DNA from: Xiphophorus maculatus | Lineage: Eukaryota; Chordata; Actinopteri; Cyprinodontiformes; Poeciliidae | NCBI RefSeq assembly: GCF_002775205.1 | Contig: NC_036445.1 | Location: 32,924,453 to 32,988,452, forward strand | Direction of reading: 5' to 3' | Length of the DNA: 64,000 bases | Part shown: positions 1 through 64,000 of the stretch, one piece after another | Numbering within the stretch: position 1 is the first letter of the stretch | How the letters are laid out: each line of letters starts with the position of its first letter | The notes under the pieces: generated by a model | Database searches by the model: none | Told to the model about the DNA's origin: nothing | What the model saw: only the letters and a program-made list of their open reading frames with translations | Translations under genes and position numbers: made by a program

Positions 1-2000
1 AAAAAAAAAAAGCTATGATAAATCCAGAAAAACGGGGAGTGAACAGGCTACAAGGCAAAGACAAGCAGGGTACGCAGCGTTCCTGGTGAAATTTATGAAC
101 CTCTGAATGAATCCAGATGAAAAAAAATACAAACAGTAAATAAAAAATGGAAGTTTTGAGAATACAAAAAAAAAGGGCTTTTTTCTGTACCAAGGTTTAA
201 GCCTGGTACACATTAGCACACCAAAAGAAGAAAAATCTCACCGAGTGCAATTAGTAACATGATGTAACCAGAGCTGAGTAGCAAGTAGTTACATTTACTT
301 GAGTAACCTTTTTGAAAAAGCGTACTTCTATGAGTGTTTTTACTATGCTGAACTTTTTATTTTTACTTGAGGAATTTCGTCATAAGGTATCGCTACCATA
401 AAATTTCTGGATTTTCTACCCACTGAATGAAAGACAAACATGTTTTAACCAAAAATTCACCAGACGCACTTGCAGTTTTTGTTAAAGTGTCATAAGTTTT
501 TTTTATTGAAACAAACTGATTTGGAAAATGTTTTTCTTTTTCCTGATTCTTTTTTTTTTTGGTTGTTTTTTTTTTTGTTGTTGTTGTTACTTATGAGTTA
601 TTGCCAGTTTTGTCCAAAATTTCCACTTAACTTTATATTTTGGTCCGTCTGATGTCATTTTTAAATATTAAATGACTGATAATTTCATCAGTTACTAAGT
701 ACTTGAGTAGACTTTTTACCAAGTAAGTTTTTACTCTTACGTCAGTCATTTTTTGGATAACTACTTTTTACTTGAGTAAAAATGTATTTATTTGTCAATT
801 TTAATTAAGAGAGCCCTAGAAACCTCCAGCGCATGGACATTTTTTAGATGTATTTTCACCAAAACAGAGCTCACTGGGCTACATCACAACTAGGAAGAAA
901 CCCCAGATACTGGTATAAATATAATCTGTGATCACACAATGTTAGTATCTGTTCTTTCAGAGCACAGAACAACTTGTATCATAATTTGAATCTGTGCTAA
1001 TTGTTAAAATAAGGGGTGTAACTAGACACATTAGTCATGCATGTCATTTCTTTATACTAGTTTTGAATGTGGGGTTATGAGGCTGTACAACAAGCCAGAA
1101 TTTATCTACTGAAATTGTACTTTAAAATGAAAGGAATCTCACCAATATTTTTTTCAGCTTCAATATAAAACTAACCAACAGATTACATATCGGACAAGAA
1201 GTCCAAAACTGGAAGGCTTTTCCTGTCTTATGGTACGAGTGAGAGAATGATAGGAATGGACAGAGTATTGATATCAACATAAACAATAAAATTATTTCAA
1301 AAATCACAAACATTCTCAGGTTTGTTGCTGGAGTACCTTTATTGAGATTTTTGAAAGAAAGTGTCCGAGTGACCAAGGTTTCCTCTGGTTGTTTGGAACG
1401 TGGATTAACTCGACGCTGCAAGGTCGAGCACACAGCAGCAGACCACCTGCAGCTGGTCAATCTGCTGCACTTTTTCATCACGTAGAAGAAAAATACATTT
1501 GGAAGTATTCCTAGTTGCAAAGAAAAAAAAAAAACCCAAAAAAACAACAACACAAAGTCCCAAAGTGGAAAGCAGTGGCTACTCGGTACTCTTGTTAAAC
1601 TGTTCCAATTTTTATTTTAAACCAGAGCTGTTAAACATTGTGGGGTCAATCTGAGCATATAATAATTAACTTCTTCATATTAACTTGTCCGACTTATCAC
1701 ACTGTGAAGAATACAATTGAAATATCAGCTGAACAATAACTCAGCTGTTGTTTCACAATGAATGAAAGTTTATTTAATTCACAAAGTGAAACACATTAAA
1801 CAGAGTAATTACGCACACATTTATTTTCCAGTCCTTTTTTTTCTGTTAACTTTTAAGTCTTTTTGCATACAGCTAATGAAAACTAATTGAATTTCTATGA
1901 GGATTAATTTATTACACCCGACCAATGTAGACATTTTGACACAAAACATTGGATGAATGAAAAGTGTGTGTAAGACCTGCTTAAAGGTTTAGCAAACAAG
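1..2000. other. AT-rich intergenic sequence, no gene seen
   Basis: Homopolymer-rich, AT-rich sequence. The short frames here are low complexity (F/L-rich) and carry no recognisable domain. The only structure I can support is the hAT-like remnant at about 265-810. Confidence 0.6.
265..812. mobile_element. hAT (Ac/Tol2-type) non-autonomous remnant
   Basis: Both ends carry the repeated TACTTGAGTA / TACTCAAGTA word in opposite orientation: about 275-320 reads toward the interior, and about 690-790 is the inverted counterpart. This word-rich subterminal structure is typical of teleost Tol2/Ac-like hAT elements. There is no transposase, and the terminal bases are eroded, so the boundaries are approximate. 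Confidence 0.5.
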
Positions 2001-2039
2001 TGTGGCAGTATGCCCTGTGGGCCCTGAACGCACCACACA

Positions 2040-2965
2040 AGTGCCTGACTTTAATTGGTTGTAGCGCTGCCTGCATATAAAGGGCCCTCCCTCACCTGGT
2101 AGACAACACATTCTCCTTCCGGTTCAGACTTCACTGTTTACTGGCGCTATACGACTGACGCGCTTAATCCATTAATTGCTGTTCAAGCTTTCTTCTGGTA
2201 AGAAGCTTCTCACACCTTTAATATCTGTAAGTCTAGCTTTAGCTCAGCTTTACTTGTAACATCTAGGTGACTTGTACCAGCTGACTGCTTCTTTTCCCTG
2301 CCAGAGGCATAACGCATCAAGCTCAGTGGTAAGCGAAAGCTCATTTTACGTATGCTTCCAGATTCTATTTTTGACATGTATGTTTGATAGATGCTGCTGT
2401 TTGTCCTTGGCCGGCTGCTTGCCCGTACTCTGTTGTCCCTGGTTGACGGTCCGTCCGCCTGTGACCTGGTTATTCGTCGTCGGCTGACGGCGGCCTGCCC
2501 GTCGCCCTGGTTGTCGGCTTCATACCCGCTGTCCTGGTCGGCGTAAGCTGGCTTTTGACTCTCGTCCAGTGTGGCTGATTCAGGCTGGTTCATGACCAGC
2601 TCGTCCTGATCCCTCTGGTGTCGCTCTGGCTGGCGTTTGCTGTGGCGCGGCGGTTCGTCTCAGGACGGACTCCTAACTTGGACTGCTATTGCTTGATTTG
2701 TGAGGACTGAACTGTATAACCAAGAAATGTATGTAATTTGAATGTCTTTTCTTTTGTTGACAGGAACGGCCAGCTCGTGGTGTCGGTGGTGGACTTTCTG
2801 GGTGGTGGTATTTTCTTTGGTTTGGTGCACGATTTTCTTTTATTTGGTTTGCTGTGTTTCCTTTGTAGGTCCCTGCCAGCTTCGAGTTGAGCCGTAAATG
2901 TCATTTTAATGTGTGAGTGATTTTAAACTAATATATTTCTGACTAGAAAATTGAAATAAATAAAC
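2040..2965 (+). promoter_or_regulatory. Promoter-like unit with downstream poly(A) signal (candidate solo LTR or lncRNA)
   Basis: An inverted CCAAT (ATTGG, 2054-2058) lies about 20 bases before a TATAAA box (2076-2081) in a GC-richer stretch. About 880 bases downstream is AATAAA (2955-2960). Between them are a plausible splice donor (GTAAGA at about 2197) and acceptors (GACAG ending about 2762; TTTGTAG ending about 2868). No convincing reading frame is present on the plus strand. A 127-aa minus-strand frame (2210-2593) has no recognisable motif. It could be the long terminal repeat of a retrotransposon or a short spliced non-coding gene; the sequence does not decide. Confidence 0.4.
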
Positions 2966-2999
2966 TGATTGGATTGAGTGGAATTGTCTCGTGCCTCAT

Positions 3000-5900
3000 A
3001 TGTAGCGGGCCTGTGCGCCTTAAAGGTAACTTTATAGTATTATTAAATTAGTTATCTTAAAATTCAAGTTGCCAATCGGGAAAGCATAGGTACCGTCACA
3101 CAAGCCTCATCAAAATGTGGGTCCTAATTTTCTGAGATGTAAATATTATTTTCCAATTAATAATCAAATGACATAGATAGCTTTATTAAACCTGTAATCT
3201 TTCTTTAATGTGCAGGTTCCTGCGTGTTGTTCCAAACGAAAGCACAACCACTCAAAAGTGAAAGGGTGAGTTTTATTCTGTGAACAGGAAATCAACCAGT
3301 TTATTTAAACGTCACTCTTTGTCCACAGCTTGAAGTTTAACACCCAGGCTCAGTCCGTTTGCGCACATATCCAAAGCAGGAGCAAGAGAATCAAGTTTAG
3401 AGCTCAGAGAGTTTCCTGTCTTTCCAGTAAATAGTCTTCACCTGGTGAGTCCATTCCTAGGATTCCACAGAGAGGCTAGAGTGAGCCGCACCAGTGGCTC
3501 GTTTGACAAGATTGACATTATTTGCTACCATTAGCCACTAGTATGCAGTTGCCCTCTGACCTTGCAGAAACCATGTCGCTTGAAACGACTTCAAGCAATA
3601 TAGTTTAATCTGCATGGGAGAAAAACGCACCAGCCCCGAAAGGCCCCCGAGATCAATCAACAATTAGAGGTGAAACGATGGCGACTGGATCTCAAGGGCC
3701 AACGATCAGAAGACTTGCCCTTGCAGAACCCTGCCAACAGACCACTGGAATCCGGACGAGAGAGCAAAGCTTCGTGACATTCAGAAGAGGAAGAGATGGT
3801 CTGTTTTTTCTGCTAGTGGCAGGCAGACACTTCAGCCAAAAACTTCTTGCGACGGCCTCAGCACTCTGACGCAATTGTGAATCAAGAAGCGTGACACAGG
3901 CCAGACGGAGGAAGCTTTCACTGTGTTGTTGTGTTGCATCCAAGAGCTCAATGCTTTTTTACTGAGGATGTAATTAATTAAACCTTCAGCTCATGAGGGA
4001 AGTACTCTACTGGATGCACGAGTACAAGAGAAGATGAGGGTATTTGTGGTAAAGCAAGTTTTTGACAAACAAATCATAAACCCTGGCAAACTATGTGAAC
4101 GGGGGTTTCTAATGCTTGTCCGCTTCTAAGAAAATACTCTAGTTGAGTGTCTAGTTGTCACAAATAGAAGGAAGAACTCAGTAGTTTGGAAGTATTTTGG
4201 AGACTATTTGTTCATTTTAGAAATCTCTAGTGCAGTTTTGAGTAGTTTCAATACTTTAGCTTCAAACTGGGAGATAATTAAATGTGTTTCAGACTCTATT
4301 AGCAGACAGCAGTTAACTGCTTCGGGTATTTCTGTAATGTTTAAAAAAATTTTTTTACATATTGTATTTCACTCTTTTGTCAGTTTTATTTTCTACAAAC
4401 TACCATACATGATGCTAGATTAATAGTTTTGAAGTGATTTAAATGCTTTTGGACTAGAAAGTCCGGTTGTTTGGGGGAGGTGTGAATGCATGATCAAACT
4501 CTGACGTGAAACATAAAGGCAAACTCTGGTCCGCTTAAAAACCTAAATCTAGGTTCGGATGAAGGCTCAGACCACTCCAATAGCTGGAAGTGAACAGTAG
4601 CACAAGGCATTTTGGGTAATTACAACCAAAGCAAATGCAAGAGTGTAGCGCTAGATTGAGAAATGTCTTGTGGTCTTTTACCAAAGACAAAAAAGAAACC
4701 CTACAATCGCTAAACTCTGACGCCACTTAATTTTTGCTTGCATTTTTCAAACAAAGGAAGTTGTGCTCAAGTCTTCTTCAGAGGTTTTTGTACCATTTCC
4801 CTGAGTGGTTCTGGTGCATCGCCACCAAAGGTGAGGAGGTGAACAGGTTTTTCATAGAATTTGGATTTTTGACACAGTGCCGTGTGAAAATGTAACAAAT
4901 GTTGCATTTTTCGTCGGCAATCGTCAAAGTCAACTGGACGATTAAGTGCAAAAAAGACCCTTACATTAGCTGAAAATCTGAAAACAGAACTACTTTTTTT
5001 TCTTACTTCGGAATAAAAGTCCCAAACATAGACGCATCAAAATGTGGCGCTTGAGGGACAAACCTACATGTCTGGGCTCGTAATAAAGCATAAAACTTCT
5101 ATCACCAAATGAAGTCACACGCTGGACAGAACTGGACAACGTTTTGTGAGACAGACTTGACTCTGATGGAGACCCATCTGCTGATGACAGGACGTAGTTT
5201 ATTAGGATGTATACTAGCAACCAAACAGATTTAACACATTATGTAAAACTTTATGCACTGTGGAACTTGGTATTATATAACCAAAGTCAAATTGGCAAAT
5301 GAATTTTGCGCCCACTGTCAAATGAAATCCAGCGTTTTGGGGTAACACATGCCGAGTGACCTGCTGTATCTCTATGTTCTTTGTGACAGTAACTAAATAC
5401 CATCAGTAGAGACGTGTTCAGTGTGTGTCCACGTTAAAAAGGTGCCGGTGGTGTAAAAACGAAGAACACCTGAGGTATATTAAGTGTGCGACGGCCTAAA
5501 CCGTGACCCTCCCATATTGAGCATCTGGTGTGAAACAAGAGTTAACAACACATCCAGCAGGACTTTCCTTGAACTCCTCTTCCTCCCCAACTCAATCTGT
5601 AGCCCTCATCGTCAGCCCCGCTCTCCAAAACAGCGTGCGTCCCCGACAAGGTGAGGACTGGAGAATGTAAAGAAAAAAAAGGGGGCTAAAGGCAACATGT
5701 GAGGATGTTAGGCTAAATGAAAAACAATATCTAGAGGTCCAGTCATGCCAATGCCAGTAAAGATTCTCACGACGTCTAAGTAAAAATCACAGTATTTCAT
5801 TGTTAAGGAAAGACAAACTGCCCAGGTGACCGTTTGCATGTCTTTCCCCGACATGTGATATCGATTTGCTCTCGTCTGTCAGTAAAGTGAGTCATTGTTT

Positions 5901-6960
5901 AACTTCCTCTCCAACACCAAAAACCATCATCCGTCTCCACGGGATGAGGAATGCGAGGATGTTGAAGGATAAGCTCTACTGTTGGTAATAATCCACCTCC
6001 CTGTGTTAGACTGGACCAACACTTAGGATCTATACAATTTATATGTTGGCTGACGACAGCTTGAAACCACACAGAATGTGGAGACGACGTCGTTCTAAAG
6101 AGAGGGGGGGAATCCAACATGTTTGTTAATTATAACTACGGAACTACTATACTTAGTGAATTGTGAAAAATTTTATACTTTAATACATCTGTGAAAATCA
6201 TAAAATCAAAAAATTCTGCCTAGTTAGAGCGTTTGACATCAAAAATCTGGTTTGAGATAAACTGTATTTTACTCAAATTGATATTAACGATTTAAACATT
6301 AACAAGTTTCTCTTTTTACAGAAACTTGCATATGTAGCTTCCACTGCCTAATCCATTAATGAAATCCCTACTTAGTATCTCAAGATGATATAGTGAGAGA
6401 TGCTTGTATTTTCCTTGTGTGGCATGACTGATATCTGCTGGCAGCCATGCTAGTGGCCAGGTGCCTAATAAAAGACAAACTGAAGGAATGTTAGCGAGTT
6501 CTTGGCAGGAAGTTGTTGAAGCACAGGATGGCCAACAGATGATGAAGGTGTGTTTTTAATATTAGCATAAAGCCCTGTAGTTTTCACATGTTGCCCTTTC
6601 TTTTCCCATCGCTCAACGTAGCAGCTAGCTGCGTCATTTCCATTGTGATATCTCGCTAACGTCAAAAAAGCACAAATTCGCAATTGTCGTGTTTCCATTA
6701 GACAAGAAACTCAACTAAAATCACATGTGGATCCGTTGGTTCACGCAATGTGTCATTGAAAAACATGCCGTATCATCCTCCTCCTACCACTTCCTGTCTT
6801 CTTCTTTGTTTTTTTCTGCCAGTAGTAAAACGCAGTTGTTGATCACATGACTTGTGTGATGCGAAAAAAGTGCTTCCATTGCAGTTTTATGAATGCACTC
6901 ATTTTGATACAGCCAAAAAAAACAAAAAACCTCATCGTAGCGCAAAAGTCGTTCATCAAT
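3000..6960. other. Intergenic sequence, no gene recognised
   Basis: I examined both strands and found no exon of a recognised family. The short frames (for example 3692-3943 minus and 5899-6120 minus) lack family motifs and good splice context. If the aldh2-like gene at 27.7 kb is intact, this segment would lie in its first intron or hold exons I failed to see. Confidence 0.5.
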
Positions 6961-7459
6961 NNNNNNNNNNNNNNNNNNNNNNNNNNNNNNNNNNNNNNNN
7001 NNNNNNNNNNNNNNNNNNNNNNNNNNNNNNNNNNNNNNNNNNNNNNNNNNNNNNNNNNNNNNNNNNNNNNNNNNNNNNNNNNNNNNNNNNNNNNNNNNNN
7101 NNNNNNNNNNNNNNNNNNNNNNNNNNNNNNNNNNNNNNNNNNNNNNNNNNNNNNNNNNNNNNNNNNNNNNNNNNNNNNNNNNNNNNNNNNNNNNNNNNNN
7201 NNNNNNNNNNNNNNNNNNNNNNNNNNNNNNNNNNNNNNNNNNNNNNNNNNNNNNNNNNNNNNNNNNNNNNNNNNNNNNNNNNNNNNNNNNNNNNNNNNNN
7301 NNNNNNNNNNNNNNNNNNNNNNNNNNNNNNNNNNNNNNNNNNNNNNNNNNNNNNNNNNNNNNNNNNNNNNNNNNNNNNNNNNNNNNNNNNNNNNNNNNNN
7401 NNNNNNNNNNNNNNNNNNNNNNNNNNNNNNNNNNNNNNNNNNNNNNNNNNNNNNNNNNN
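6961..7459. other. Assembly gap (499 N)
   Basis: A run of N lies between unique sequence and the first readable array module. The left boundary of the tandem array is therefore not in the data, and the true array may be longer. Confidence 0.99.
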
Positions 7460-10045
7460 TTACAGCCTTCGTATTTGATCGAACTCCTCCTAGGGATTTC
7501 GATTGATCGGCTTCAAACTCGGTCAGTCTGATCATAAGGCATGTCTGATTTAAAGTTATCAAATTGGTGAGTTTTGGAGCATGTTGAAGGGGGGTTACCA
7601 GGGGTCAAAGTTCACCTACACGCCATGAAACAAAAACCTCTTATATTTCATATACAAAACACATAGAGGGACCAAACTTTCAGTGATTGATCGACATCGA
7701 GTGTCCTAAAATACCCTGCAGTGAAATTTTTTTTTTATGTAGGCCACGCCCCCTGAGAGCAGGAAGTGTAATGTTTTACTGTGAACGGTCGCTATCTTAG
7801 CCCTTTGACCTAATCAACATGAAACTGTGTCCAGAGACAGAAGACATGTTGGTGTGTTGTGGATTCCAACCCCGACCGGCTGCGATGAAGCAGGTGGGCG
7901 TGGCGGCGTTGCGAACGCCATCGAATTTCGTTTGGCTCTGAATTCCACAGTTTCGGGGTGAGCTGCTCCAAACTCACTAGGATGGATCCTTATCCATCCC
8001 CGAACAGGAATCCATAGCGATATTTGGTGGGCGTGGCCTAATTTTTCTATAGCGACCCCTAGAGTATTTTAAATGAACAGCCCCAAGCCATGCTTAAACC
8101 TAGAATTACGAAACTTGGTACATATGTGTATCTTTTCAGGACGTACAAAAAAGTCTCTTGGAGCCATGCTCTAAACCCAACAGGAAGTCGGCCATTTTGT
8201 ATTGAAGGTCCATTCTGGACCTCGAGTTTGACGTTTACAGCCTTCGTATTTGATCGAACTCCTCCTAGGGATTTCGATTGATCGGCTTCAAACTCGGTCA
8301 GTCTGATCATAAGGCATGTCTGATTTAAAGTTATCAAATTGGTGACTGTATGAGCTTGCTGAAGCGGGGTTAGCAGGGGTCAAAGTTCACCTACTCGCCA
8401 TGAAACACGAAACTCTTATATTTCCTATACAAAAACACAGAGAGGGACCAAACTTTCATTGATTGATCGTCATCGGGTGTCCTAAAATACCCTGTGGTGA
8501 AATTATTTTTTTAAGTAGGCCACGCCCCCTGAGAACAGGAAGTGTCATGTTTTACTGTGAACGGTCGCTATCTTAGCCCTTTGACCTAATCAACATGAAA
8601 CTGTGTCCAGAGACAGAAGACATGTTGGTGTGTTGAGTTATTCCAACCCCGACCGGCTGCGATGAAGCAGGTGGCGTGGCGGCGTTGCGAACGCCGTCGA
8701 ATTTCGTTTGGCTCTGAATTCCACAATTTCGGGCCCAGCTGCTTCAAACTCACTAGGATGGATCCTTGTACACCCACCGACAGGAATTCATAACAAAATT
8801 TGGTGGGCGTGGCCTAATTTCTCTATAGCGACCCCTAGAGTATTTTAAATGAACAGCCCCATGCCATGCTTTATCCTAGAATTACGAAACTTGGTACACA
8901 TGTGTATCTTGTCGGGACGTACAAAAAAGTCTCTTAGAGCCATGCTCTAAACCCAACAGGAAGTCGGCCATTTTAGATTGAATTTCATTTGACCTCGATT
9001 TTGACTTTTACAGCCTTCGTATTTGATCGAACTCCTCCTAGGGATTTCAATTGATCGACTTCAAACTCGGTCAGTCTGATCATAAGGCATGTCTGATTCA
9101 AAGTTATCAATATGGTGACATTTGAACATGTGGAAGGGGGGTTAGCAAGGCTCAAAGTTCCCCTGTGATCGACTGTGTAATACAAAGGGCTTTGTCATGT
9201 GTAGGGCAATGCTGCCCTCTGGTGTCGAATAACTGAAATTACTGAAATAGTTTCATTATTTCAGTAATTCGACACCAGAGGGCAGCATTGCCCTACAGAG
9301 TTCAATTTTGTAATGTAGGAAAAAATTAAAAATTTGTAATTCTACTGTGAACGGTCGATAGCTTCTGCACCAAACTTTGCACGAGTGACCCTGGGGGATC
9401 CTTGACGACCCTATGTCATCATATTATGACGTCATCTAAGCCCCGCCCCCTCAGAACAGGAAGTGCCGTTTTTTACTTGGAAAGCTCCGTTTATGGCTCT
9501 CTTGACCTAATCAAGATGATTCGGATGATAAACTCTGTCAATGCTCGCTGCTGGCTGAACCGTGTGGGCGTGGCCAAATGGCGAATATCAGTCCCTCGCC
9601 ATATACATACGTTTGGCTCTAATTCACGCATGGATCATCCGATTGGCGCCAAACTGGATATGTATGACCTTTGTTCACCTCTAAAGAGCCCGACGGGTTT
9701 GAGATGTAATTTGACTCCACTGCGCCCCCTAAGTTGATACATCGGCCGTATCTCCTCGACGCATCGACCGATCTGCACCAGATTTTTTGACAGTCGTCGG
9801 GGAGCGCCGCTGAACGCATTCACGCCTGTCGCCCGGTGGACGGGCGGGGAAAATGCGCGACAGCTTCTGCGGCGGCTGGCGGGCGGCGATGCTGGAATCT
9901 GCGGCGGAGCTTCCGCGGTGGGGAGCAGGCTGCGGCTCTGGAAAGCGCGCGAGAGCTTCTGCGGTGGCTGGAACCCCCGCGGTGGCCAATAGGCCGGAGC
10001 GGCGCTTGCTGCGAGGGCCGCCCGAGGCTGCTTGCAGCTTTAATT
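7460..10045. repeat. Array unit 1 (left-truncated by gap)
   Basis: It contains three submodules (7460, 8235, 9008), an inverted-repeat insert at 9201-9296, a CRE at 9427-9434 and a GC-rich tail at about 9830-10030. Confidence 0.85.
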
Positions 10046-13000
10046 ATTAGGCCCGAGCAGCAAAGCGCTGCGAAGGCCTATTGTATCTGTACTGTTTATT
10101 ATTATTCTTATTATTCTTACCCCCCAAAGAGGTGCCTTTTTGGGGGCTTTATCATATTCAAAAACGCACCAAACTTGGCGGTCGCGACTAGGCAGTTTAA
10201 AAATTTTGAATTTTAAGGTCGATGCAAAAATCGCAAAAAAATTGGCTCAACGGCGCCAACTAGCAATTTTCAAAGGAAATTTTGCTATTCATTTACTTTA
10301 TCGTAGAGACATGAAATTTGGTACACATGTAGAGCTCACCAAGATGCTCAGAATTAGGTATAGATTTAGAAGTGCAAATATCACAGGAAGTCAGCCATTT
10401 TGTCTTGAACGTCCATTTTTTTCCTCGAGTTTGACGTTTACAGCCTTCGTATTTGATCGAACTCCTCCTAGGGATTTCGATTGATCGACTTCAAACTCGG
10501 TCAGTCTGATCATAAGGCATGTTTGATTTAAAGTTATCAAATTGGTGAGTTTTGGAGCATGTTGAAGGGGGGTTAGCAGGGGTCAAAGTTCACCTACTCG
10601 CCATGAAACACGAAACTCTTATATTTCCTATACAAAAACACAGAGAGGGACCAAACTTTCAGAGATTGGTCGTCATCGGGTGTCCTAAAATACCCTGTGG
10701 TGAAATTATTTTTTTAAGTAGGCCACGCCCCCTGAGAACAGGAAGTGTCATGTTTTACTGTGAACGGTCGCTATCTTAGCCCTTTGACCTAATCAACATG
10801 AAACTGTGTCCAGAGACAGAAGACATGTTGGTGTGTTGAGTAATCCAACCCCGACCGGCTGCGATGAAGCAGGTGGGTGTGGCGGCGTTGCGAACGCCGT
10901 CGAATTTCGTTTGGCTCTGAATTCCACAATTTCGGGCCCAGCTGCTCCAAACTCACTAGGATGGATCCTTATCCACCCACCGACAGGAATTCATAACAAA
11001 ATTTGGTGGGCGTGGCCTAATTTCTCTATAGCGACCCCTAGAGTATTTTAAATGAACAGCCCCAGGCCATGCTTTATCCTAGAATTACGAAACTTGGTAC
11101 ATATGTGTATCTTTTCAGGATGTACAAAAAAGTCTCTTGGAGCCATGCTCTAAACCCAACAGGCAGTCGGCCATTTTGTATTGAAGGTCCATTTTGGACC
11201 TCGAGTTTGACGTTTACAGCCTTCGTATTTGATCGAACTCCTCCTAGGGATTTCGATTGATCGGCTTCAAACTCGGTCAGTCTGATCATAAGGCATGTCT
11301 GATTTAAAGTTATCAAATTGGTGAGTTTTGGAGCATGTTGAAGGGGGGTTAGCAGGGGTTAAAGTTCACCTACTCGCCATGAAACACGAAACTCTTATAT
11401 TTCCTATATAAAAACACATAGAGGGACCAAACGTTCAGTGATTGATTGTCATAAGATGTCCTAAAATACCCTGTGGTGAAATGATGACATCACTTAAGCC
11501 ACGCCCCCTGAGAACAGGAAGTGTCATGTTTTACTGTGAACGGTCGCTATCTTAGCCCTTTGACCTAATCAACATGAAACTGTGTCCAGAGACAGAAGAC
11601 ATGTTGGTGTGTTGGGGATTCCAACCCCGACCGGCTGCGATGAAGCAGGTGGGCGTGGCGGCGTTGCGAACGCCATCGAATTTCGTTTGGCTCTGAATTC
11701 CACAGTTTCGGGGTGAGCTGCTCCAAACTCACTAGGATGGATCCTTATCAACCTGCCAACAGGAATCCATAGCGAAATTTGGTGGGCGTGGCCTAATTTC
11801 TCTATACGGTCCCCTAGAATATTTTTAAAAATCAGCCCCAAGCGATGCTTTAACTTAGAATTACGAAACTTGGTACACATGTGTATCTTGTCAGGACGTA
11901 CAAAAAAGTCTCTTAGAGCCATGCTCTAAACCCAACAGGAAGTCGGCCATTTTAGATTGAAGTTCATTTGACCTCGATTTTGACGTTTACAGCCTTCGTA
12001 TTTGATCGAACTCCTCCTAGGGATTTCGATTGATCGACTTCAAACTTGGTCAGTCTGATCACAAGGCATGTTTGATTTAAAGTTATCAAATTGGTGAGTT
12101 TTGGAGCATGTTGAAGGGGGGTTAGCAGGGGTCAAAGATCCCCTGTGATTGACATATTACACAGTCAATTACAAAGGGGATATTTAGTCATTCCGTAGGG
12201 CAATGCTGCCCTCTGGTGTCGAATTACTGAAATAATGAAACTATTTCAGTAATTTCAGTAATTCGACACCAGAGGGCAGCATTGCCCTACGGAATGACAG
12301 TTCAATGTTGAATTGAAAAGGAAAAAATTAAATAATTTGTAATTCTAACACAAAAGCTGACAGAGACACCAAAGTTTGAGTTATTGATCATTATCTTGTG
12401 TCCAATAATATCCAATGGTCAAATGATGACATCACGTAGGCCACGCCCTCTGACAACAGGAAGTCTTGTATTTTACTGTGAACGGTCGATAGCTTCTGCA
12501 CCAAACTTTGCACGAGTGACCCTGGTGGGTTCCTTGACGACCCTATGTCATCATATTATGACGTCATATAAGCCCCGCCCCCTCGGAACAGGAAGTGCCG
12601 TTTTTTTACTTGGAAAGCTCCGTTTATGGCTCTCTTGACCTAATCAAGATGATTCGGATGATAAACTCTGTCAATGCTCGCTGCTGGCTGAACCCTGTGG
12701 GCGTGGCCAAACGGCGAATATCAGTCCCTCGCCATATGCATACGTTTGGCTCTTATTCAGGCATAGATCATCCGATTGGCGCCAAACTGGATATGTATGA
12801 CCTTTGTTCACCTCTAAAGAGCCCAACGGGTTTGAAATGTAATTTGGCGCCACTGCGCCCCCTAAGGTAATACATGGGTTGTATCTCCTCGACGCATCGA
12901 CCGATCTGCGCCAGATTTTTCGACAGTCGTCGGGCAGCGCCGCCGAACGCATTCACGCGTATCGCCCGGTGGACGGGCGGGGAAAATGCGGGACAGCTTC

Positions 13001-13178
13001 TGCGGCGGCTGGCGGGCGGCGGTGCTGGAAACTGCGCCGGAGCTTCCGCGGTGGGGAGCGGGCTGCGGCTCTGGAAACCGAGCGAGAGCTTCTGCGGTGG
13101 CCGGTACCCCCGCGGTGGCCAATAGGCCGGAGCGGCGCTTGCTGCGAGGGCCGCCCGAGGCTGCTTGCAGCTTTAATT
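10046..13178. repeat. Array unit 2
   Basis: It starts with the GGCCCGAGCAGC head at 10050. It has submodules at 10438, 11214 and 11987, the cleanest palindromic insert (12187-12298), a CRE at 12559-12566 and a GC-rich tail at about 12960-13170. Confidence 0.85.
12187..12298. repeat. Palindromic insert (foldback MITE-like), best copy
   Basis: Arms beginning GTCATTCCGTAGGGC and ending GCCCTACGGAATGAC are complementary over about 48 bases around a short A/T centre. Further copies lie at 9201-9296, 17043-17138, 19856-19938, 22467-22549, 23077-23159 and 25235-25331. Several have one arm shortened. Units 4 and 7 carry a second palindrome directly before it (16981-17029), with arms CCCCTGTGATTGACTGTGTA and its complement. 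Confidence 0.85.
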
Positions 13179-15718
13179 AGGCCCGAGCAGCAAAGCGCTG
13201 CGAAGGCCTATTGTATCTGTACTGTTTATTATTATTATTATTAGGCCCGAGCAGCAAAGCGCTGCGAAGGCCTATTGTATCTGTACTGTTTATTATTATT
13301 ATTACGATTCTTCCCACCTCTTCGTGTGCCTTTTTGGGGGCTTTATCATATTCAAAAACTCACCAAACTTGGCGGTGGCGACTAGAAAATTTAAAAATTT
13401 TGAATTTTAAGGTTGTCGCAAAAATCGCAAAAAAAATTGCTGAACGGCGGCAACTAGCAATTTTCTGTTGACACAATGGTATGAACGTACTTCATCGTAG
13501 AGACATGAAATTTGGTACACTTGTAGAGCTCACCAAAAGACTCAGAACTTACATTGAATGTTATAAGCCAACTATCACAGAAAGTCGGCCATTTTGTATT
13601 GAACGTCCATTTTTTACCTCGAGTTTGACGTTTACAGCCTTCGTATTTGATCGAACTCCTCCTAGGGATTTCGATTGATCGACTTCAAACTCGGTCAGTC
13701 TGATCATAAGGCATGTTTGATTTAAAGTTATCAAATTGGTGAGTTTTGGAGCATGCTGAAGGGGGGTTAGCAGGGGTCAAAGTTCACCTACTCGCCATGA
13801 AACACGAAACTCTTATATTTCCTATATAAAAACACATAGAGGGACCAAACTTTCACTGATTGATCGTCATCGGGTGTCCTAAAATACCCTGTGGTGAAAT
13901 GATGACATCACTTAGGCCACGCCCCCTGAGAACAGGAAGTGTCATGTTTTACTGTGAACGGTCGCTATCTTAGCCCTTTGACCTCATCAACATGAAACTG
14001 TGTCCAGAGACAGAAGACATGTTGGTGTGTTGAGGATTCCAACCCCGACCGGCTTTGACATAGCAGGTGGGCGTGGCGGCGTGGCGAAGTGACCTGTAAC
14101 GCCGTTGCCATACGTTTGGCTCTGAATTCCACAATTTCGGGCCCAGCTGCTCCAAACTCACTAGGATGGATCCTTATCCACCCACCGACAGGAATTCATA
14201 ACAAAATTTGGTGGGCGTGGCCTAATTTCTCTATAGCGACCCCTAGAGTATTTTAAATGAACAGCCCCAAGCCATGCTTTATCCTAGAATTACGAAACTT
14301 GGTACATATGTGTATCTTGTCGGGACGTACAAAAAAGTCTCTTAGAGCCATGCTCTAAACCCAACAGGAAGTCGGCCATTTTGTATTGAAGGTCCATTGT
14401 GGACCTCGAGTTTGACGTTTACAGCCTTTGCATTTGATCGAACTCCTCCTAGGGATTTCGGTTGATCGGCTTCAAACTCGGTCAGTCTGATCATAAGGCA
14501 TGTCTGATTTAAAGTTATCAAATTGGTGACTGTATGAGCTTGCTGAAGGGGGGTTACCAGGGGTCAAAGTTCACCTACTCGCCATGAAACACCAAACTCT
14601 TATATATCCTGCACAGAAACTCACAGAGACACCAAACTTTCAGTTATTGATCATCAATAGGTGTCCTAAAATACCCTGTGGTGAAATTATGACATCGCTT
14701 AGGCGACGCCCCCTGAGAACAGGAAGTGTCATGTTTTACTGTGAACGGTCGCTATCTTAGCCCTTTGACCTAATCAACATGAAACTGTGTGCAGAGACAG
14801 AAGACATGTTGGTGTGTTGTGGATTCAAGCCCTGACCGGCTGCGATGAAGCAGCTGTGTGCGGCGGCATGGCGAAGTGACCTGTAACGCCGATGCCATAC
14901 GTTTGCTTCTAGATTCCACATGTTTCGACCGAGCTGCACTAAACTTGGCTTGAGTGATGCTGGTGTGATACCTGAAAATTCTATGTCATCAGATTATGAC
15001 GTCATCTAAGCCCCGCCCCCTCAGAACAGGAAGTGCTATTTTTTTCCTTGGAAACATTCATCTATGGCTCTCTTGACCTAATCAAGGTGATTCTGTGTTG
15101 GATGACAGATAGGAAGTTGGTCTCGCTTGCTTTAAAGTCCCAACAGTTTTCAATGGCGGCAACGCCGTTCGTATACGTTTGCCTCTACCTTCCACATATT
15201 TTGACCGAGCTGCATCAAACTTGGCCTGAGTGATCCTGGAGGCTTGCCCGTCAATCCTACGTCATCACATTATGACGTCATCTAAGCCCCGCCCCCTCGG
15301 AACCGGAAGTGCCGTTTTTTTCCTTGGAAAGCTCTGTTTATGGCTCTCTTGACCTAATCAAGGTGATTCTGTGTTGGATGACAGATAGGACGTTGGTCTC
15401 GCTTGCTTTAAAGTGCCAAGAGTTTTCAATGGCGGCAACGCCGTTCGTATACGTTTGCCTCTACATTCCACATATTTTGACCGAGCCGCATCAAACTTGG
15501 CCTGAGTGATCCTGGTGGGAGGCCCGTCGATCCTACGTCATCATATTATGACGTCATCTAAGCCCCGCCCCCTCGGAACAGGAAGTGCCGTTTTTTTCCT
15601 TGGAAAGCTCGCCCTAAACCATGCGAGAGCTCCTGCGGTGGCCGGAACCCCCGCGGTGGCCAATAGGCCGGAGCGGCGCTTGCTGCGAGGGCCGCCCGAG
15701 GCTGCTTGCAGCTTTAAT
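13179..15718. repeat. Array unit 3 (double head, truncated tail)
   Basis: The GGCCCGAGCAGC head is duplicated (13180 and 13244, period 64). Two submodules follow (13632, 14419). There is no palindromic insert. Three CREs lie at 14997, 15273 and 15549, the last two carried by a 276-bp internal tandem duplication. Only the last ~100 bases of the GC-rich tail remain. Confidence 0.85.
15008..15560. repeat. 276-bp tandem duplication inside array
   Basis: The block starting at the GC box after the CRE at 14997 and running through ATGGCGGCAACGCCG is repeated once, 276 bases later, with few differences. Each copy ends in a CRE. Confidence 0.8.
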
Positions 15719-18022
15719 TATTCTTATTTTTCTGCCCCCCCAAAGAGGCGCCTTTTTGGAGGCTTTAGCATATTCAAAAACTCACCAAACTTGGCGGATG
15801 CATACGGGGAGTTTAAAAATTTCGTATTTTAAGGTCGCCGCAAAAATCGCAAACAAATTGGCTCAACGGCGCCACCTAGCAATTTTCAAAAGACCCATTG
15901 CTATTCACTTACTTCATCGTAGAGACTTGAAATTCGGTACAGTTGTAGAGCTCACTAAGACGCTCAGAATTTACAAGTAATGTCATAGTGCAAGTATCAC
16001 AGGAAGTCGGCCATTTTGTATTGAAGGTCCATTTTGGACCTCGAGTTTGACGTTTACAGCCTTCGTATTTGATCGAACTCCTCCTAGGGATTTCGATTGA
16101 TCGGCTTCAAACTCGGTCAGTCTGATCATAAGGCATGTCTGATTTAAAGTTATCAAATTGGTGAGTTTTGGAGCATGTTGAAGGGGGGTTAGCAGGGGTT
16201 AAAGTTCACCTACTCGCCATGAAACACGAAACTCTTATATTTCCTATACAAAAACACAGAGAGGGACCAAACTTTCAGAGATTGGTCGTCATCGGGTGTC
16301 CTAAAATACCCTGTGGTGAAATTATTTTTTTAAGTAGGCCACGCCCCCTGAGAACAGGAAGTGTCATGTTTTACTGTGAACGGTCGCTATCTTAGCCCTT
16401 TGACCTAATCAACATGAAACTGTGTCCAGAGACAGAAGACATGTTGGTGTGTTGGGGATTCCAACCCCGACCGGCTGCGATGAAGCAGGTGGGCGTGGCG
16501 GCGTTGCGAACGCCATCGAATTTCGTTTGGCTCTGAATTCCACAGTTTCGGGGTGAGCTGCTCCAAACTCACTAGGATGGATCCTTATCCATCCCCGAAC
16601 AGGAATCCATAGAGATATTTGGTGGGCGTGGCCTAATTTTTCTATAGCGACCCCTAGAGTATTTTAAATGAACAGCCCCAAGCCATGCTTAAACCTAGAA
16701 TTACGAAACTTGGTACACATGTGTATCTTGTCGGGACGTACAAAAAAGTCTCTTAGAGCCATGCTCTAAACCCAACAGGAAGTCGGCCATTTTAGATTGA
16801 AGTTCATTTGACCTCAATTTTGACGTTTACAGCCTTCGCATTTGATCGAACTCCTCCTAGGGATTTCGATTGATCGACTTCAAACTCGGTCAGTCTGATG
16901 ATAAGGCATGTTTAATTTAAAGTTATCAAATTGGTGAGTTTTGGAGCATGTTGAAGTGGGGTTAGCAAGGCTCAAAGATCCCCTGTGATTGACTGTGTAA
17001 TATGTTACACAGTCAATTACAAAGGGGATTATTTTGTCATGTGTGGGGCAATGCTGCCCTCTGGTGTCGAATTACTGAAATAATTAAACTATTTCAGTAA
17101 TTTCAGTAAATCGACACCAGAGGGCAGCATTGCCCTACGGAATGACAGTTCAATGTTGAATTAAAGAGGAAAAAATTAAATAATTTGTAATTCTAACACA
17201 AAAAATCACAGAGACACCAAAGTTTGAGATATTGATCATCCTCGGGTGTAGAATAATATCCAATGGTCAAATGATGACATCACGTAGGCCACGCCCTCTG
17301 ACAACAGGAAGTCTCGTATTTTACTGTGAACGGTCGATAACTTCTGCACCAAACTTTGCACGAGTGACCCTGGTGGGATCCTTGACGACCCTATGTCATC
17401 ATATTATGACGTCATCTAAGCCCCGCCCCCTCAGAACAGGAAGTGCCGTTTTTTTCCTTGGAAAGCTCCGTTTATGGCTCTCTTGACCTAATCAAGATGA
17501 TTCGGATGATAAACTCTGTCAATGCTCGCTGCTGGCTGAACCGTGTGGGCGTGGCCAAATGGCGAATATCAGTCCCTCGCCATATGCATACGTTTGGCTC
17601 TTATTCATGCATAGATCATCCGATTGGCGCCAAACTGGATATGTATGACCTTTGTTCACCTCTAAAGAGCCCGACGGGTTTGATATGTAATTTGGCTCCA
17701 CTGCGCCCCCTAAGTTAATACATGGGCCGTATCTCCTCGACGCATCGACCGATCTGCGCCAGATTTTTCGACAGTCGTCGGGCACCGCCGCCGAACGCAT
17801 TCACGCGTGTCGCCCGGTGGACGGGCGGGGAAAATGCGCGACAGCTTCTGCGGCGGCTGGCGGGCGGCGGTGCTGGAAACTGCGGCGGAGCTTCCGCGGT
17901 GGGGAGCGGGCTGCGGCTCTGGAAACCGAGCGAGAGCTTCTGCGGTGGCCGGAACCCCCGCGGTGGCCAATAGGCCGGAGCGGCGCTTGCTGCGAGGGCC
18001 GCTCGAGGCTGCTTGCAGCTTT
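15719..18022. repeat. Array unit 4
   Basis: It lacks the head. It has submodules at 16054 and 16827, two adjacent palindromes (16981-17029 and 17043-17138), a CRE at 17407-17414 and a full GC-rich tail. It is nearly identical to unit 7, about 8.19 kb downstream. Confidence 0.85.
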
Positions 18023-20689
18023 AATTAGGCCCGAGCAGCAAAGCGCTGCGAAGGCCTATTGTATCTGTACTGTTTCTTATTATTCTTCTTACGATTCTGC
18101 CCCCCTCTTCGTGCGCCTTTTTGGGGGCTTTATCATATTCAAAAACTCACCAAACTTGGCGGAAGCGACTAGGCGGTTTAAAAATTTTGAATTTTAAGGT
18201 CGCCGCAAAAATCGCAAAAAAAATTGCTCAACGGCGGCAACTAGCAATTTTCAACAGACCCATTGCTATTCACTTACTTCATCGTAGAGACTTGAAATTC
18301 GGTACAGTTGTAGAGCTCACTAAGACGCTCAGAATTTACAAGTAATGTCATAGTGCAAGTATCACAGGAAGTCGGCCATTTTGTATTGAAGGTCCATTTT
18401 TTACCTCGAGTTTGACGTTTACAGCCTTCGTATTTGATCGAACTCCTCCTAGGGATTTCGATTGATCGGCTTCAAACTCGGTCAGTCTGATCATAAGGCA
18501 TGTCTGATTTAAAGTTATCAAATTGGTGAGTTTTGGAGCATGTTGAAGGGGGGTTAGCAGGGGTCAAAGTTCACCTACACGCCATGAAACAAAAACCTCT
18601 TATATTTCCTATACAAAAACACATAGAGGGACCAAACTTTCAGTGATTGATCGTCATCGGGTGTCCTAAAATACCCTACAGTGAAATTTTTTTTTTATGT
18701 AGGCCACGCCCCCTGAGAGCAGGAAGTGTAATGTTTTACTGTGAACGGTCGCTATCTTAGCCCTTTGACCTAATCAACATGAAACTGTGTCCAGAGACAG
18801 AAGACATGTTGGTGTGTTCTGGATTCCAACCCCGACCGGCTGCGATGAAGCAGGTGGGCGTGGCGGCGTTGCGAACGCCATCGAATTTCGTTTGGCTCTG
18901 AATTCCACAGTTTCGGGGTGAGCTGCTCCAAACTCACTAGGATGGATTCTTATCCATCCCCAAACAGGAATCCATAGCGAAATTTGGTGGGCGTGGCCTA
19001 ATTTTTCTATAGCGACCCCTAGAGTATTTTAAATGAACAGCCCCAAGCCATGCTTAAACCTAGAATTACGAAACTTGGTACACATGTGTATCTTGTCGGG
19101 ACGTACAAAAAAGTCTCTTAGAGCCATGCTCTAAACCCAACAGGAAGTCGGCCATTTTAGATTGAAGTTCATTTGACCTCGATTTTGACGTTTACAGCCT
19201 TTGCATTTGATCGAACTCCTCCTAGGGCTTTCGATTGATCGGCTTCAAACTCGGTCAGTCTGATCATAAGGCATGTCTGATTTAAAGTTATCAAATTGGT
19301 GACTGTATGAGCTTGCTGAAGGGGGGTTACCAGGGGTCAAAGTTCACCTACTCGCCATGAAACACGAAACTCTTATATTTCCTATACAAAAACACATAGA
19401 GGGACCAAACTTTCAGTTATTGATCATGATTAGGTGTCCTAAAATACCCTGTGGTGAAATGATGACATCGCTTAGGCCACGCCCCCTGAGAACAGGAAGT
19501 GTCATGTTTTCCTATGAACGGTTGCTATCTTACCCCTTTGACCTAATCAACATGAAACTGTGTCCAGAGACAGAAGACATGTTGGTGTGTTGTGGATTCA
19601 AGCCCTGACCGGCTGCGATGAAGCAGCTGGCTGTGGCGGCGTGGCGAAGTGACCTGTAACGCCGATGCCATACGTTTGCTTCTAGATTCCATATATTTCG
19701 ACCGAGCTGCACCAAACTTTGCCTGACTCATCCTGGTGTGATACCTGACAATGCTATGTCATCATATTATGACGTCATCTAAGCCCCGCCCCCTCAGAAT
19801 GAATTAGAGAGATCTTCTGTGTAATTACATAATAAACAGTCCATGTTCGTTGTTTGTAGGGCAATGCTGCCCTCTGCTGCCCACTGAAATAGTTTCATTA
19901 TTTCAGTAATTCGACACCAGAGGGCAGCATTGCCCTACGGAATGAAAGTTCAATGTTGTAATGGAGGAAAAAATTAAATAATTAGTAATTCTAACACAAA
20001 AACTCACAGAGACACCAAACGTTCAGTGATTGATCATAATCGAGTGTCCAATAATATCCAATGGTTAAATGATGACATCACTTAGGCCCCGCCCCCTCGG
20101 AACAGGAAGTGCTATTTTTTTACTTGGAAAGCTCTGTTTATGGCTCTCTTGACCTAATCAAGATGATTCGGATGATAAACTCTGTCAATGCTCGCTGCTG
20201 GCTGAACCGTGTGGGCGTGGCCAAATGGCGAATATCAGTCCCTCGCCATATACATACGTTTGGCTCTTATTCAGGCATAGATCATCCGATTGGCGCCAAA
20301 CTGGATATGTATGACCTTTGTTCACCTCTAAAGAGCCCGACGGGTTTGAAATGTAATTTGGCTCCACTGCGCCCCCTAAGTTAATACATGGGCTGTATCT
20401 CCTCGACGCATCCACCGATCTGCACCAGATTTTTTGACAGTCGTCGGGGAGCGCTGCCGAACGCATTCACGCGTGTCGCCTGGTGGATGGGTGTGGAAAA
20501 TGCGCGACAGCTTCTGCGGTGGCTAGCGGGCGGCGGTGCTGGAAACTGCGGCGGAGCTTCTGCGGTGGGGAGTTGGCTGCGGCTCTGGAAATCGTGCGAG
20601 AGCTTCTGCGGTGGCTGGAACCCCCGCGGTGGCCAATAGGCCGGAGCGGCGCTTGCTGCGAGGGCCGCCCGAGGCTGCTTGCAGCTTTA
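18023..20689. repeat. Array unit 5
   Basis: The head is at 18028. Submodules lie at 18419 and 19192, a CRE at 19770-19777 and a shortened palindrome at 19856-19938. The GC-rich tail ends near 20689. Confidence 0.85.
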
Positions 20690-23600
20690 ATTATTCTTAT
20701 TATTCTTCCACCCAAATGAATTGCCTTTTTGGGGGCTTTATCATATTCAAAAACTCACCAAACTTGGCGGTCGCATAAAACGAGTTTTAAATTTAAGTAC
20801 TGTAAGGTCGTCGCAAAAATCGCAAAAAAAATTGCTCAACGGCAGCAACTAGCAATTTTCAAAAGACCCATTGCTATTCACTTACTTCATCGTAGAGACT
20901 TGAAATTCGGTACAGTTGTAGGGCTCACTAAGACGCTCAGAATTTACAAGTAATGTCATAGTGCAACTATCACAGAAAGTCGGCCATGTTGGATTGAAGG
21001 TCCATTTCGGACCCTATTTTGGCCGTTTACAGCCTTCGTATTTGATCGAACTCCTCCTAGGGATTTCGATTGATCGGCTTCAAACTCGGTCAGTCTGATC
21101 ATAAGGCATGTCTGATTTAAAGTTATCAAATTGGTGAGTTTTGGAGCATGTTGAAGGGGGGTTACCAGGGGTCAAAGTTCACCTACACGCCAGGAAACAA
21201 AAACCTCTTATATTTCCTATACAAAAACACATAGAGGGACCAAACTTTCAGTGATTGATCGTCATCGGGTGTCCTATAATACCCTGCAGTGAAATTTTTT
21301 TTTTACGTAGGCCACGCCCCCTGAGAGCAGGAAGTGTAATGTTTTACTGTGAACGGTCGCTATCTTAGCCCTTTGACCTAATCAACATGAAACTGTGTCC
21401 AGAGACAGAAGACATGTTGGTGTGTTGTGGATTCCAACCCCGACCGGCTGCGATGAAGCAGGTGGGCGTGGCGGCGTTGCGAACGCCATCGAATTTCGTT
21501 TGGCTCTGAATTCCACAGTTTCGGGGTGAGCTGCTCCAAACTCACTAGGATGGATCCTTATACACCCGCCAACAGGAATCCATAGCGAAATTTGGTGGGC
21601 GTGGCCTAATTTCTCTACATCTCCCCCTAGAATATTTAGAAAAATCAGCCCCAAGCCATGCTTAATCCTAGAATTACGAAACTTGGTACACATGTGTATC
21701 TTGTCAGGACGTACAAAAAAGTCTCTTGGAGCCATGCTCTAAACCCAACAGGAAGTCGGCCATTTTGGATTGAAGGTCCATTTTGGACCTCGAGTTTGAC
21801 GTTTACAGCCTTTGCATTTGATCGAACTCCTCCTAGGGATTTCGATTGATCGGCTTCAAACTCGGTCAGTCTGATCATAAGGCATGTCTGATTTAAAGTT
21901 ATCAAATTGGTGACTGTATGAGCTTGCTGAAGGGGGGTTACCAGGGGTCAAAGTTCAGCTACTCGCCATGAAACACGAAACTCTTATATTTCCTATACAA
22001 AAACACAGAGAGGGACCAAACTTTCATTGATTGATCGTCATCGGGTGTCCTAAAATACCCTGTGGTGAAATTATTTTTTTAAGTAGGCCACGCCCCCTGA
22101 GAACAGGAAGTGTCATGTTTTACTGTGAACGGTCGCTATCTTAGCCCTTTGACCTAATCAACATGAAACTGTGTCCAGAGACAGAAGACATGTTGGTGTG
22201 TTGTGGATCCAAGCCTTGACCAGCTGCGATGAAGCAGCTGGGTGTGGCGGCGTGGCGAAGTGACCTGTAACGCCGATGCCATACGTTTGCTTCTAGATTC
22301 CACATGTTTCGACCGAGCTGCACCAAACTTGGCCTGACTCATCCTGGTGTGATACCTGACAATGCTATGTCATCATATTATGACGTCATCTAAGCCCCGC
22401 CCCCTCAGAATGAATTAGAGAGATCTTCTGTGTAATTACATAATAAACAGTCCATGTTCGTTGTTTGTAGGGCAATGCTGCCCTCTGCTGCCCACTGAAA
22501 TAGTTTCATTATTTCAGTAATTCGACACCAGAGGGCAGCATTGCCCTACGGAATGACAGTTCACTGTTGTAATGGAGGAAAAAATTAAATAATTTGTAAT
22601 TCTAACACAAAAACTCACAGAGACACCAAACGTTCAGTGATTGATCATAATCGAGTGTCCAATAATATCCAATGGTCAAATGATGACATCACTTAGGCCA
22701 CGCCCCCTGAGAACAGGAAGTGTCATGTTTTACTGTGAACGGTCGCTATCTTAGCCCTTTGACCTAATCAACATGAAACTGTGTCCAGAGACAGAAGACA
22801 TGTTGGTGTGTTGTGGATCCAAGCCCTGACCGGCTGCGATGAAGCAGCTGGGTGTGGCGGCGTGGCGAAGTGACCTGTAACGCCGATGCCATACGTTTGC
22901 TTCTAGATTCCACATGTTTCGACCGAGCTGCACCAAACTTGGCCTGACTCATCCTGGTGTGATGCCTGACATTGCTATGTCATCATATTATGACGTCATC
23001 TAAGCCCCGCCCCCTCAGAATGAATTAGAGAGATCTTCTGTGTAATTACATAATAAACAGTCCATGTTCGTTGTTTGTAGGGCAATGCTGCCCTCTGCTG
23101 CCCACTGAAATAGTTTCATTATTTCAGTAATTCGACACCAGAGGGCAGCATTGCCCTACGGAATGAAAGTTCAATGTTGTAATGGAGGAAAAAATTAAAT
23201 AATTAGTAATTCTAACACAAAAACTCACAGAGACACCAAACGTTCAGTGATTGATCATAATCGAGTGTCCAATAATATCCAATGGTCAAATGATGACATC
23301 ACTTAGGCCCCGCCCCCTCGGAACAGGAAGTGCTATTTTTTTACTTGGAAAGCTCCGTTTATGGCTCTCTTGACCTAATCAAGATGATTCGGATGATAAA
23401 CTCTGTCAATGCTCGCTGCTGGCTGAACCGTGTGGGCGTGGCCAAATGGCGAATATCAGTCCCTCGCCATATGCATACGTTTGGCTCTTATTCAGGCATA
23501 GATAATCCGATTGGCGCCAAACTGGATATGTATGACCTTTGTTCACCTCTAAAGAGCCCGACGGGTTTGAAATGTAATTTGGCTCCACTGCGCCCCCTAA

Positions 23601-23907
23601 GTTAATACATGGGCTGTATCTCCTCGACGCATCGACCGATCTGCGCCAGATTTTTCGACAGTCGTCGGGGAGCGCCGCCGAACGCATTCACGCGTGTCGC
23701 CCGGTGGACGGGCGGGGAAAATGCGCGACAGCTTCTGCGGCGGCTGGCGGGCGGCGGTGCTGGAGACTGCGCCGGAGCTTCCGCACTGGCGAGCGGGCTG
23801 CGGCTCTGGAAAACGCGCGAGAGCTTCTGCGGTGGCTGGAACCCCCGCGGTGGCCAATAGGCCGGAGCGGCGCTTGCTGCGAGGGCCGCCCGAGGCTGCT
23901 TGCAGCT
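20690..23907. repeat. Array unit 6 (with 610-bp internal duplication)
   Basis: Submodules lie at 21027 and 21803. A block carrying a CRE and a shortened palindrome occurs twice with a period of 610 (CREs 22381 and 22991; palindromes 22467-22549 and 23077-23159). The GC-rich tail follows. Confidence 0.85.
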
Positions 23908-26218
23908 TTAATTATTCTTATTTTTCTGCCCCCCCAAAGAGGCGCCTTTTTGGAGGCTTTAGCATATTCAAAAACTCACCAAACTTGGCGGATGCATACG
24001 GGGAGTTTAAAAATTTCGTATTTTAAGGTCGCCGCAAAAATCGCAAACAAATTGGCTCAACGGCGCCACCTAGCAATTTTCAAAAGACCCATTGCTATTC
24101 ACTTACTTCATCGTAGAGACTTGAAATTCGGTACAGTTGTAGAGCTCACTAAGACGCTCAGAATTTACAAGTAATGTCATAGTGCAAGTATCACAGGAAG
24201 TCGGCCATTTTGTATTGAAGGTCCATTTTGGACCTCGAGTTTGACGTTTACAGCCTTCGTATTTGATCGAACTCCTCCTAGGGATTTCGATTGATCGGCT
24301 TCAAACTCGGTCAGTCTGATCATAAGGCATGTCTGATTTAAAGTTATCAAATTGGTGAGTTTTGGAGCATGTTGAAGGGGGGTTAGCAGGGGTCAAAGTT
24401 CACCTACACGCCATGAAACAAAAACCTCTTATATTTCCTATACAAAAACACATAGAGGGACCAAACTTTCAGGGATTGATCGACATCGGGTGTCCTAAAA
24501 TACCCTGCAGTGAAATGTTTTTTTATGTAGGCCACGCCCCCTGAGAGCAGGAAGTGTAATGTTTTACTGTGAACGGTCGCTATCTTAGCCCTTTGACCTA
24601 ATCAACATGAAACTGTGTCCAGAGACAGAAGACATGTTGGTGTGTTGTGGATTCCAACCCCGACCGGCTGCGATGAAGCAGGTGGGCGTGGCGGCGTTGC
24701 GAACGCCGTCGAATTTCGTTTGGCTCTGAATTCCACAGTTTCGGGGTGAGCTGCTCCAAACTCACTAGGATGGATCCTTATCCATCCCCGAACAGGAATC
24801 CATAGAGATATTTGGTGGGCGTGGCCTAATTTTTCTATAGCGACCCCTAGAGTATTTTAAATGAACAGCCCCAAGCCATGCTTAAACCTAGAATTACGAA
24901 ACTTGGTACACATGTGTATCTTGTCGGGACGTACAAAAAAGTCTCTTAGAGCCATGCTCTAAACCCAACAGGAAGTCGGCCATTTTAGATTGAAGTTCAT
25001 TTGACCTCAATTTTGACGTTTACAGCCTTCGCATTTGATCGAACTCCTCCTAGGGATTTCGATTGATCGACTTCAAACTCGGTCAGTCTGATCATAAGGC
25101 ATGTTTAATTTAAAGTTATCAAATTGGTGAGTTTTGGAGCATGTTGAAGTGGGGTTAGCAAGGCTCAAAGATCCCCTGTGATTGACTGTGTAATATGTTA
25201 CACAGTCAATTACAAAGGGGATTATTTTGTCATGTGTGGGGCAATGCTGCCCTCTGGTGTCGAATTACTGAAATAATTAAACTATTTCAGTAATTTCAGT
25301 AAATCGACACCAGAGGGCAGCATTGCCCTACGGAATGACAGTTCAATGTTGAATTAAAGAGGAAAACATTAAATAATTTGTAATTCTAACACAAAAAATC
25401 ACAGAGACACCAAAGTTTGAGATATTGATCATCCTCGGGTGTAGAATAATATCCAATGGTCAAATGATGACATCACGTAGGCCACGCCCTCTGACAACAG
25501 GAAGTCTCGTATTTTACTGTGAACGGTCGATAACTTCTGCACCAAACTTTGCACGAGTGACCCTGGTGGGATCCTTGACGACCCTATGTCATCATATTAT
25601 GACGTCATCTAAGCCCCGCCCCCTCAGAACAGGAAGTGCCGTTTTTTTCCTTGGAAAGCTCCGTTTATGGCTCTCTTGACCTAATCAAGATGATTCGGAT
25701 GATAAACTCTGTCAATGCTCGCTGCTGGCTGAACCGTGTGGGCGTGGCCAAATGGCAAATATCAGTCCCTCGCCATATGCATACGTTTGGCTCTTATTCA
25801 CGCATAGATCATCCGATTGGCGCCAAACTGGATATGTATGACCTTTGTTCACCTCTAAAGAGCCCGACGGGTTTGAGATGTAATTTGGCTCCACTGCGCC
25901 CCCTAAGTTAATACATGGGCCGTATCTCCTCGACGCATCGACCGATCTGCGCCAGATTTTTCGACAGTCGTCGGGCACCGCCGCCGAACGCATTCACGCG
26001 TGTCGCCCGGTGGACGGGCGGGGAAAAAGCGCGACAGCTTCTGCGGCGGCTGGCGGGCGGCGGTGCTGGAAACTGCGGCGGAGCTTCCGCGGTGGGGAGC
26101 GGGCTGCGGCTCTGGAAACCGAGCGAGAGCTTCTGCGGTGGCCGGAACCCCCGCGGTGGCCAATAGGCCGGAGCGGCGCTTGCTGCGAGGGCCGCCCGAG
26201 GCTGCTTGCAGCTTTAAT
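23908..26218. repeat. Array unit 7 (right end)
   Basis: It is nearly identical to unit 4. Submodules lie at 24248 and 25020, palindromes at about 25175-25220 and 25235-25331, and a CRE at 25600-25607. After GCAGCTTTAATT it switches abruptly to AT-rich unique sequence. Confidence 0.85.
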
Positions 26219-27640
26219 TCAAGTTTTGGACCGTTTATTTTACTGTCTAAAAAATAATATTCACTTGTGTGGTATATTTTGGTGATATTCCAATATATTC
26301 TTGAATATTCCTTCACATACAAAAAAATATTATTGTTTTGAAGAGATCATAGACATTTTCTAATCCGTTTATTTACGTTTGTCGCGTTTTGATCAGGAAA
26401 CGACACAGCCACCTAATTTTTTACAAACATCTGCGTTGAGGACCCCGTTTGACTGTCACTAGTTAATTTTAATGCGGCTCGTTTTGTTTTTAAGTGTATT
26501 TCCCCTCGTCACCAGCCTGCAAACTGTTTCCTAGTAGAGAACACAGACAAATACTGCAGATATGGCTCATAATCTGTTGGTGGTGTCTGACAGTATAATG
26601 TAGGAACATTTATTATTATAATTTTGGCTTGTGAATTTGGATATCACCACCAACTACAACATTGGCTGTTAACCTTATATCATTTAGGTGAGATTTTATT
26701 GCAGTATAACTTAACATTACTTGATATTCCTCTCTATTTGGACACGTGAACACCACAAGCAACACCATCAGGGATGTAATTTAAATTTTATTAAATATGA
26801 TGACATCAACCTCATTGTTCAGCGACACTTACTGTGGGTAGTGTCGCTAAAAAATGAATTAAGTCCAGAAACAGTACGGCTGCATTGCAGGATCTGAGCC
26901 AAAACACACTCTAGGCTAGAAGTGTTAAGCAAATCATATTACAGGTTCTTGAGAGTCAATTCCAATGTTTTTCTGATCAGTGCTGGTTACAAAAAGCAGA
27001 AACCTTCCACTTATGTTTACATTGTGGCTGTTCATGAGATTAAATGAATTTATTCTGGTGAACCTGAATGTGAATGGGATTGTGGTGTTACTCATTGATC
27101 TGGTTTTGCTCCAATGCCGTGTTTTCAAAGCGAACTCAACGCTGCTCTGTAGAAACTTGCTTTGAAATATAATTTTCACGTGCAACATTTAACATATTTG
27201 CTTCAAATGGGATTTATAGTAAGGTTTTGAAGACAGTTTTGTCACACAAGTAGCATTTTTCAACAGGCATCAACACAGCCACCTACAATTTAGAAACATC
27301 TGCGGTGCGCATAAGTTTCAACCAGTTAATTTAGCCACCAGTTAATCTGTAACACCTTGAAGCAGTTCCTGAAGAGTCGTGCGCACAGCTACTCCTCTAC
27401 CTAACTTTACCTGCAGTGGACGTTTCCACAAACAGTCGGGTTGGAATTTGAACTTCTGACCTCTCATCTACTCTCAACATGTTTCTACAGAAATATTTGC
27501 TTAAGTCAAATCGGAAACATTGCCGTTCTCTACCGCAACATTAACTCCTTACTGCACAAACTATCCAGACTGTGGTTCAGTCCAGTTTGGAGCCACGCAG
27601 TATTTTTGCAGATTGTAGTTCTTTTTTCCTGTCCAGCAGC
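26219..27640. other. AT-rich sequence between array and aldh2-like exon
   Basis: I saw no exon on either strand. In particular there is no recognisable second aldehyde dehydrogenase exon on the minus strand. Confidence 0.5.
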
Positions 27641-27652
27641 TGCTAACTTTAC

Positions 27653-27766
27653 CTTGTTGAAATGGACCTCAGGCTGAGCGCTCGGAACCGGAACAGCGGT
27701 CCCATAGTAGGAGACTGAGCGTCGGATCAGGCTAGTAATACCCCGGGAAAGCACTGTGCGGAGCAT
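27653..27766 (-). CDS. aldh2: First coding exon of a mitochondrial aldehyde dehydrogenase (aldh2-like)
   Basis: The minus strand encodes 38 residues, starting MLRTVLSRGITSLIRRS and ending QPEVHFNK, then a GT donor (AAG|GTAAAG) in phase 0. The leader is rich in Arg, Ser and Leu with no acidic residues, as expected of a mitochondrial presequence. The PxPxxQPEVxxNK end is the start of mature ALDH2-type enzymes, which oxidise acetaldehyde and other aldehydes with NAD in the matrix. The ATG lies about 85 bases downstream of a CCCCGCCCC GC box (about 27842-27850), consistent with a promoter. No later exon was recognised on the minus strand down to position 1. Either intron 1 exceeds 27 kb and contains the tandem array, or the gene is broken. 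Which aldh2 paralogue it is, and whether it is functional, are undecided. Confidence 0.7.
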
Positions 27767-27960
27767 GACGAGTCTTCCTGCCAGAATCAATCCACGGAGA
27801 ATGCGGATCAGACTAAGTATATGGTTGCAGAAAACAGAAAGGGGCGGGGACGGACCGCAAACAGACCCAAACCATATTTGGAAATGGGATGGATGCATTC
27901 CGGAAATGAAGGGGACGCTATTTCCTATATTATCTGCGGTGGTCTCCTGTTTTTATTTCT
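27767..27960 (-). promoter_or_regulatory. Presumed 5' UTR and promoter of the aldh2-like gene
   Basis: The sequence upstream of the ATG is GC-richer than its surroundings and has a CCCCGCCCC box, with no close TATA box. It faces the rbm42 promoter about 2.7 kb away. Confidence 0.4.
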
Positions 27961-28229
27961 TTTGAAATCTGTGACATCTTGATCTTTAGGAAGGGGTTCC
28001 ACTCTCAGTATACGTTTGAACTTCTCTCCTATATTTATTTGCGCACAACTCATAGTTCTTAATATATTTTGTAGCTTTCTGTGTACTTCTACATCTGTTA
28101 ATTAGTTGCATTTTGGGGGGTCTCCTCCTGTCCCTAGTGGCATGGGGGTGGTAACGCAACTAACATACATAACTAAATTAGAATACCGCAAAATCTTTAT
28201 TGTTAATGATTAATTCCGGCATTACTTAC

Positions 28230-28375
28230 ACCGGTGGTGGCTCTGGTGGCCTTTATTTAGCAGTTGTCAGACAGGAAAGCGAGAGGGGGTGGACATGCGC
28301 AAAGGTCATCAGGTCAGGACTTGAACCTGTGACGGGAACAACAAAGACTAAGGCCTCCATACTTGGGACCACTTT
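28230..28375 (-). mobile_element. tRNA-derived SINE, copy 1 (truncated)
   Basis: Read on the minus strand, it has a Pol III B-box-like GGTTCAAGTCC, then CTTTGCGCATGTCC and CCCTCTCGC, and ends ...AATAAAGGCC, matching copies at 42.5 and 46.2 kb. The 5' A-box portion is eroded. Confidence 0.65.
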
Positions 28376-28381
28376 TCCCCT

Positions 28382-28889
28382 ACTCACAAACGAACGAGGT
28401 AATTAGTCCAACGTTGAGAAACTACAGCGGCTGTAATGAGCCACAGCAAAGGTAAACAAAGGTAAAATAACCCCAACAGGTGATCAACTCAAAACCACTC
28501 CTACCTTTTTACTCTCTCTCTCTTTGTAGTTTATAGACATGTAGACCTTACCAGAGGGGCCGCTTTTCATTGGCTGATGCCCATTCTACGTGGTCACGTT
28601 AATCAAGGAAGCGCTGATTAATAATCGAGAAAAAACTAACTCAGTATACTACAAAATATCAAGCCTGAAAACTTGATATCCTAACGTTATGTTTTTAACG
28701 TAATCTTTGCTCGTCTTGCGGGGCGCAGGCGGTTGCCACGGTAACAGGTGTGCTTAAACTACAAAGAGAGAGAGAGTAAAAAGGTACTAGTGGTTTTGAG
28801 TTGATCACCTGTTCAGGTTATTTTACATTTGTTTACCTTTGCTGTGGCTCATTACAGCCACTGTAGTTTCTAAATGTTCGTTTGTGAGT
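28382..28889. repeat. Long inverted repeat (foldback MITE)
   Basis: Left arm about 28382-28538 and right arm about 28757-28889 are complementary with few mismatches, from CTCACAAACGAAC / GTTCGTTTGTGAG at the outer ends to CTCTCTCTCTTTGTAGTTT at the inner ends. The loop is about 220 bases. No coding sequence is present. Confidence 0.8.
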
Positions 28890-29494
28890 TTACGTCATTC
28901 ACAACAAACATCAAATAGAACAAATATATTTCATAAAATTTTAACAAACAAATGGCTAATTATGTGAAATTAAATGAATTATATCCCAACTTCAGAAGAT
29001 CTATGGTTCCTCCTATCAGCCTGTAGTTTCTCATATTTCAGTCATCAAACCAAATTTCAGATCTACCATAACTGACTGACACCTGCTGGCCTCAGGTTTG
29101 CAACCAGCTTGTGACTGAGAAACCAGTAACCTCCTCCCAGATGATGACATGAACTCGTTAGTTCCTCTCTCCATTGTAGTAGCTGATATACTGTATTGTG
29201 AAAATCCGGTAGAAATGATGCACTAATGGAGTCATGTTTACATAGAAACAACTCGCTGTGAGGCTTTGTTTGTGAGACTTGCAGTCACGTGGGTCGGTTG
29301 TGGGCGGAGCTTGGTAAGGCCCATAGTGGACTACACAAAAACATGCACAAATTACTAAAGTTTTTTTTTTGTACTGTAACCATTAAAAAATCTCCCCTTC
29401 AGTTCAAACTTATAAGTGGAGACACATTGTCGATGTTACCATTATAAAATAGCTTACAATTAAGTATTGGCAAAGATCAATGTAATTTTCACAG

Positions 29495-29665
29495 CGTTGT
29501 TGTTAGCAGCTGCTGAAAGTAACTAAAAAGTTATTTTTAATGTAACTTAGTTACTTTCCAAATCAAGTAGTCAGTAATCTAACTGAGTTACTTTTTCAAG
29601 GAGTAATCAGTAATCCGATTAAAGTTACTTTTTCAAAGTAACTATGCCATCACTGCACCTACGCC
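29495..29665. mobile_element. hAT-like terminal fragment
   Basis: Repeated AGTTACTTT words end in CAAAGTAACTATGCCATCACTG, the usual end of a widespread teleost hAT non-autonomous family. The opposite end was not found. Confidence 0.45.
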
Positions 29666-29789
29666 ACTACCACACCCATCTACAACCTTCTTTACAACAG
29701 AACCTGATCCAACGAACAGAAACAAATCTGTTTTTTGTCCTAGTCTTTAAGTAGGAAGGACAACTCTGTTTCTCTGCATGAGGTGGGCT

Positions 29790-30375
29790 GAGTTACATTC
29801 AATTGTACTCCAGTGAAAGAAACACTACTTCAACATATTTTTACTGTAGTAAAAATAACAAGTAGTCATCCAAGAAAAGACTCAAGACTAATAAAGTATT
29901 CTGTAAAAAAGTGACTCAAATAGTGAGTAGTTGAACAGAAAATCTGATTTATAATTTAACATGATTTAATCAGGCAGATAAAAATATAGTTTTTTTGTAA
30001 ATTCTGGTATTTCAAAGTCTAAAATGAAAAAAAAATCCAAAATAAATAACATAATTATAAAATAACACATTTTAAGCAGAATAATCAGTTTCTTAAATAA
30101 AAAACCCATGAAACTAAGACTTATAGTACGCAATGTAAAATGAAAATTGTATTAGAACAACGAAGCTAGTCTACGAACGAGGAATTTTACTTTAACATAA
30201 ACTGTAGCTGTATGTCTGTGCAGGTTTGGTTCAAACTATCTGTTTTCATTCAGTGAAAGTAGCAGGAGAGAAGCAATATTTCATACCACACTACTCAAGT
30301 AAAAGTAAAAAGTGTGGAACAGTAAAACTACTTCTCAAAGAACTTTTTTTTTTAAAGTTACTGTAGTAAATGCTA
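29790..30375. mobile_element. Degraded Tol2/hAT-like repeat
   Basis: Words such as ACTACTCAAGTAAAAGTAAAAAG and their complements (GTTACTGTAGTA) recur on both sides of an AT-rich core, resembling the ends at 265-810. The boundaries are not clear. Confidence 0.35.
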
Positions 30376-30419
30376 CTTACTATTCTGCTCTAATGAGGTT
30401 GTAGCAGTTCGTGCAACCA

Positions 30420-30541
30420 GACCCCAGTCCGCTAGGCGGCGGCATTATATCCTAAAACTAGAGGCAGGTTAACCGGAAGAGAAGGTCAGTCGTCGGAGAA
30501 GAAACGCTAGTCGAGCGTTTGATGAACGATTCTCACTAAAA
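30420..30541 (+). promoter_or_regulatory. rbm42: rbm42 promoter / non-coding first exon (candidate)
   Basis: A GC-richer stretch has an ETS-type ACCGGAAGAG (about 30472-30481) and no TATA box. It ends in a good donor (AAAA|GTAAGA, exon end 30541). The next exon holds the start codon one base after its acceptor, so an upstream non-coding exon is required. This one fits, but the transcription start is inferred. Confidence 0.45.
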
Positions 30542-30844
30542 GTAAGAAAAGCCAGCTGTATTTTTTATATTCTGTCCTCCAAAGGAGTTCATGCTATATT
30601 AATGAACGGTGATGTAGGAGTTTCCTGCCATGTATTTGTCAGTTTACCTGAGTGAAACATATTTGTTTTGATTATGTAGCTTTAATTTTCTTGGAATGAA
30701 AGCTGAGTGTTAAGAGGGAAGTTTGGAGTGTCGGTGATAATGTACAGCAGCTCCAGAAAGACTCCAGTGTGGTGGAACCGAGTCCTGGATCGGATCGTCG
30801 GGTTCTGGGTTCTTGGTACTGATTGTTGTTTGTGTTTCTGCAGC

Positions 30845-33800
30845 ATGGCGGGCAAGTCAGGGGAGGAGCGGCTGAAGGAGATGGAGGCTGAGATGGCTCT
30901 GTGAGTAGAAATAACTGCAGCTTTTCCTCTCTGACGTTCTGATCTGAGTCAGTGACTAAATGTTCCGCAGATCATCTCCTTCTGGGAATTACCAGCAGAA
31001 TGGTGTTGCCACCAGGGCAGAGCTTGCTCAGCATCACCAGCCACTGTGTGTGAAAGTTAAAAACTTTAGGGCAACAGATTCCCTTCTAGAAACCCCCCAA
31101 CAGCAGGCCGAGGTTCTGCAGGGCGGATGTGCTAAAAATTGAGATCAGGGTCCTGGAAGGGCTCCCTATTCACCTAAAACAGTGGTCCCCAACCACCGGG
31201 CGCGGACCGGTACCCCCCCCCCCCCCATTTGATCACATTAGTTTTCAGATGTTCTTTATCAACACCAATGTCTGACCTGATGCGGCTCTTTCTCTCTGAC
31301 TCTTTTCAGTTTTGAGCAGGAGGTTCTTGGTGGATCAGTATCAGGAAGTCCTCCCCTCATTGAGCCCATCCCTCTAGCCTTGGCTGTCCCAGCAGTGCCA
31401 ATGGTGCGACCCATCATAGGGACCAACACTTACAGACAGGTTTGTATCTTTCTTCTGTCAGACTTAGGCCTGTCACAATAACCAATAAATCAATTAAAAG
31501 GATGATAAATTAAAACAAACTCAATAATTTCCATTGGTATAATTTATCATTTGTCTTTTATTTTTTGTTTTCTTTTTACCAAAAACTGCATGATTAAAGT
31601 CTTCAGTTTGCTGCTTTGGTCTCAACTAGCTTTTATTTTGAAGGACAATTTTTCTTACAAAGACTTCAGAATTCATTTTATTTGTTATTTTGTTTATTGA
31701 TTTTGGATGTTTGAAATGTTTTCCATGTTCATTATAATTTAAAGTTTATCTTATGGAATGTGCTCTTGCATAATTTTTTTTGCCATCACCATTATATTCC
31801 TTGAAAATGGTCTCAAAAAACAATATTATCGTTTATCGCAATAACATCTGGAGCAATATATCGTCCAGCAAAATTTGTAATGGTGACAGGCCTGGTCAGA
31901 CTCCAACATTTAGTGGTGAACATGGTTCTCTCTGTTCAGTTGACGACAAACGGCTCCTTCATTTCTGTCAGTTCTTTTATTTTCAGGCTCATTTGACCCA
32001 GAATGAGGTCAAATTTAACTCATGTTTTGTTAAATTCTACAGTAACTCTGACTGAGCATCGTACAGCAGGTTCCATGTTTCCTATCAGGGGTTGTGTGAA
32101 CTGTTAGTCATGATGCAAACAGCTGAATAAAGTCCAGTCTCTCCCTTCCTTGCCTCTCCTAGGTCCAGCAGACGCTAGAGGCCAGAGCAGCTAGTTTTGG
32201 TCCTCCTCCAGCATTTGTGGGTCCAGGTAATAGTTTTACTTTAACTAGACTCAGTAAAGATGGTTCATTAACATGATTAAAGCTGTAAGGTTCTACACTG
32301 AACATTCCTCTGATAGGTTTGTATAAACCGTAGTAGTTATGTGTTTTTGCTGCTTATATGCTTCCAGTGACATAAATCTCTGGTGTTGTGCTTCTGGAGG
32401 TTCATTGTAGGTTTTGTTGCTATGGCGTTCTGAGAAGCACTTTGTGAATTCCAAGGCTATTTTTAACTCAAAACAAAACTTCATATTGATGCAAAAACTC
32501 AACATTTCCATTGTTAATTCTTCTCTTCTGAGGAAGTGGAAGGAAACGTCTCACCTTGGAGCATACCTGTCCAGGGTCCCCATTTCCACCGTATTTCGCC
32601 CCTCTGTCACAGCATGCTCCTGGATTATTATTTTCCCATGCATTTCCTGCATTACAGTAATTCTGTTGCCCCCGTTCTTTACACCTCCACTCACCCCCTC
32701 TGACCTTTACGACAGCAGCAGTGGATGGAAAAATGTTTGTCGTATTCTCACGTTCAAAACTTCAACATATTTGGCAGCAGTTTGTTGAATTTTCGGTCCA
32801 TTTGTTGCTAAGTTATCAGTTTCATACTTTCCTTTAGACATAACTATTGTTAGCAGAGGTAGAAATCATTTCAGCATATCTGGCCTTGTTTTCTATAAAT
32901 CCCTCAGAGTAATAGTAATAGAGAACTAACCTGACTATCCACTGAAAATAGGACTTTACATAGGCCTGTCATGATCACAAATGTAGCTATAACTGAGCTT
33001 TTACTCGACGTGTGGATCAGATGCTGCGTTGTTTGAACAGTAATGCTGCCATTCTTCATTTCCACTCACTGTGACTTGTGTCTGTCCCAGTTCCTCCAGT
33101 TCGTCCTCCTCCACCTCCCATCATGAGACCAGCCTTTGTCCCACATATTCTACAGAGACCAGGTATGCTTACCACCACACCACTGAGTCCAGGTCTGGTT
33201 GTGTCCAATAGGAGGGATGTTGGAGGTCAGTGAGCCTGGGACAGTGGGGTGGACAGGATGCTGACTGGACACTTCCTTCATGCCTGGGTATTTATAGCTG
33301 GGGGGCAGGAAGACATGAGGCTTCTTTACAGTTGGGCTCAGATTAACATGACGGTTGGATAATATTGCTCCACTCTGATACTCAGCCAGGTCCATGGAGC
33401 CAGATGAGGGACTGACTTTGATTTGTTTATTTTATTTATTTGAATGGGAACAGATGCTTAGAGTACATATTATAACATTTATAACCTTAACTCATTGGGA
33501 ATGCTTGTCTCTAGATGGACTTTTAACCACATAGATATATAACAATATCAGCACAGCAGAATAAAACATTGACAGACCTGGGCTGACCTAAGCCCAAATT
33601 TCCTGTTATTATTCTAATAAATTGGTATGTGGCCCAGTACTGTAACATATCGTACATGTACTATACATGTACTATACAGTAAGTGCAGTCAGCATACTGT
33701 CAGGAGTGAGTGCACCGGTGATGATCCTGCGGGTCTCTCTCTTGTTTCTGACCGTGGCCTAATTAAAGCACAGGGCCAGCTGCAGTCGGTTTGCTGCCTC

Positions 33801-35800
33801 TACCTCCAGCTAGAGTTCACACCTAGTGAATCTCCCTCCTCCTAAGCTCTGCTTCATGATGCACTCAATGTTTCAGTTATGTCTGTTACTGGCATCTTTT
33901 CCTTCCACATAACTTTTTGTTAATTTGCAGCAACTTTCAACAAGCAGCTTGCTTAGCATTGACCTTCAGGGTCAGTGTCTCCTTGTGGGCGGAGTCAGCA
34001 GTCCTCGCCAGTCATTTTTATTGGTTTTATGTAACGTTCCTGTCTTTGGACAAACTGAATGTTGGTTTATGATTTGCTGAAATCATCAAAATGACATGGA
34101 ATAACAATAATATGAGCTTTAGTCTTTTAATTGAATTACTGAAGGTTTTGATGTGATTAATAAGCTGTACCCATAATCCTCTGCTGTGTGCTGGTCAGGT
34201 GGTCAGAGACTGCCAGTGATGCGAGGTCCTCCAGTAGCCCCACCTCTGCCACGCCCTCCTCCACCTCCACCCATGATGGTTCCTCCATCTCTGCCACAGG
34301 GGGGCGCTGCGCCCATTCAGCACCTGTCAGCTGTTCCCCGGGTCAGAACTCAGACATGTTTCTTCTGTCAGCAGCTGCTGCTGCCATGACTACAGGCTGT
34401 TTCTAGGCTTCCTGCTTGTTGTTGTCAGGTTGGTGAGATGGTGGCTGCCCCCATGGTTCCCACTCCTCCAAGACCAGTCAACCCATCACTGGTCAAACCA
34501 ACACCGTCCATCATCCAGGCGGCGCCCACCGTCTACACGGCCCCTCCAGCCGCGGTGGTCCAGAGGAAGGCTGAGGTCCAGGCCCAGAGACAAGCCAGGA
34601 TGGTGTGGATTCCACCAGACCACTGTGACCTTGCTGCTTCAGTCTCCCTGGACTCTAACCAGATGTGTGCTATATGTGTCTCTTTCAGGAGGAACTGGCA
34701 GCACGAGTGGCAAAGCAGCAGGCGGCTGTCATGGCGGCGGGTCTGCTGGACAGGAAGGACAGCGATGAGAGCAGCTCTGTTATTGGCCCCAGCATGCCGG
34801 AGCCTGAGGTCCCTCACATCGAGGTGATGGTAGGCTCTCTGTCCAGAGTTCAGCAGAGTTGAAGTGATGATCGATATTCTTATGTACCTGTATGGTCATG
34901 AGGTCTGGTCACTGCAGCAGCCTCTAAATGTTCCACCTCTTCAAGTAATGAAGTTTGTTTTTCAGCCTGTGGAAAGTGTTACTGAGGACAAAAAGAAAGG
35001 GAAAAACGAAAAGGTGAAGAAGTGTATCCGTATAGCTGCAGGATCAACCTGGGAGGACCCCAGTCTGTTGGAGTGGGAGTCAGGTGAGAACAGTGTGTGA
35101 GCACCAAAAATGTGCAGCATTTTTTGTGCTGAGGCTCCCCTGTTCTGTTGCAGATGATTTTCGTATATTCTGTGGAGATCTGGGTAACGAGGTCAACGAT
35201 GACATCCTGGCCAGAGCCTTCAGCAGATACCCTTCCTTCCTCAAAGCTAAAGTTGGACTTCTTCTTTTTTTTCAGCCTTTGCAGCCACTTTAGTAAAATA
35301 CTGATCTTAAATGTGATTTTTGTCTGGGACTCAGGAGGTTGAGAGTTCAGTCTTAGCTTCTGCCTATGCCATGTCACACCCTCCTTTGTGTAGCAGATGG
35401 GTGGATGTGACTATTTCATGCCTATGGACACCAATTTATGCCCAAAATATTCTTTGCTTGTAAATGAATCTGGATTCTTGTCATCAGGTGGTCCGTGATA
35501 AACGGACTGGAAAAACAAAAGGCTACGGATTCGTCAGCTTCAAAGATCCGAATGACTACGTGAGAGCCATGAGAGAAATGAACGGTCAGCGGCTTGTTGT
35601 TCCCTGATGCTTCACTGGGAGTCATGGTCTGGTCAGGTCAGGATGGAAATGTGATTAAACATCATCTGTTTCTCTCTGTCTGTCCAGGAAAGTATGTTGG
35701 GAGTCGTCCTATCAAGTTAAGAAAAAGTATGTGGAAAGATCGCAACATCGAGGTGGTCCGCAAGAAACAGAAAGAGAAGAAGAAGCTTGGCCTCAGATAG
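30845..35800 (+). CDS. rbm42: RNA-binding protein 42 (complete, 11 coding exons)
   Basis: Coding exons: 30845-30900, 31310-31439, 32163-32226, 33091-33162, 34199-34341, 34429-34602, 34689-34829, 34966-35083, 35154-35251, 35488-35584, 35688-35800. The joined frame is 401 residues with consistent phases. It starts MAGKSGEERLKEMEAEMALF. A long Pro-rich middle follows (about 85-175, with PPPPPI and PRPPPPPPMM), then a basic/Ala-rich stretch (QARQARM-type, AARVAKQQAAVMAAGLL). One C-terminal RRM (about 300-380) has RNP2 RIFCGDL and RNP1 KGYGFVSF (343-350). The end is basic, KKQKEKKKLGLR. This architecture is RBM42, an hnRNP K and tri-snRNP-associated splicing factor; the mammalian protein is longer (about 480 aa), mainly through the Pro-rich part. 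Introns use GT-AG; the one after 35251 has a weak GTTGGA donor. An AATAAA at 36042-36047 ends the gene. Confidence 0.95.
31175..31232. mobile_element. hAT-like terminal fragment (CAGTGGTCCCCAACC)
   Basis: An isolated end of the family whose fuller copy lies at 40149-40433: CAGTGGTCCCCAACC followed by CGCGGACCGGTACC and a poly-C tract. It sits in rbm42 intron 2. Confidence 0.55.
31465..31894. mobile_element. Non-autonomous hAT element with perfect 8-bp target duplication
   Basis: The ends TAGGCCTGTCACAAT and its inverted counterpart at 31880-31894 are flanked by identical 8-mers GTCAGACT (31457-31464 and 31895-31902), the hAT signature. Its 430 bases have no transposase. It lies in rbm42 intron 3. 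Confidence 0.85.
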
Positions 35801-36041
35801 TGTTTGATGCTCCTGGAGGGGCTGTGTGTTTGTTTGTTCTTGGCAGATTTTCTGTCAAATGCCGGACCTGTTGTACACTCATACTTAATGCATCCCAATG
35901 TCCCCTCAGAGCTCCTGGTGTCTACAGGTTAGGGTGAGTGGAAACCTATTAGATTGTTCTCATAAGGATAGCAACACATGCAAGAGAGGAGACCTCGGAT
36001 TCTTTGTGGCAATACTATAGGATGTGATGGTTAAGATCTCA

Positions 36042-36047
36042 AATAAA
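36042..36047 (+). terminator. rbm42: rbm42 poly(A) signal
   Basis: AATAAA lies 242 bases after the rbm42 stop codon and is the first such signal downstream. Confidence 0.7.
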
Positions 36048-36065
36048 ACTTGTATCAAAGCTAAA

Positions 36066-37300
36066 GATGTCTTCATTGTTCATACACCACCAGCAGGTTC
36101 CAGGTTCAGCTAAATTAGTTTCATAACTAAGAGCAATGAGCCACTGCACATACTGACACATTTACTGAATTTTTCTTTCAGTATACTTCGATGTTTTGTT
36201 GCATACATAAAATGATTCAAAATTCCTAAAAAACACTTGCATCCAAAAACTGCCATTATGAGAAAAATGTGCAATATTAGAGCCCGAATAAGAGTGAATT
36301 TATTAAAAGAAATGAAAAACTCCTTCGAGTGTGACATCGATCTCAGGAGTTTTTCTTTTTTTTTTTTTTTGCCTGGTTAAAAAAATGCATACAAAACCTC
36401 ATTGTATGCAAAAGCACACAATCTGCTTTACTTTAATAGCATCAGTCTGGCTTTAAAATAGTTTATTTGTAAATGTGCCAATTCAAAAGAACTCAGCTTG
36501 CTTAGGGACAAACTGTTGAACTTTAAGTCTGTTAGTCCAAATAGTTCTTCAGTTCAGTCCTAGTATTTAATAGTCAGATTCTGATCCAGTTTGCAGAATA
36601 GTTCTGCATTTTGCAGCACTAGAACGCTAGGTAAGCATTAATTGGAATAATACAGCTATGTTGATTCAATTTTGATAGACATTTTGCAGTTTGTAGTCTG
36701 CGTCTACTGCTATGTCCCATCAAGGCTCAAGAGGGCGCTAGAGACCAAAGAAAGGAACCCCTGCAGCCCTGGGTTACAGGGGTTCCTTTGGAATGTGACC
36801 TATAAAAGTTTAGTTGTTTTTTTTTTATTGGAAATTCAAGAAAACACCTTATATAAAGTACAGCAACATAAGTGCACATGTGCTAAAAATGAGCAAAAAG
36901 TATAATAGACAAAAAAGGAAAATCAAACTTTGTGTAAGGAGAGCAAACCAAAGTGTTACAAATGAAAATGAATTCCAATTGTTATATTAAGCTATTAATA
37001 AAAAAGTTGGCTAGAAGGATTAAATTACCATAGATTAGGAATGTGTGGTATGGCATGAAATTTATATCACAATATATGTTGTGACGGGTGGCAGTAACAA
37101 CATTTGTATAAAACAGAAAGGAAATTGGATCATACTGTATGATTGTGATCATGTGGGAACAATGCAAAGCAAATTTAATCTAGTTTTTCCCCAACAGGTA
37201 TAATGTTGCTGTTTCTGCTGCTGTCAGTCCTGGAGGCCTGAGTTGATCTGAGACTGTAGTTTTTAAACAGACCAGAGGAGAGAAAGTCACTGGTTATGAA
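36066..37300. other. Intergenic sequence downstream of rbm42
   Basis: No gene was recognised. A strong short hairpin lies at 36751-36789 (arms AAAGGAACCCCTG and CAGGGGTTCCTTT, 13-base loop). Confidence 0.5.
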
Positions 37301-37302
37301 GT

Positions 37303-38363
37303 CATTCACCGGCCACTTTATTAGGTACACCTGCCCAACTGCTCAATAATGCAAATATTGAATCAAAAAAATCAGCAGCTCAGTGCATGTAGACATGACC
37401 AAGATGATCTGCTGCAGTTCAAACTGAGCATCAGAACAAGGAAGAAAGGTGACTTAAGTTACTTTGAACTTGACATGGTTAAGGGTTGGTTGGTCTGAGT
37501 ATTTCAGAAACTGCTGATCTACTGGGATTTTCACGCACAACCATCTCTAGGGTTTACAGAGAATGGTCAGAAAAAGAAAACATGTCCAGTGAGCAGCAGT
37601 TCTGTGGGCACAAATGCCTTGTTGATGCCAGAGGTCAGAGGAGAATGGCCAGACTGGTTTGAGCTGATAGAACGGCAACAGTAACTCAAATAACCACTGA
37701 ATGTACAACATGTTGAGCCTTGAGGCGGATGGGCTACAGCAGCAGAAAAACCACACCAGGTGCCACTCCTGTCAGCTAAGAACAGGAAACTGAGGCTACA
37801 ATTCACACAGGCTCACCAAAATTGGACAATAGAAGATTGGAAAAAAGTTGCCTGGTCTGATGAGTCTTGATTTTTGCTGTGACATTCAGATGGTAGGGTC
37901 AGAATTTGGCGTCAACAACATGAAAGCATGGATCCATCCTGCCTTGTATCAATGGTTCAGGCTGGTGGTGGTGCAATGGTGTGGGGGATATTTTCCTGGC
38001 ACATTTAAGGTCCATTAGTACCAATTGAGCATCGTGTCAACACCACAGCCTACCTGAGTAATCCTCTCCAACTGGTTTCTTGAACACAACAATGAGTTCA
38101 CTGAACTCAAATGACCTCCACAGTCACCAGATCTCAATCCAGTAGAGAACCTTTGGGATGTGGTGGAACGTGAGATTTGCATCATGGATGTACAGCTGAC
38201 AAATCTGCAGCAACTGTGTGATGCTATCATGTCATTATGGACCAGACTGTGAGGAATGTTTCTAGTACCTTGTTGAATCTCTGCCATGAAGGATTCTTAA
38301 GGCTTTATTAGGTACACCTTGCCAGTACTAGCAAGGTGTACCTAATAAAGTGGCCGGTGAGTG
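37303..38363 (+). mobile_element. Degenerate Tc1/mariner element
   Basis: The terminal inverted repeats include CCGGCCACTTTATTAGG at 37309 and its complement ending at 38363. Plus-strand frames broken by many stops retain transposase pieces: WSDES (first catalytic Asp, about 37855) and PDLNPVENLWDVVER (about 38127), which holds the catalytic Glu. The segment that should carry the second Asp is deleted near 38050. Non-functional. Just inside the right end, an extra TTTATTAGGTACACC forms a palindrome with the terminus. Confidence 0.85.
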
Positions 38364-38939
38364 CAAGATAAAAATGATTGATTTTTCTTATTTCTGCTAC
38401 TGAAATAAATCAGCTGTACTGATCCTGCAAAAAAAAACACTAAAAGCAGAATATAAAGGCATTGCGATGATGTGGACATTCAATTAATGCGTCACCTTAA
38501 AGTTCTTTCATGGTTGTAAAGTAGCAATGGCGCCTGATTCGGAAGAGAAAAGGTAGAAAAGGTTTTCATAGGTCACCTTAGCCAATAAATCATAAAGTAA
38601 AAAAATATTCCCCTGTGATTTGTTGTCCAAGTCACTAAAACTGAGCCTGAATGTCACAGAAGCTAATTGTACATGAGAAGAGCAGCTGTTAACGAACGTG
38701 ATCAGTGGCAGCTAATTTAACTCCGGCTGCTAATGAATTAACCCGTAGAATGGAGAGGGTTTGTTGTGATGTTCGCATGTAGGCTGTGAGATTTCAGGTG
38801 TGTCTTCTCAAATCCACAAGCTCTGTGGCAACATTTTTTATTTTCAAACATATTATGATTTCATTAGAAAATAATACACTTTCATTACAATCCCCTCCTC
38901 TGAGAAGAATATGTAGCATTTTATATTAATCACATCACA

Positions 38940-38945
38940 TTTATT
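38940..38945 (-). terminator. ppox: Candidate ppox poly(A) signal
   Basis: AATAAA on the minus strand about 515 bases past the ppox stop. Others nearby (about 38836) are possible; the choice is tentative. Confidence 0.35.
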
Positions 38946-39457
38946 TTCTTCCTTTATACTTTTTTTCAGCAGAGTCGTCCACAGCAGGGCTGCCGGACGG
39001 TTCCTTTGGTCTTTTTCTTATCAGAAAAAATTTGCATTGCTTGCTAGCTACGCTAGCTTGAGGAGCAAAGCAGCTTGATGAATTTCACTGGCAACCAGTC
39101 AGAAAAAAGTTGTTCAATTTGTCGCTAGTTTGTTTCTTAATTACAAGTAGAAAAATATAATGTCAAAGTTTATAACAACAGTGTTTCTCTCTTCGTCAAC
39201 ACAGCCACACTTTCCCCTCCAATCATCCCCACATTAGGCAACACCCCTGAGTGCATCTTGGCTCTCACCACTTTCTTGAATATTTCATAATTTGTTCAAA
39301 TGTTATGCTTTCAGAAGGGGCTTAGTTACTCTTTAAAGACAGAAAATTACAATTCCCTTAAAAAGGGGGGGCAAAATATTAGAAGGGTTCTTAGAAAATT
39401 AAATAAAGTCCATTAATGTATTTCAAGATGAGAATCTGATCTGTTGCTCATGTTGCA

Positions 39458-42400
39458 TCAAACTCCACTTCCCAACAACTCTGCTACAGCTGTCCGTCCA
39501 CTGAAGATGACATCATTCACAGACACGCCATCATATGCTGAGCCAATCAGAGATAGCAGTAGGTTATTGTTCTTTATAAAGGCTCGCATGGTATCTGAAA
39601 AAATAAATAAAAAACTTAATGGTTTTTCCCCGACTTCATGAATATATAATTTTTAATGTAAAACACAAATCAACACTCACCTACTCTCTGAAAGTGTCCG
39701 AGGTGATACTGAGGTATACAATCCTGAGAAGGTAAACAGCAATGAAACCATCAGCAGTCAGTGCTAACTGGACCTAAGCTAGAGTGAGTGAAGCTGCTGT
39801 ACCCTGTGAAGAGCCACATTACTCCAGCTGGGGGCCACACAGTGTCCCAAGTGGCAGCGCACTGCCTCGGTGGCCCTCGCTAAGAGGCTGTCTGCTGAGA
39901 CAGCCTGGGGGGCCCCAAACACATTCTGGAACCAGGCACCTCCCATCATGACCTAGGAGACATGATGAGAAGGTCAGAGTGCAACATGCCAACACTGCAT
40001 TGTGTTACAAGGTTTCATACGTGATACATACAGAGTCCTCCATAAGTATTTACACCCCTTGAACTTTCATGGCACTTTACAACCACAAACAGATTTAATA
40101 AGAAAATCCTTTGACAAAACGAGAGAATCCTGGATGAAAATCCCTCAGAGCAATGGTCCCCAACCTTCTTAGTAGTGCGGACCGGTCAAGACTTTGCAAA
40201 TTTGCTGCGGACCGGGGCGGGGCGTCGAGAGGACAGACACAGATGCTGTTGTTGCTGCTGTTTGTAACTCATTCTGCTGCTTGTGGCTCAATGTTGGCGC
40301 ACAAGACGTAACCGACAGAATCCGGTTAAAGGATTTTCAAAATAAAAGATCCTCTAGACTCAATACATAAAACGGAAATATTTAATTATTTCTTGCGCGG
40401 CCTGGTACCAATTGGTCCACGGACCGGTACCTTATTAAAGTACTTGCACTTAAAATTCCAGTCACATATTTTCCAAGTAGACATAAGAAATTACAGATTT
40501 ATAGTAAAATATACCACTGTATGTGCACATGCGTGTATGTGTGTGTGTGAGTACCGTCAGTCTTGTTGTCTGTCCAGTCTGTCTGTTGTGCTGAGGAAAG
40601 GGAACAGAATCATAGACTATCCCAAGTAAACCTGGGTCTTCCCATGAAGGAACAAGGTGGCCGAAACCCTGACAACAACAGACACAGAAAATAGTAGCAG
40701 GGTGTTTAGAAAAGTGAGTAAAAATTCTTATAATGGCTACAATCTCTTTACACATGCACTGACAGTATGCCATATTCTGTTTCAAATCCAAACATGAAGA
40801 AAAAAATATATTTACGTTTCTTCAGAAAATTAGGAAAATAAAATATGTTGAGACAGCAGTGTCCTTGCAATATCCTGGAAAACAAACTGATGAATGCATC
40901 ATCTGAATCAGTGAACTAGCATTTTCTATCGCACTCTTTAAGAACTGAACAGATTTGTGTTGCACAAAGTTGCCTAGCTTCTAACACCTATGAAGAGGCA
41001 TTACAGCCCAAGAAGACTGGACAACATTCCATAGTTCCTCTGCATTCCTTGTTTTTTGTTCTTGTTATTTTCCCAGAGACAGAATCTTGACTGTCATTCA
41101 AGTTTCATAATGGGTCAAAACCCATATTGCGCTGGCCACACCATAATCTCGCCACAAGCTTGGTGTGGGATTGGTATCCTTTTTACTAATTGGTGTGTTT
41201 GGGGTCTCCATCTTGCCCAGAACAGCCATTTGAAGACCATTCCTCTTCAGAATTGGAAACACTGAAGGCTCAGGGCTCCAACTGATTCTAGATCCCTGGT
41301 TTTCCATAAACTCAAAACCATCATATGAGAAACATCCCATTTTATGAAGCATTATCCACCGTGCTTCACACTGCACTGCAGCTCTTTTGATTTCTAACTG
41401 TGGCCAGCCAAATCAGCACAACTGGCTCAGATGACAGCAACACTTCCTCAGCATGCTCTCAGGTGCTACAGAAGTTACTTAATCACCCATTCATTCAGGT
41501 CTGTGTGTGACAGCCTGAACATACAGCACAGTGGAGGTCTGGAGGACCTTACCGTTACTGGGAGGATGGAGCCCTCATACTCCAGACTGGCCACAGCCAC
41601 AGTTACTGTTGAGATGTCCTGCAGCTGCTGGACAAGACCCTGGCAGGAGGGGGGCAGGATGCAGGACAGGGCTGAAGGGAGCAGGGGGGTACAAGAGAAC
41701 AATTTACAGTTTCTTAAAGGTTTTAATATGTACAACCACTTAAAGCGCAAGATGCTTACAATTTCTGATCAATTACTGACAACATTCAACTGAGTAACTG
41801 TTATGTTGTTCATACAGAAGGTAAGTTTATCAATGACCCCTTCAGGTATAACTGAAACAGTCCCCACTTGCCTTTAGCTGGTAGAGCAGACATGATGTGA
41901 TCAGCTGATATTACACCATCTTCCACATGGACCTACACATAAAACGTTTAATGGACAAACTGATAGACGTAGAAACAGTACTTCAATCCTTATTGATCTT
42001 CTCAAAATGTGCCTTTTATTGAACAGGACAATTCAAGTCAACATGTGGAGTTGATTAGGCTTGACTACTGCAGGAAGCATGTCCAGATTATAAACAGGAT
42101 CATATATTTACTGTCTGAATCCGACTCAGTCTGCGTGGTTACTGTCGTGCTGCACCATGGTGGTGGTGACATTGGAAGGATTTTGTCCCTCCATCTTACT
42201 ACTGATTCTCACTTTATCCATCTCTGTTGTTGTGTCCCAGATAGCAAGAGATGTTAATTCAATTTTGAATTATGGTCAAAAAGGTTGAATACATGGTTAA
42301 GGTCGACGACTGACGGTGGATCAACCATCAAACGATCATCCAATTCTAGCCAATTAACTAATTTAGAAAAGATGTCATAGAATCAATGTTTTATGGGTGA

Positions 42401-45400
42401 ATTTTGTTTTTTTACCCCTCCAGGGCCCTTTTGTGGCTCTAGTGTCCCTTATATGACAGTAGGCTGACAGGAAAAGGGGAAGGAGAGAGGGGAAGGCATG
42501 CGACAAACATCGCCGGGTCTGGGAGTGGAACCAGCGACGGCCGCGTCGAGGACTCAAGGCCTCCAAACATGGGTCGTGCTAACCGCTACGCCACCACAGC
42601 ACGCCCGTTTTATGGGTGATTTCTAATGACTGAAATGACAACAACAAATCCAGTGTTTTTCCAACCCTGGTCTTCAAGGTACACTGCCCTGCAAGTCCTA
42701 GACATTCCCCTGCTTCAGCACTCATGATTTCTACTGATGGCTGATTAACAGGGTTTTACTGAATTGCAATCATCTGAATGGGGTGTTGAAGCAGAGGAAC
42801 ATCTGAAACAGGCAGGTCAGTGTGACTTGAGAACCAGAGTTAGAAAAAAACTGGTAATAAATGTTGAATCAATGTATTGTTTGTCAGACCAATCCCCTCC
42901 TGTCTTCCTCTTGGAGCTCTGGGTGGGAGATTTTTATTAAAACGTGGGGTTTATCACATTTTAAATTAAACACTACATGTTGAGGACAGTGGGTTGTGAT
43001 TCCTTGCTGTGCATTTTCTTACTTGTCTGTAAATATTATTACTAGCTGACTGCATAATGTGTTGACACAAAAACATCTACAAGTCACTCCAAACAGTGGC
43101 GCGGCCCACCTCCCCTTTTTCCACTAGTGGTTTGTCCCAACCACACAGCCCCTTTTGCTGCTGGATTGTCTGCAACCTGATTCTGAATTGAATTCTATTT
43201 TGAGAACTTTTTGCAGAATGTTTGGTGATCTTACTTTGATCTTAACTGTGTTTATTGAAAAATAACTGCATTGTTTTGTGCCTATGCTGCAGCTTCATAG
43301 GTAAATGTGATTATATGTCGACTAACATTAAGTTAAATATTCATGAATATTCCTTGGCATGTCCTTATTAATGTAACTGAGTGTATAAATGGACCGTATA
43401 GTTTGTGTGTATGTTCTCAGACCTATAACCAGTACACTATTTAATATTTCAATGTGTTTCAAATGTTTATCATCTTTCTAACCGGCGCCTTCCTCACTCT
43501 TATTTTTGTGTTTTTCAGCTGCTGCTCAGCAGTTTGACCCAACGCAGACTGACAAAGACTGCAGCATAACTGTAAAGAAGTGGCTTCGTTATGTACCAGA
43601 GTGGGAGGGAGGCATCAAGGAACCAAAGTGGCACCAACCAGAGTCAAACTTGGGTTACCCCAACACATACTGTTTGTCTGGTTCATACAGTACAAGGTTT
43701 ATCCTCATGGACGCTGTTCTTCCTGTTGTTCTGACAGTTACAAAGGAGTCAAATATGTTTACAGATCTACGCCTCTTTTCTTAAATAATATGGAATATTA
43801 ATGCCATATTACATTAACATGTCATTTTTAAGTTTGCATACATACATTTTTGGAAATAAGGTAATGTAAGATAACTTTGAACATCATGATACCCATCATC
43901 TGCCAACAAAATTGTGTGTTTAACACCAGTGAAGAAACTTTTAATGGTATGTTATGATGTAGACCCATCAGACCAAAAAATATACGTGAACCAATATACA
44001 ACCAACACAGATGTAGATTATGGCTGAATCAATATTGATATAGTGTCAGTTATGGTTGAAACCTTAATGTTGATTCAACATGCAAGTCACCGACTACTTT
44101 CAATATGGTTTCAATGTCAGGCTTCAACATGGATTCAATATTTCTACATAACCATATTTCAACATTAATTCACTCACAGTTTGCTGTCTGGGACTTCACC
44201 TGCCTTTCCTGCTGGTGGGGGTCAGAGGACACAACAGGTGGCGCTGAGTGCATGGCAGTTTAGCTTCCGTCAAACTGCCCCAGGACAGCTGTGACTAAAA
44301 TCCAGTAGCTTACCACCATCAACATGTGAATGTGTGTACGAATAACTGAATGTAGTGTGAAGTGTTTTGGAGTCCTCTGGACTTGATAGAGTCCTGTACA
44401 AGTACAGACCGTTTACAGGTCAGCCCAGCTCTGGTCCCAGGTCATTTCTTTACCATTTCACTACAGGGCTTAACTTCTAAGTACATTGTACATTGTCAAA
44501 CCATCAGTGCAAAGTAATAGTGATGATAAAATCCTATGCTTACAATACCATATTCAGGTCTAGTTGTCATGATATTCTTACAAACCTTCCATCCAGATGT
44601 TGTGGGAATTATTTGTCTAACAGCTGCATCCCTGTGCAGCTCCACCTTGCCGCTCTGTTGGAGGAACTCAGCGATGGACTCTGGCAAGGTTTCCACTCCC
44701 CTCTTTAGAGACCACTGAGCCCAGGCCTCTCTCTTCGCTCTCTGAGCCAGATGTCCAGGAACAATCACAGGTGCTGAACCTGGGGGGTTCCAAACATATC
44801 ATTTTATTCTAATTAAAACTATGAAGATCACATTGATATGAGGGCAGAAAAAAGATTATTTTTCAAATTAGTATCACATCTATACATAATATGTCACAAA
44901 ACATGCAGTTCATGTCAGGTTTACCACAACACATGTAATTTTACAGAACATTCAGAGACTGGTTGCACCATCAGTCTGACTTATGGTGTTGAAAACTGAC
45001 AACTTATAGTCATCATCTGCCACAAAGAAAAGTAGAAAAACTCTACAAAATGGACTTCCCTCAACAAGCAAATTTGAGTGAAAAAGATAATGACATTTTT
45101 ATCCACTAGCTTTAAAAAAAAAAGTGATTTCCTAAAATGAAATGAACAGGGCATGACTGAAAAGTATCGTGTTTTTATGGCTGTGAAGCCAATACTGTTC
45201 ATCTGATTAGAAGCAACCTAGAACTCCACTAAGTTTGGGGAAATATATCATCCATAAGGTATTATTAAGATATGCCTGAAACCTGAAGGGAAAAGGAAGT
45301 GAGGCGTGTGCTTTACCTGAGCCCAGCAGGAAGCCCAGAGTCAGGGAACCTCTCTGCTGCTCAGCCATGTAGAGCCAAGGGAAGCAGGAGCGCACACTCA

Positions 45401-48400
45401 GCTTCTTACAGTCCCCCGCAAACACACCCCGACACACACTGTCCATAGCTAGGTCTGCCAACTAAACACAGAGGAAAACAACTCAATAGCACAAATAGAT
45501 TTCATCGATTTGATTAGATCTAAGTGTGGTGTTTTTTATTCTCCATTATAAATCAATGGAACCAAATTCTGTAAAAAAGAAAGTCAAAAGCAGTCTCATG
45601 GCAATGTACTATATACCAAACAGGAAGTTGGCAATTTTGATATTTTTGCACTATGTTGTGCTTTGATGAACATCTCTGGCAAATTTGAAGATATCGGCTT
45701 CAAACACTCCAAAGTCATTGGAGAGTCATCTTCATTCATGTAAACTTCACCAAATTTTCCTACTACAATTCTTGTCAACCTTAAAGCACATTTTCATTAA
45801 TATATTATGCAAGAGTGATGGTTGCCTTGTTTTACTTAAGAATTATGGAATTAAAAACACAACTAAAACCCATTAGGCTGTTGGCCCAGTCAAAAAACCT
45901 CCTGGACCCACAGCTCAAAGCTTACAGGAAGTCAGCCATTTGGTGGCATGCTTAATGGTGGATCTGTTTCAGGCCCTCTCATAACAGCTCCAAACCGGTC
46001 CAGTGAAGCACAGCTGAGTTATATCACATTATTATGTATATTACAGGAAGTATTCAATTTTTAAAAAATGATTTATTGGTTTTTGTGGCCTTTATTTAAG
46101 AGTGATCAGACAGGATAGTGGGTAATGAGAGAGGGGCTAGACATGCAACAAAGGTCATCAGACCAGGATTTGAACCTGTGACAGCTGCGTCGTGGACTAA
46201 GGTCTCCATATGCGAGTTGTGTTCTACCCCTGCAACACCACAGCGCCCCTAAGTATTCCACTTTTGGTTGTCGTTCTCACAGTCCTTCACCACTGAACCA
46301 GAAATCAGTCAAGCACCAACAAGCAAGATCTGATTTCTGTTTGATAACTGACTGCAGCTGGCCAGCTGTCCTTTTCAAGGATTGCAAAAAACACAATTTA
46401 GTGGCTCTGTGCAGGTACTGCCAGCCAAGCAGTGAACATGTTAAGGAGGCGGAGCCAGAAACCCATAGGTTGTAGCACCATCTCTGTGTGAGGGATGCCC
46501 AATTCTTCTTGTCGCTTTGAGGCATAAACAATGAAAGCGCTGTGATGGCCTATTATAATTGAAAATACACTGCCTGGCCAAAAAAAAAAGTCGCCACCAA
46601 AAAATGGTCACACTCTCTAATATTTTGTTGGACCGCCTTTAGCTTTGATTACAGCCCGCATTCGCTGTGGCATTGTTTCAATAAGCTTCTGCAGTGTCAC
46701 AAGATTTAATACCATGCAGTGTTGCATTAATCTTTCACCAAGATCTTGTATTGATGACACATCCCAAAGATTCTCAATGGGGTTAAGGTCTGGACTCTGT
46801 GGTGGCCAATCCATGAGTGAAAAAGATGTCTCATGCTCCCTGAACCACTGTTTCACAATGTGAGCCCGATGAATCCTGGCATTGTCATCTTGGAATATGC
46901 CCGTTCCATTTGGGAAGACAAAATCCATTGATGGAATAACCTGGTCATTCAGTATATTCAGGTAGTCAGCTGACCTCATTCTTTGGGCACACAATGTTGC
47001 TGAACCTAGACCTGACCAACTGCAGCAACCCCAGATCATAGCACTGCCCCCACAGGCTTGTACAGTAGGCACTAGGCATGATGGGTGCATCACTTCACCT
47101 GCCTCTCTTCTTACCCTGATGCGCCCATCACTCTGGAACAGGGTAAATCTGGACTCATCAGACCACATGACCCTCTTCCATTCCTCCAGAGTCCAATCTT
47201 TATGCTCCCTAGCAAACTGAAGCCTTTTTTTCTGGTTAGAGGTTTTCTTATGGCTACACAGCTGTTCAATCCCAACCCCTTGAGTTCCCTTCGCATTGTG
47301 CGTGTGGAAATGCTTTTGCGTTCACAATTAAACATACTCCTGAGTTCTGCTGTTGTTTTTTCTTTGATTTGATTTGACCAAACGTTGAAGTAATCGCTGA
47401 TCACGATCATTCAGGATTTTTTTCTGACCACATTTCTTCCTGGAAGACGATGGTTCCCCACCATCCTTCCAGGTTTTAATGATGACAGTTCTTAACCCAA
47501 TTCTAGTAGTTTCTGCAATCTCCTTAGATGTTTTCTCTGCTTGATGCATGCCAATGATTTGACTCTTCTTAAACAGACTAACGTCTTTTCCACGACCACA
47601 GGATGTGTCTTTTGCCATGGTTGTTTAAGAAATGAGGAGTTACTCATTGCATCAGCTGGGGTTAAATAACTTGTTGCCAGCTGAAAGATAATCGCCTATG
47701 CAGTACTTATCCAATAGGAGGCTTGTACCTATTTGCTTAGTTAAATCCAGGTGGCGACTTTTTTTTTGGCCAGGCAGTGTATTTTCTTTTGTTAAATGAA
47801 GCGTGTTTTTGGGGGGCCTAAAATACTCAAAAACTTAATCTGCACAAAATTCTATGAAATTTTCTGTATTACAATGAAATTCATAAAAATGGGAATGGCC
47901 AAATGGTGAAACAGTGCCCTCTAACCTCAGGCAGGCCGACCCATTTATTGAAGACAATTCAAGTTAGCTACACATAGAGGTCTCTCCAAGTTGAGTAAAA
48001 AAATTTTAGGAGGTATGTCCTAAAAACAATCAGGAAATCAGCCATTTTGTGTTTTAGTGATTTTGCGTGTCAAACTTTGATGAACTTGTCCTAGGTATTT
48101 TACGGTATCAATCAAATTTAAGGAGCTAAACTACTTCTTTACCCGTTTTGAAACCTACCAGCAGAACCATTTTGCTCCTCAACCCAACCCACCCATTTCC
48201 TTCACCACTCAACTCATTGTACAGAAGCATGATGTCAGGTGGCTACTTCTGGCAGTGAATGCCAAGAAAGCTGCCAGCCCAGAAAGAGTAACTGGTAAAG
48301 TGCTCAGAGTGTGCCCTACCAGCTTGTACCCATCTTTACCAGGATCTTTACCTCTTCCTCAGTCAAGCAGTCATCCCACCGCGCCTACAATCAACGATAC

Positions 48401-51400
48401 TCACCCCTCTACACTAAGCTTCTATACTCACGCACAGTCCAGCCCACAATAACATCCGCACTGTCAAGTTTGCTGATGACACCACAGTGGTCAGACTCAT
48501 TTCACAGGGTGATGAGGCAGCCTACAGAGAGGAGGTCCTGAAGCTGGCAGCCTGGTGTTCAGAGAACAACCTCACTCTGAACACCAAGAAAACCAAAAAG
48601 GTCATCGTGGACTTCATGAAGCTCAGCATCGACCCAGCTCCTCTCTACATTAACGCCGAGTGTGGAGAGGGTCCACACCTTCAGGTTTCTTGGCGTCCTC
48701 ATCTCTGCTGACCTCTCCTGGACTGATAACATCACAGCAGTCATCAAGAAGGCTCAGCAGCACATACACTTCCTGAGGAAGGAAGCACAAACTAAACTCC
48801 AAGCTGCTGTTGACTTTCTACCGCTCATCCATGCAGATCCTGATGACATACTGCATCACAGTATGGTACGGCAGCTGCACTGTTACAGACAGGATGAGGC
48901 TGCAGAGGGTCGCAAAAGCAGCTCAGAGGATCATTGGTTGTCCTCTTTCCTCTCTGGTGGACATTCACACCTTTCCACTTGGTATCCAACACAGATTTTT
49001 AACTAGAGGGTGTGGCCGTGGTAAAGTCAGCTCTAATCTCACATGAACTGATCTTTACCAAACTAAACATGAAGAATGTTAGTCCAACTCCTAAAAAGAT
49101 ATGTATGCAAATATTTGGTGGCTGTGGCAAAATACCTCCACAGTGCCCTGTACCAGCATTGAAACAATCAGCCCCAAGCCATGCTTTTGAGGCCTACAAA
49201 AATAGTCTCTTGAAGCCAAGGTAAGCCTTTGGTCTAAACCCAAAGACAGTTTAGACCGGCTTCTAAACCCTTGGCCCTGAGGCTGAACCCTCAGCTTGAG
49301 GGTTCAACCCTGGCAAATTTGAATCAAAGCTGCCATTTTCTCTTCTTTACCCACATGTCTGAGCAAATTCCTCACAGCTTTGGACTTGTAGACCTCATTT
49401 TGAATCAGTATAGTCTTAAGGCATTGGAGATCAAAAGTTATCAAATGCTTTTTGCTTCATCAAACCATGTGAGCGTGGCCAAACCTCAAAGTCTAATTGC
49501 TCTCCATAAAAGATGAGGGTGCAATAACTTCCACAAAGTCAGAGCTGGACCAAACTTTGTGTCAACAAAGTTACAGGTTTCTGTGGTGAACAAGAAACCA
49601 TGACAGTCTGGAGAAATTAAAAATGTTTAATAAAATAATATCAGGTTTAGATCTTATAAAATAACAATCTTAATGATTGATGCAGCAACAGAAAAGTAGT
49701 TCTGGACCCCTTACCTCCTTTCCAAGCCTCCTGGAGACAAATGAATGAATGGACTCATCCTCTTCTCTTCCTTTCTTTACCAAGATCTCAGTGAGGAGAC
49801 TGAACAGAAGGGGGCGGGAGAATGGAGGGACTGTTTTCAAAATTCCACTGTAACAAAAAGCAAGGAGGGAGAGTGAATGTGATTAAAGAGCCACTAACAT
49901 AAAGAATGTTAGAGATGAAAGACTGATTGAGATTTTACAGAGCTTAGCATGTGTTTCATGTTTTTTTTTAAGACAGGTGATCTGCCAGGGTGAACCCTGC
50001 CTCTCACCCAATGACTGCTAGAGCAGCTGTAGACGATGGATGGATGCTGTTTAAAGCTGTAGTGTTGTGATATCATTTCAAACTGCAGAATGTACCTCTT
50101 ACACCAGTAAACTGAACTCCAAATATCAAAATAGTTTGGATCTTTGTGTGCTTGATGCTAAGCAGTGGCAAGAATCATATCAGTTCTGTCTGAAAAGTTT
50201 TATCTGTGTTTAATGGTTGTCTGACACAGAATCTTTGCTCTTGTGTTCCCAGAATCATCTGAACTGCAGTGAACATATAGCTTAACAAAACAATTCTTGA
50301 TCTTTTTTTCTTCCTCTTTAAAATCTTCAAAGTGATATCTTGGCTCCTAATTTCTTTACCTTATTCCAGAAGGCAACTTGTGGAGCTGTCCATTGACATA
50401 CAGATAGCGGTTCTTAGAGGCAACATGATTGTAGGAAACTGGAAGAATATCTCCTTCCAGACCCAGATCTTCCACCTGCAAAAACAAACATCAAATTCAT
50501 GCTGAAATTAATCAAGTTCTCAGAGTTTAATTAATGATTGTAGACATTGTTGTCTCCATACTCCTTCTTTAAGTCTCTTGTTCCCTGAATTCCGGTTACG
50601 ACGACCGAGTAAAAAATAGTAAAGTCCTTATAGAATGCTGCTAATGGTGGGGAGAGAAGTTGCCACTGACAAGAAGGATCTTTAAATCAGTTTCTCTGTG
50701 ATGTAACCTGTGCACTGAATCTCACAGTTATGAGAGAATTTTCTCTGAACAGGAAAACAGGCCAGGACAGATACACTCTCCTGCCTAAGGACCATCAACC
50801 AATGAGCAACCAGACCAGAAGTTTCCCGTCTTATGATACAGTTACTGGTCTAGAGGCTGTTAGGTCTAATATGATGGAAATCTTTTAGCATTTCTACATC
50901 AATTAATTAAATTAATGTTCCTAAAGTTTAATCAGTGGACTCTCAAATCCATATTAAGTCCACTGTAGCAGTAAACATTGTTCTATTAGTTTATGATGCA
51001 AATGGTATGTAGCACTTAGGTGTTACAAACCATATTGAGTGTGTTGGTTCCCACTGCCCCAGCAGGTCGGATCCCCCTTGGTCCCAGTTCAAACACGGCC
51101 CCATCAGACCGCCTCAGTGACCACAGCCAACCACCAAAACGACTGCTGGACTCCAGAACGATTACCTGGTGATTGATGTCAGGTTAATTCATTGTAGGCT
51201 TCATTCATTTTCCTTCAACCTTGTCCTAAAATTGCACTTGAACTTAAATGAGTAGAATATTGACAAACACTAATAGTGAACAACTGGACATTCAAAACTA
51301 AATTAGAGTACAAAAAATTATTTACTGTAGCTAAGGCAGCAGTTTACTTTATTGACCATTCCTGACGGCCAATAGAATAGCTGCCACATATTATTCCATT

Positions 51401-54400
51401 ATTCATAACTTGGGGACGGGTATAGAAGGGGAAAGTTAGGACAATTCCAAAGGCCCTTGACTGACCCCTCCCCCCCCACACACACACAAAAAAAAGATAT
51501 AGAAAAAAAATTGGGGCCCTGTCAACTACTGTTGTGTTTTTCAAAATTGTTTTTAGCAATAAAAACAATTTTATTAAGGCAATAAAAACTCCCCCAGGAA
51601 ATCTTCAATTTCCTGATGGAGTCTTCCCAAGGGATCAATAAAGTACAAGTCTAAGTCTAAAAATCTAATGTTACCCCTCTCAAAAATCACACATCTACAG
51701 TGGGGCAAAAAAGTATTTAGTCAGCCACCAATTGTGCAAGTTCTCCCACTTAAAAAGATGAGAGAGGCCTGTAATGTTCATCATAGATATACCTCAACTA
51801 TGAGAGACAAAAGGAGAAAAAAAAATCCAGAAAATCATATTGTCTGACTTTTAAAGAATTTATTTACAAAATATGGTGGAAAATAAGTATTTGGTCAATA
51901 ACAAACAAGCAAGATTTCTGGCTCTCACAGACCTGTAACTTCTTCTGTAAGAGGCTCCTCTGTCCTCCACTCGTTACCTGTATTAATGGCACCTGTTTGA
52001 ACCCGTTATCAGTATAAAAGACACCTGTCCACAACCTCAAACAGTCACACTCTAAACTCCACCATGGCCAAAACTAGAGAGCTGTCAAAGGACACCCGAA
52101 ACAAAATTATAGACCTGCACCAGGCTGGGAAGACTGAATCTGCAATAGTGTGAAGAAATCAACTGTGGGATCAATTATTAGAAAATGGAACACATACAAG
52201 ACCACTGATAATCTCCCTCGATCTGGGGCTCCACGCAAGATCTCACCAAAATGATGGGGTCAAAATGATCACCAGAACGGTGAGCAAAAATCCCAGAACC
52301 ACACGGGGGAACCTAGTGACTGACCTGCAGAGAGCTGGGACCAAAGTAACAAAGGCTACCATCAGTAACACACTATGCCGCCAGGGACTCAAATCCTGCA
52401 GTGCCAGACGTGTCCCCCTGCTTAAGCCAGTACATGTCAAGGCCCGTCTCAAGTTTGCTAGAGAGCATTTGGATGATCCAGAAGATGACTGGGAGAATAT
52501 CATATGGTCAGATGAAACCAAAATAGAACTTTTTGGTACCAACTCTACTTGTCGTGTTTGGAGGAGAGAGAATGCTGAGTTGCATCCAAAGAACACCATA
52601 CCTACTGTGAAGCATGGGGGTGGAAACATCATGCTTTGGGGCTATTTTTCTGCTAAGGGACCAGGACGACTGATCCGTGTAAAGGAAAGAATGAATGGGG
52701 CCATGTACCATCAAATTTTGAGTGAAAACCTCCTTCCATCAGCAAGGGCATTGAAGATAAAACGTGGCTGGGTCTTTCAGCATGACAATGATCCCAAACA
52801 CACCGCCCGGGTAACGAAGGAGTGGCTTTGTAAGAAGCATTTCAAGGTCCTGGAGTATCCTAGCCCGTCTCCAGATCTCAACCCCATAGAAAATCTTTGG
52901 AGGGAGTTGAAAGTCCGTGTTGCCCAGCGACAGCCCCAAAACATCACTGCTATTTTATTCTAAAAAAAAAAATTCCCTGCTGGGATGAATAAAGTAATTC
53001 TATTCTATAGAGGAGATTTGCATGGAGGAATGGGCCAAAATACCAGCAACAGTGTGTGAAAACCTTGTGAAGACTTACAGAAAAGTTTGAGCTCTGTCAT
53101 TGCCAACAAAGCGTATATAACAAAGTATTGAGATGAACTTTCGTTATTGACCAAATACTTATTTTCCACCATATTTTGCAAATGAATTCTTTAAAAATCA
53201 GACAATGTGATTTTCTGGATTTTTTGTTTCTCCTTTTGTCTCTCATAGTTGAGGTATATCTATGATGAACATTACAGGCCTCTCTCATCTTTTTAAGTGG
53301 GAGAACTTGCACAATTGGTGGCTGACTAAATACTTTTTTGCCCCACTGTATATTTGCTCTGAACACCCCCTGGATCTGCACGAAATGGTTTGGTCCTGCT
53401 TGGTGCTTCGGTGAGCAGCAGCCAGTAGAAAACCAGAACCACTGTGGTTGTTACTATGCTACTAAGAAAAATAATAGAGTTAGGTTTTCAAAAAAAATAG
53501 ACAGATAAGAGAGAGAAAAAGACAAGAGTGTGACTTTGTAACCCAGCTTTTCCTCCAAGAGGTGAGTAGACTGTGAGATTATTAACCAGTTAGCATAGTT
53601 AGCTTAGCTGGACTGCAGCCAGTCCACAGTTTTACTTTAACTTCCGTTTAAATTACAGACATCTGTTGCCACGTCCCTCCTGACCCGTCCTCTCCCGAGT
53701 GAAATTAAAGATGCAGTATGTAACTTTTATAAAATCTTTTTTTTTCACATATTTGTTAAAACTGTCATTGTGTTGTGACAGTATGGCATGAGAGATAATT
53801 TGTCAAAAAATTATTTCCTCTGCCTTCTACAACCAGTCAGGAGGGTTTTAGTGCCGTCAATCACAATCTCATCCTCCCTCCCCTTTTTCTGTGCTATGCT
53901 GCAACCAGCACAGCCTGTTGTGAATGCTCAGCTTTATTAGCATAGCTACCAATGACAGCAGATAAACAGTTTTCCTGCAACAATAAGTTGTTTCTCCACC
54001 ATTAGCACATTTAGCAGTGAGTGAATGAAGTTGATTGACAGCACTAAGACCCTCCCCCTGGTTCTGATTGGTTGTTTTTGGTCAGAACAACCAATCAGAC
54101 TATTGCTATTGCAAGCATTACTTTAGCTAGCAATAGTTGTTCAGGGAGCAGGTGGAGCAGATTGATATTTTCACAGATTATCTGTCTCATAACAAACTGT
54201 CATGACATGGTGACAACTTTAACAAATATGGAGAAAACATTTTTTTCATTAAAGTTCTATACTGCAGCTGAACAAAATGTAACAACATAGCATTTTTTGA
54301 GAAATCTGGATTGTTTTATGTATACTTTGCACATTGTGACTGTTGCAAGTGGGGAGAGACATTCAGCAAACTAAATCTAATAATAATAAAAAATTTAAGC

Positions 54401-55693
54401 AACCTATTTGCTGTATTGTATGCAGACTGTTGCATGTAAAATTCCCGAGCAGTAAATATTGTGCTAGTATCAGTATTGGACCAAAGAAAGCAAGGCAGTT
54501 GTAACCCTTTAAAATTGTGATGCTTTATCTGGGTCAGATAGACTCAAGAAACTGTAACAGCTGCTGCGCAGGGGAGGCGCAATTTAATTTTTTGTCATGA
54601 GGCCCAAGATTCCTGGCGGCGATCCTGTTCATAACCGTGGCAGTAATAATAATGCTTGGGAGTGTCATAGTAAGAGTCCTGACTGAATCTGATTGAGGGA
54701 GATAAAGATTAGGTTGATGGTTCAGAGGCCTTCATCACTCATCCCCAAAGATTTAACAAGTAATTATAAGAAGGGATTTGATCAAAATAATGTCAAAAAA
54801 GATTTTTCGAAATGATTGATAAAAAGTAAAATATTTTTGAAACATCATTTTTTAAATCAAATATTAAATAAAAGACAAATCAAAGCTGATATTCCCTTTA
54901 CGCTGCATCATCTTGTGAGATGGCCGTGTTGCTTCCTATTAGAGAAAGATCAACATCGTCATTGACTGAATGAAAATGTTCAAACTCAGTCTGCCGGGGG
55001 TGTGAATACTTTGTTTCCCATGACATTACTGAAAGTTAAAAGGTAGTGCCACAAGAATTCTAAATATGGTTACATATTTAATTAAACAGAAAATCATTTG
55101 CCAAATTTGACATAGGTTACATAAGTTGGATAAAGAAAGTCAAAATGGAAAAAAGTGTTGATCAAAAAAACCTGAACAAAAACATCACACTACGTATATA
55201 ACATCATTCCAGAGTTTATAGAAGAACTTTGGCTCTGTTCTGTCCTGAACTGGAACCTTGGACATGCCAACAAAGGCCAGTCCAGACTGAAACACCTTAG
55301 GGGAGAATTCTCTTCTGCTGACATGATCAACAGCTGAACCTTAAGTTTTAGCACTGGTTAAGTTTTCTGTAGAACGATGAACTTCAAATAGTTTCAATAT
55401 GGCCTTATAACCAATCAGAAGCTGATGGGCAACAACAATTGCTGCTGCCTTTTCAACCTGATGCCATGTTGAAGAAACTACAACCCAGTGGCATTCAGAA
55501 TGAGCAAACTGTCAAAGGTCCTCATTTTAGAGAGCAACCATACTCACACTGGTTGATTAACACTGAATTTGATTAGTGATCCTTGGATGTGAATGTTTTG
55601 GTGCATTACCTTGGCAACCTGGGGGTTCTTGCAGAGGTAGAAAGAGGCAGCCAAACCCCCGATACCTCCTCCGAGGACTGCTACTGTTTTCAT
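39458..55693 (-). CDS. ppox: Protoporphyrinogen oxidase (complete, 12 coding exons)
   Basis: Coding exons on the minus strand, 5' to 3': 55610-55693, 51031-51165, 50360-50475, 49715-49847, 45317-45461, 44586-44773, 41872-41932, 41553-41671, 40555-40668, 39803-39952, 39681-39723, 39458-39594. They join in phase into 474 residues, close to the 477 of human PPOX. The N-terminus has the FAD dinucleotide fold [13 protein letters not shown] (GGGIGG at 8-13). Further family blocks are [60 protein letters not shown] and the C-terminal FAD-binding [11 protein letters not shown] (447-457). The enzyme oxidises protoporphyrinogen IX to protoporphyrin IX at the inner mitochondrial membrane, the penultimate step of haem synthesis. 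The start ATG lies 7 bases after an acceptor (CAG ending the intron at 55701), so a non-coding upstream exon is implied. The intron after 41872 begins GC rather than GT. All large introns hold transposons. Confidence 0.96.
40149..40433. mobile_element. hAT-like non-autonomous element (GTCCCCAACC / CGGACCGGTACC ends)
   Basis: It starts CAATGGTCCCCAACC and ends GTCCACGGACCGGTACC, with internal GCGGACCGG repeats. This widespread teleost family lies here in ppox intron 10, just downstream of the exon at 40555-40668. No transposase. Confidence 0.55.
40836..41420. other. Repeat-like intron segment, unclassified
   Basis: It lies between the ppox exons at 40555 and 41553. The minus strand has broken frames faintly like transposase (for example [14 protein letters not shown] near 41000), but I cannot assign a family. 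Confidence 0.25.
41870..41871 (-). other. ppox: Non-canonical GC splice donor in ppox
   Basis: The exon ends ...GCTAAAG on the minus strand and the intron begins GCAAGT. The flanking exon phases (one base plus two) and the family sequence (LPAK, then AL) fit only this site. AAG|GCAAGT is the usual context of vertebrate GC-AG introns. Confidence 0.85.
42401..42606 (-). mobile_element. tRNA-derived SINE, copy 2, with 13-bp target duplication
   Basis: The minus strand carries a Pol III A box (TGGCGTAGCGGTTAGC, 42578-42593) and a B-box-like GGTTCCACTCC (about 42532-42542) in a tRNA-like layout, then a CATGCCTTCCCC body. It is flanked by identical GTTTTATGGGTGA (42388-42400 and 42607-42619), as expected of LINE-mediated insertion. 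Confidence 0.9.
42651..42850. mobile_element. Palindromic MITE
   Basis: The ends CCAGTGTTTTTCCAACCCTG and, inverted, ACCAGTTTTTTTCTAACTCTG are partly complementary, with an internal CTGATTAACAGGG core. No coding sequence. It splits the host element at 42235-44193. Confidence 0.6.
45570..46047. repeat. Old diverged copy of the array repeat
   Basis: The words AACAGGAAGTTGGCAATTTT (45619), ATCGGCTTCAAAC (about 45694), TTACAGGAAGTCAGCCATTT (45923) and CCCTCTCATAACAGCTCC follow the order and wording of the 775-bp array submodule, with many substitutions. It lies in a ppox intron. Confidence 0.6.
46056..46250 (-). mobile_element. tRNA-derived SINE, copy 3, with 8-bp target duplication
   Basis: On the minus strand it starts GGGGCGCTGTGGTGTTGCAG, has a perfect B box GGTTCAAATCC (about 46166-46176) and ends AATAAAGGCCACAAAAACC plus an A-rich tail. 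The flanking direct repeats are AAGTATTC (46048-46055 and 46251-46258). Confidence 0.88.
46568..47779 (-). mobile_element. Tc1/mariner element, DD36E-type spacing
   Basis: It is bounded by ~30-bp terminal inverted repeats starting CACTGCCTGGCCAAAAAAA. The TA target duplication is at 46566-46567 and 47780-47781. It is 1212 bp with one transposase reading frame on the minus strand, inserted in the ppox intron between exons 45317-45461 and 49715-49847. Confidence 0.95.
46617..47618 (-). pseudogene. Tc1/mariner transposase, frameshifted
   Basis: It starts [20 protein letters not shown], with a helix-turn-helix N-terminus ending near [12 protein letters not shown] shift at about 47335-47400 moves the reading frame, and a second shift before 47168 restores it. 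The catalytic part keeps [14 protein letters not shown] and [12 protein letters not shown] count 36 residues between the second Asp and the Glu. After NLWDV the sequence jumps to SSIQDLGE; compared with relatives an in-frame block of about 12-15 residues seems lost. It ends KAKGGPTKY. Inactive as read. Confidence 0.9.
47815..48180. repeat. Old diverged copy of the array repeat, left part
   Basis: TTTTTGGGGGGCCTAAAATACTC echoes the array head region, and CAGGAAATCAGCCATTTTGT with TGATGAACTTGTCCTAGGTATTTTAC echoes the submodule. The homology resumes at about 49010 after a LINE fragment. Confidence 0.65.
48180..49005 (+). pseudogene. LINE reverse-transcriptase fragment (Rex1/L2-like)
   Basis: Broken plus-strand frames encode the C-terminal half of a non-LTR reverse transcriptase: [12 protein letters not shown] (catalytic FADD at about 48469-48480), [35 protein letters not shown] and ITVWYGSC (about 48850). 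Frameshifts occur near 48660, 48805 and 48900. Both ends are truncated. It interrupts the diverged repeat. Confidence 0.85.
49010..49560. repeat. Old diverged copy of the array repeat, right part
   Basis: It shares in order AATATTTGGTGGCTGTGGC, CAGCCCCAAGCCATGCTT (exact 18-base match), TACAAAAATAGTCTCTTGAAGCC, CTTAAGGCAT...AAAGTTATCAAAT and GAGCGTGGCCAAA with the array submodules, at clearly lower identity than the array copies show to each other. Confidence 0.75.
49965..50048 (+). mobile_element. LINE/SINE 3' tail (L2-like)
   Basis: CAGGGTGAACCCTGCCTCTC, ACCCAATGACTGCTAGAGC and a GATGGATGGATG end match the common teleost L2-type tail. About 80 bases, no frame. Confidence 0.6.
51590..51662 (+). 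mobile_element. Rex1-like LINE 3' tail
   Basis: It reads CAATTTCCTGATGGAG..., then GGGATCAATAAAGTACAAGTCTAAGTCTAA, the usual Rex1/Babar tail with a short tandem end. It sits directly before the Tc1 element. Confidence 0.55.
52064..53132 (+). pseudogene. Tc1 transposase, disrupted
   Basis: It starts [21 protein letters not shown] small deletion near 52147 causes a stop at 52151-52153, and the frame recovers by 52265 ([10 protein letters not shown]). The DDE region is present: [24 protein letters not shown] and [11 protein letters not shown], with 34 residues between the second Asp and the Glu. The open frame stops at 52963 in foreign sequence; the original C-terminus ([10 protein letters not shown] frame, then KTYRKV-like) resumes after about 53007 and ends at 53132. 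Confidence 0.9.
52952..53007 (+). mobile_element. Short LINE-tail insertion inside the Tc1 transposase
   Basis: About 55 bases (ATTTTATTCTAAAA...CTGGGATGAATAAAGTAATTC TATTCT) interrupt the transposase between the codons for NITA and the continuing GAGGAGATTTGCATGG. The ATTCC...GGGAT...AATAAAGT order matches a severely 5'-truncated Rex1-type tail. Confidence 0.7.
53706..54270. mobile_element. MITE with ~65-bp inverted ends
   Basis: Left end ATGCAGTATGTAACTTTTAT with CACATATTTGTTAAAACTGTC (about 53709-53770) and right end AACTTTAACAAATATGGAG with AAAGTTCTATACTGCAG (about 54205-54268) are inverted copies. TTAA flanks the left end. No transposase. Confidence 0.65.
54271..55600. other. Intron sequence before ppox exon 1, nothing recognised
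   Basis: AT-rich, no exon or clear element. A stretch near 54950-55500 looks repeat-derived but could not be classified. Confidence 0.4.
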
Positions 55694-55700
55694 TGGCTGA

Positions 55701-57640
55701 CTGAAAACACAACAACATCCAATAAAAACAGAACTGCAACACAAAAAGTACAGCAGGCGAGAGAATCTAGCTGATTGGTGTGGCAGGGTGTGTCTGTTTA
55801 AGAAGGCCTGGTGGCCATGATATGAATTTTATCCTTGTTAGATTATCAGGGGTCTAGTTCCTGCAACCAACTGTCAGTCCTGCTGTCCACTTTTACAAAA
55901 ATCAGCTTGATGTCATTTTGGAGCCGACTAGCTGAGAGCATTTCTGTTTTGATCAACAAACCGAGTTGCTCCCCATCTTATAAACAAACATCTACCAAAT
56001 TTAATACGATGCAATTCTCCAGTAATCAGACAAATACATAAAAAATAGAAATCAACAAACAGCAATACATTGCTTGTCTTCCTTGCGGGGCCTTATACGT
56101 CTAGAGAAACTACTAACATCTGATATGTTAGTAGTGATATGAAACGGTAATTTCATATCACAGGAGCTGTAAGCAAACTGTTCAAAGAAAGAACCAGACT
56201 TGCTGAGCTGGTCATGTTGTTGTTTAATCATTTCAAAGTCTTGGGGCTGATAATTTGAATTTTTTATGTTAAAAGATATTTCCTTAGTTGTAAAACCAAA
56301 ACCAACTATAACTTTATAAGATCCTCAGGATTCCTCATTTTAGCACATAAAATGAAAGAGTTATAAAAGTACACCTTTATTCTAATACAACTTTACTCAT
56401 ATTTAAAACACAAATCAAAAAACTCTTAGTCTGTCCCGTTTCCATCATAAGTAACTGTAGCTCCCAGAAAAAGACCAGGAAATAGACAAAGTCGACCTTT
56501 TTACAGTTAATGCAAAATGTTATACACTTTTCATCTCTTCTCATCTGACAAGCTGAAATATTGCTGCAAATTTTGCACAATAAATGTTAAAATAACTACA
56601 TGACTAGTGAAAAACAATAAGCTGAAGAAGCTGACTAGTAACCAATGTTTACAGTTTTAAAAAGTTTTACTGTGTTAAGTCTAAAAACACATCCCAGTGA
56701 ATTATTTGTACTTTTTCTCTCTCAGACTGAGGAGTTTTGATTCAATGTTACTGACTGACTTAATAAACTGAACTTGGAAATTGTTTGGAGACTATTGAAC
56801 AACAAAACAGCTGTTTTGATCATCAGAACGAGCAAACTGTTCATACTCCAGGTGATACAATGCTGGAGCCAGTGGTTTATGCAGATAAATTAGTAAATGA
56901 TATCAAATTTGCAAAATATTTGAATTCGGGGGAGGAAAGGGCATTAGGATTGGAGGGCATGAGAAAAAATGTATGGTAAAGAGAGGAACGTGACAGGAAA
57001 TAATCGAGAAACAATTATCTAATCTATCACATGCAAACACAACCACACACATCTGACAAACTATTTTTGTGGTGAATGACGACAGATTTTATCATTAAAT
57101 ATTCAATGTGTCATTATTCAGTCTGATAGCTTATTCGTTCGTTAGGTTAAAGGCTGCAATTTCATTACATCATGTTTCATGAAAATCTATTTAAATACAG
57201 AAGAAACAGTAGACAAAAACCACAGACCTTCATAATCATCATAATAGTAGCTGTAATAGTAATTACTAAACCAAATCAAAGTTGGGACACTGATGTTGGC
57301 ATCTGATTCGCAGCTCATCTTTGATCTCTTCCAGTTCCAAGTGTTAAAAAAAACTAAGAACAAAAGACTTCAAATAATCTATCTAAATGAAAGCATGTGA
57401 TTAAATACTTCTCACATCCATCTTTCAAACCTCAGTGTTCATTCTCAAATAATTAACGTTCATTAAAGCAATATTTTGTTTCTGAATAACTTGAATAAGC
57501 ATTTTGTTATCCTATGTGGTCTCTACTGTACTCACTTGGCTAATGTTTGGTTGGTTCCTGTTTCTTAAAGCATTACCAAAACAATGCATCAGTCAGATTC
57601 AAAATATAATAACATATCATCCTATTCCCACAATTAATTA
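55701..57640. other. Region upstream of the ppox start exon
   Basis: No coding exon found. It should contain intron and possibly the start of the ppox transcript. Two perfect hairpins stand side by side at 56109-56135 and 56136-56159. Confidence 0.4.
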
Positions 57641-57654
57641 GTGGAATATCATTT

Positions 57655-58110
57655 GCTGACAAAAATTCAATAACTTCACAATTAGAGGCTGTCTAAACAA
57701 AACTTTATTTCCTCTGAAAATTAATAAAAACAGCATACTTAACAAATCTGAAACAAAATTGAAAAGTTAAACATCCTATATTTAAAACCTACAACTTAAT
57801 GCTGATGAAACACACTTTGAAATTTTAAATACAATTTACCCATCCAAAGAGCTACTAAGAAATCATTTTAATATTGATGACAATAAAAGATCATTCTGTG
57901 AAAGAGACATAAAAACAATACTCCATGTGTTCTATGAATGCAACAAAACCAAAATATTTTGGAATTACTTAAAAAGGTGGATCAAACCAAAAACTGCATT
58001 TTCTGAATCTATTTCTAGAGATATGGCAACTTTTGTAGTATTGTTGAAAAACAATTAAAAAAAAAGGATATTTTCTCTAGAAAAATTCTTAATTCATAAA
58101 CAAAAGTGCC
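57655..58110 (+). pseudogene. L1-like LINE ORF2 C-terminal remnant
   Basis: The plus strand reads KISFPLKINKNSIL-like sequence and then FCERDIKTILHVFYECNKTKIFWNYLKRW (about 57887-57975, partly quoted). This is the C...H...C knuckle followed by FW that ends L1/Tx1-clade ORF2 proteins. The first Cys of the usual CxxC is Ser. The upstream part is full of stops. Confidence 0.7.
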
Positions 58111-58342
58111 AAGATTGTCCCCAATTTTAGATTTTTTTAATCCAAATTCTAATTATATTTGAAATCTCTGAAATATATTTAAACATAAGTAGATCTGTAT
58201 GAAATGTTAATAGAATTGCCCGCCAACACGTTAATCTTCATCCTAAAATATTTACCAATTGTTGTAGGTTTTATTATTATTATTCTTCTTTAAATCTGTT
58301 TAGCTTTTGTGTTCTCATTTGCATGTCTCTATAGATTTACAC

Positions 58343-58563
58343 CAGGGGTGTCAAACTCCAGTCTTGGAGGGCTGCTGTCCTGCAACTTTTAGATGTGCCT
58401 CTGCTGCACCACCTGATCAGAATAATTAGGTCATTAAGGTTCTGTAGAACTGATCTGCACAAGGAGGGGGTCATTAAGTCATTTCATTCCAGTGTTTTGT
58501 ACCTGAGGCTCATCTAAAAACTGCAGGACTGCGGCCCTTGAGGACTGGAGTTTGAGACCTGTG
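58343..58563. mobile_element. Palindromic hAT MITE with perfect 8-bp target duplication
   Basis: The ends CAGGGGTGTCAAACTCCAGT and, inverted, CACAGGTCTCAAACTCCAGT are flanked by ATTTACAC on both sides (58335-58342 and 58564-58571). 221 bases, no coding sequence. Confidence 0.9.
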
Positions 58564-58639
58564 ATTTACACTATTGTGAATTGCCATACTTGTTTGTACT
58601 TCTTTTGATAAATAAAGTATGGCTGTAACGATTTCCTTG

Positions 58640-59395
58640 AATGATTTGATTACCTCCATTATTAAAATTTGTCGGGGCAAATTATGTTTTATTCACCGCC
58701 TAGGGTGATTGATTATGTTGCGCATCGCTCTCCCTCTGAGTTGTTGCTAAATGCCAGCAGCATAACATCCGATTTTTAAGTTTATTCCGGGGAGATTTCA
58801 TTGATTGATGATTATGTCCGACCAATAAGCATCCTTAAAATGACTAACGCGATGCCTGAAGTACGACACCCGTTCTCCTCCCGGAACTGCTGCACGGTGG
58901 CCGGAGGAAAGCAACGGCCAGGCTAATAATTGCGGTTTCATGATAAAAAATTTTAAAAAAGAAACGGATTTTTAAAGAAAATCTTCTTTCTTTTAATTCC
59001 TCACAAAAGCACAAAAGGTAAATAAATTCTCATGAGAAGTAAGTAAACCTGTTCGGGGTTGGGTAGGGTACAAACTTTACATATCAAACTATTGGATATT
59101 AAAGGTAGCCATGAAATGCTGCGGAATGCACCTTTAATCGAGCATCAAATCAGAGGCCAACTTCGTTTAAACTGAGTAACCCGTCAAACATATAAAGCTA
59201 TATCAATAAACCGTTCACAGCTTATTGTAATTATTTTAGTTGTCACGAGACAAACGGTGATAAACAGCCAATAAACAAAAACATTTCAGCTGCCTTGTAT
59301 TAGAGCCGACAGTGAGTAAATACAGTAAAACCCTCAGACAGATAAACGTCAGTAATTCAGCCACTGACTGCATCAGATATCGCTCAAATATAGGC
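58640..59395. other. Possible ppox upstream region
   Basis: A locally GC-richer patch around 58855-58930 (CCCGGAACTGC, GGCCGGAGGAAAGC) could be a promoter. A minus-strand donor-like CAAGTAAAG|GTAACA lies at about 59455. Neither is proven. Confidence 0.25.
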
Positions 59396-59396
59396 A

Positions 59397-59398
<2 letters not shown>

Positions 59399-59443
<45 letters not shown>
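59399..59443. repeat. (CA)n microsatellite
   Basis: An uninterrupted CA dinucleotide run of about 43 bases. Confidence 0.97.
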
Positions 59444-59445
<2 letters not shown>

Positions 59446-59523
59446 CATTGAGTGTTACCTTTACTTGGTACCGCAGAGGTACAGAGTCACTCCAAGGACC
59501 GATTAGGAAAGCTGATACAACAG

Positions 59524-59546
59524 TCTTCTTCTTCTACTACTACTAC

Positions 59547-59578
<32 letters not shown>

Positions 59579-59584
59579 CTTCCT
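59524..59584. repeat. (CTT)n(ACT)n(CTT)n compound microsatellite
   Basis: Trinucleotide runs, strongly pyrimidine on the plus strand. It directly abuts the hAT element at 59591. Confidence 0.95.
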
Positions 59585-60119
59585 TTCCTCTAGTGATGTG
59601 TCGGTCGCGAACGATCCGGCTCTAAGAGCCGGCTCTTTGAAGTGAACGATTGGAACCGGCTCCACAATGGGAGCCGGTTTTTTTCTACAGTATATCGCTG
59701 TCTCTCCGCCTCCCTGTCGTTGTGCTTGTGCTCTGCAAGTGCCAGAGCCGATAGTTTTTCCCCACATCGTTTTTTTTGTCCTGCGGTGCCTCGCTGTCTC
59801 TCCCCCCCTTCTCCCTCTCCTTGCGCGTTTTGCTCTTCTGCCAGCGCTAGAGCAGAGAGTTTTTTCCCTCGGTCGGTCCACTGCCCTCATGTCAAGCGTG
59901 TGCTCCACACATCTGACCAATCACAAATAGTTTCAATTAATAATGTGGCGGGAAAACACTGAAAAAAAAGTTTATCTCCACTTTTTTTGTGGAAACGGCA
60001 GGCAATTGATCAAGCTGTATAGCGTTCGTCGGCAGGTGTTTATGTACAGACACTCACTCAGCGGTCAAGAAGCACAGAAAGAAGGGGAGTCAGTGTGAGA
60101 ACTGAATAGGTGAAAATAA

Positions 60120-60281
60120 ATGAGTGACAGAAAACGGAGCAAGATTTGGACTCATTTTAATGCTACATCAAGCTCCAGGGCAGAGTGCAGACTGAGCAAA
60201 GTCAGCATTTCCTATCGTGCAGGCTTGACAAACAACCTGCACAGGCACATGTTGACATCACACGCATCGGTATTGCTATAG
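60120..60281 (+). pseudogene. hAT transposase BED zinc-finger remnant (53 aa)
   Basis: It begins MSDRKRSKIWTHF and ends with a TAG codon after HRHMLTSHASVLL. It has the BED pattern: aromatic W..HF start, one Cys in AECRLSK, and a distal HRHM...H pair. The second metal-binding Cys of the expected CxxC is Ser, so zinc binding is probably lost. The catalytic domain that should follow is absent. Confidence 0.8.
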
Positions 60282-60356
60282 CATTGTTATGCGGCATTTT
60301 TACTCATCATAAGTGCTTAACAATGTCAATAATGAAACAAAATATTATAAAATTAG

Positions 60357-60439
60357 GTTTAATTAATTAATTAATTAATTAATTAATTAATTAATTAATT
60401 AATTAATTAATTAATTAATTAATTAATTAATTAATTAAT
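60357..60439. repeat. (TTAA)n microsatellite
   Basis: About 20 perfect tetranucleotide units, inside the hAT element. Confidence 0.97.
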
Positions 60440-60559
60440 AATGTCAAAAATATATGTGGGGAGCCGTTTGGGAGCCGAAAAAGCCGGCTCTCCACAGTAA
60501 GAAGAGCCATTAGAGCCGCATCTCGAAAAGGAGCCGAAAGTCCCATCACTACTTTCCTC

Positions 60560-62080
60560 ATTTTTATTGCGTTTGGCAAGCAACATTTAGATGTGCTTTA
60601 CCACCATCTACTGGAATGGAGTGTGGATCGGGATGCCAAATTATTAATTACATAGATTTTAAAACTAACAACAACAAAAAAAAAACACCCCATGCTCTAT
60701 CAATTTTGTCTTCTTAAGGAAATTTATTAAAAAGGTACAAGATTTAGAAGTGGGAAGTTGTGTAATCTGCATACCACCCTCCTCTCAATAGAATATTTGT
60801 TACAAACAATAAAGCGTGTTTCATTGTCTCTTCCTGAAAACAAAAATCATATTTTCCTGTTGGATGTTTTAAATAAAGTACTATTTAACCCTGTATGACC
60901 AAAACGTAATCTGGTTATAACTGTTTCCTCCTTTCTAGTTTGTCCTGTTCTCCAGTAAATCCACCTGCCAGTTTTTTATTCTTCCCACTGTTTCTGCCAT
61001 TGACTTTTTGTTTATTGACTGATTTGATTTCTCCTTTACTGAATGGTATCAATATATGTAACTATTTTATGTTGCTTGTTTTTCTCGTGTAGACACAGTT
61101 AAAAGTCTTTTTGAAAACCCTTCTAGAATCGTTTTGCCTTTGTGGGCACAACAAAATAATACACTAAAAAAAATCTAAAATTAGGGAATGTTTTGTTAGT
61201 ATTTTGTTTAATTTTGGATCAACTCCAAATTATATATCAGATTTCTTTTCAAAAATCATAGCAAATTACTGTATTTAAATACTCCCGTTCCTTCAAAAGC
61301 TGACTTCACTTCCAAATCTTTTCAGGTGTTTGTGGACAGTGGGAATCTCGTTCATCCATTCATGCACGTCACTAATTAGATGGTAAGAAAACCCTAACCC
61401 TACATTTCTTCACATAGAAATTTTGTGATGGTGATACTGAATCACCTTTTCTATGATTGTGTGTATTGTGAAGATTTGTGGGATGACACTCATGGCTTTT
61501 CCCTAAAAATCCAAACTTGAATTTTCTTAGAAGGACATTATTTTTGGGATCCAGAGAACAGAAACAAAGTCTGGAAAGGCTGTTAAATATAATTATTATT
61601 ATTGGCAAGTTTTTACTCTCAAACGTCTTTAGAAAAAACATCCACCTTTCACAAGGAATTCTGCCACCTCTTCTTATCTATGAAATTCATGGACAAACAG
61701 ATGTGGATCCATTTCATACTATAAACAATCTGAAACTTCTGGAAAACCCCGAGTTTTTTTCTCTTTTATTGATCTATTTTGGTTATTTGATAAATTTTTT
61801 ATTGTCAATTTAGTGTTTTCTCTTTTTTTCCACTTCTGTTTATTTGGAAGTAGCCTGTGCTGGCTTTTTCAGGTTTGAATACATGCGATATTGATGCTAT
61901 ATCTGTTATATATGATGTTAAAAAAGAAAAAAAGAAACATTTTCCCAAAAATCAGATGATAAAATCCAGGATAAGAGATAAAGCCAGGGTTGACATAGCT
62001 CCATCAGTTCCTCCTGGATTTATCCGTTTCACAAAGACCAAACCTGACGGGCTTCATAGAATAAATCGTCATGGTAACTT
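60560..62080. other. AT-rich intergenic sequence
   Basis: No exon recognised. Some frames (60720-60960, 61520-61800) look like decayed LINE sequence but lack a diagnostic motif. Confidence 0.4.
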
Positions 62081-62124
62081 ATGTTTTCCTGTTTTGTGAA
62101 ACCGAACCAAACATCCCGGCCAGG

Positions 62125-62130
62125 CCAGAG

Positions 62131-62205
<75 letters not shown>

Positions 62206-62206
62206 C
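62125..62206. repeat. (CCAGAA/CCAGAG)n hexanucleotide repeat
   Basis: About 13 units of a 6-base repeat. The frame translates to Pro-Glu repeats, but there is no surrounding gene structure. Confidence 0.95.
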
Positions 62207-63197
62207 AGCGGTCCATGAGGCGTTTCTTCTTTTTATTATCATGTTCTTTGTTTTATTGGTGGTTGGCAGAACAATCGCCACCTACCGGGCTGGAGTGTGG
62301 ACTGTGGACGTCAATGCTAATCAAAGGTAATTAATCAATACACACATGTATGTGTGTATTGTGTGTGGGTGTGTGTGTGTGATTAGGAAGAAAGGCAGAG
62401 ATCTGATGTTTGTTGACTTTGGTGTGCAAAAGTATACTCTTTATTCGTATTATATATCCAACTTTATTTTGCCCCGACCCTTCCCCTTCACCCAGCCCCC
62501 ACAACCAGCGACATTCCCATGTCACCAGTCACTGTCACTGTTACAATAGCCAATCAGAGCTTACCTGCAGAAAGAAGGCAACCAAACAAAGAAGAGCAGA
62601 AAAAAATGTTACTTTCAGTTTGTTTTTCTTGTTAAATAGTAATAAATACATTGAGATGCAGTGGTTCTTACTTCATCCTTTTTTCTTAAGCACAAGGGTT
62701 AAAAAGTTTTTCATTTCTGTTTCTATTTGTTTTTATTTCATTTCTTTATTGATCTGTGTTGGATCTTTAGCAGCAATCCAGACCAGTTGTCATGGTGATT
62801 AGCAGCACAGAGAGGAGGAGCTGTCTGGAGGAGAAACACAACAGGAGAAGAAGGAGATGAAGAAGAGTGCAGGAAAGAATGAGGAAGAGAAGATGATCCG
62901 TTTGACTTGGGAGGCGTCACTGTCCCGTCAGCTTCTCCGCCTGCCTCAAGCACCGCCAGGCCAGCCGCAACGTCAGGCTGACAGCAACACATTAAGTCCT
63001 GAATATGTCGGCCTTTTCTCTCTCACACATGCGTTTCTGTCCCGATGCACGCACACACACACATGCACACACACAATGTACGTCTGCGTAATGACATCAA
63101 CTTCAGGTGTCTTCTAATGCAGAGATAACATTAAAGTGGTCAGCTGAACTGGTTGGTTCTGGAAATGGGTAGGCCATTTTCCAGATGACAGAAACAG

Positions 63198-63198
<1 letters not shown>

Positions 63199-63293
<95 letters not shown>
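63199..63293. repeat. (GT)n microsatellite
   Basis: An uninterrupted run of about 95 bases. Confidence 0.98.
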
Positions 63294-63295
<2 letters not shown>

Positions 63296-63731
63296 ATGCT
63301 GCTGATGACCAGGACATGTAAATGTGACTACAGTAAAGTGAACATTGTGAAGAAGGATGCTCCAGCCTCAGTGTGGAGTGGAGTGGAAAACCAGGCCCCT
63401 TTTTATCCTTTCGCTCCTCTCCAGAGTTTACAAAACAGAACACAAAACTCCTCAAACCTTAGAAAATCAAATAATATTAATCAAGAATATCTGTAAAAAC
63501 ACACTTGTCAATCATTCCTTTCAAATTACAGTCGTAACGACAACAAACAAAAGCAGGACCAAAGCAAAGTATTCCCCGCATCCTTCTCCTCCTTTCTCCT
63601 CCTCCCATGCAGAAGAAATTGTCTCCTCCAGCTCCAGATTCACCAGTTTGTCTCTGAACTCTGGCTGTGTGTGTGTATTCGTAGTAGTTGGAGTTAAAAT
63701 TGTATGGCTTTAGGGCGTGGTTCAGGTTTTA

Positions 63732-63998
63732 TCAAGAGTTGGCTGGCCCTTCGTCTGAGTCTGGCCTCCCTCTGCCCCCCGCAGCAGGGTTATTGTTGTT
63801 GGAGGCAGGGTAGTAGTCCTCTGGGGGCGGGGCTTGCGGCCCTGGGGCTGTGGGGGCCGTCCGAGTCCGGAAGGCGGACAGTCCGATTGGCAGAGCGAGG
63901 GGCAGAGATGCAGAGCCAAACTGAGAGGCCTCCATGGAAGACACCGCCCCCAGGTGGTGCAGCCCTAGGGACACGCCCACATCCATGCTGTCACTCAT
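63732..63998 (-). CDS. Terminal exon of an unidentified minus-strand gene (partial)
   Basis: An open frame enters from the right edge and ends in TGA at 63732-63734. The visible part is Ser/Gly/Ala/Pro-rich and looks disordered: SLGLHHLGAVSSMEASQFG, then a Pro-rich APGPQAPPPEDYYPASNNNN and a polar GRPDSDEGPANS end. Third positions are GC-rich (GC well above the neighbourhood), which supports coding. The ATG at 63996-63998 may be an internal Met. I do not recognise the family; it resembles the C-terminal tail of a regulatory or transcription-related protein, but that is only an impression. Confidence 0.5.
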   Translation of the reverse strand: MSDSMDVGVSLGLHHLGAVSSMEASQFGSASLPLALPIGLSAFRTRTAPTAPGPQAPPPEDYYPASNNNNPAAGGRGRPDSDEGPANS

Positions 63999-64000
63999 CT

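What the first reader, a model, noticed from the sequence alone, without database searches (positions are those of the whole stretch)
7460..26218. A 19-kb higher-order tandem array of an unnamed composite repeat
Seven units of 2.3-3.2 kb are each assembled from 2-3 submodules of about 775 bp plus a palindromic insert, a CRE/GC-box block and a GC-rich tail. Copies vary in submodule number and carry internal duplications, so it grows by unequal exchange at two scales. It resembles neither a simple satellite nor any transposon whose protein I can see. The submodules themselves reuse words (ACAGGAAGT, AAACTTGG, GGCCATTTT), suggesting an older, smaller period.
Basis: seen in the sequence. Interest (0 to 1): 0.75.

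Follow-up and report, generated by a model that had tools for sequence, protein, structure and literature searches.

The report
Self-nesting non-coding transposon array
This 18.8-kb stretch of what looks like a fish genome is one of many arrays of a gene-less mobile element present in over a thousand copies, which seems to grow by inserting again and again into the target site that it carries beside its own front end.

Summary
The array is real: seven units of 2.3-3.2 kb, 7460-26219, from a 499-N gap to an exact right end. Each unit is a copy of a non-coding mobile element: 5' hairpin box, ATT microsatellite, leader, ~775-bp tandem modules, 3' box with the inverted hairpin and a small palindrome. 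The window's own 704-Mb genome holds 1086 3' boxes and 1218 5' boxes (controls 0), as solo copies and as many arrays on both strands. In arrays the 5' boxes are stacked at the left end and most internal junctions lack one: the pattern left by copies inserting into the ATT tract beside an earlier copy's 5' box. An array with four 3' boxes and three headless junctions had exactly four stacked 5' boxes. Across 16 arrays the left stack follows the number needed (Spearman 0.79, permutation p 0.0009). Unequal exchange and conversion act on top (U4 and U7 98.9% identical). By structure the element is closest to non-autonomous Helentrons (HINEs); the enzyme source is untested, and a 3-bp ATT target duplication is not excluded. 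In this array the palindromic inserts carry 14 CTCF-like motifs in seven divergent pairs; binding is unknown. New variant of a known kind.

The parts
6961..7459 (.). assembly gap (499 N) that hides the left end of the array, where three stacked 5' boxes are predicted
7460..10045 (+). unit U1 (5' part lost in the gap): 3 submodules, palindromic insert, tail
10046..13178 (+). unit U2: head hairpin, 3 submodules, insert, tail
13179..15719 (+). unit U3: doubled head hairpin, 2 submodules, three 276-bp CRE modules, no palindromic insert
15720..18026 (+). unit U4, headless; 98.9% identical to U7
18027..20692 (+). unit U5: head hairpin, variant insert
20693..23913 (+). unit U6, headless; block of 610-bp period with insert doubled
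23914..26219 (+). unit U7, headless; ends exactly at unique flank
10046..10106 (+). 5' box: hairpin AGGCCcgaGCAGC...GCTGCgaaGGCCT and ATT microsatellite (further copies start at 13179, 13243 and 18027)
9987..10045 (+). 3' box of U1: subterminal inverted repeat CAATAGGCC...GGGCC (59 to 26 bp from the end) and palindrome GGCTGCTTGCAGCTT (20 to 5 bp from the end); same box in all 7 units, 1 difference in 413 bases
9210..9287 (.). palindromic insert of U1, divergent pair of CTCF-like motifs (- then +)
12204..12281 (.). palindromic insert of U2, divergent CTCF-like pair
17052..17129 (.). palindromic insert of U4, divergent CTCF-like pair
19865..19929 (.). palindromic insert of U5, divergent CTCF-like pair (variant left arm)
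22476..22540 (.). first palindromic insert of U6, divergent CTCF-like pair (variant left arm)
23086..23150 (.). second palindromic insert of U6, divergent CTCF-like pair (variant left arm)
25245..25322 (.). palindromic insert of U7, divergent CTCF-like pair
14897..15610 (+). 276-bp modules of U3 (CRE TGACGTCA, GC box, ACAGGAAGT), 2.6 copies, 90% matches
46534..46557 (+). half hairpin of an old decayed relative; weak on its own (BLAST E 0.95)
   Evidence: score 18, maximum 17 in 40 Markov flanks
47795..48065 (+). leader of the old relative, separated from the hairpin by a Tc1-type element
   Evidence: score 31, maximum 26 in 40 Markov flanks
49049..49558 (+). submodule parts of the old relative, beyond a stretch with a LINE-like fragment
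   Evidence: E 1.2e-10 (49049-49186), 2.5e-6 (49360-49558), best of 20 controls 0.004; score 49, maximum 25

Best explanation
The unit is a non-autonomous mobile element that carries its own landing site. Shown: constant 5' and 3' boxes; no coding capacity; over a thousand copies, solo and in arrays; an ATT tract directly behind the 5' box; 5' boxes stacked at the left ends of arrays with headless bodies to the right; recent exchange between units. Inferred: a new copy inserts into the ATT tract between an earlier copy's 5' box and its body, pushing the older box left and the older body right, so that repeated insertion gives ((( ))) order; conversion and unequal crossing-over then homogenise modules. 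Also inferred, less surely (about 0.55): the enzyme is a Helentron-type Rep/helicase acting in trans. In this array the visible order, unit by unit, is ')' '()' '(()' ')' '()' ')' ')', that is 4 boxes for 7 bodies, so three 5' boxes should lie in the gap.
For: 3' box: 572 + 514 matches with up to 3 mismatches, control 0; 5' box: 624 + 594, control 0. In 30 loci the 3' box is followed by a 5' box in 8, by a headless leader in 15, by unique flank in 7. Array C1:14.37 Mb: four 3' boxes, three headless junctions, exactly four stacked 5' boxes at its left end; the array C3:32.89 Mb, just left of the window, has 9 and 9, six of them stacked at its left end. Exact-match lists for contigs C1-C3: 93 tails, 95 heads; 16 arrays; left stack against number needed: Spearman 0.79, permutation p 0.0009 (0.002 without our own array); left-end stacks mean 2.81 (n=16), internal 0.54 (n=69). 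Solo copy of ~2.7 kb with one box at each end. Hairpin 0 of 47 columns variable, adjacent leader 68 of 316 (p 3.6e-5); leaders 78-92% identical between distinct units, first submodules 92-99%. Helentron-like anatomy.
Against: Only 5 of 16 arrays balance exactly on the lists; 7 are one and 2 are two heads short, and 2 have four heads too many. The lists hold exact matches only, so mutated boxes are missed, but the surplus heads may be ATT slippage. A shuffle test of well-formedness inside the 5 balanced arrays does not discriminate (product 0.24). Doubled heads in U3 are identical, as slippage would also give. U4 and U7 share one junction by descent. No Rep/helicase seen in the window (58 of 100 frames scanned); the genome search for PF14214 did not complete. 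Both left flanks seen end in ATT and the right flanks follow ...TTTAATT, so a 3-bp ATT duplication is possible. The low variability of the last 59 bp is not extreme within the tail (69 of 583 windows).
Confidence: 0.75

Rival explanations
1. Same nested growth, but the element is a cut-and-paste DNA transposon with a 3-bp ATT target duplication, not a rolling-circle element.
For: Both left flanks seen end in ATT, and all 8 right junctions (7 loci and the window) read TTTAATT.
Against: The inverted repeats are subterminal and asymmetric (next to the 5' end, 26 bp from the 3' end), and a separate 3' palindrome follows, as in HINEs.
Confidence: 0.25
2. Arrays grow in place by unequal exchange; heads are lost and doubled by slippage between ATT tracts.
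For: U4/U7 98.9% identical, 610-bp and 64-bp duplications; two arrays with four surplus heads. Tandem arrangement of small elements is put down to unequal crossing-over for maize Wukong TRIMs (PMC4528315, start of abstract in the listing).
Against: Slippage does not predict that left-end stacks match the number of headless bodies (p 0.0009) or the ((())) array. Leaders are much more diverged than boxes.
Confidence: 0.12
3. A host-selected insulator array of the DXZ4/D4Z4 type, kept for its CTCF sites.
For: 14 motifs of score 18 or more where 0.012 are expected, all in divergent pairs; 34 of 38 motif columns invariant against 74 of 115 other insert columns (p 0.0036); CpG o/e 0.84-0.96 against 0.60 and 0.36 in the flanks.
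Against: About four independent insert lineages only; matrix recalled; the solo copy has no such words and 12 of 30 loci lack them; CpG transitions are 1.9-2.8 times as frequent as other C/G transitions. The family is spread widely, so no single locus looks selected.
Confidence: 0.05

Closest known systems
HINE / DINE-1 (non-autonomous Helentrons; PMC4067079, passages)
   Same: palindromic subterminal inverted repeats, separate 3' palindrome, microsatellite, central repeats, no coding capacity
   Different: 2.3-3.2-kb unit, 775-bp modules, CTCF-like palindromes in part of the family, genome-wide arrays with stacked 5' boxes
Oyster non-autonomous Helitrons/Helentrons with satellite-like central repeats (PMC8268682, PMC12628747, passages)
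   Same: left box - microsatellite - tandem monomers - right box; arrays arising from the element
   Different: monomers there are mostly 160-180 bp and the arrays described are of monomers; here the whole element is the higher-order unit
Truncated Helitron tandem arrays of plants (Xiong et al. 2016, as cited in PMC12628747)
   Same: multiple 5' ends in one array
   Different: those often have many 5' ends and a single 3' end; here 5' and 3' boxes are about equal in number (95 and 93 on the lists used) but 5' boxes are stacked at one end
Transposon dimers through insertion-site preference (McGurk and Barbash 2018, as cited in PMC12628747); MuTAnT elements targeting TA microsatellites (PMC4486113, start of abstract)
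   Same: target preference as the source of tandem copies; microsatellite as target
   Different: here the preferred target is carried inside the element, next to its own 5' box
CTCF macrosatellites DXZ4 and D4Z4 (titles and abstracts in the listing)
   Same: ~3-kb tandem units with CTCF sites
   Different: no relation tested; binding unproven here

Membership tests
Mobile (interspersed) element | many dispersed copies, solo copies with both ends | tested here: met
   (1086 and 1218 boxes); solo copy C1:188533-191232
Helentron / HINE | palindromic subterminal inverted repeats at both ends | tested here: met
   (score 38, maximum 28 in 500 shuffles)
Helentron / HINE | short palindrome near the 3' end | tested here: met
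   GGCTGCTTGCAGCTT, 20 to 5 bp from the end of all 7 units
Helentron / HINE | microsatellite and/or central tandem repeats, no coding capacity | tested here: met
Helentron / HINE | insertion at T-rich / TT sites without target duplication | tested here: inconclusive
   two left/right flank pairs, both compatible with T|T and with a 3-bp ATT duplication
Helentron / HINE | autonomous partner with Rep/helicase and the same ends | not tested
   genome search for PF14214 did not complete
CTCF macrosatellite | CTCF occupancy and insulation | not testable with these tools
   motifs only

The most novel reading that the evidence does not exclude
A self-targeting transposon that carries its landing site beside its own 5' end and so turns itself into bracket-ordered macrosatellites across a genome, some subfamilies spreading divergent CTCF pairs that act as transposon-made insulator arrays.
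Probability: 0.12. Interest if true: 0.78.

Novelty: new variant of a known kind. Interest (0 to 1): 0.55.

Why it matters
The bracket order records the sequence of insertions, so each array is a readable history of how a mobile element becomes a macrosatellite, a step that is usually inferred from end products. It gives a simple test (count stacked 5' boxes against headless bodies) for any genome. If the CTCF pairs are bound, array length would also be a natural dosage series for boundary strength.

Tried and rejected
Rfam and tRNA scans of the window: nothing. Words of the element in full texts: only unrelated papers. Exact words in viral contigs: 0 hits in 3 scans; in genome contigs 1 hit, in a Prevotella contig, taken as chance (about 0.5 expected by my arithmetic); phage records: none. 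Protein search with one array ORF and one left-flank ORF: none at E 0.001. Protein-coding origin rejected (0 of 48 array frames). Twenty 10-kb samples of the genome held no match at E 1e-4; at about 1.5 boxes per Mb that is expected and says nothing. The first own-genome search that was answered used 3 kb of the array and could not be scored (too many candidates). Papers: search listings (several capped at 12-20 rows out of far more) and 'find' passages of PMC4067079, PMC12628747 and PMC8268682; no whole text. None of the listed titles or shown abstract starts describes this family, bracket-ordered arrays or a CTCF-bearing Helentron; that is no proof of absence.
Full report
Observation. The window holds a tandem array from the right edge of a 499-N gap (6961-7459) to 26219. 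Cutting at the 3' end GCAGCTTTAATT gives seven units: 7460-10045, 10046-13178, 13179-15719, 15720-18026, 18027-20692, 20693-23913 and 23914-26219. Nine full submodules of 772-787 bp are 91.8-98.6% identical (mean 94.4%). GC is 46-47% and CpG o/e 0.84-0.96 in the units, against 0.60 and 0.36 in the left and right flanks. Homology of the 775-bp module with leader, insert, tail and 276-bp modules (E 6e-12 to 6e-27, small database) supports an older, smaller module.

Anatomy. Headed units begin with a hairpin, AGGCCcgaGCAGCaaagcGCTGCgaaGGCCT(ATTG), followed by an ATT-rich microsatellite; all seven units end with CAATAGGCC...GGGCC (the inverted repeat of the head), then GGCTGCTTGCAGCTT and TAATT. 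The inverted match scores 38 against at most 28 in 500 shuffles. None of the 48 frames of 90 aa or more that overlap the array matches Pfam. The plan resembles that of non-autonomous Helentrons: palindromic subterminal repeats 2-4 nt from the 5' and 38-60 bp from the 3' end, a palindrome 8-35 bp from the 3' end, sometimes microsatellites or tandem repeats (PMC4067079, passages); left box, microsatellite, tandem monomers, right box (PMC8268682, passages). Here the 3' repeat lies 59 to 26 bp and the palindrome 20 to 5 bp from the end, so only their starts fall within the published ranges.

Dispersal. On the exact-match lists for contigs C1-C3 there are 8 clusters with one of each, 5 with a 5' box alone, and 16 arrays with two or more 3' boxes, on both strands. 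The solo copy at C1:188533-191232 is about 2.7 kb long, with flanks GTTCATT|AGGCCC and GCTTTAATT|TCTTTT. An old decayed relative also lies in the window at 46.5-49.6 kb: submodule score 49 and leader 31 against maxima of 25 and 26 in 40 Markov versions of the right flank, hairpin 18 against 17; the hairpin alone is weak (BLAST E 0.95) and the 3' box was not found. A Tc1-type transposase frame (46620-47321, minus; DDE_3, E 1.4e-12) lies between hairpin and leader, and a reverse-transcriptase-like fragment (48418-48708; RVT_1, E 5.6e-4, below cut-off) between leader and submodule parts.

Nested growth. Following the 3' box in 30 loci: a 5' box in 8, a headless leader in 15, unique flank in 7. 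If new copies insert into the ATT tract between an earlier 5' box and its body, boxes pile up on the left and bodies on the right, like opening and closing brackets. The array C1:14.37 Mb has four 3' boxes and three headless junctions, so the rule asks for four boxes at its left end; the stretch was then fetched and has exactly four (this particular prediction was not noted beforehand). The array C3:32.889-32.913 Mb, about 19 kb left of ours, reads ((((())))): nine and nine. Over 16 arrays, with 93 3' boxes and 95 5' boxes on the lists (exact matches on C1-C3 only, a small part of all, single copies included; rows on C4 were dropped because the lists break off there), the left stack follows the number needed: Spearman 0.79, permutation p 0.0009, or 0.002 without our own array, whose left end is in the gap. 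Left-end stacks average 2.81 (n=16), internal ones 0.54 (n=69). Five of 16 arrays balance exactly and all five are well-formed, but a shuffle test within them does not discriminate (product 0.24); seven are one head short, two are two short, and two have four heads too many. Our array shows 4 heads for 7 bodies (six exact 3' boxes and U4's with one mismatch), so three heads should lie in the gap. By arithmetic from U2 (391 bp from box to first submodule) plus two further boxes of about 61-64 bp, the missing stretch would be about 515 bp; the gap is drawn as 499 N, which may be nominal.

Other processes. U4 and U7 are 98.9% identical over 2307 bp, beginning inside the preceding tails: recent exchange or block duplication. 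Leaders are 78-92% identical between distinct units (U4 and U7 identical), first submodules 92-99%, hairpins identical (0 of 47 columns variable against 68 of 316 in the leader, p 3.6e-5). So units of different origin stand side by side and their modules are partly homogenised. The 3' box differs at 1 of 413 bases, though by window rank within the tail this is not extreme (69 of 583; U3 left out there).

CTCF-like sites. With a recalled matrix, 14 sites of score 18.0-18.6 lie in the array, two per palindromic insert, always minus then plus; 13 other sites of 10 or more lie elsewhere in the window, none above 17.0. Expected in the array at 18 or more: 0.012; per 2.4-kb unit 0.0015, which is the fairer figure because copies are related. 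Motif columns are invariant in 34 of 38, other insert columns in 74 of 115 (p 0.0036), with only about four lineages. In the genome the CTCF core words occur in 18 of 30 loci and not in the solo copy, so the insert marks part of the family. CpG transitions are 1.9-2.8 times as frequent as other C/G transitions (19/576 v 45/2582; 26/708 v 20/1506, U3 left out; 15/186 v 20/696). Whether CTCF binds is unknown.

Verdict. A non-autonomous, probably Helentron-like element with over a thousand copies whose arrays, this one included, are best explained by nested self-insertion plus homogenisation.

Noticed in passing
C3:32889122-32913130 (own genome): A second array of the same family (9 boxes of each kind) lies about 19 kb left of this one.
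   Followed up: partly
44499-44798 (-): ORF with a weak match to protoporphyrinogen oxidase (PDB, E 0.0029); the 55547-55828 (-) ORF also reads like its N terminus by eye.
   Followed up: partly
46620-47321 (-), 52154-52960 (+): Two Tc1-type transposase ORFs (DDE_3); the first lies between parts of the old relative.
   Followed up: partly
48418-48708 (+): Fragment resembling a reverse transcriptase (RVT_1, E 5.6e-4, below the Pfam cut-off).
   Followed up: no
45587-45644 and 45892-45944: Two short borderline matches to the ACAGGAAGTCGGCCATTTTG end of the submodule (E 0.003; best control 0.004); perhaps a second relict.
   Followed up: partly
C2:391841-392269 and C3:21777054-21777409 (own genome): Stacks of eight and seven 5' boxes with fewer 3' boxes on the exact list (10 to 6 and 7 to 3): slippage, lost bodies or mutated 3' boxes.
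   Followed up: no
60359-60439: A pure (TTAA)20 microsatellite, near CA, TCT, CCAGAA and TG tracts at 59.4-63.3 kb.
   Followed up: no
2213-2659 (-): 149-aa ORF without Pfam match or homologue at E 0.001.
   Followed up: partly
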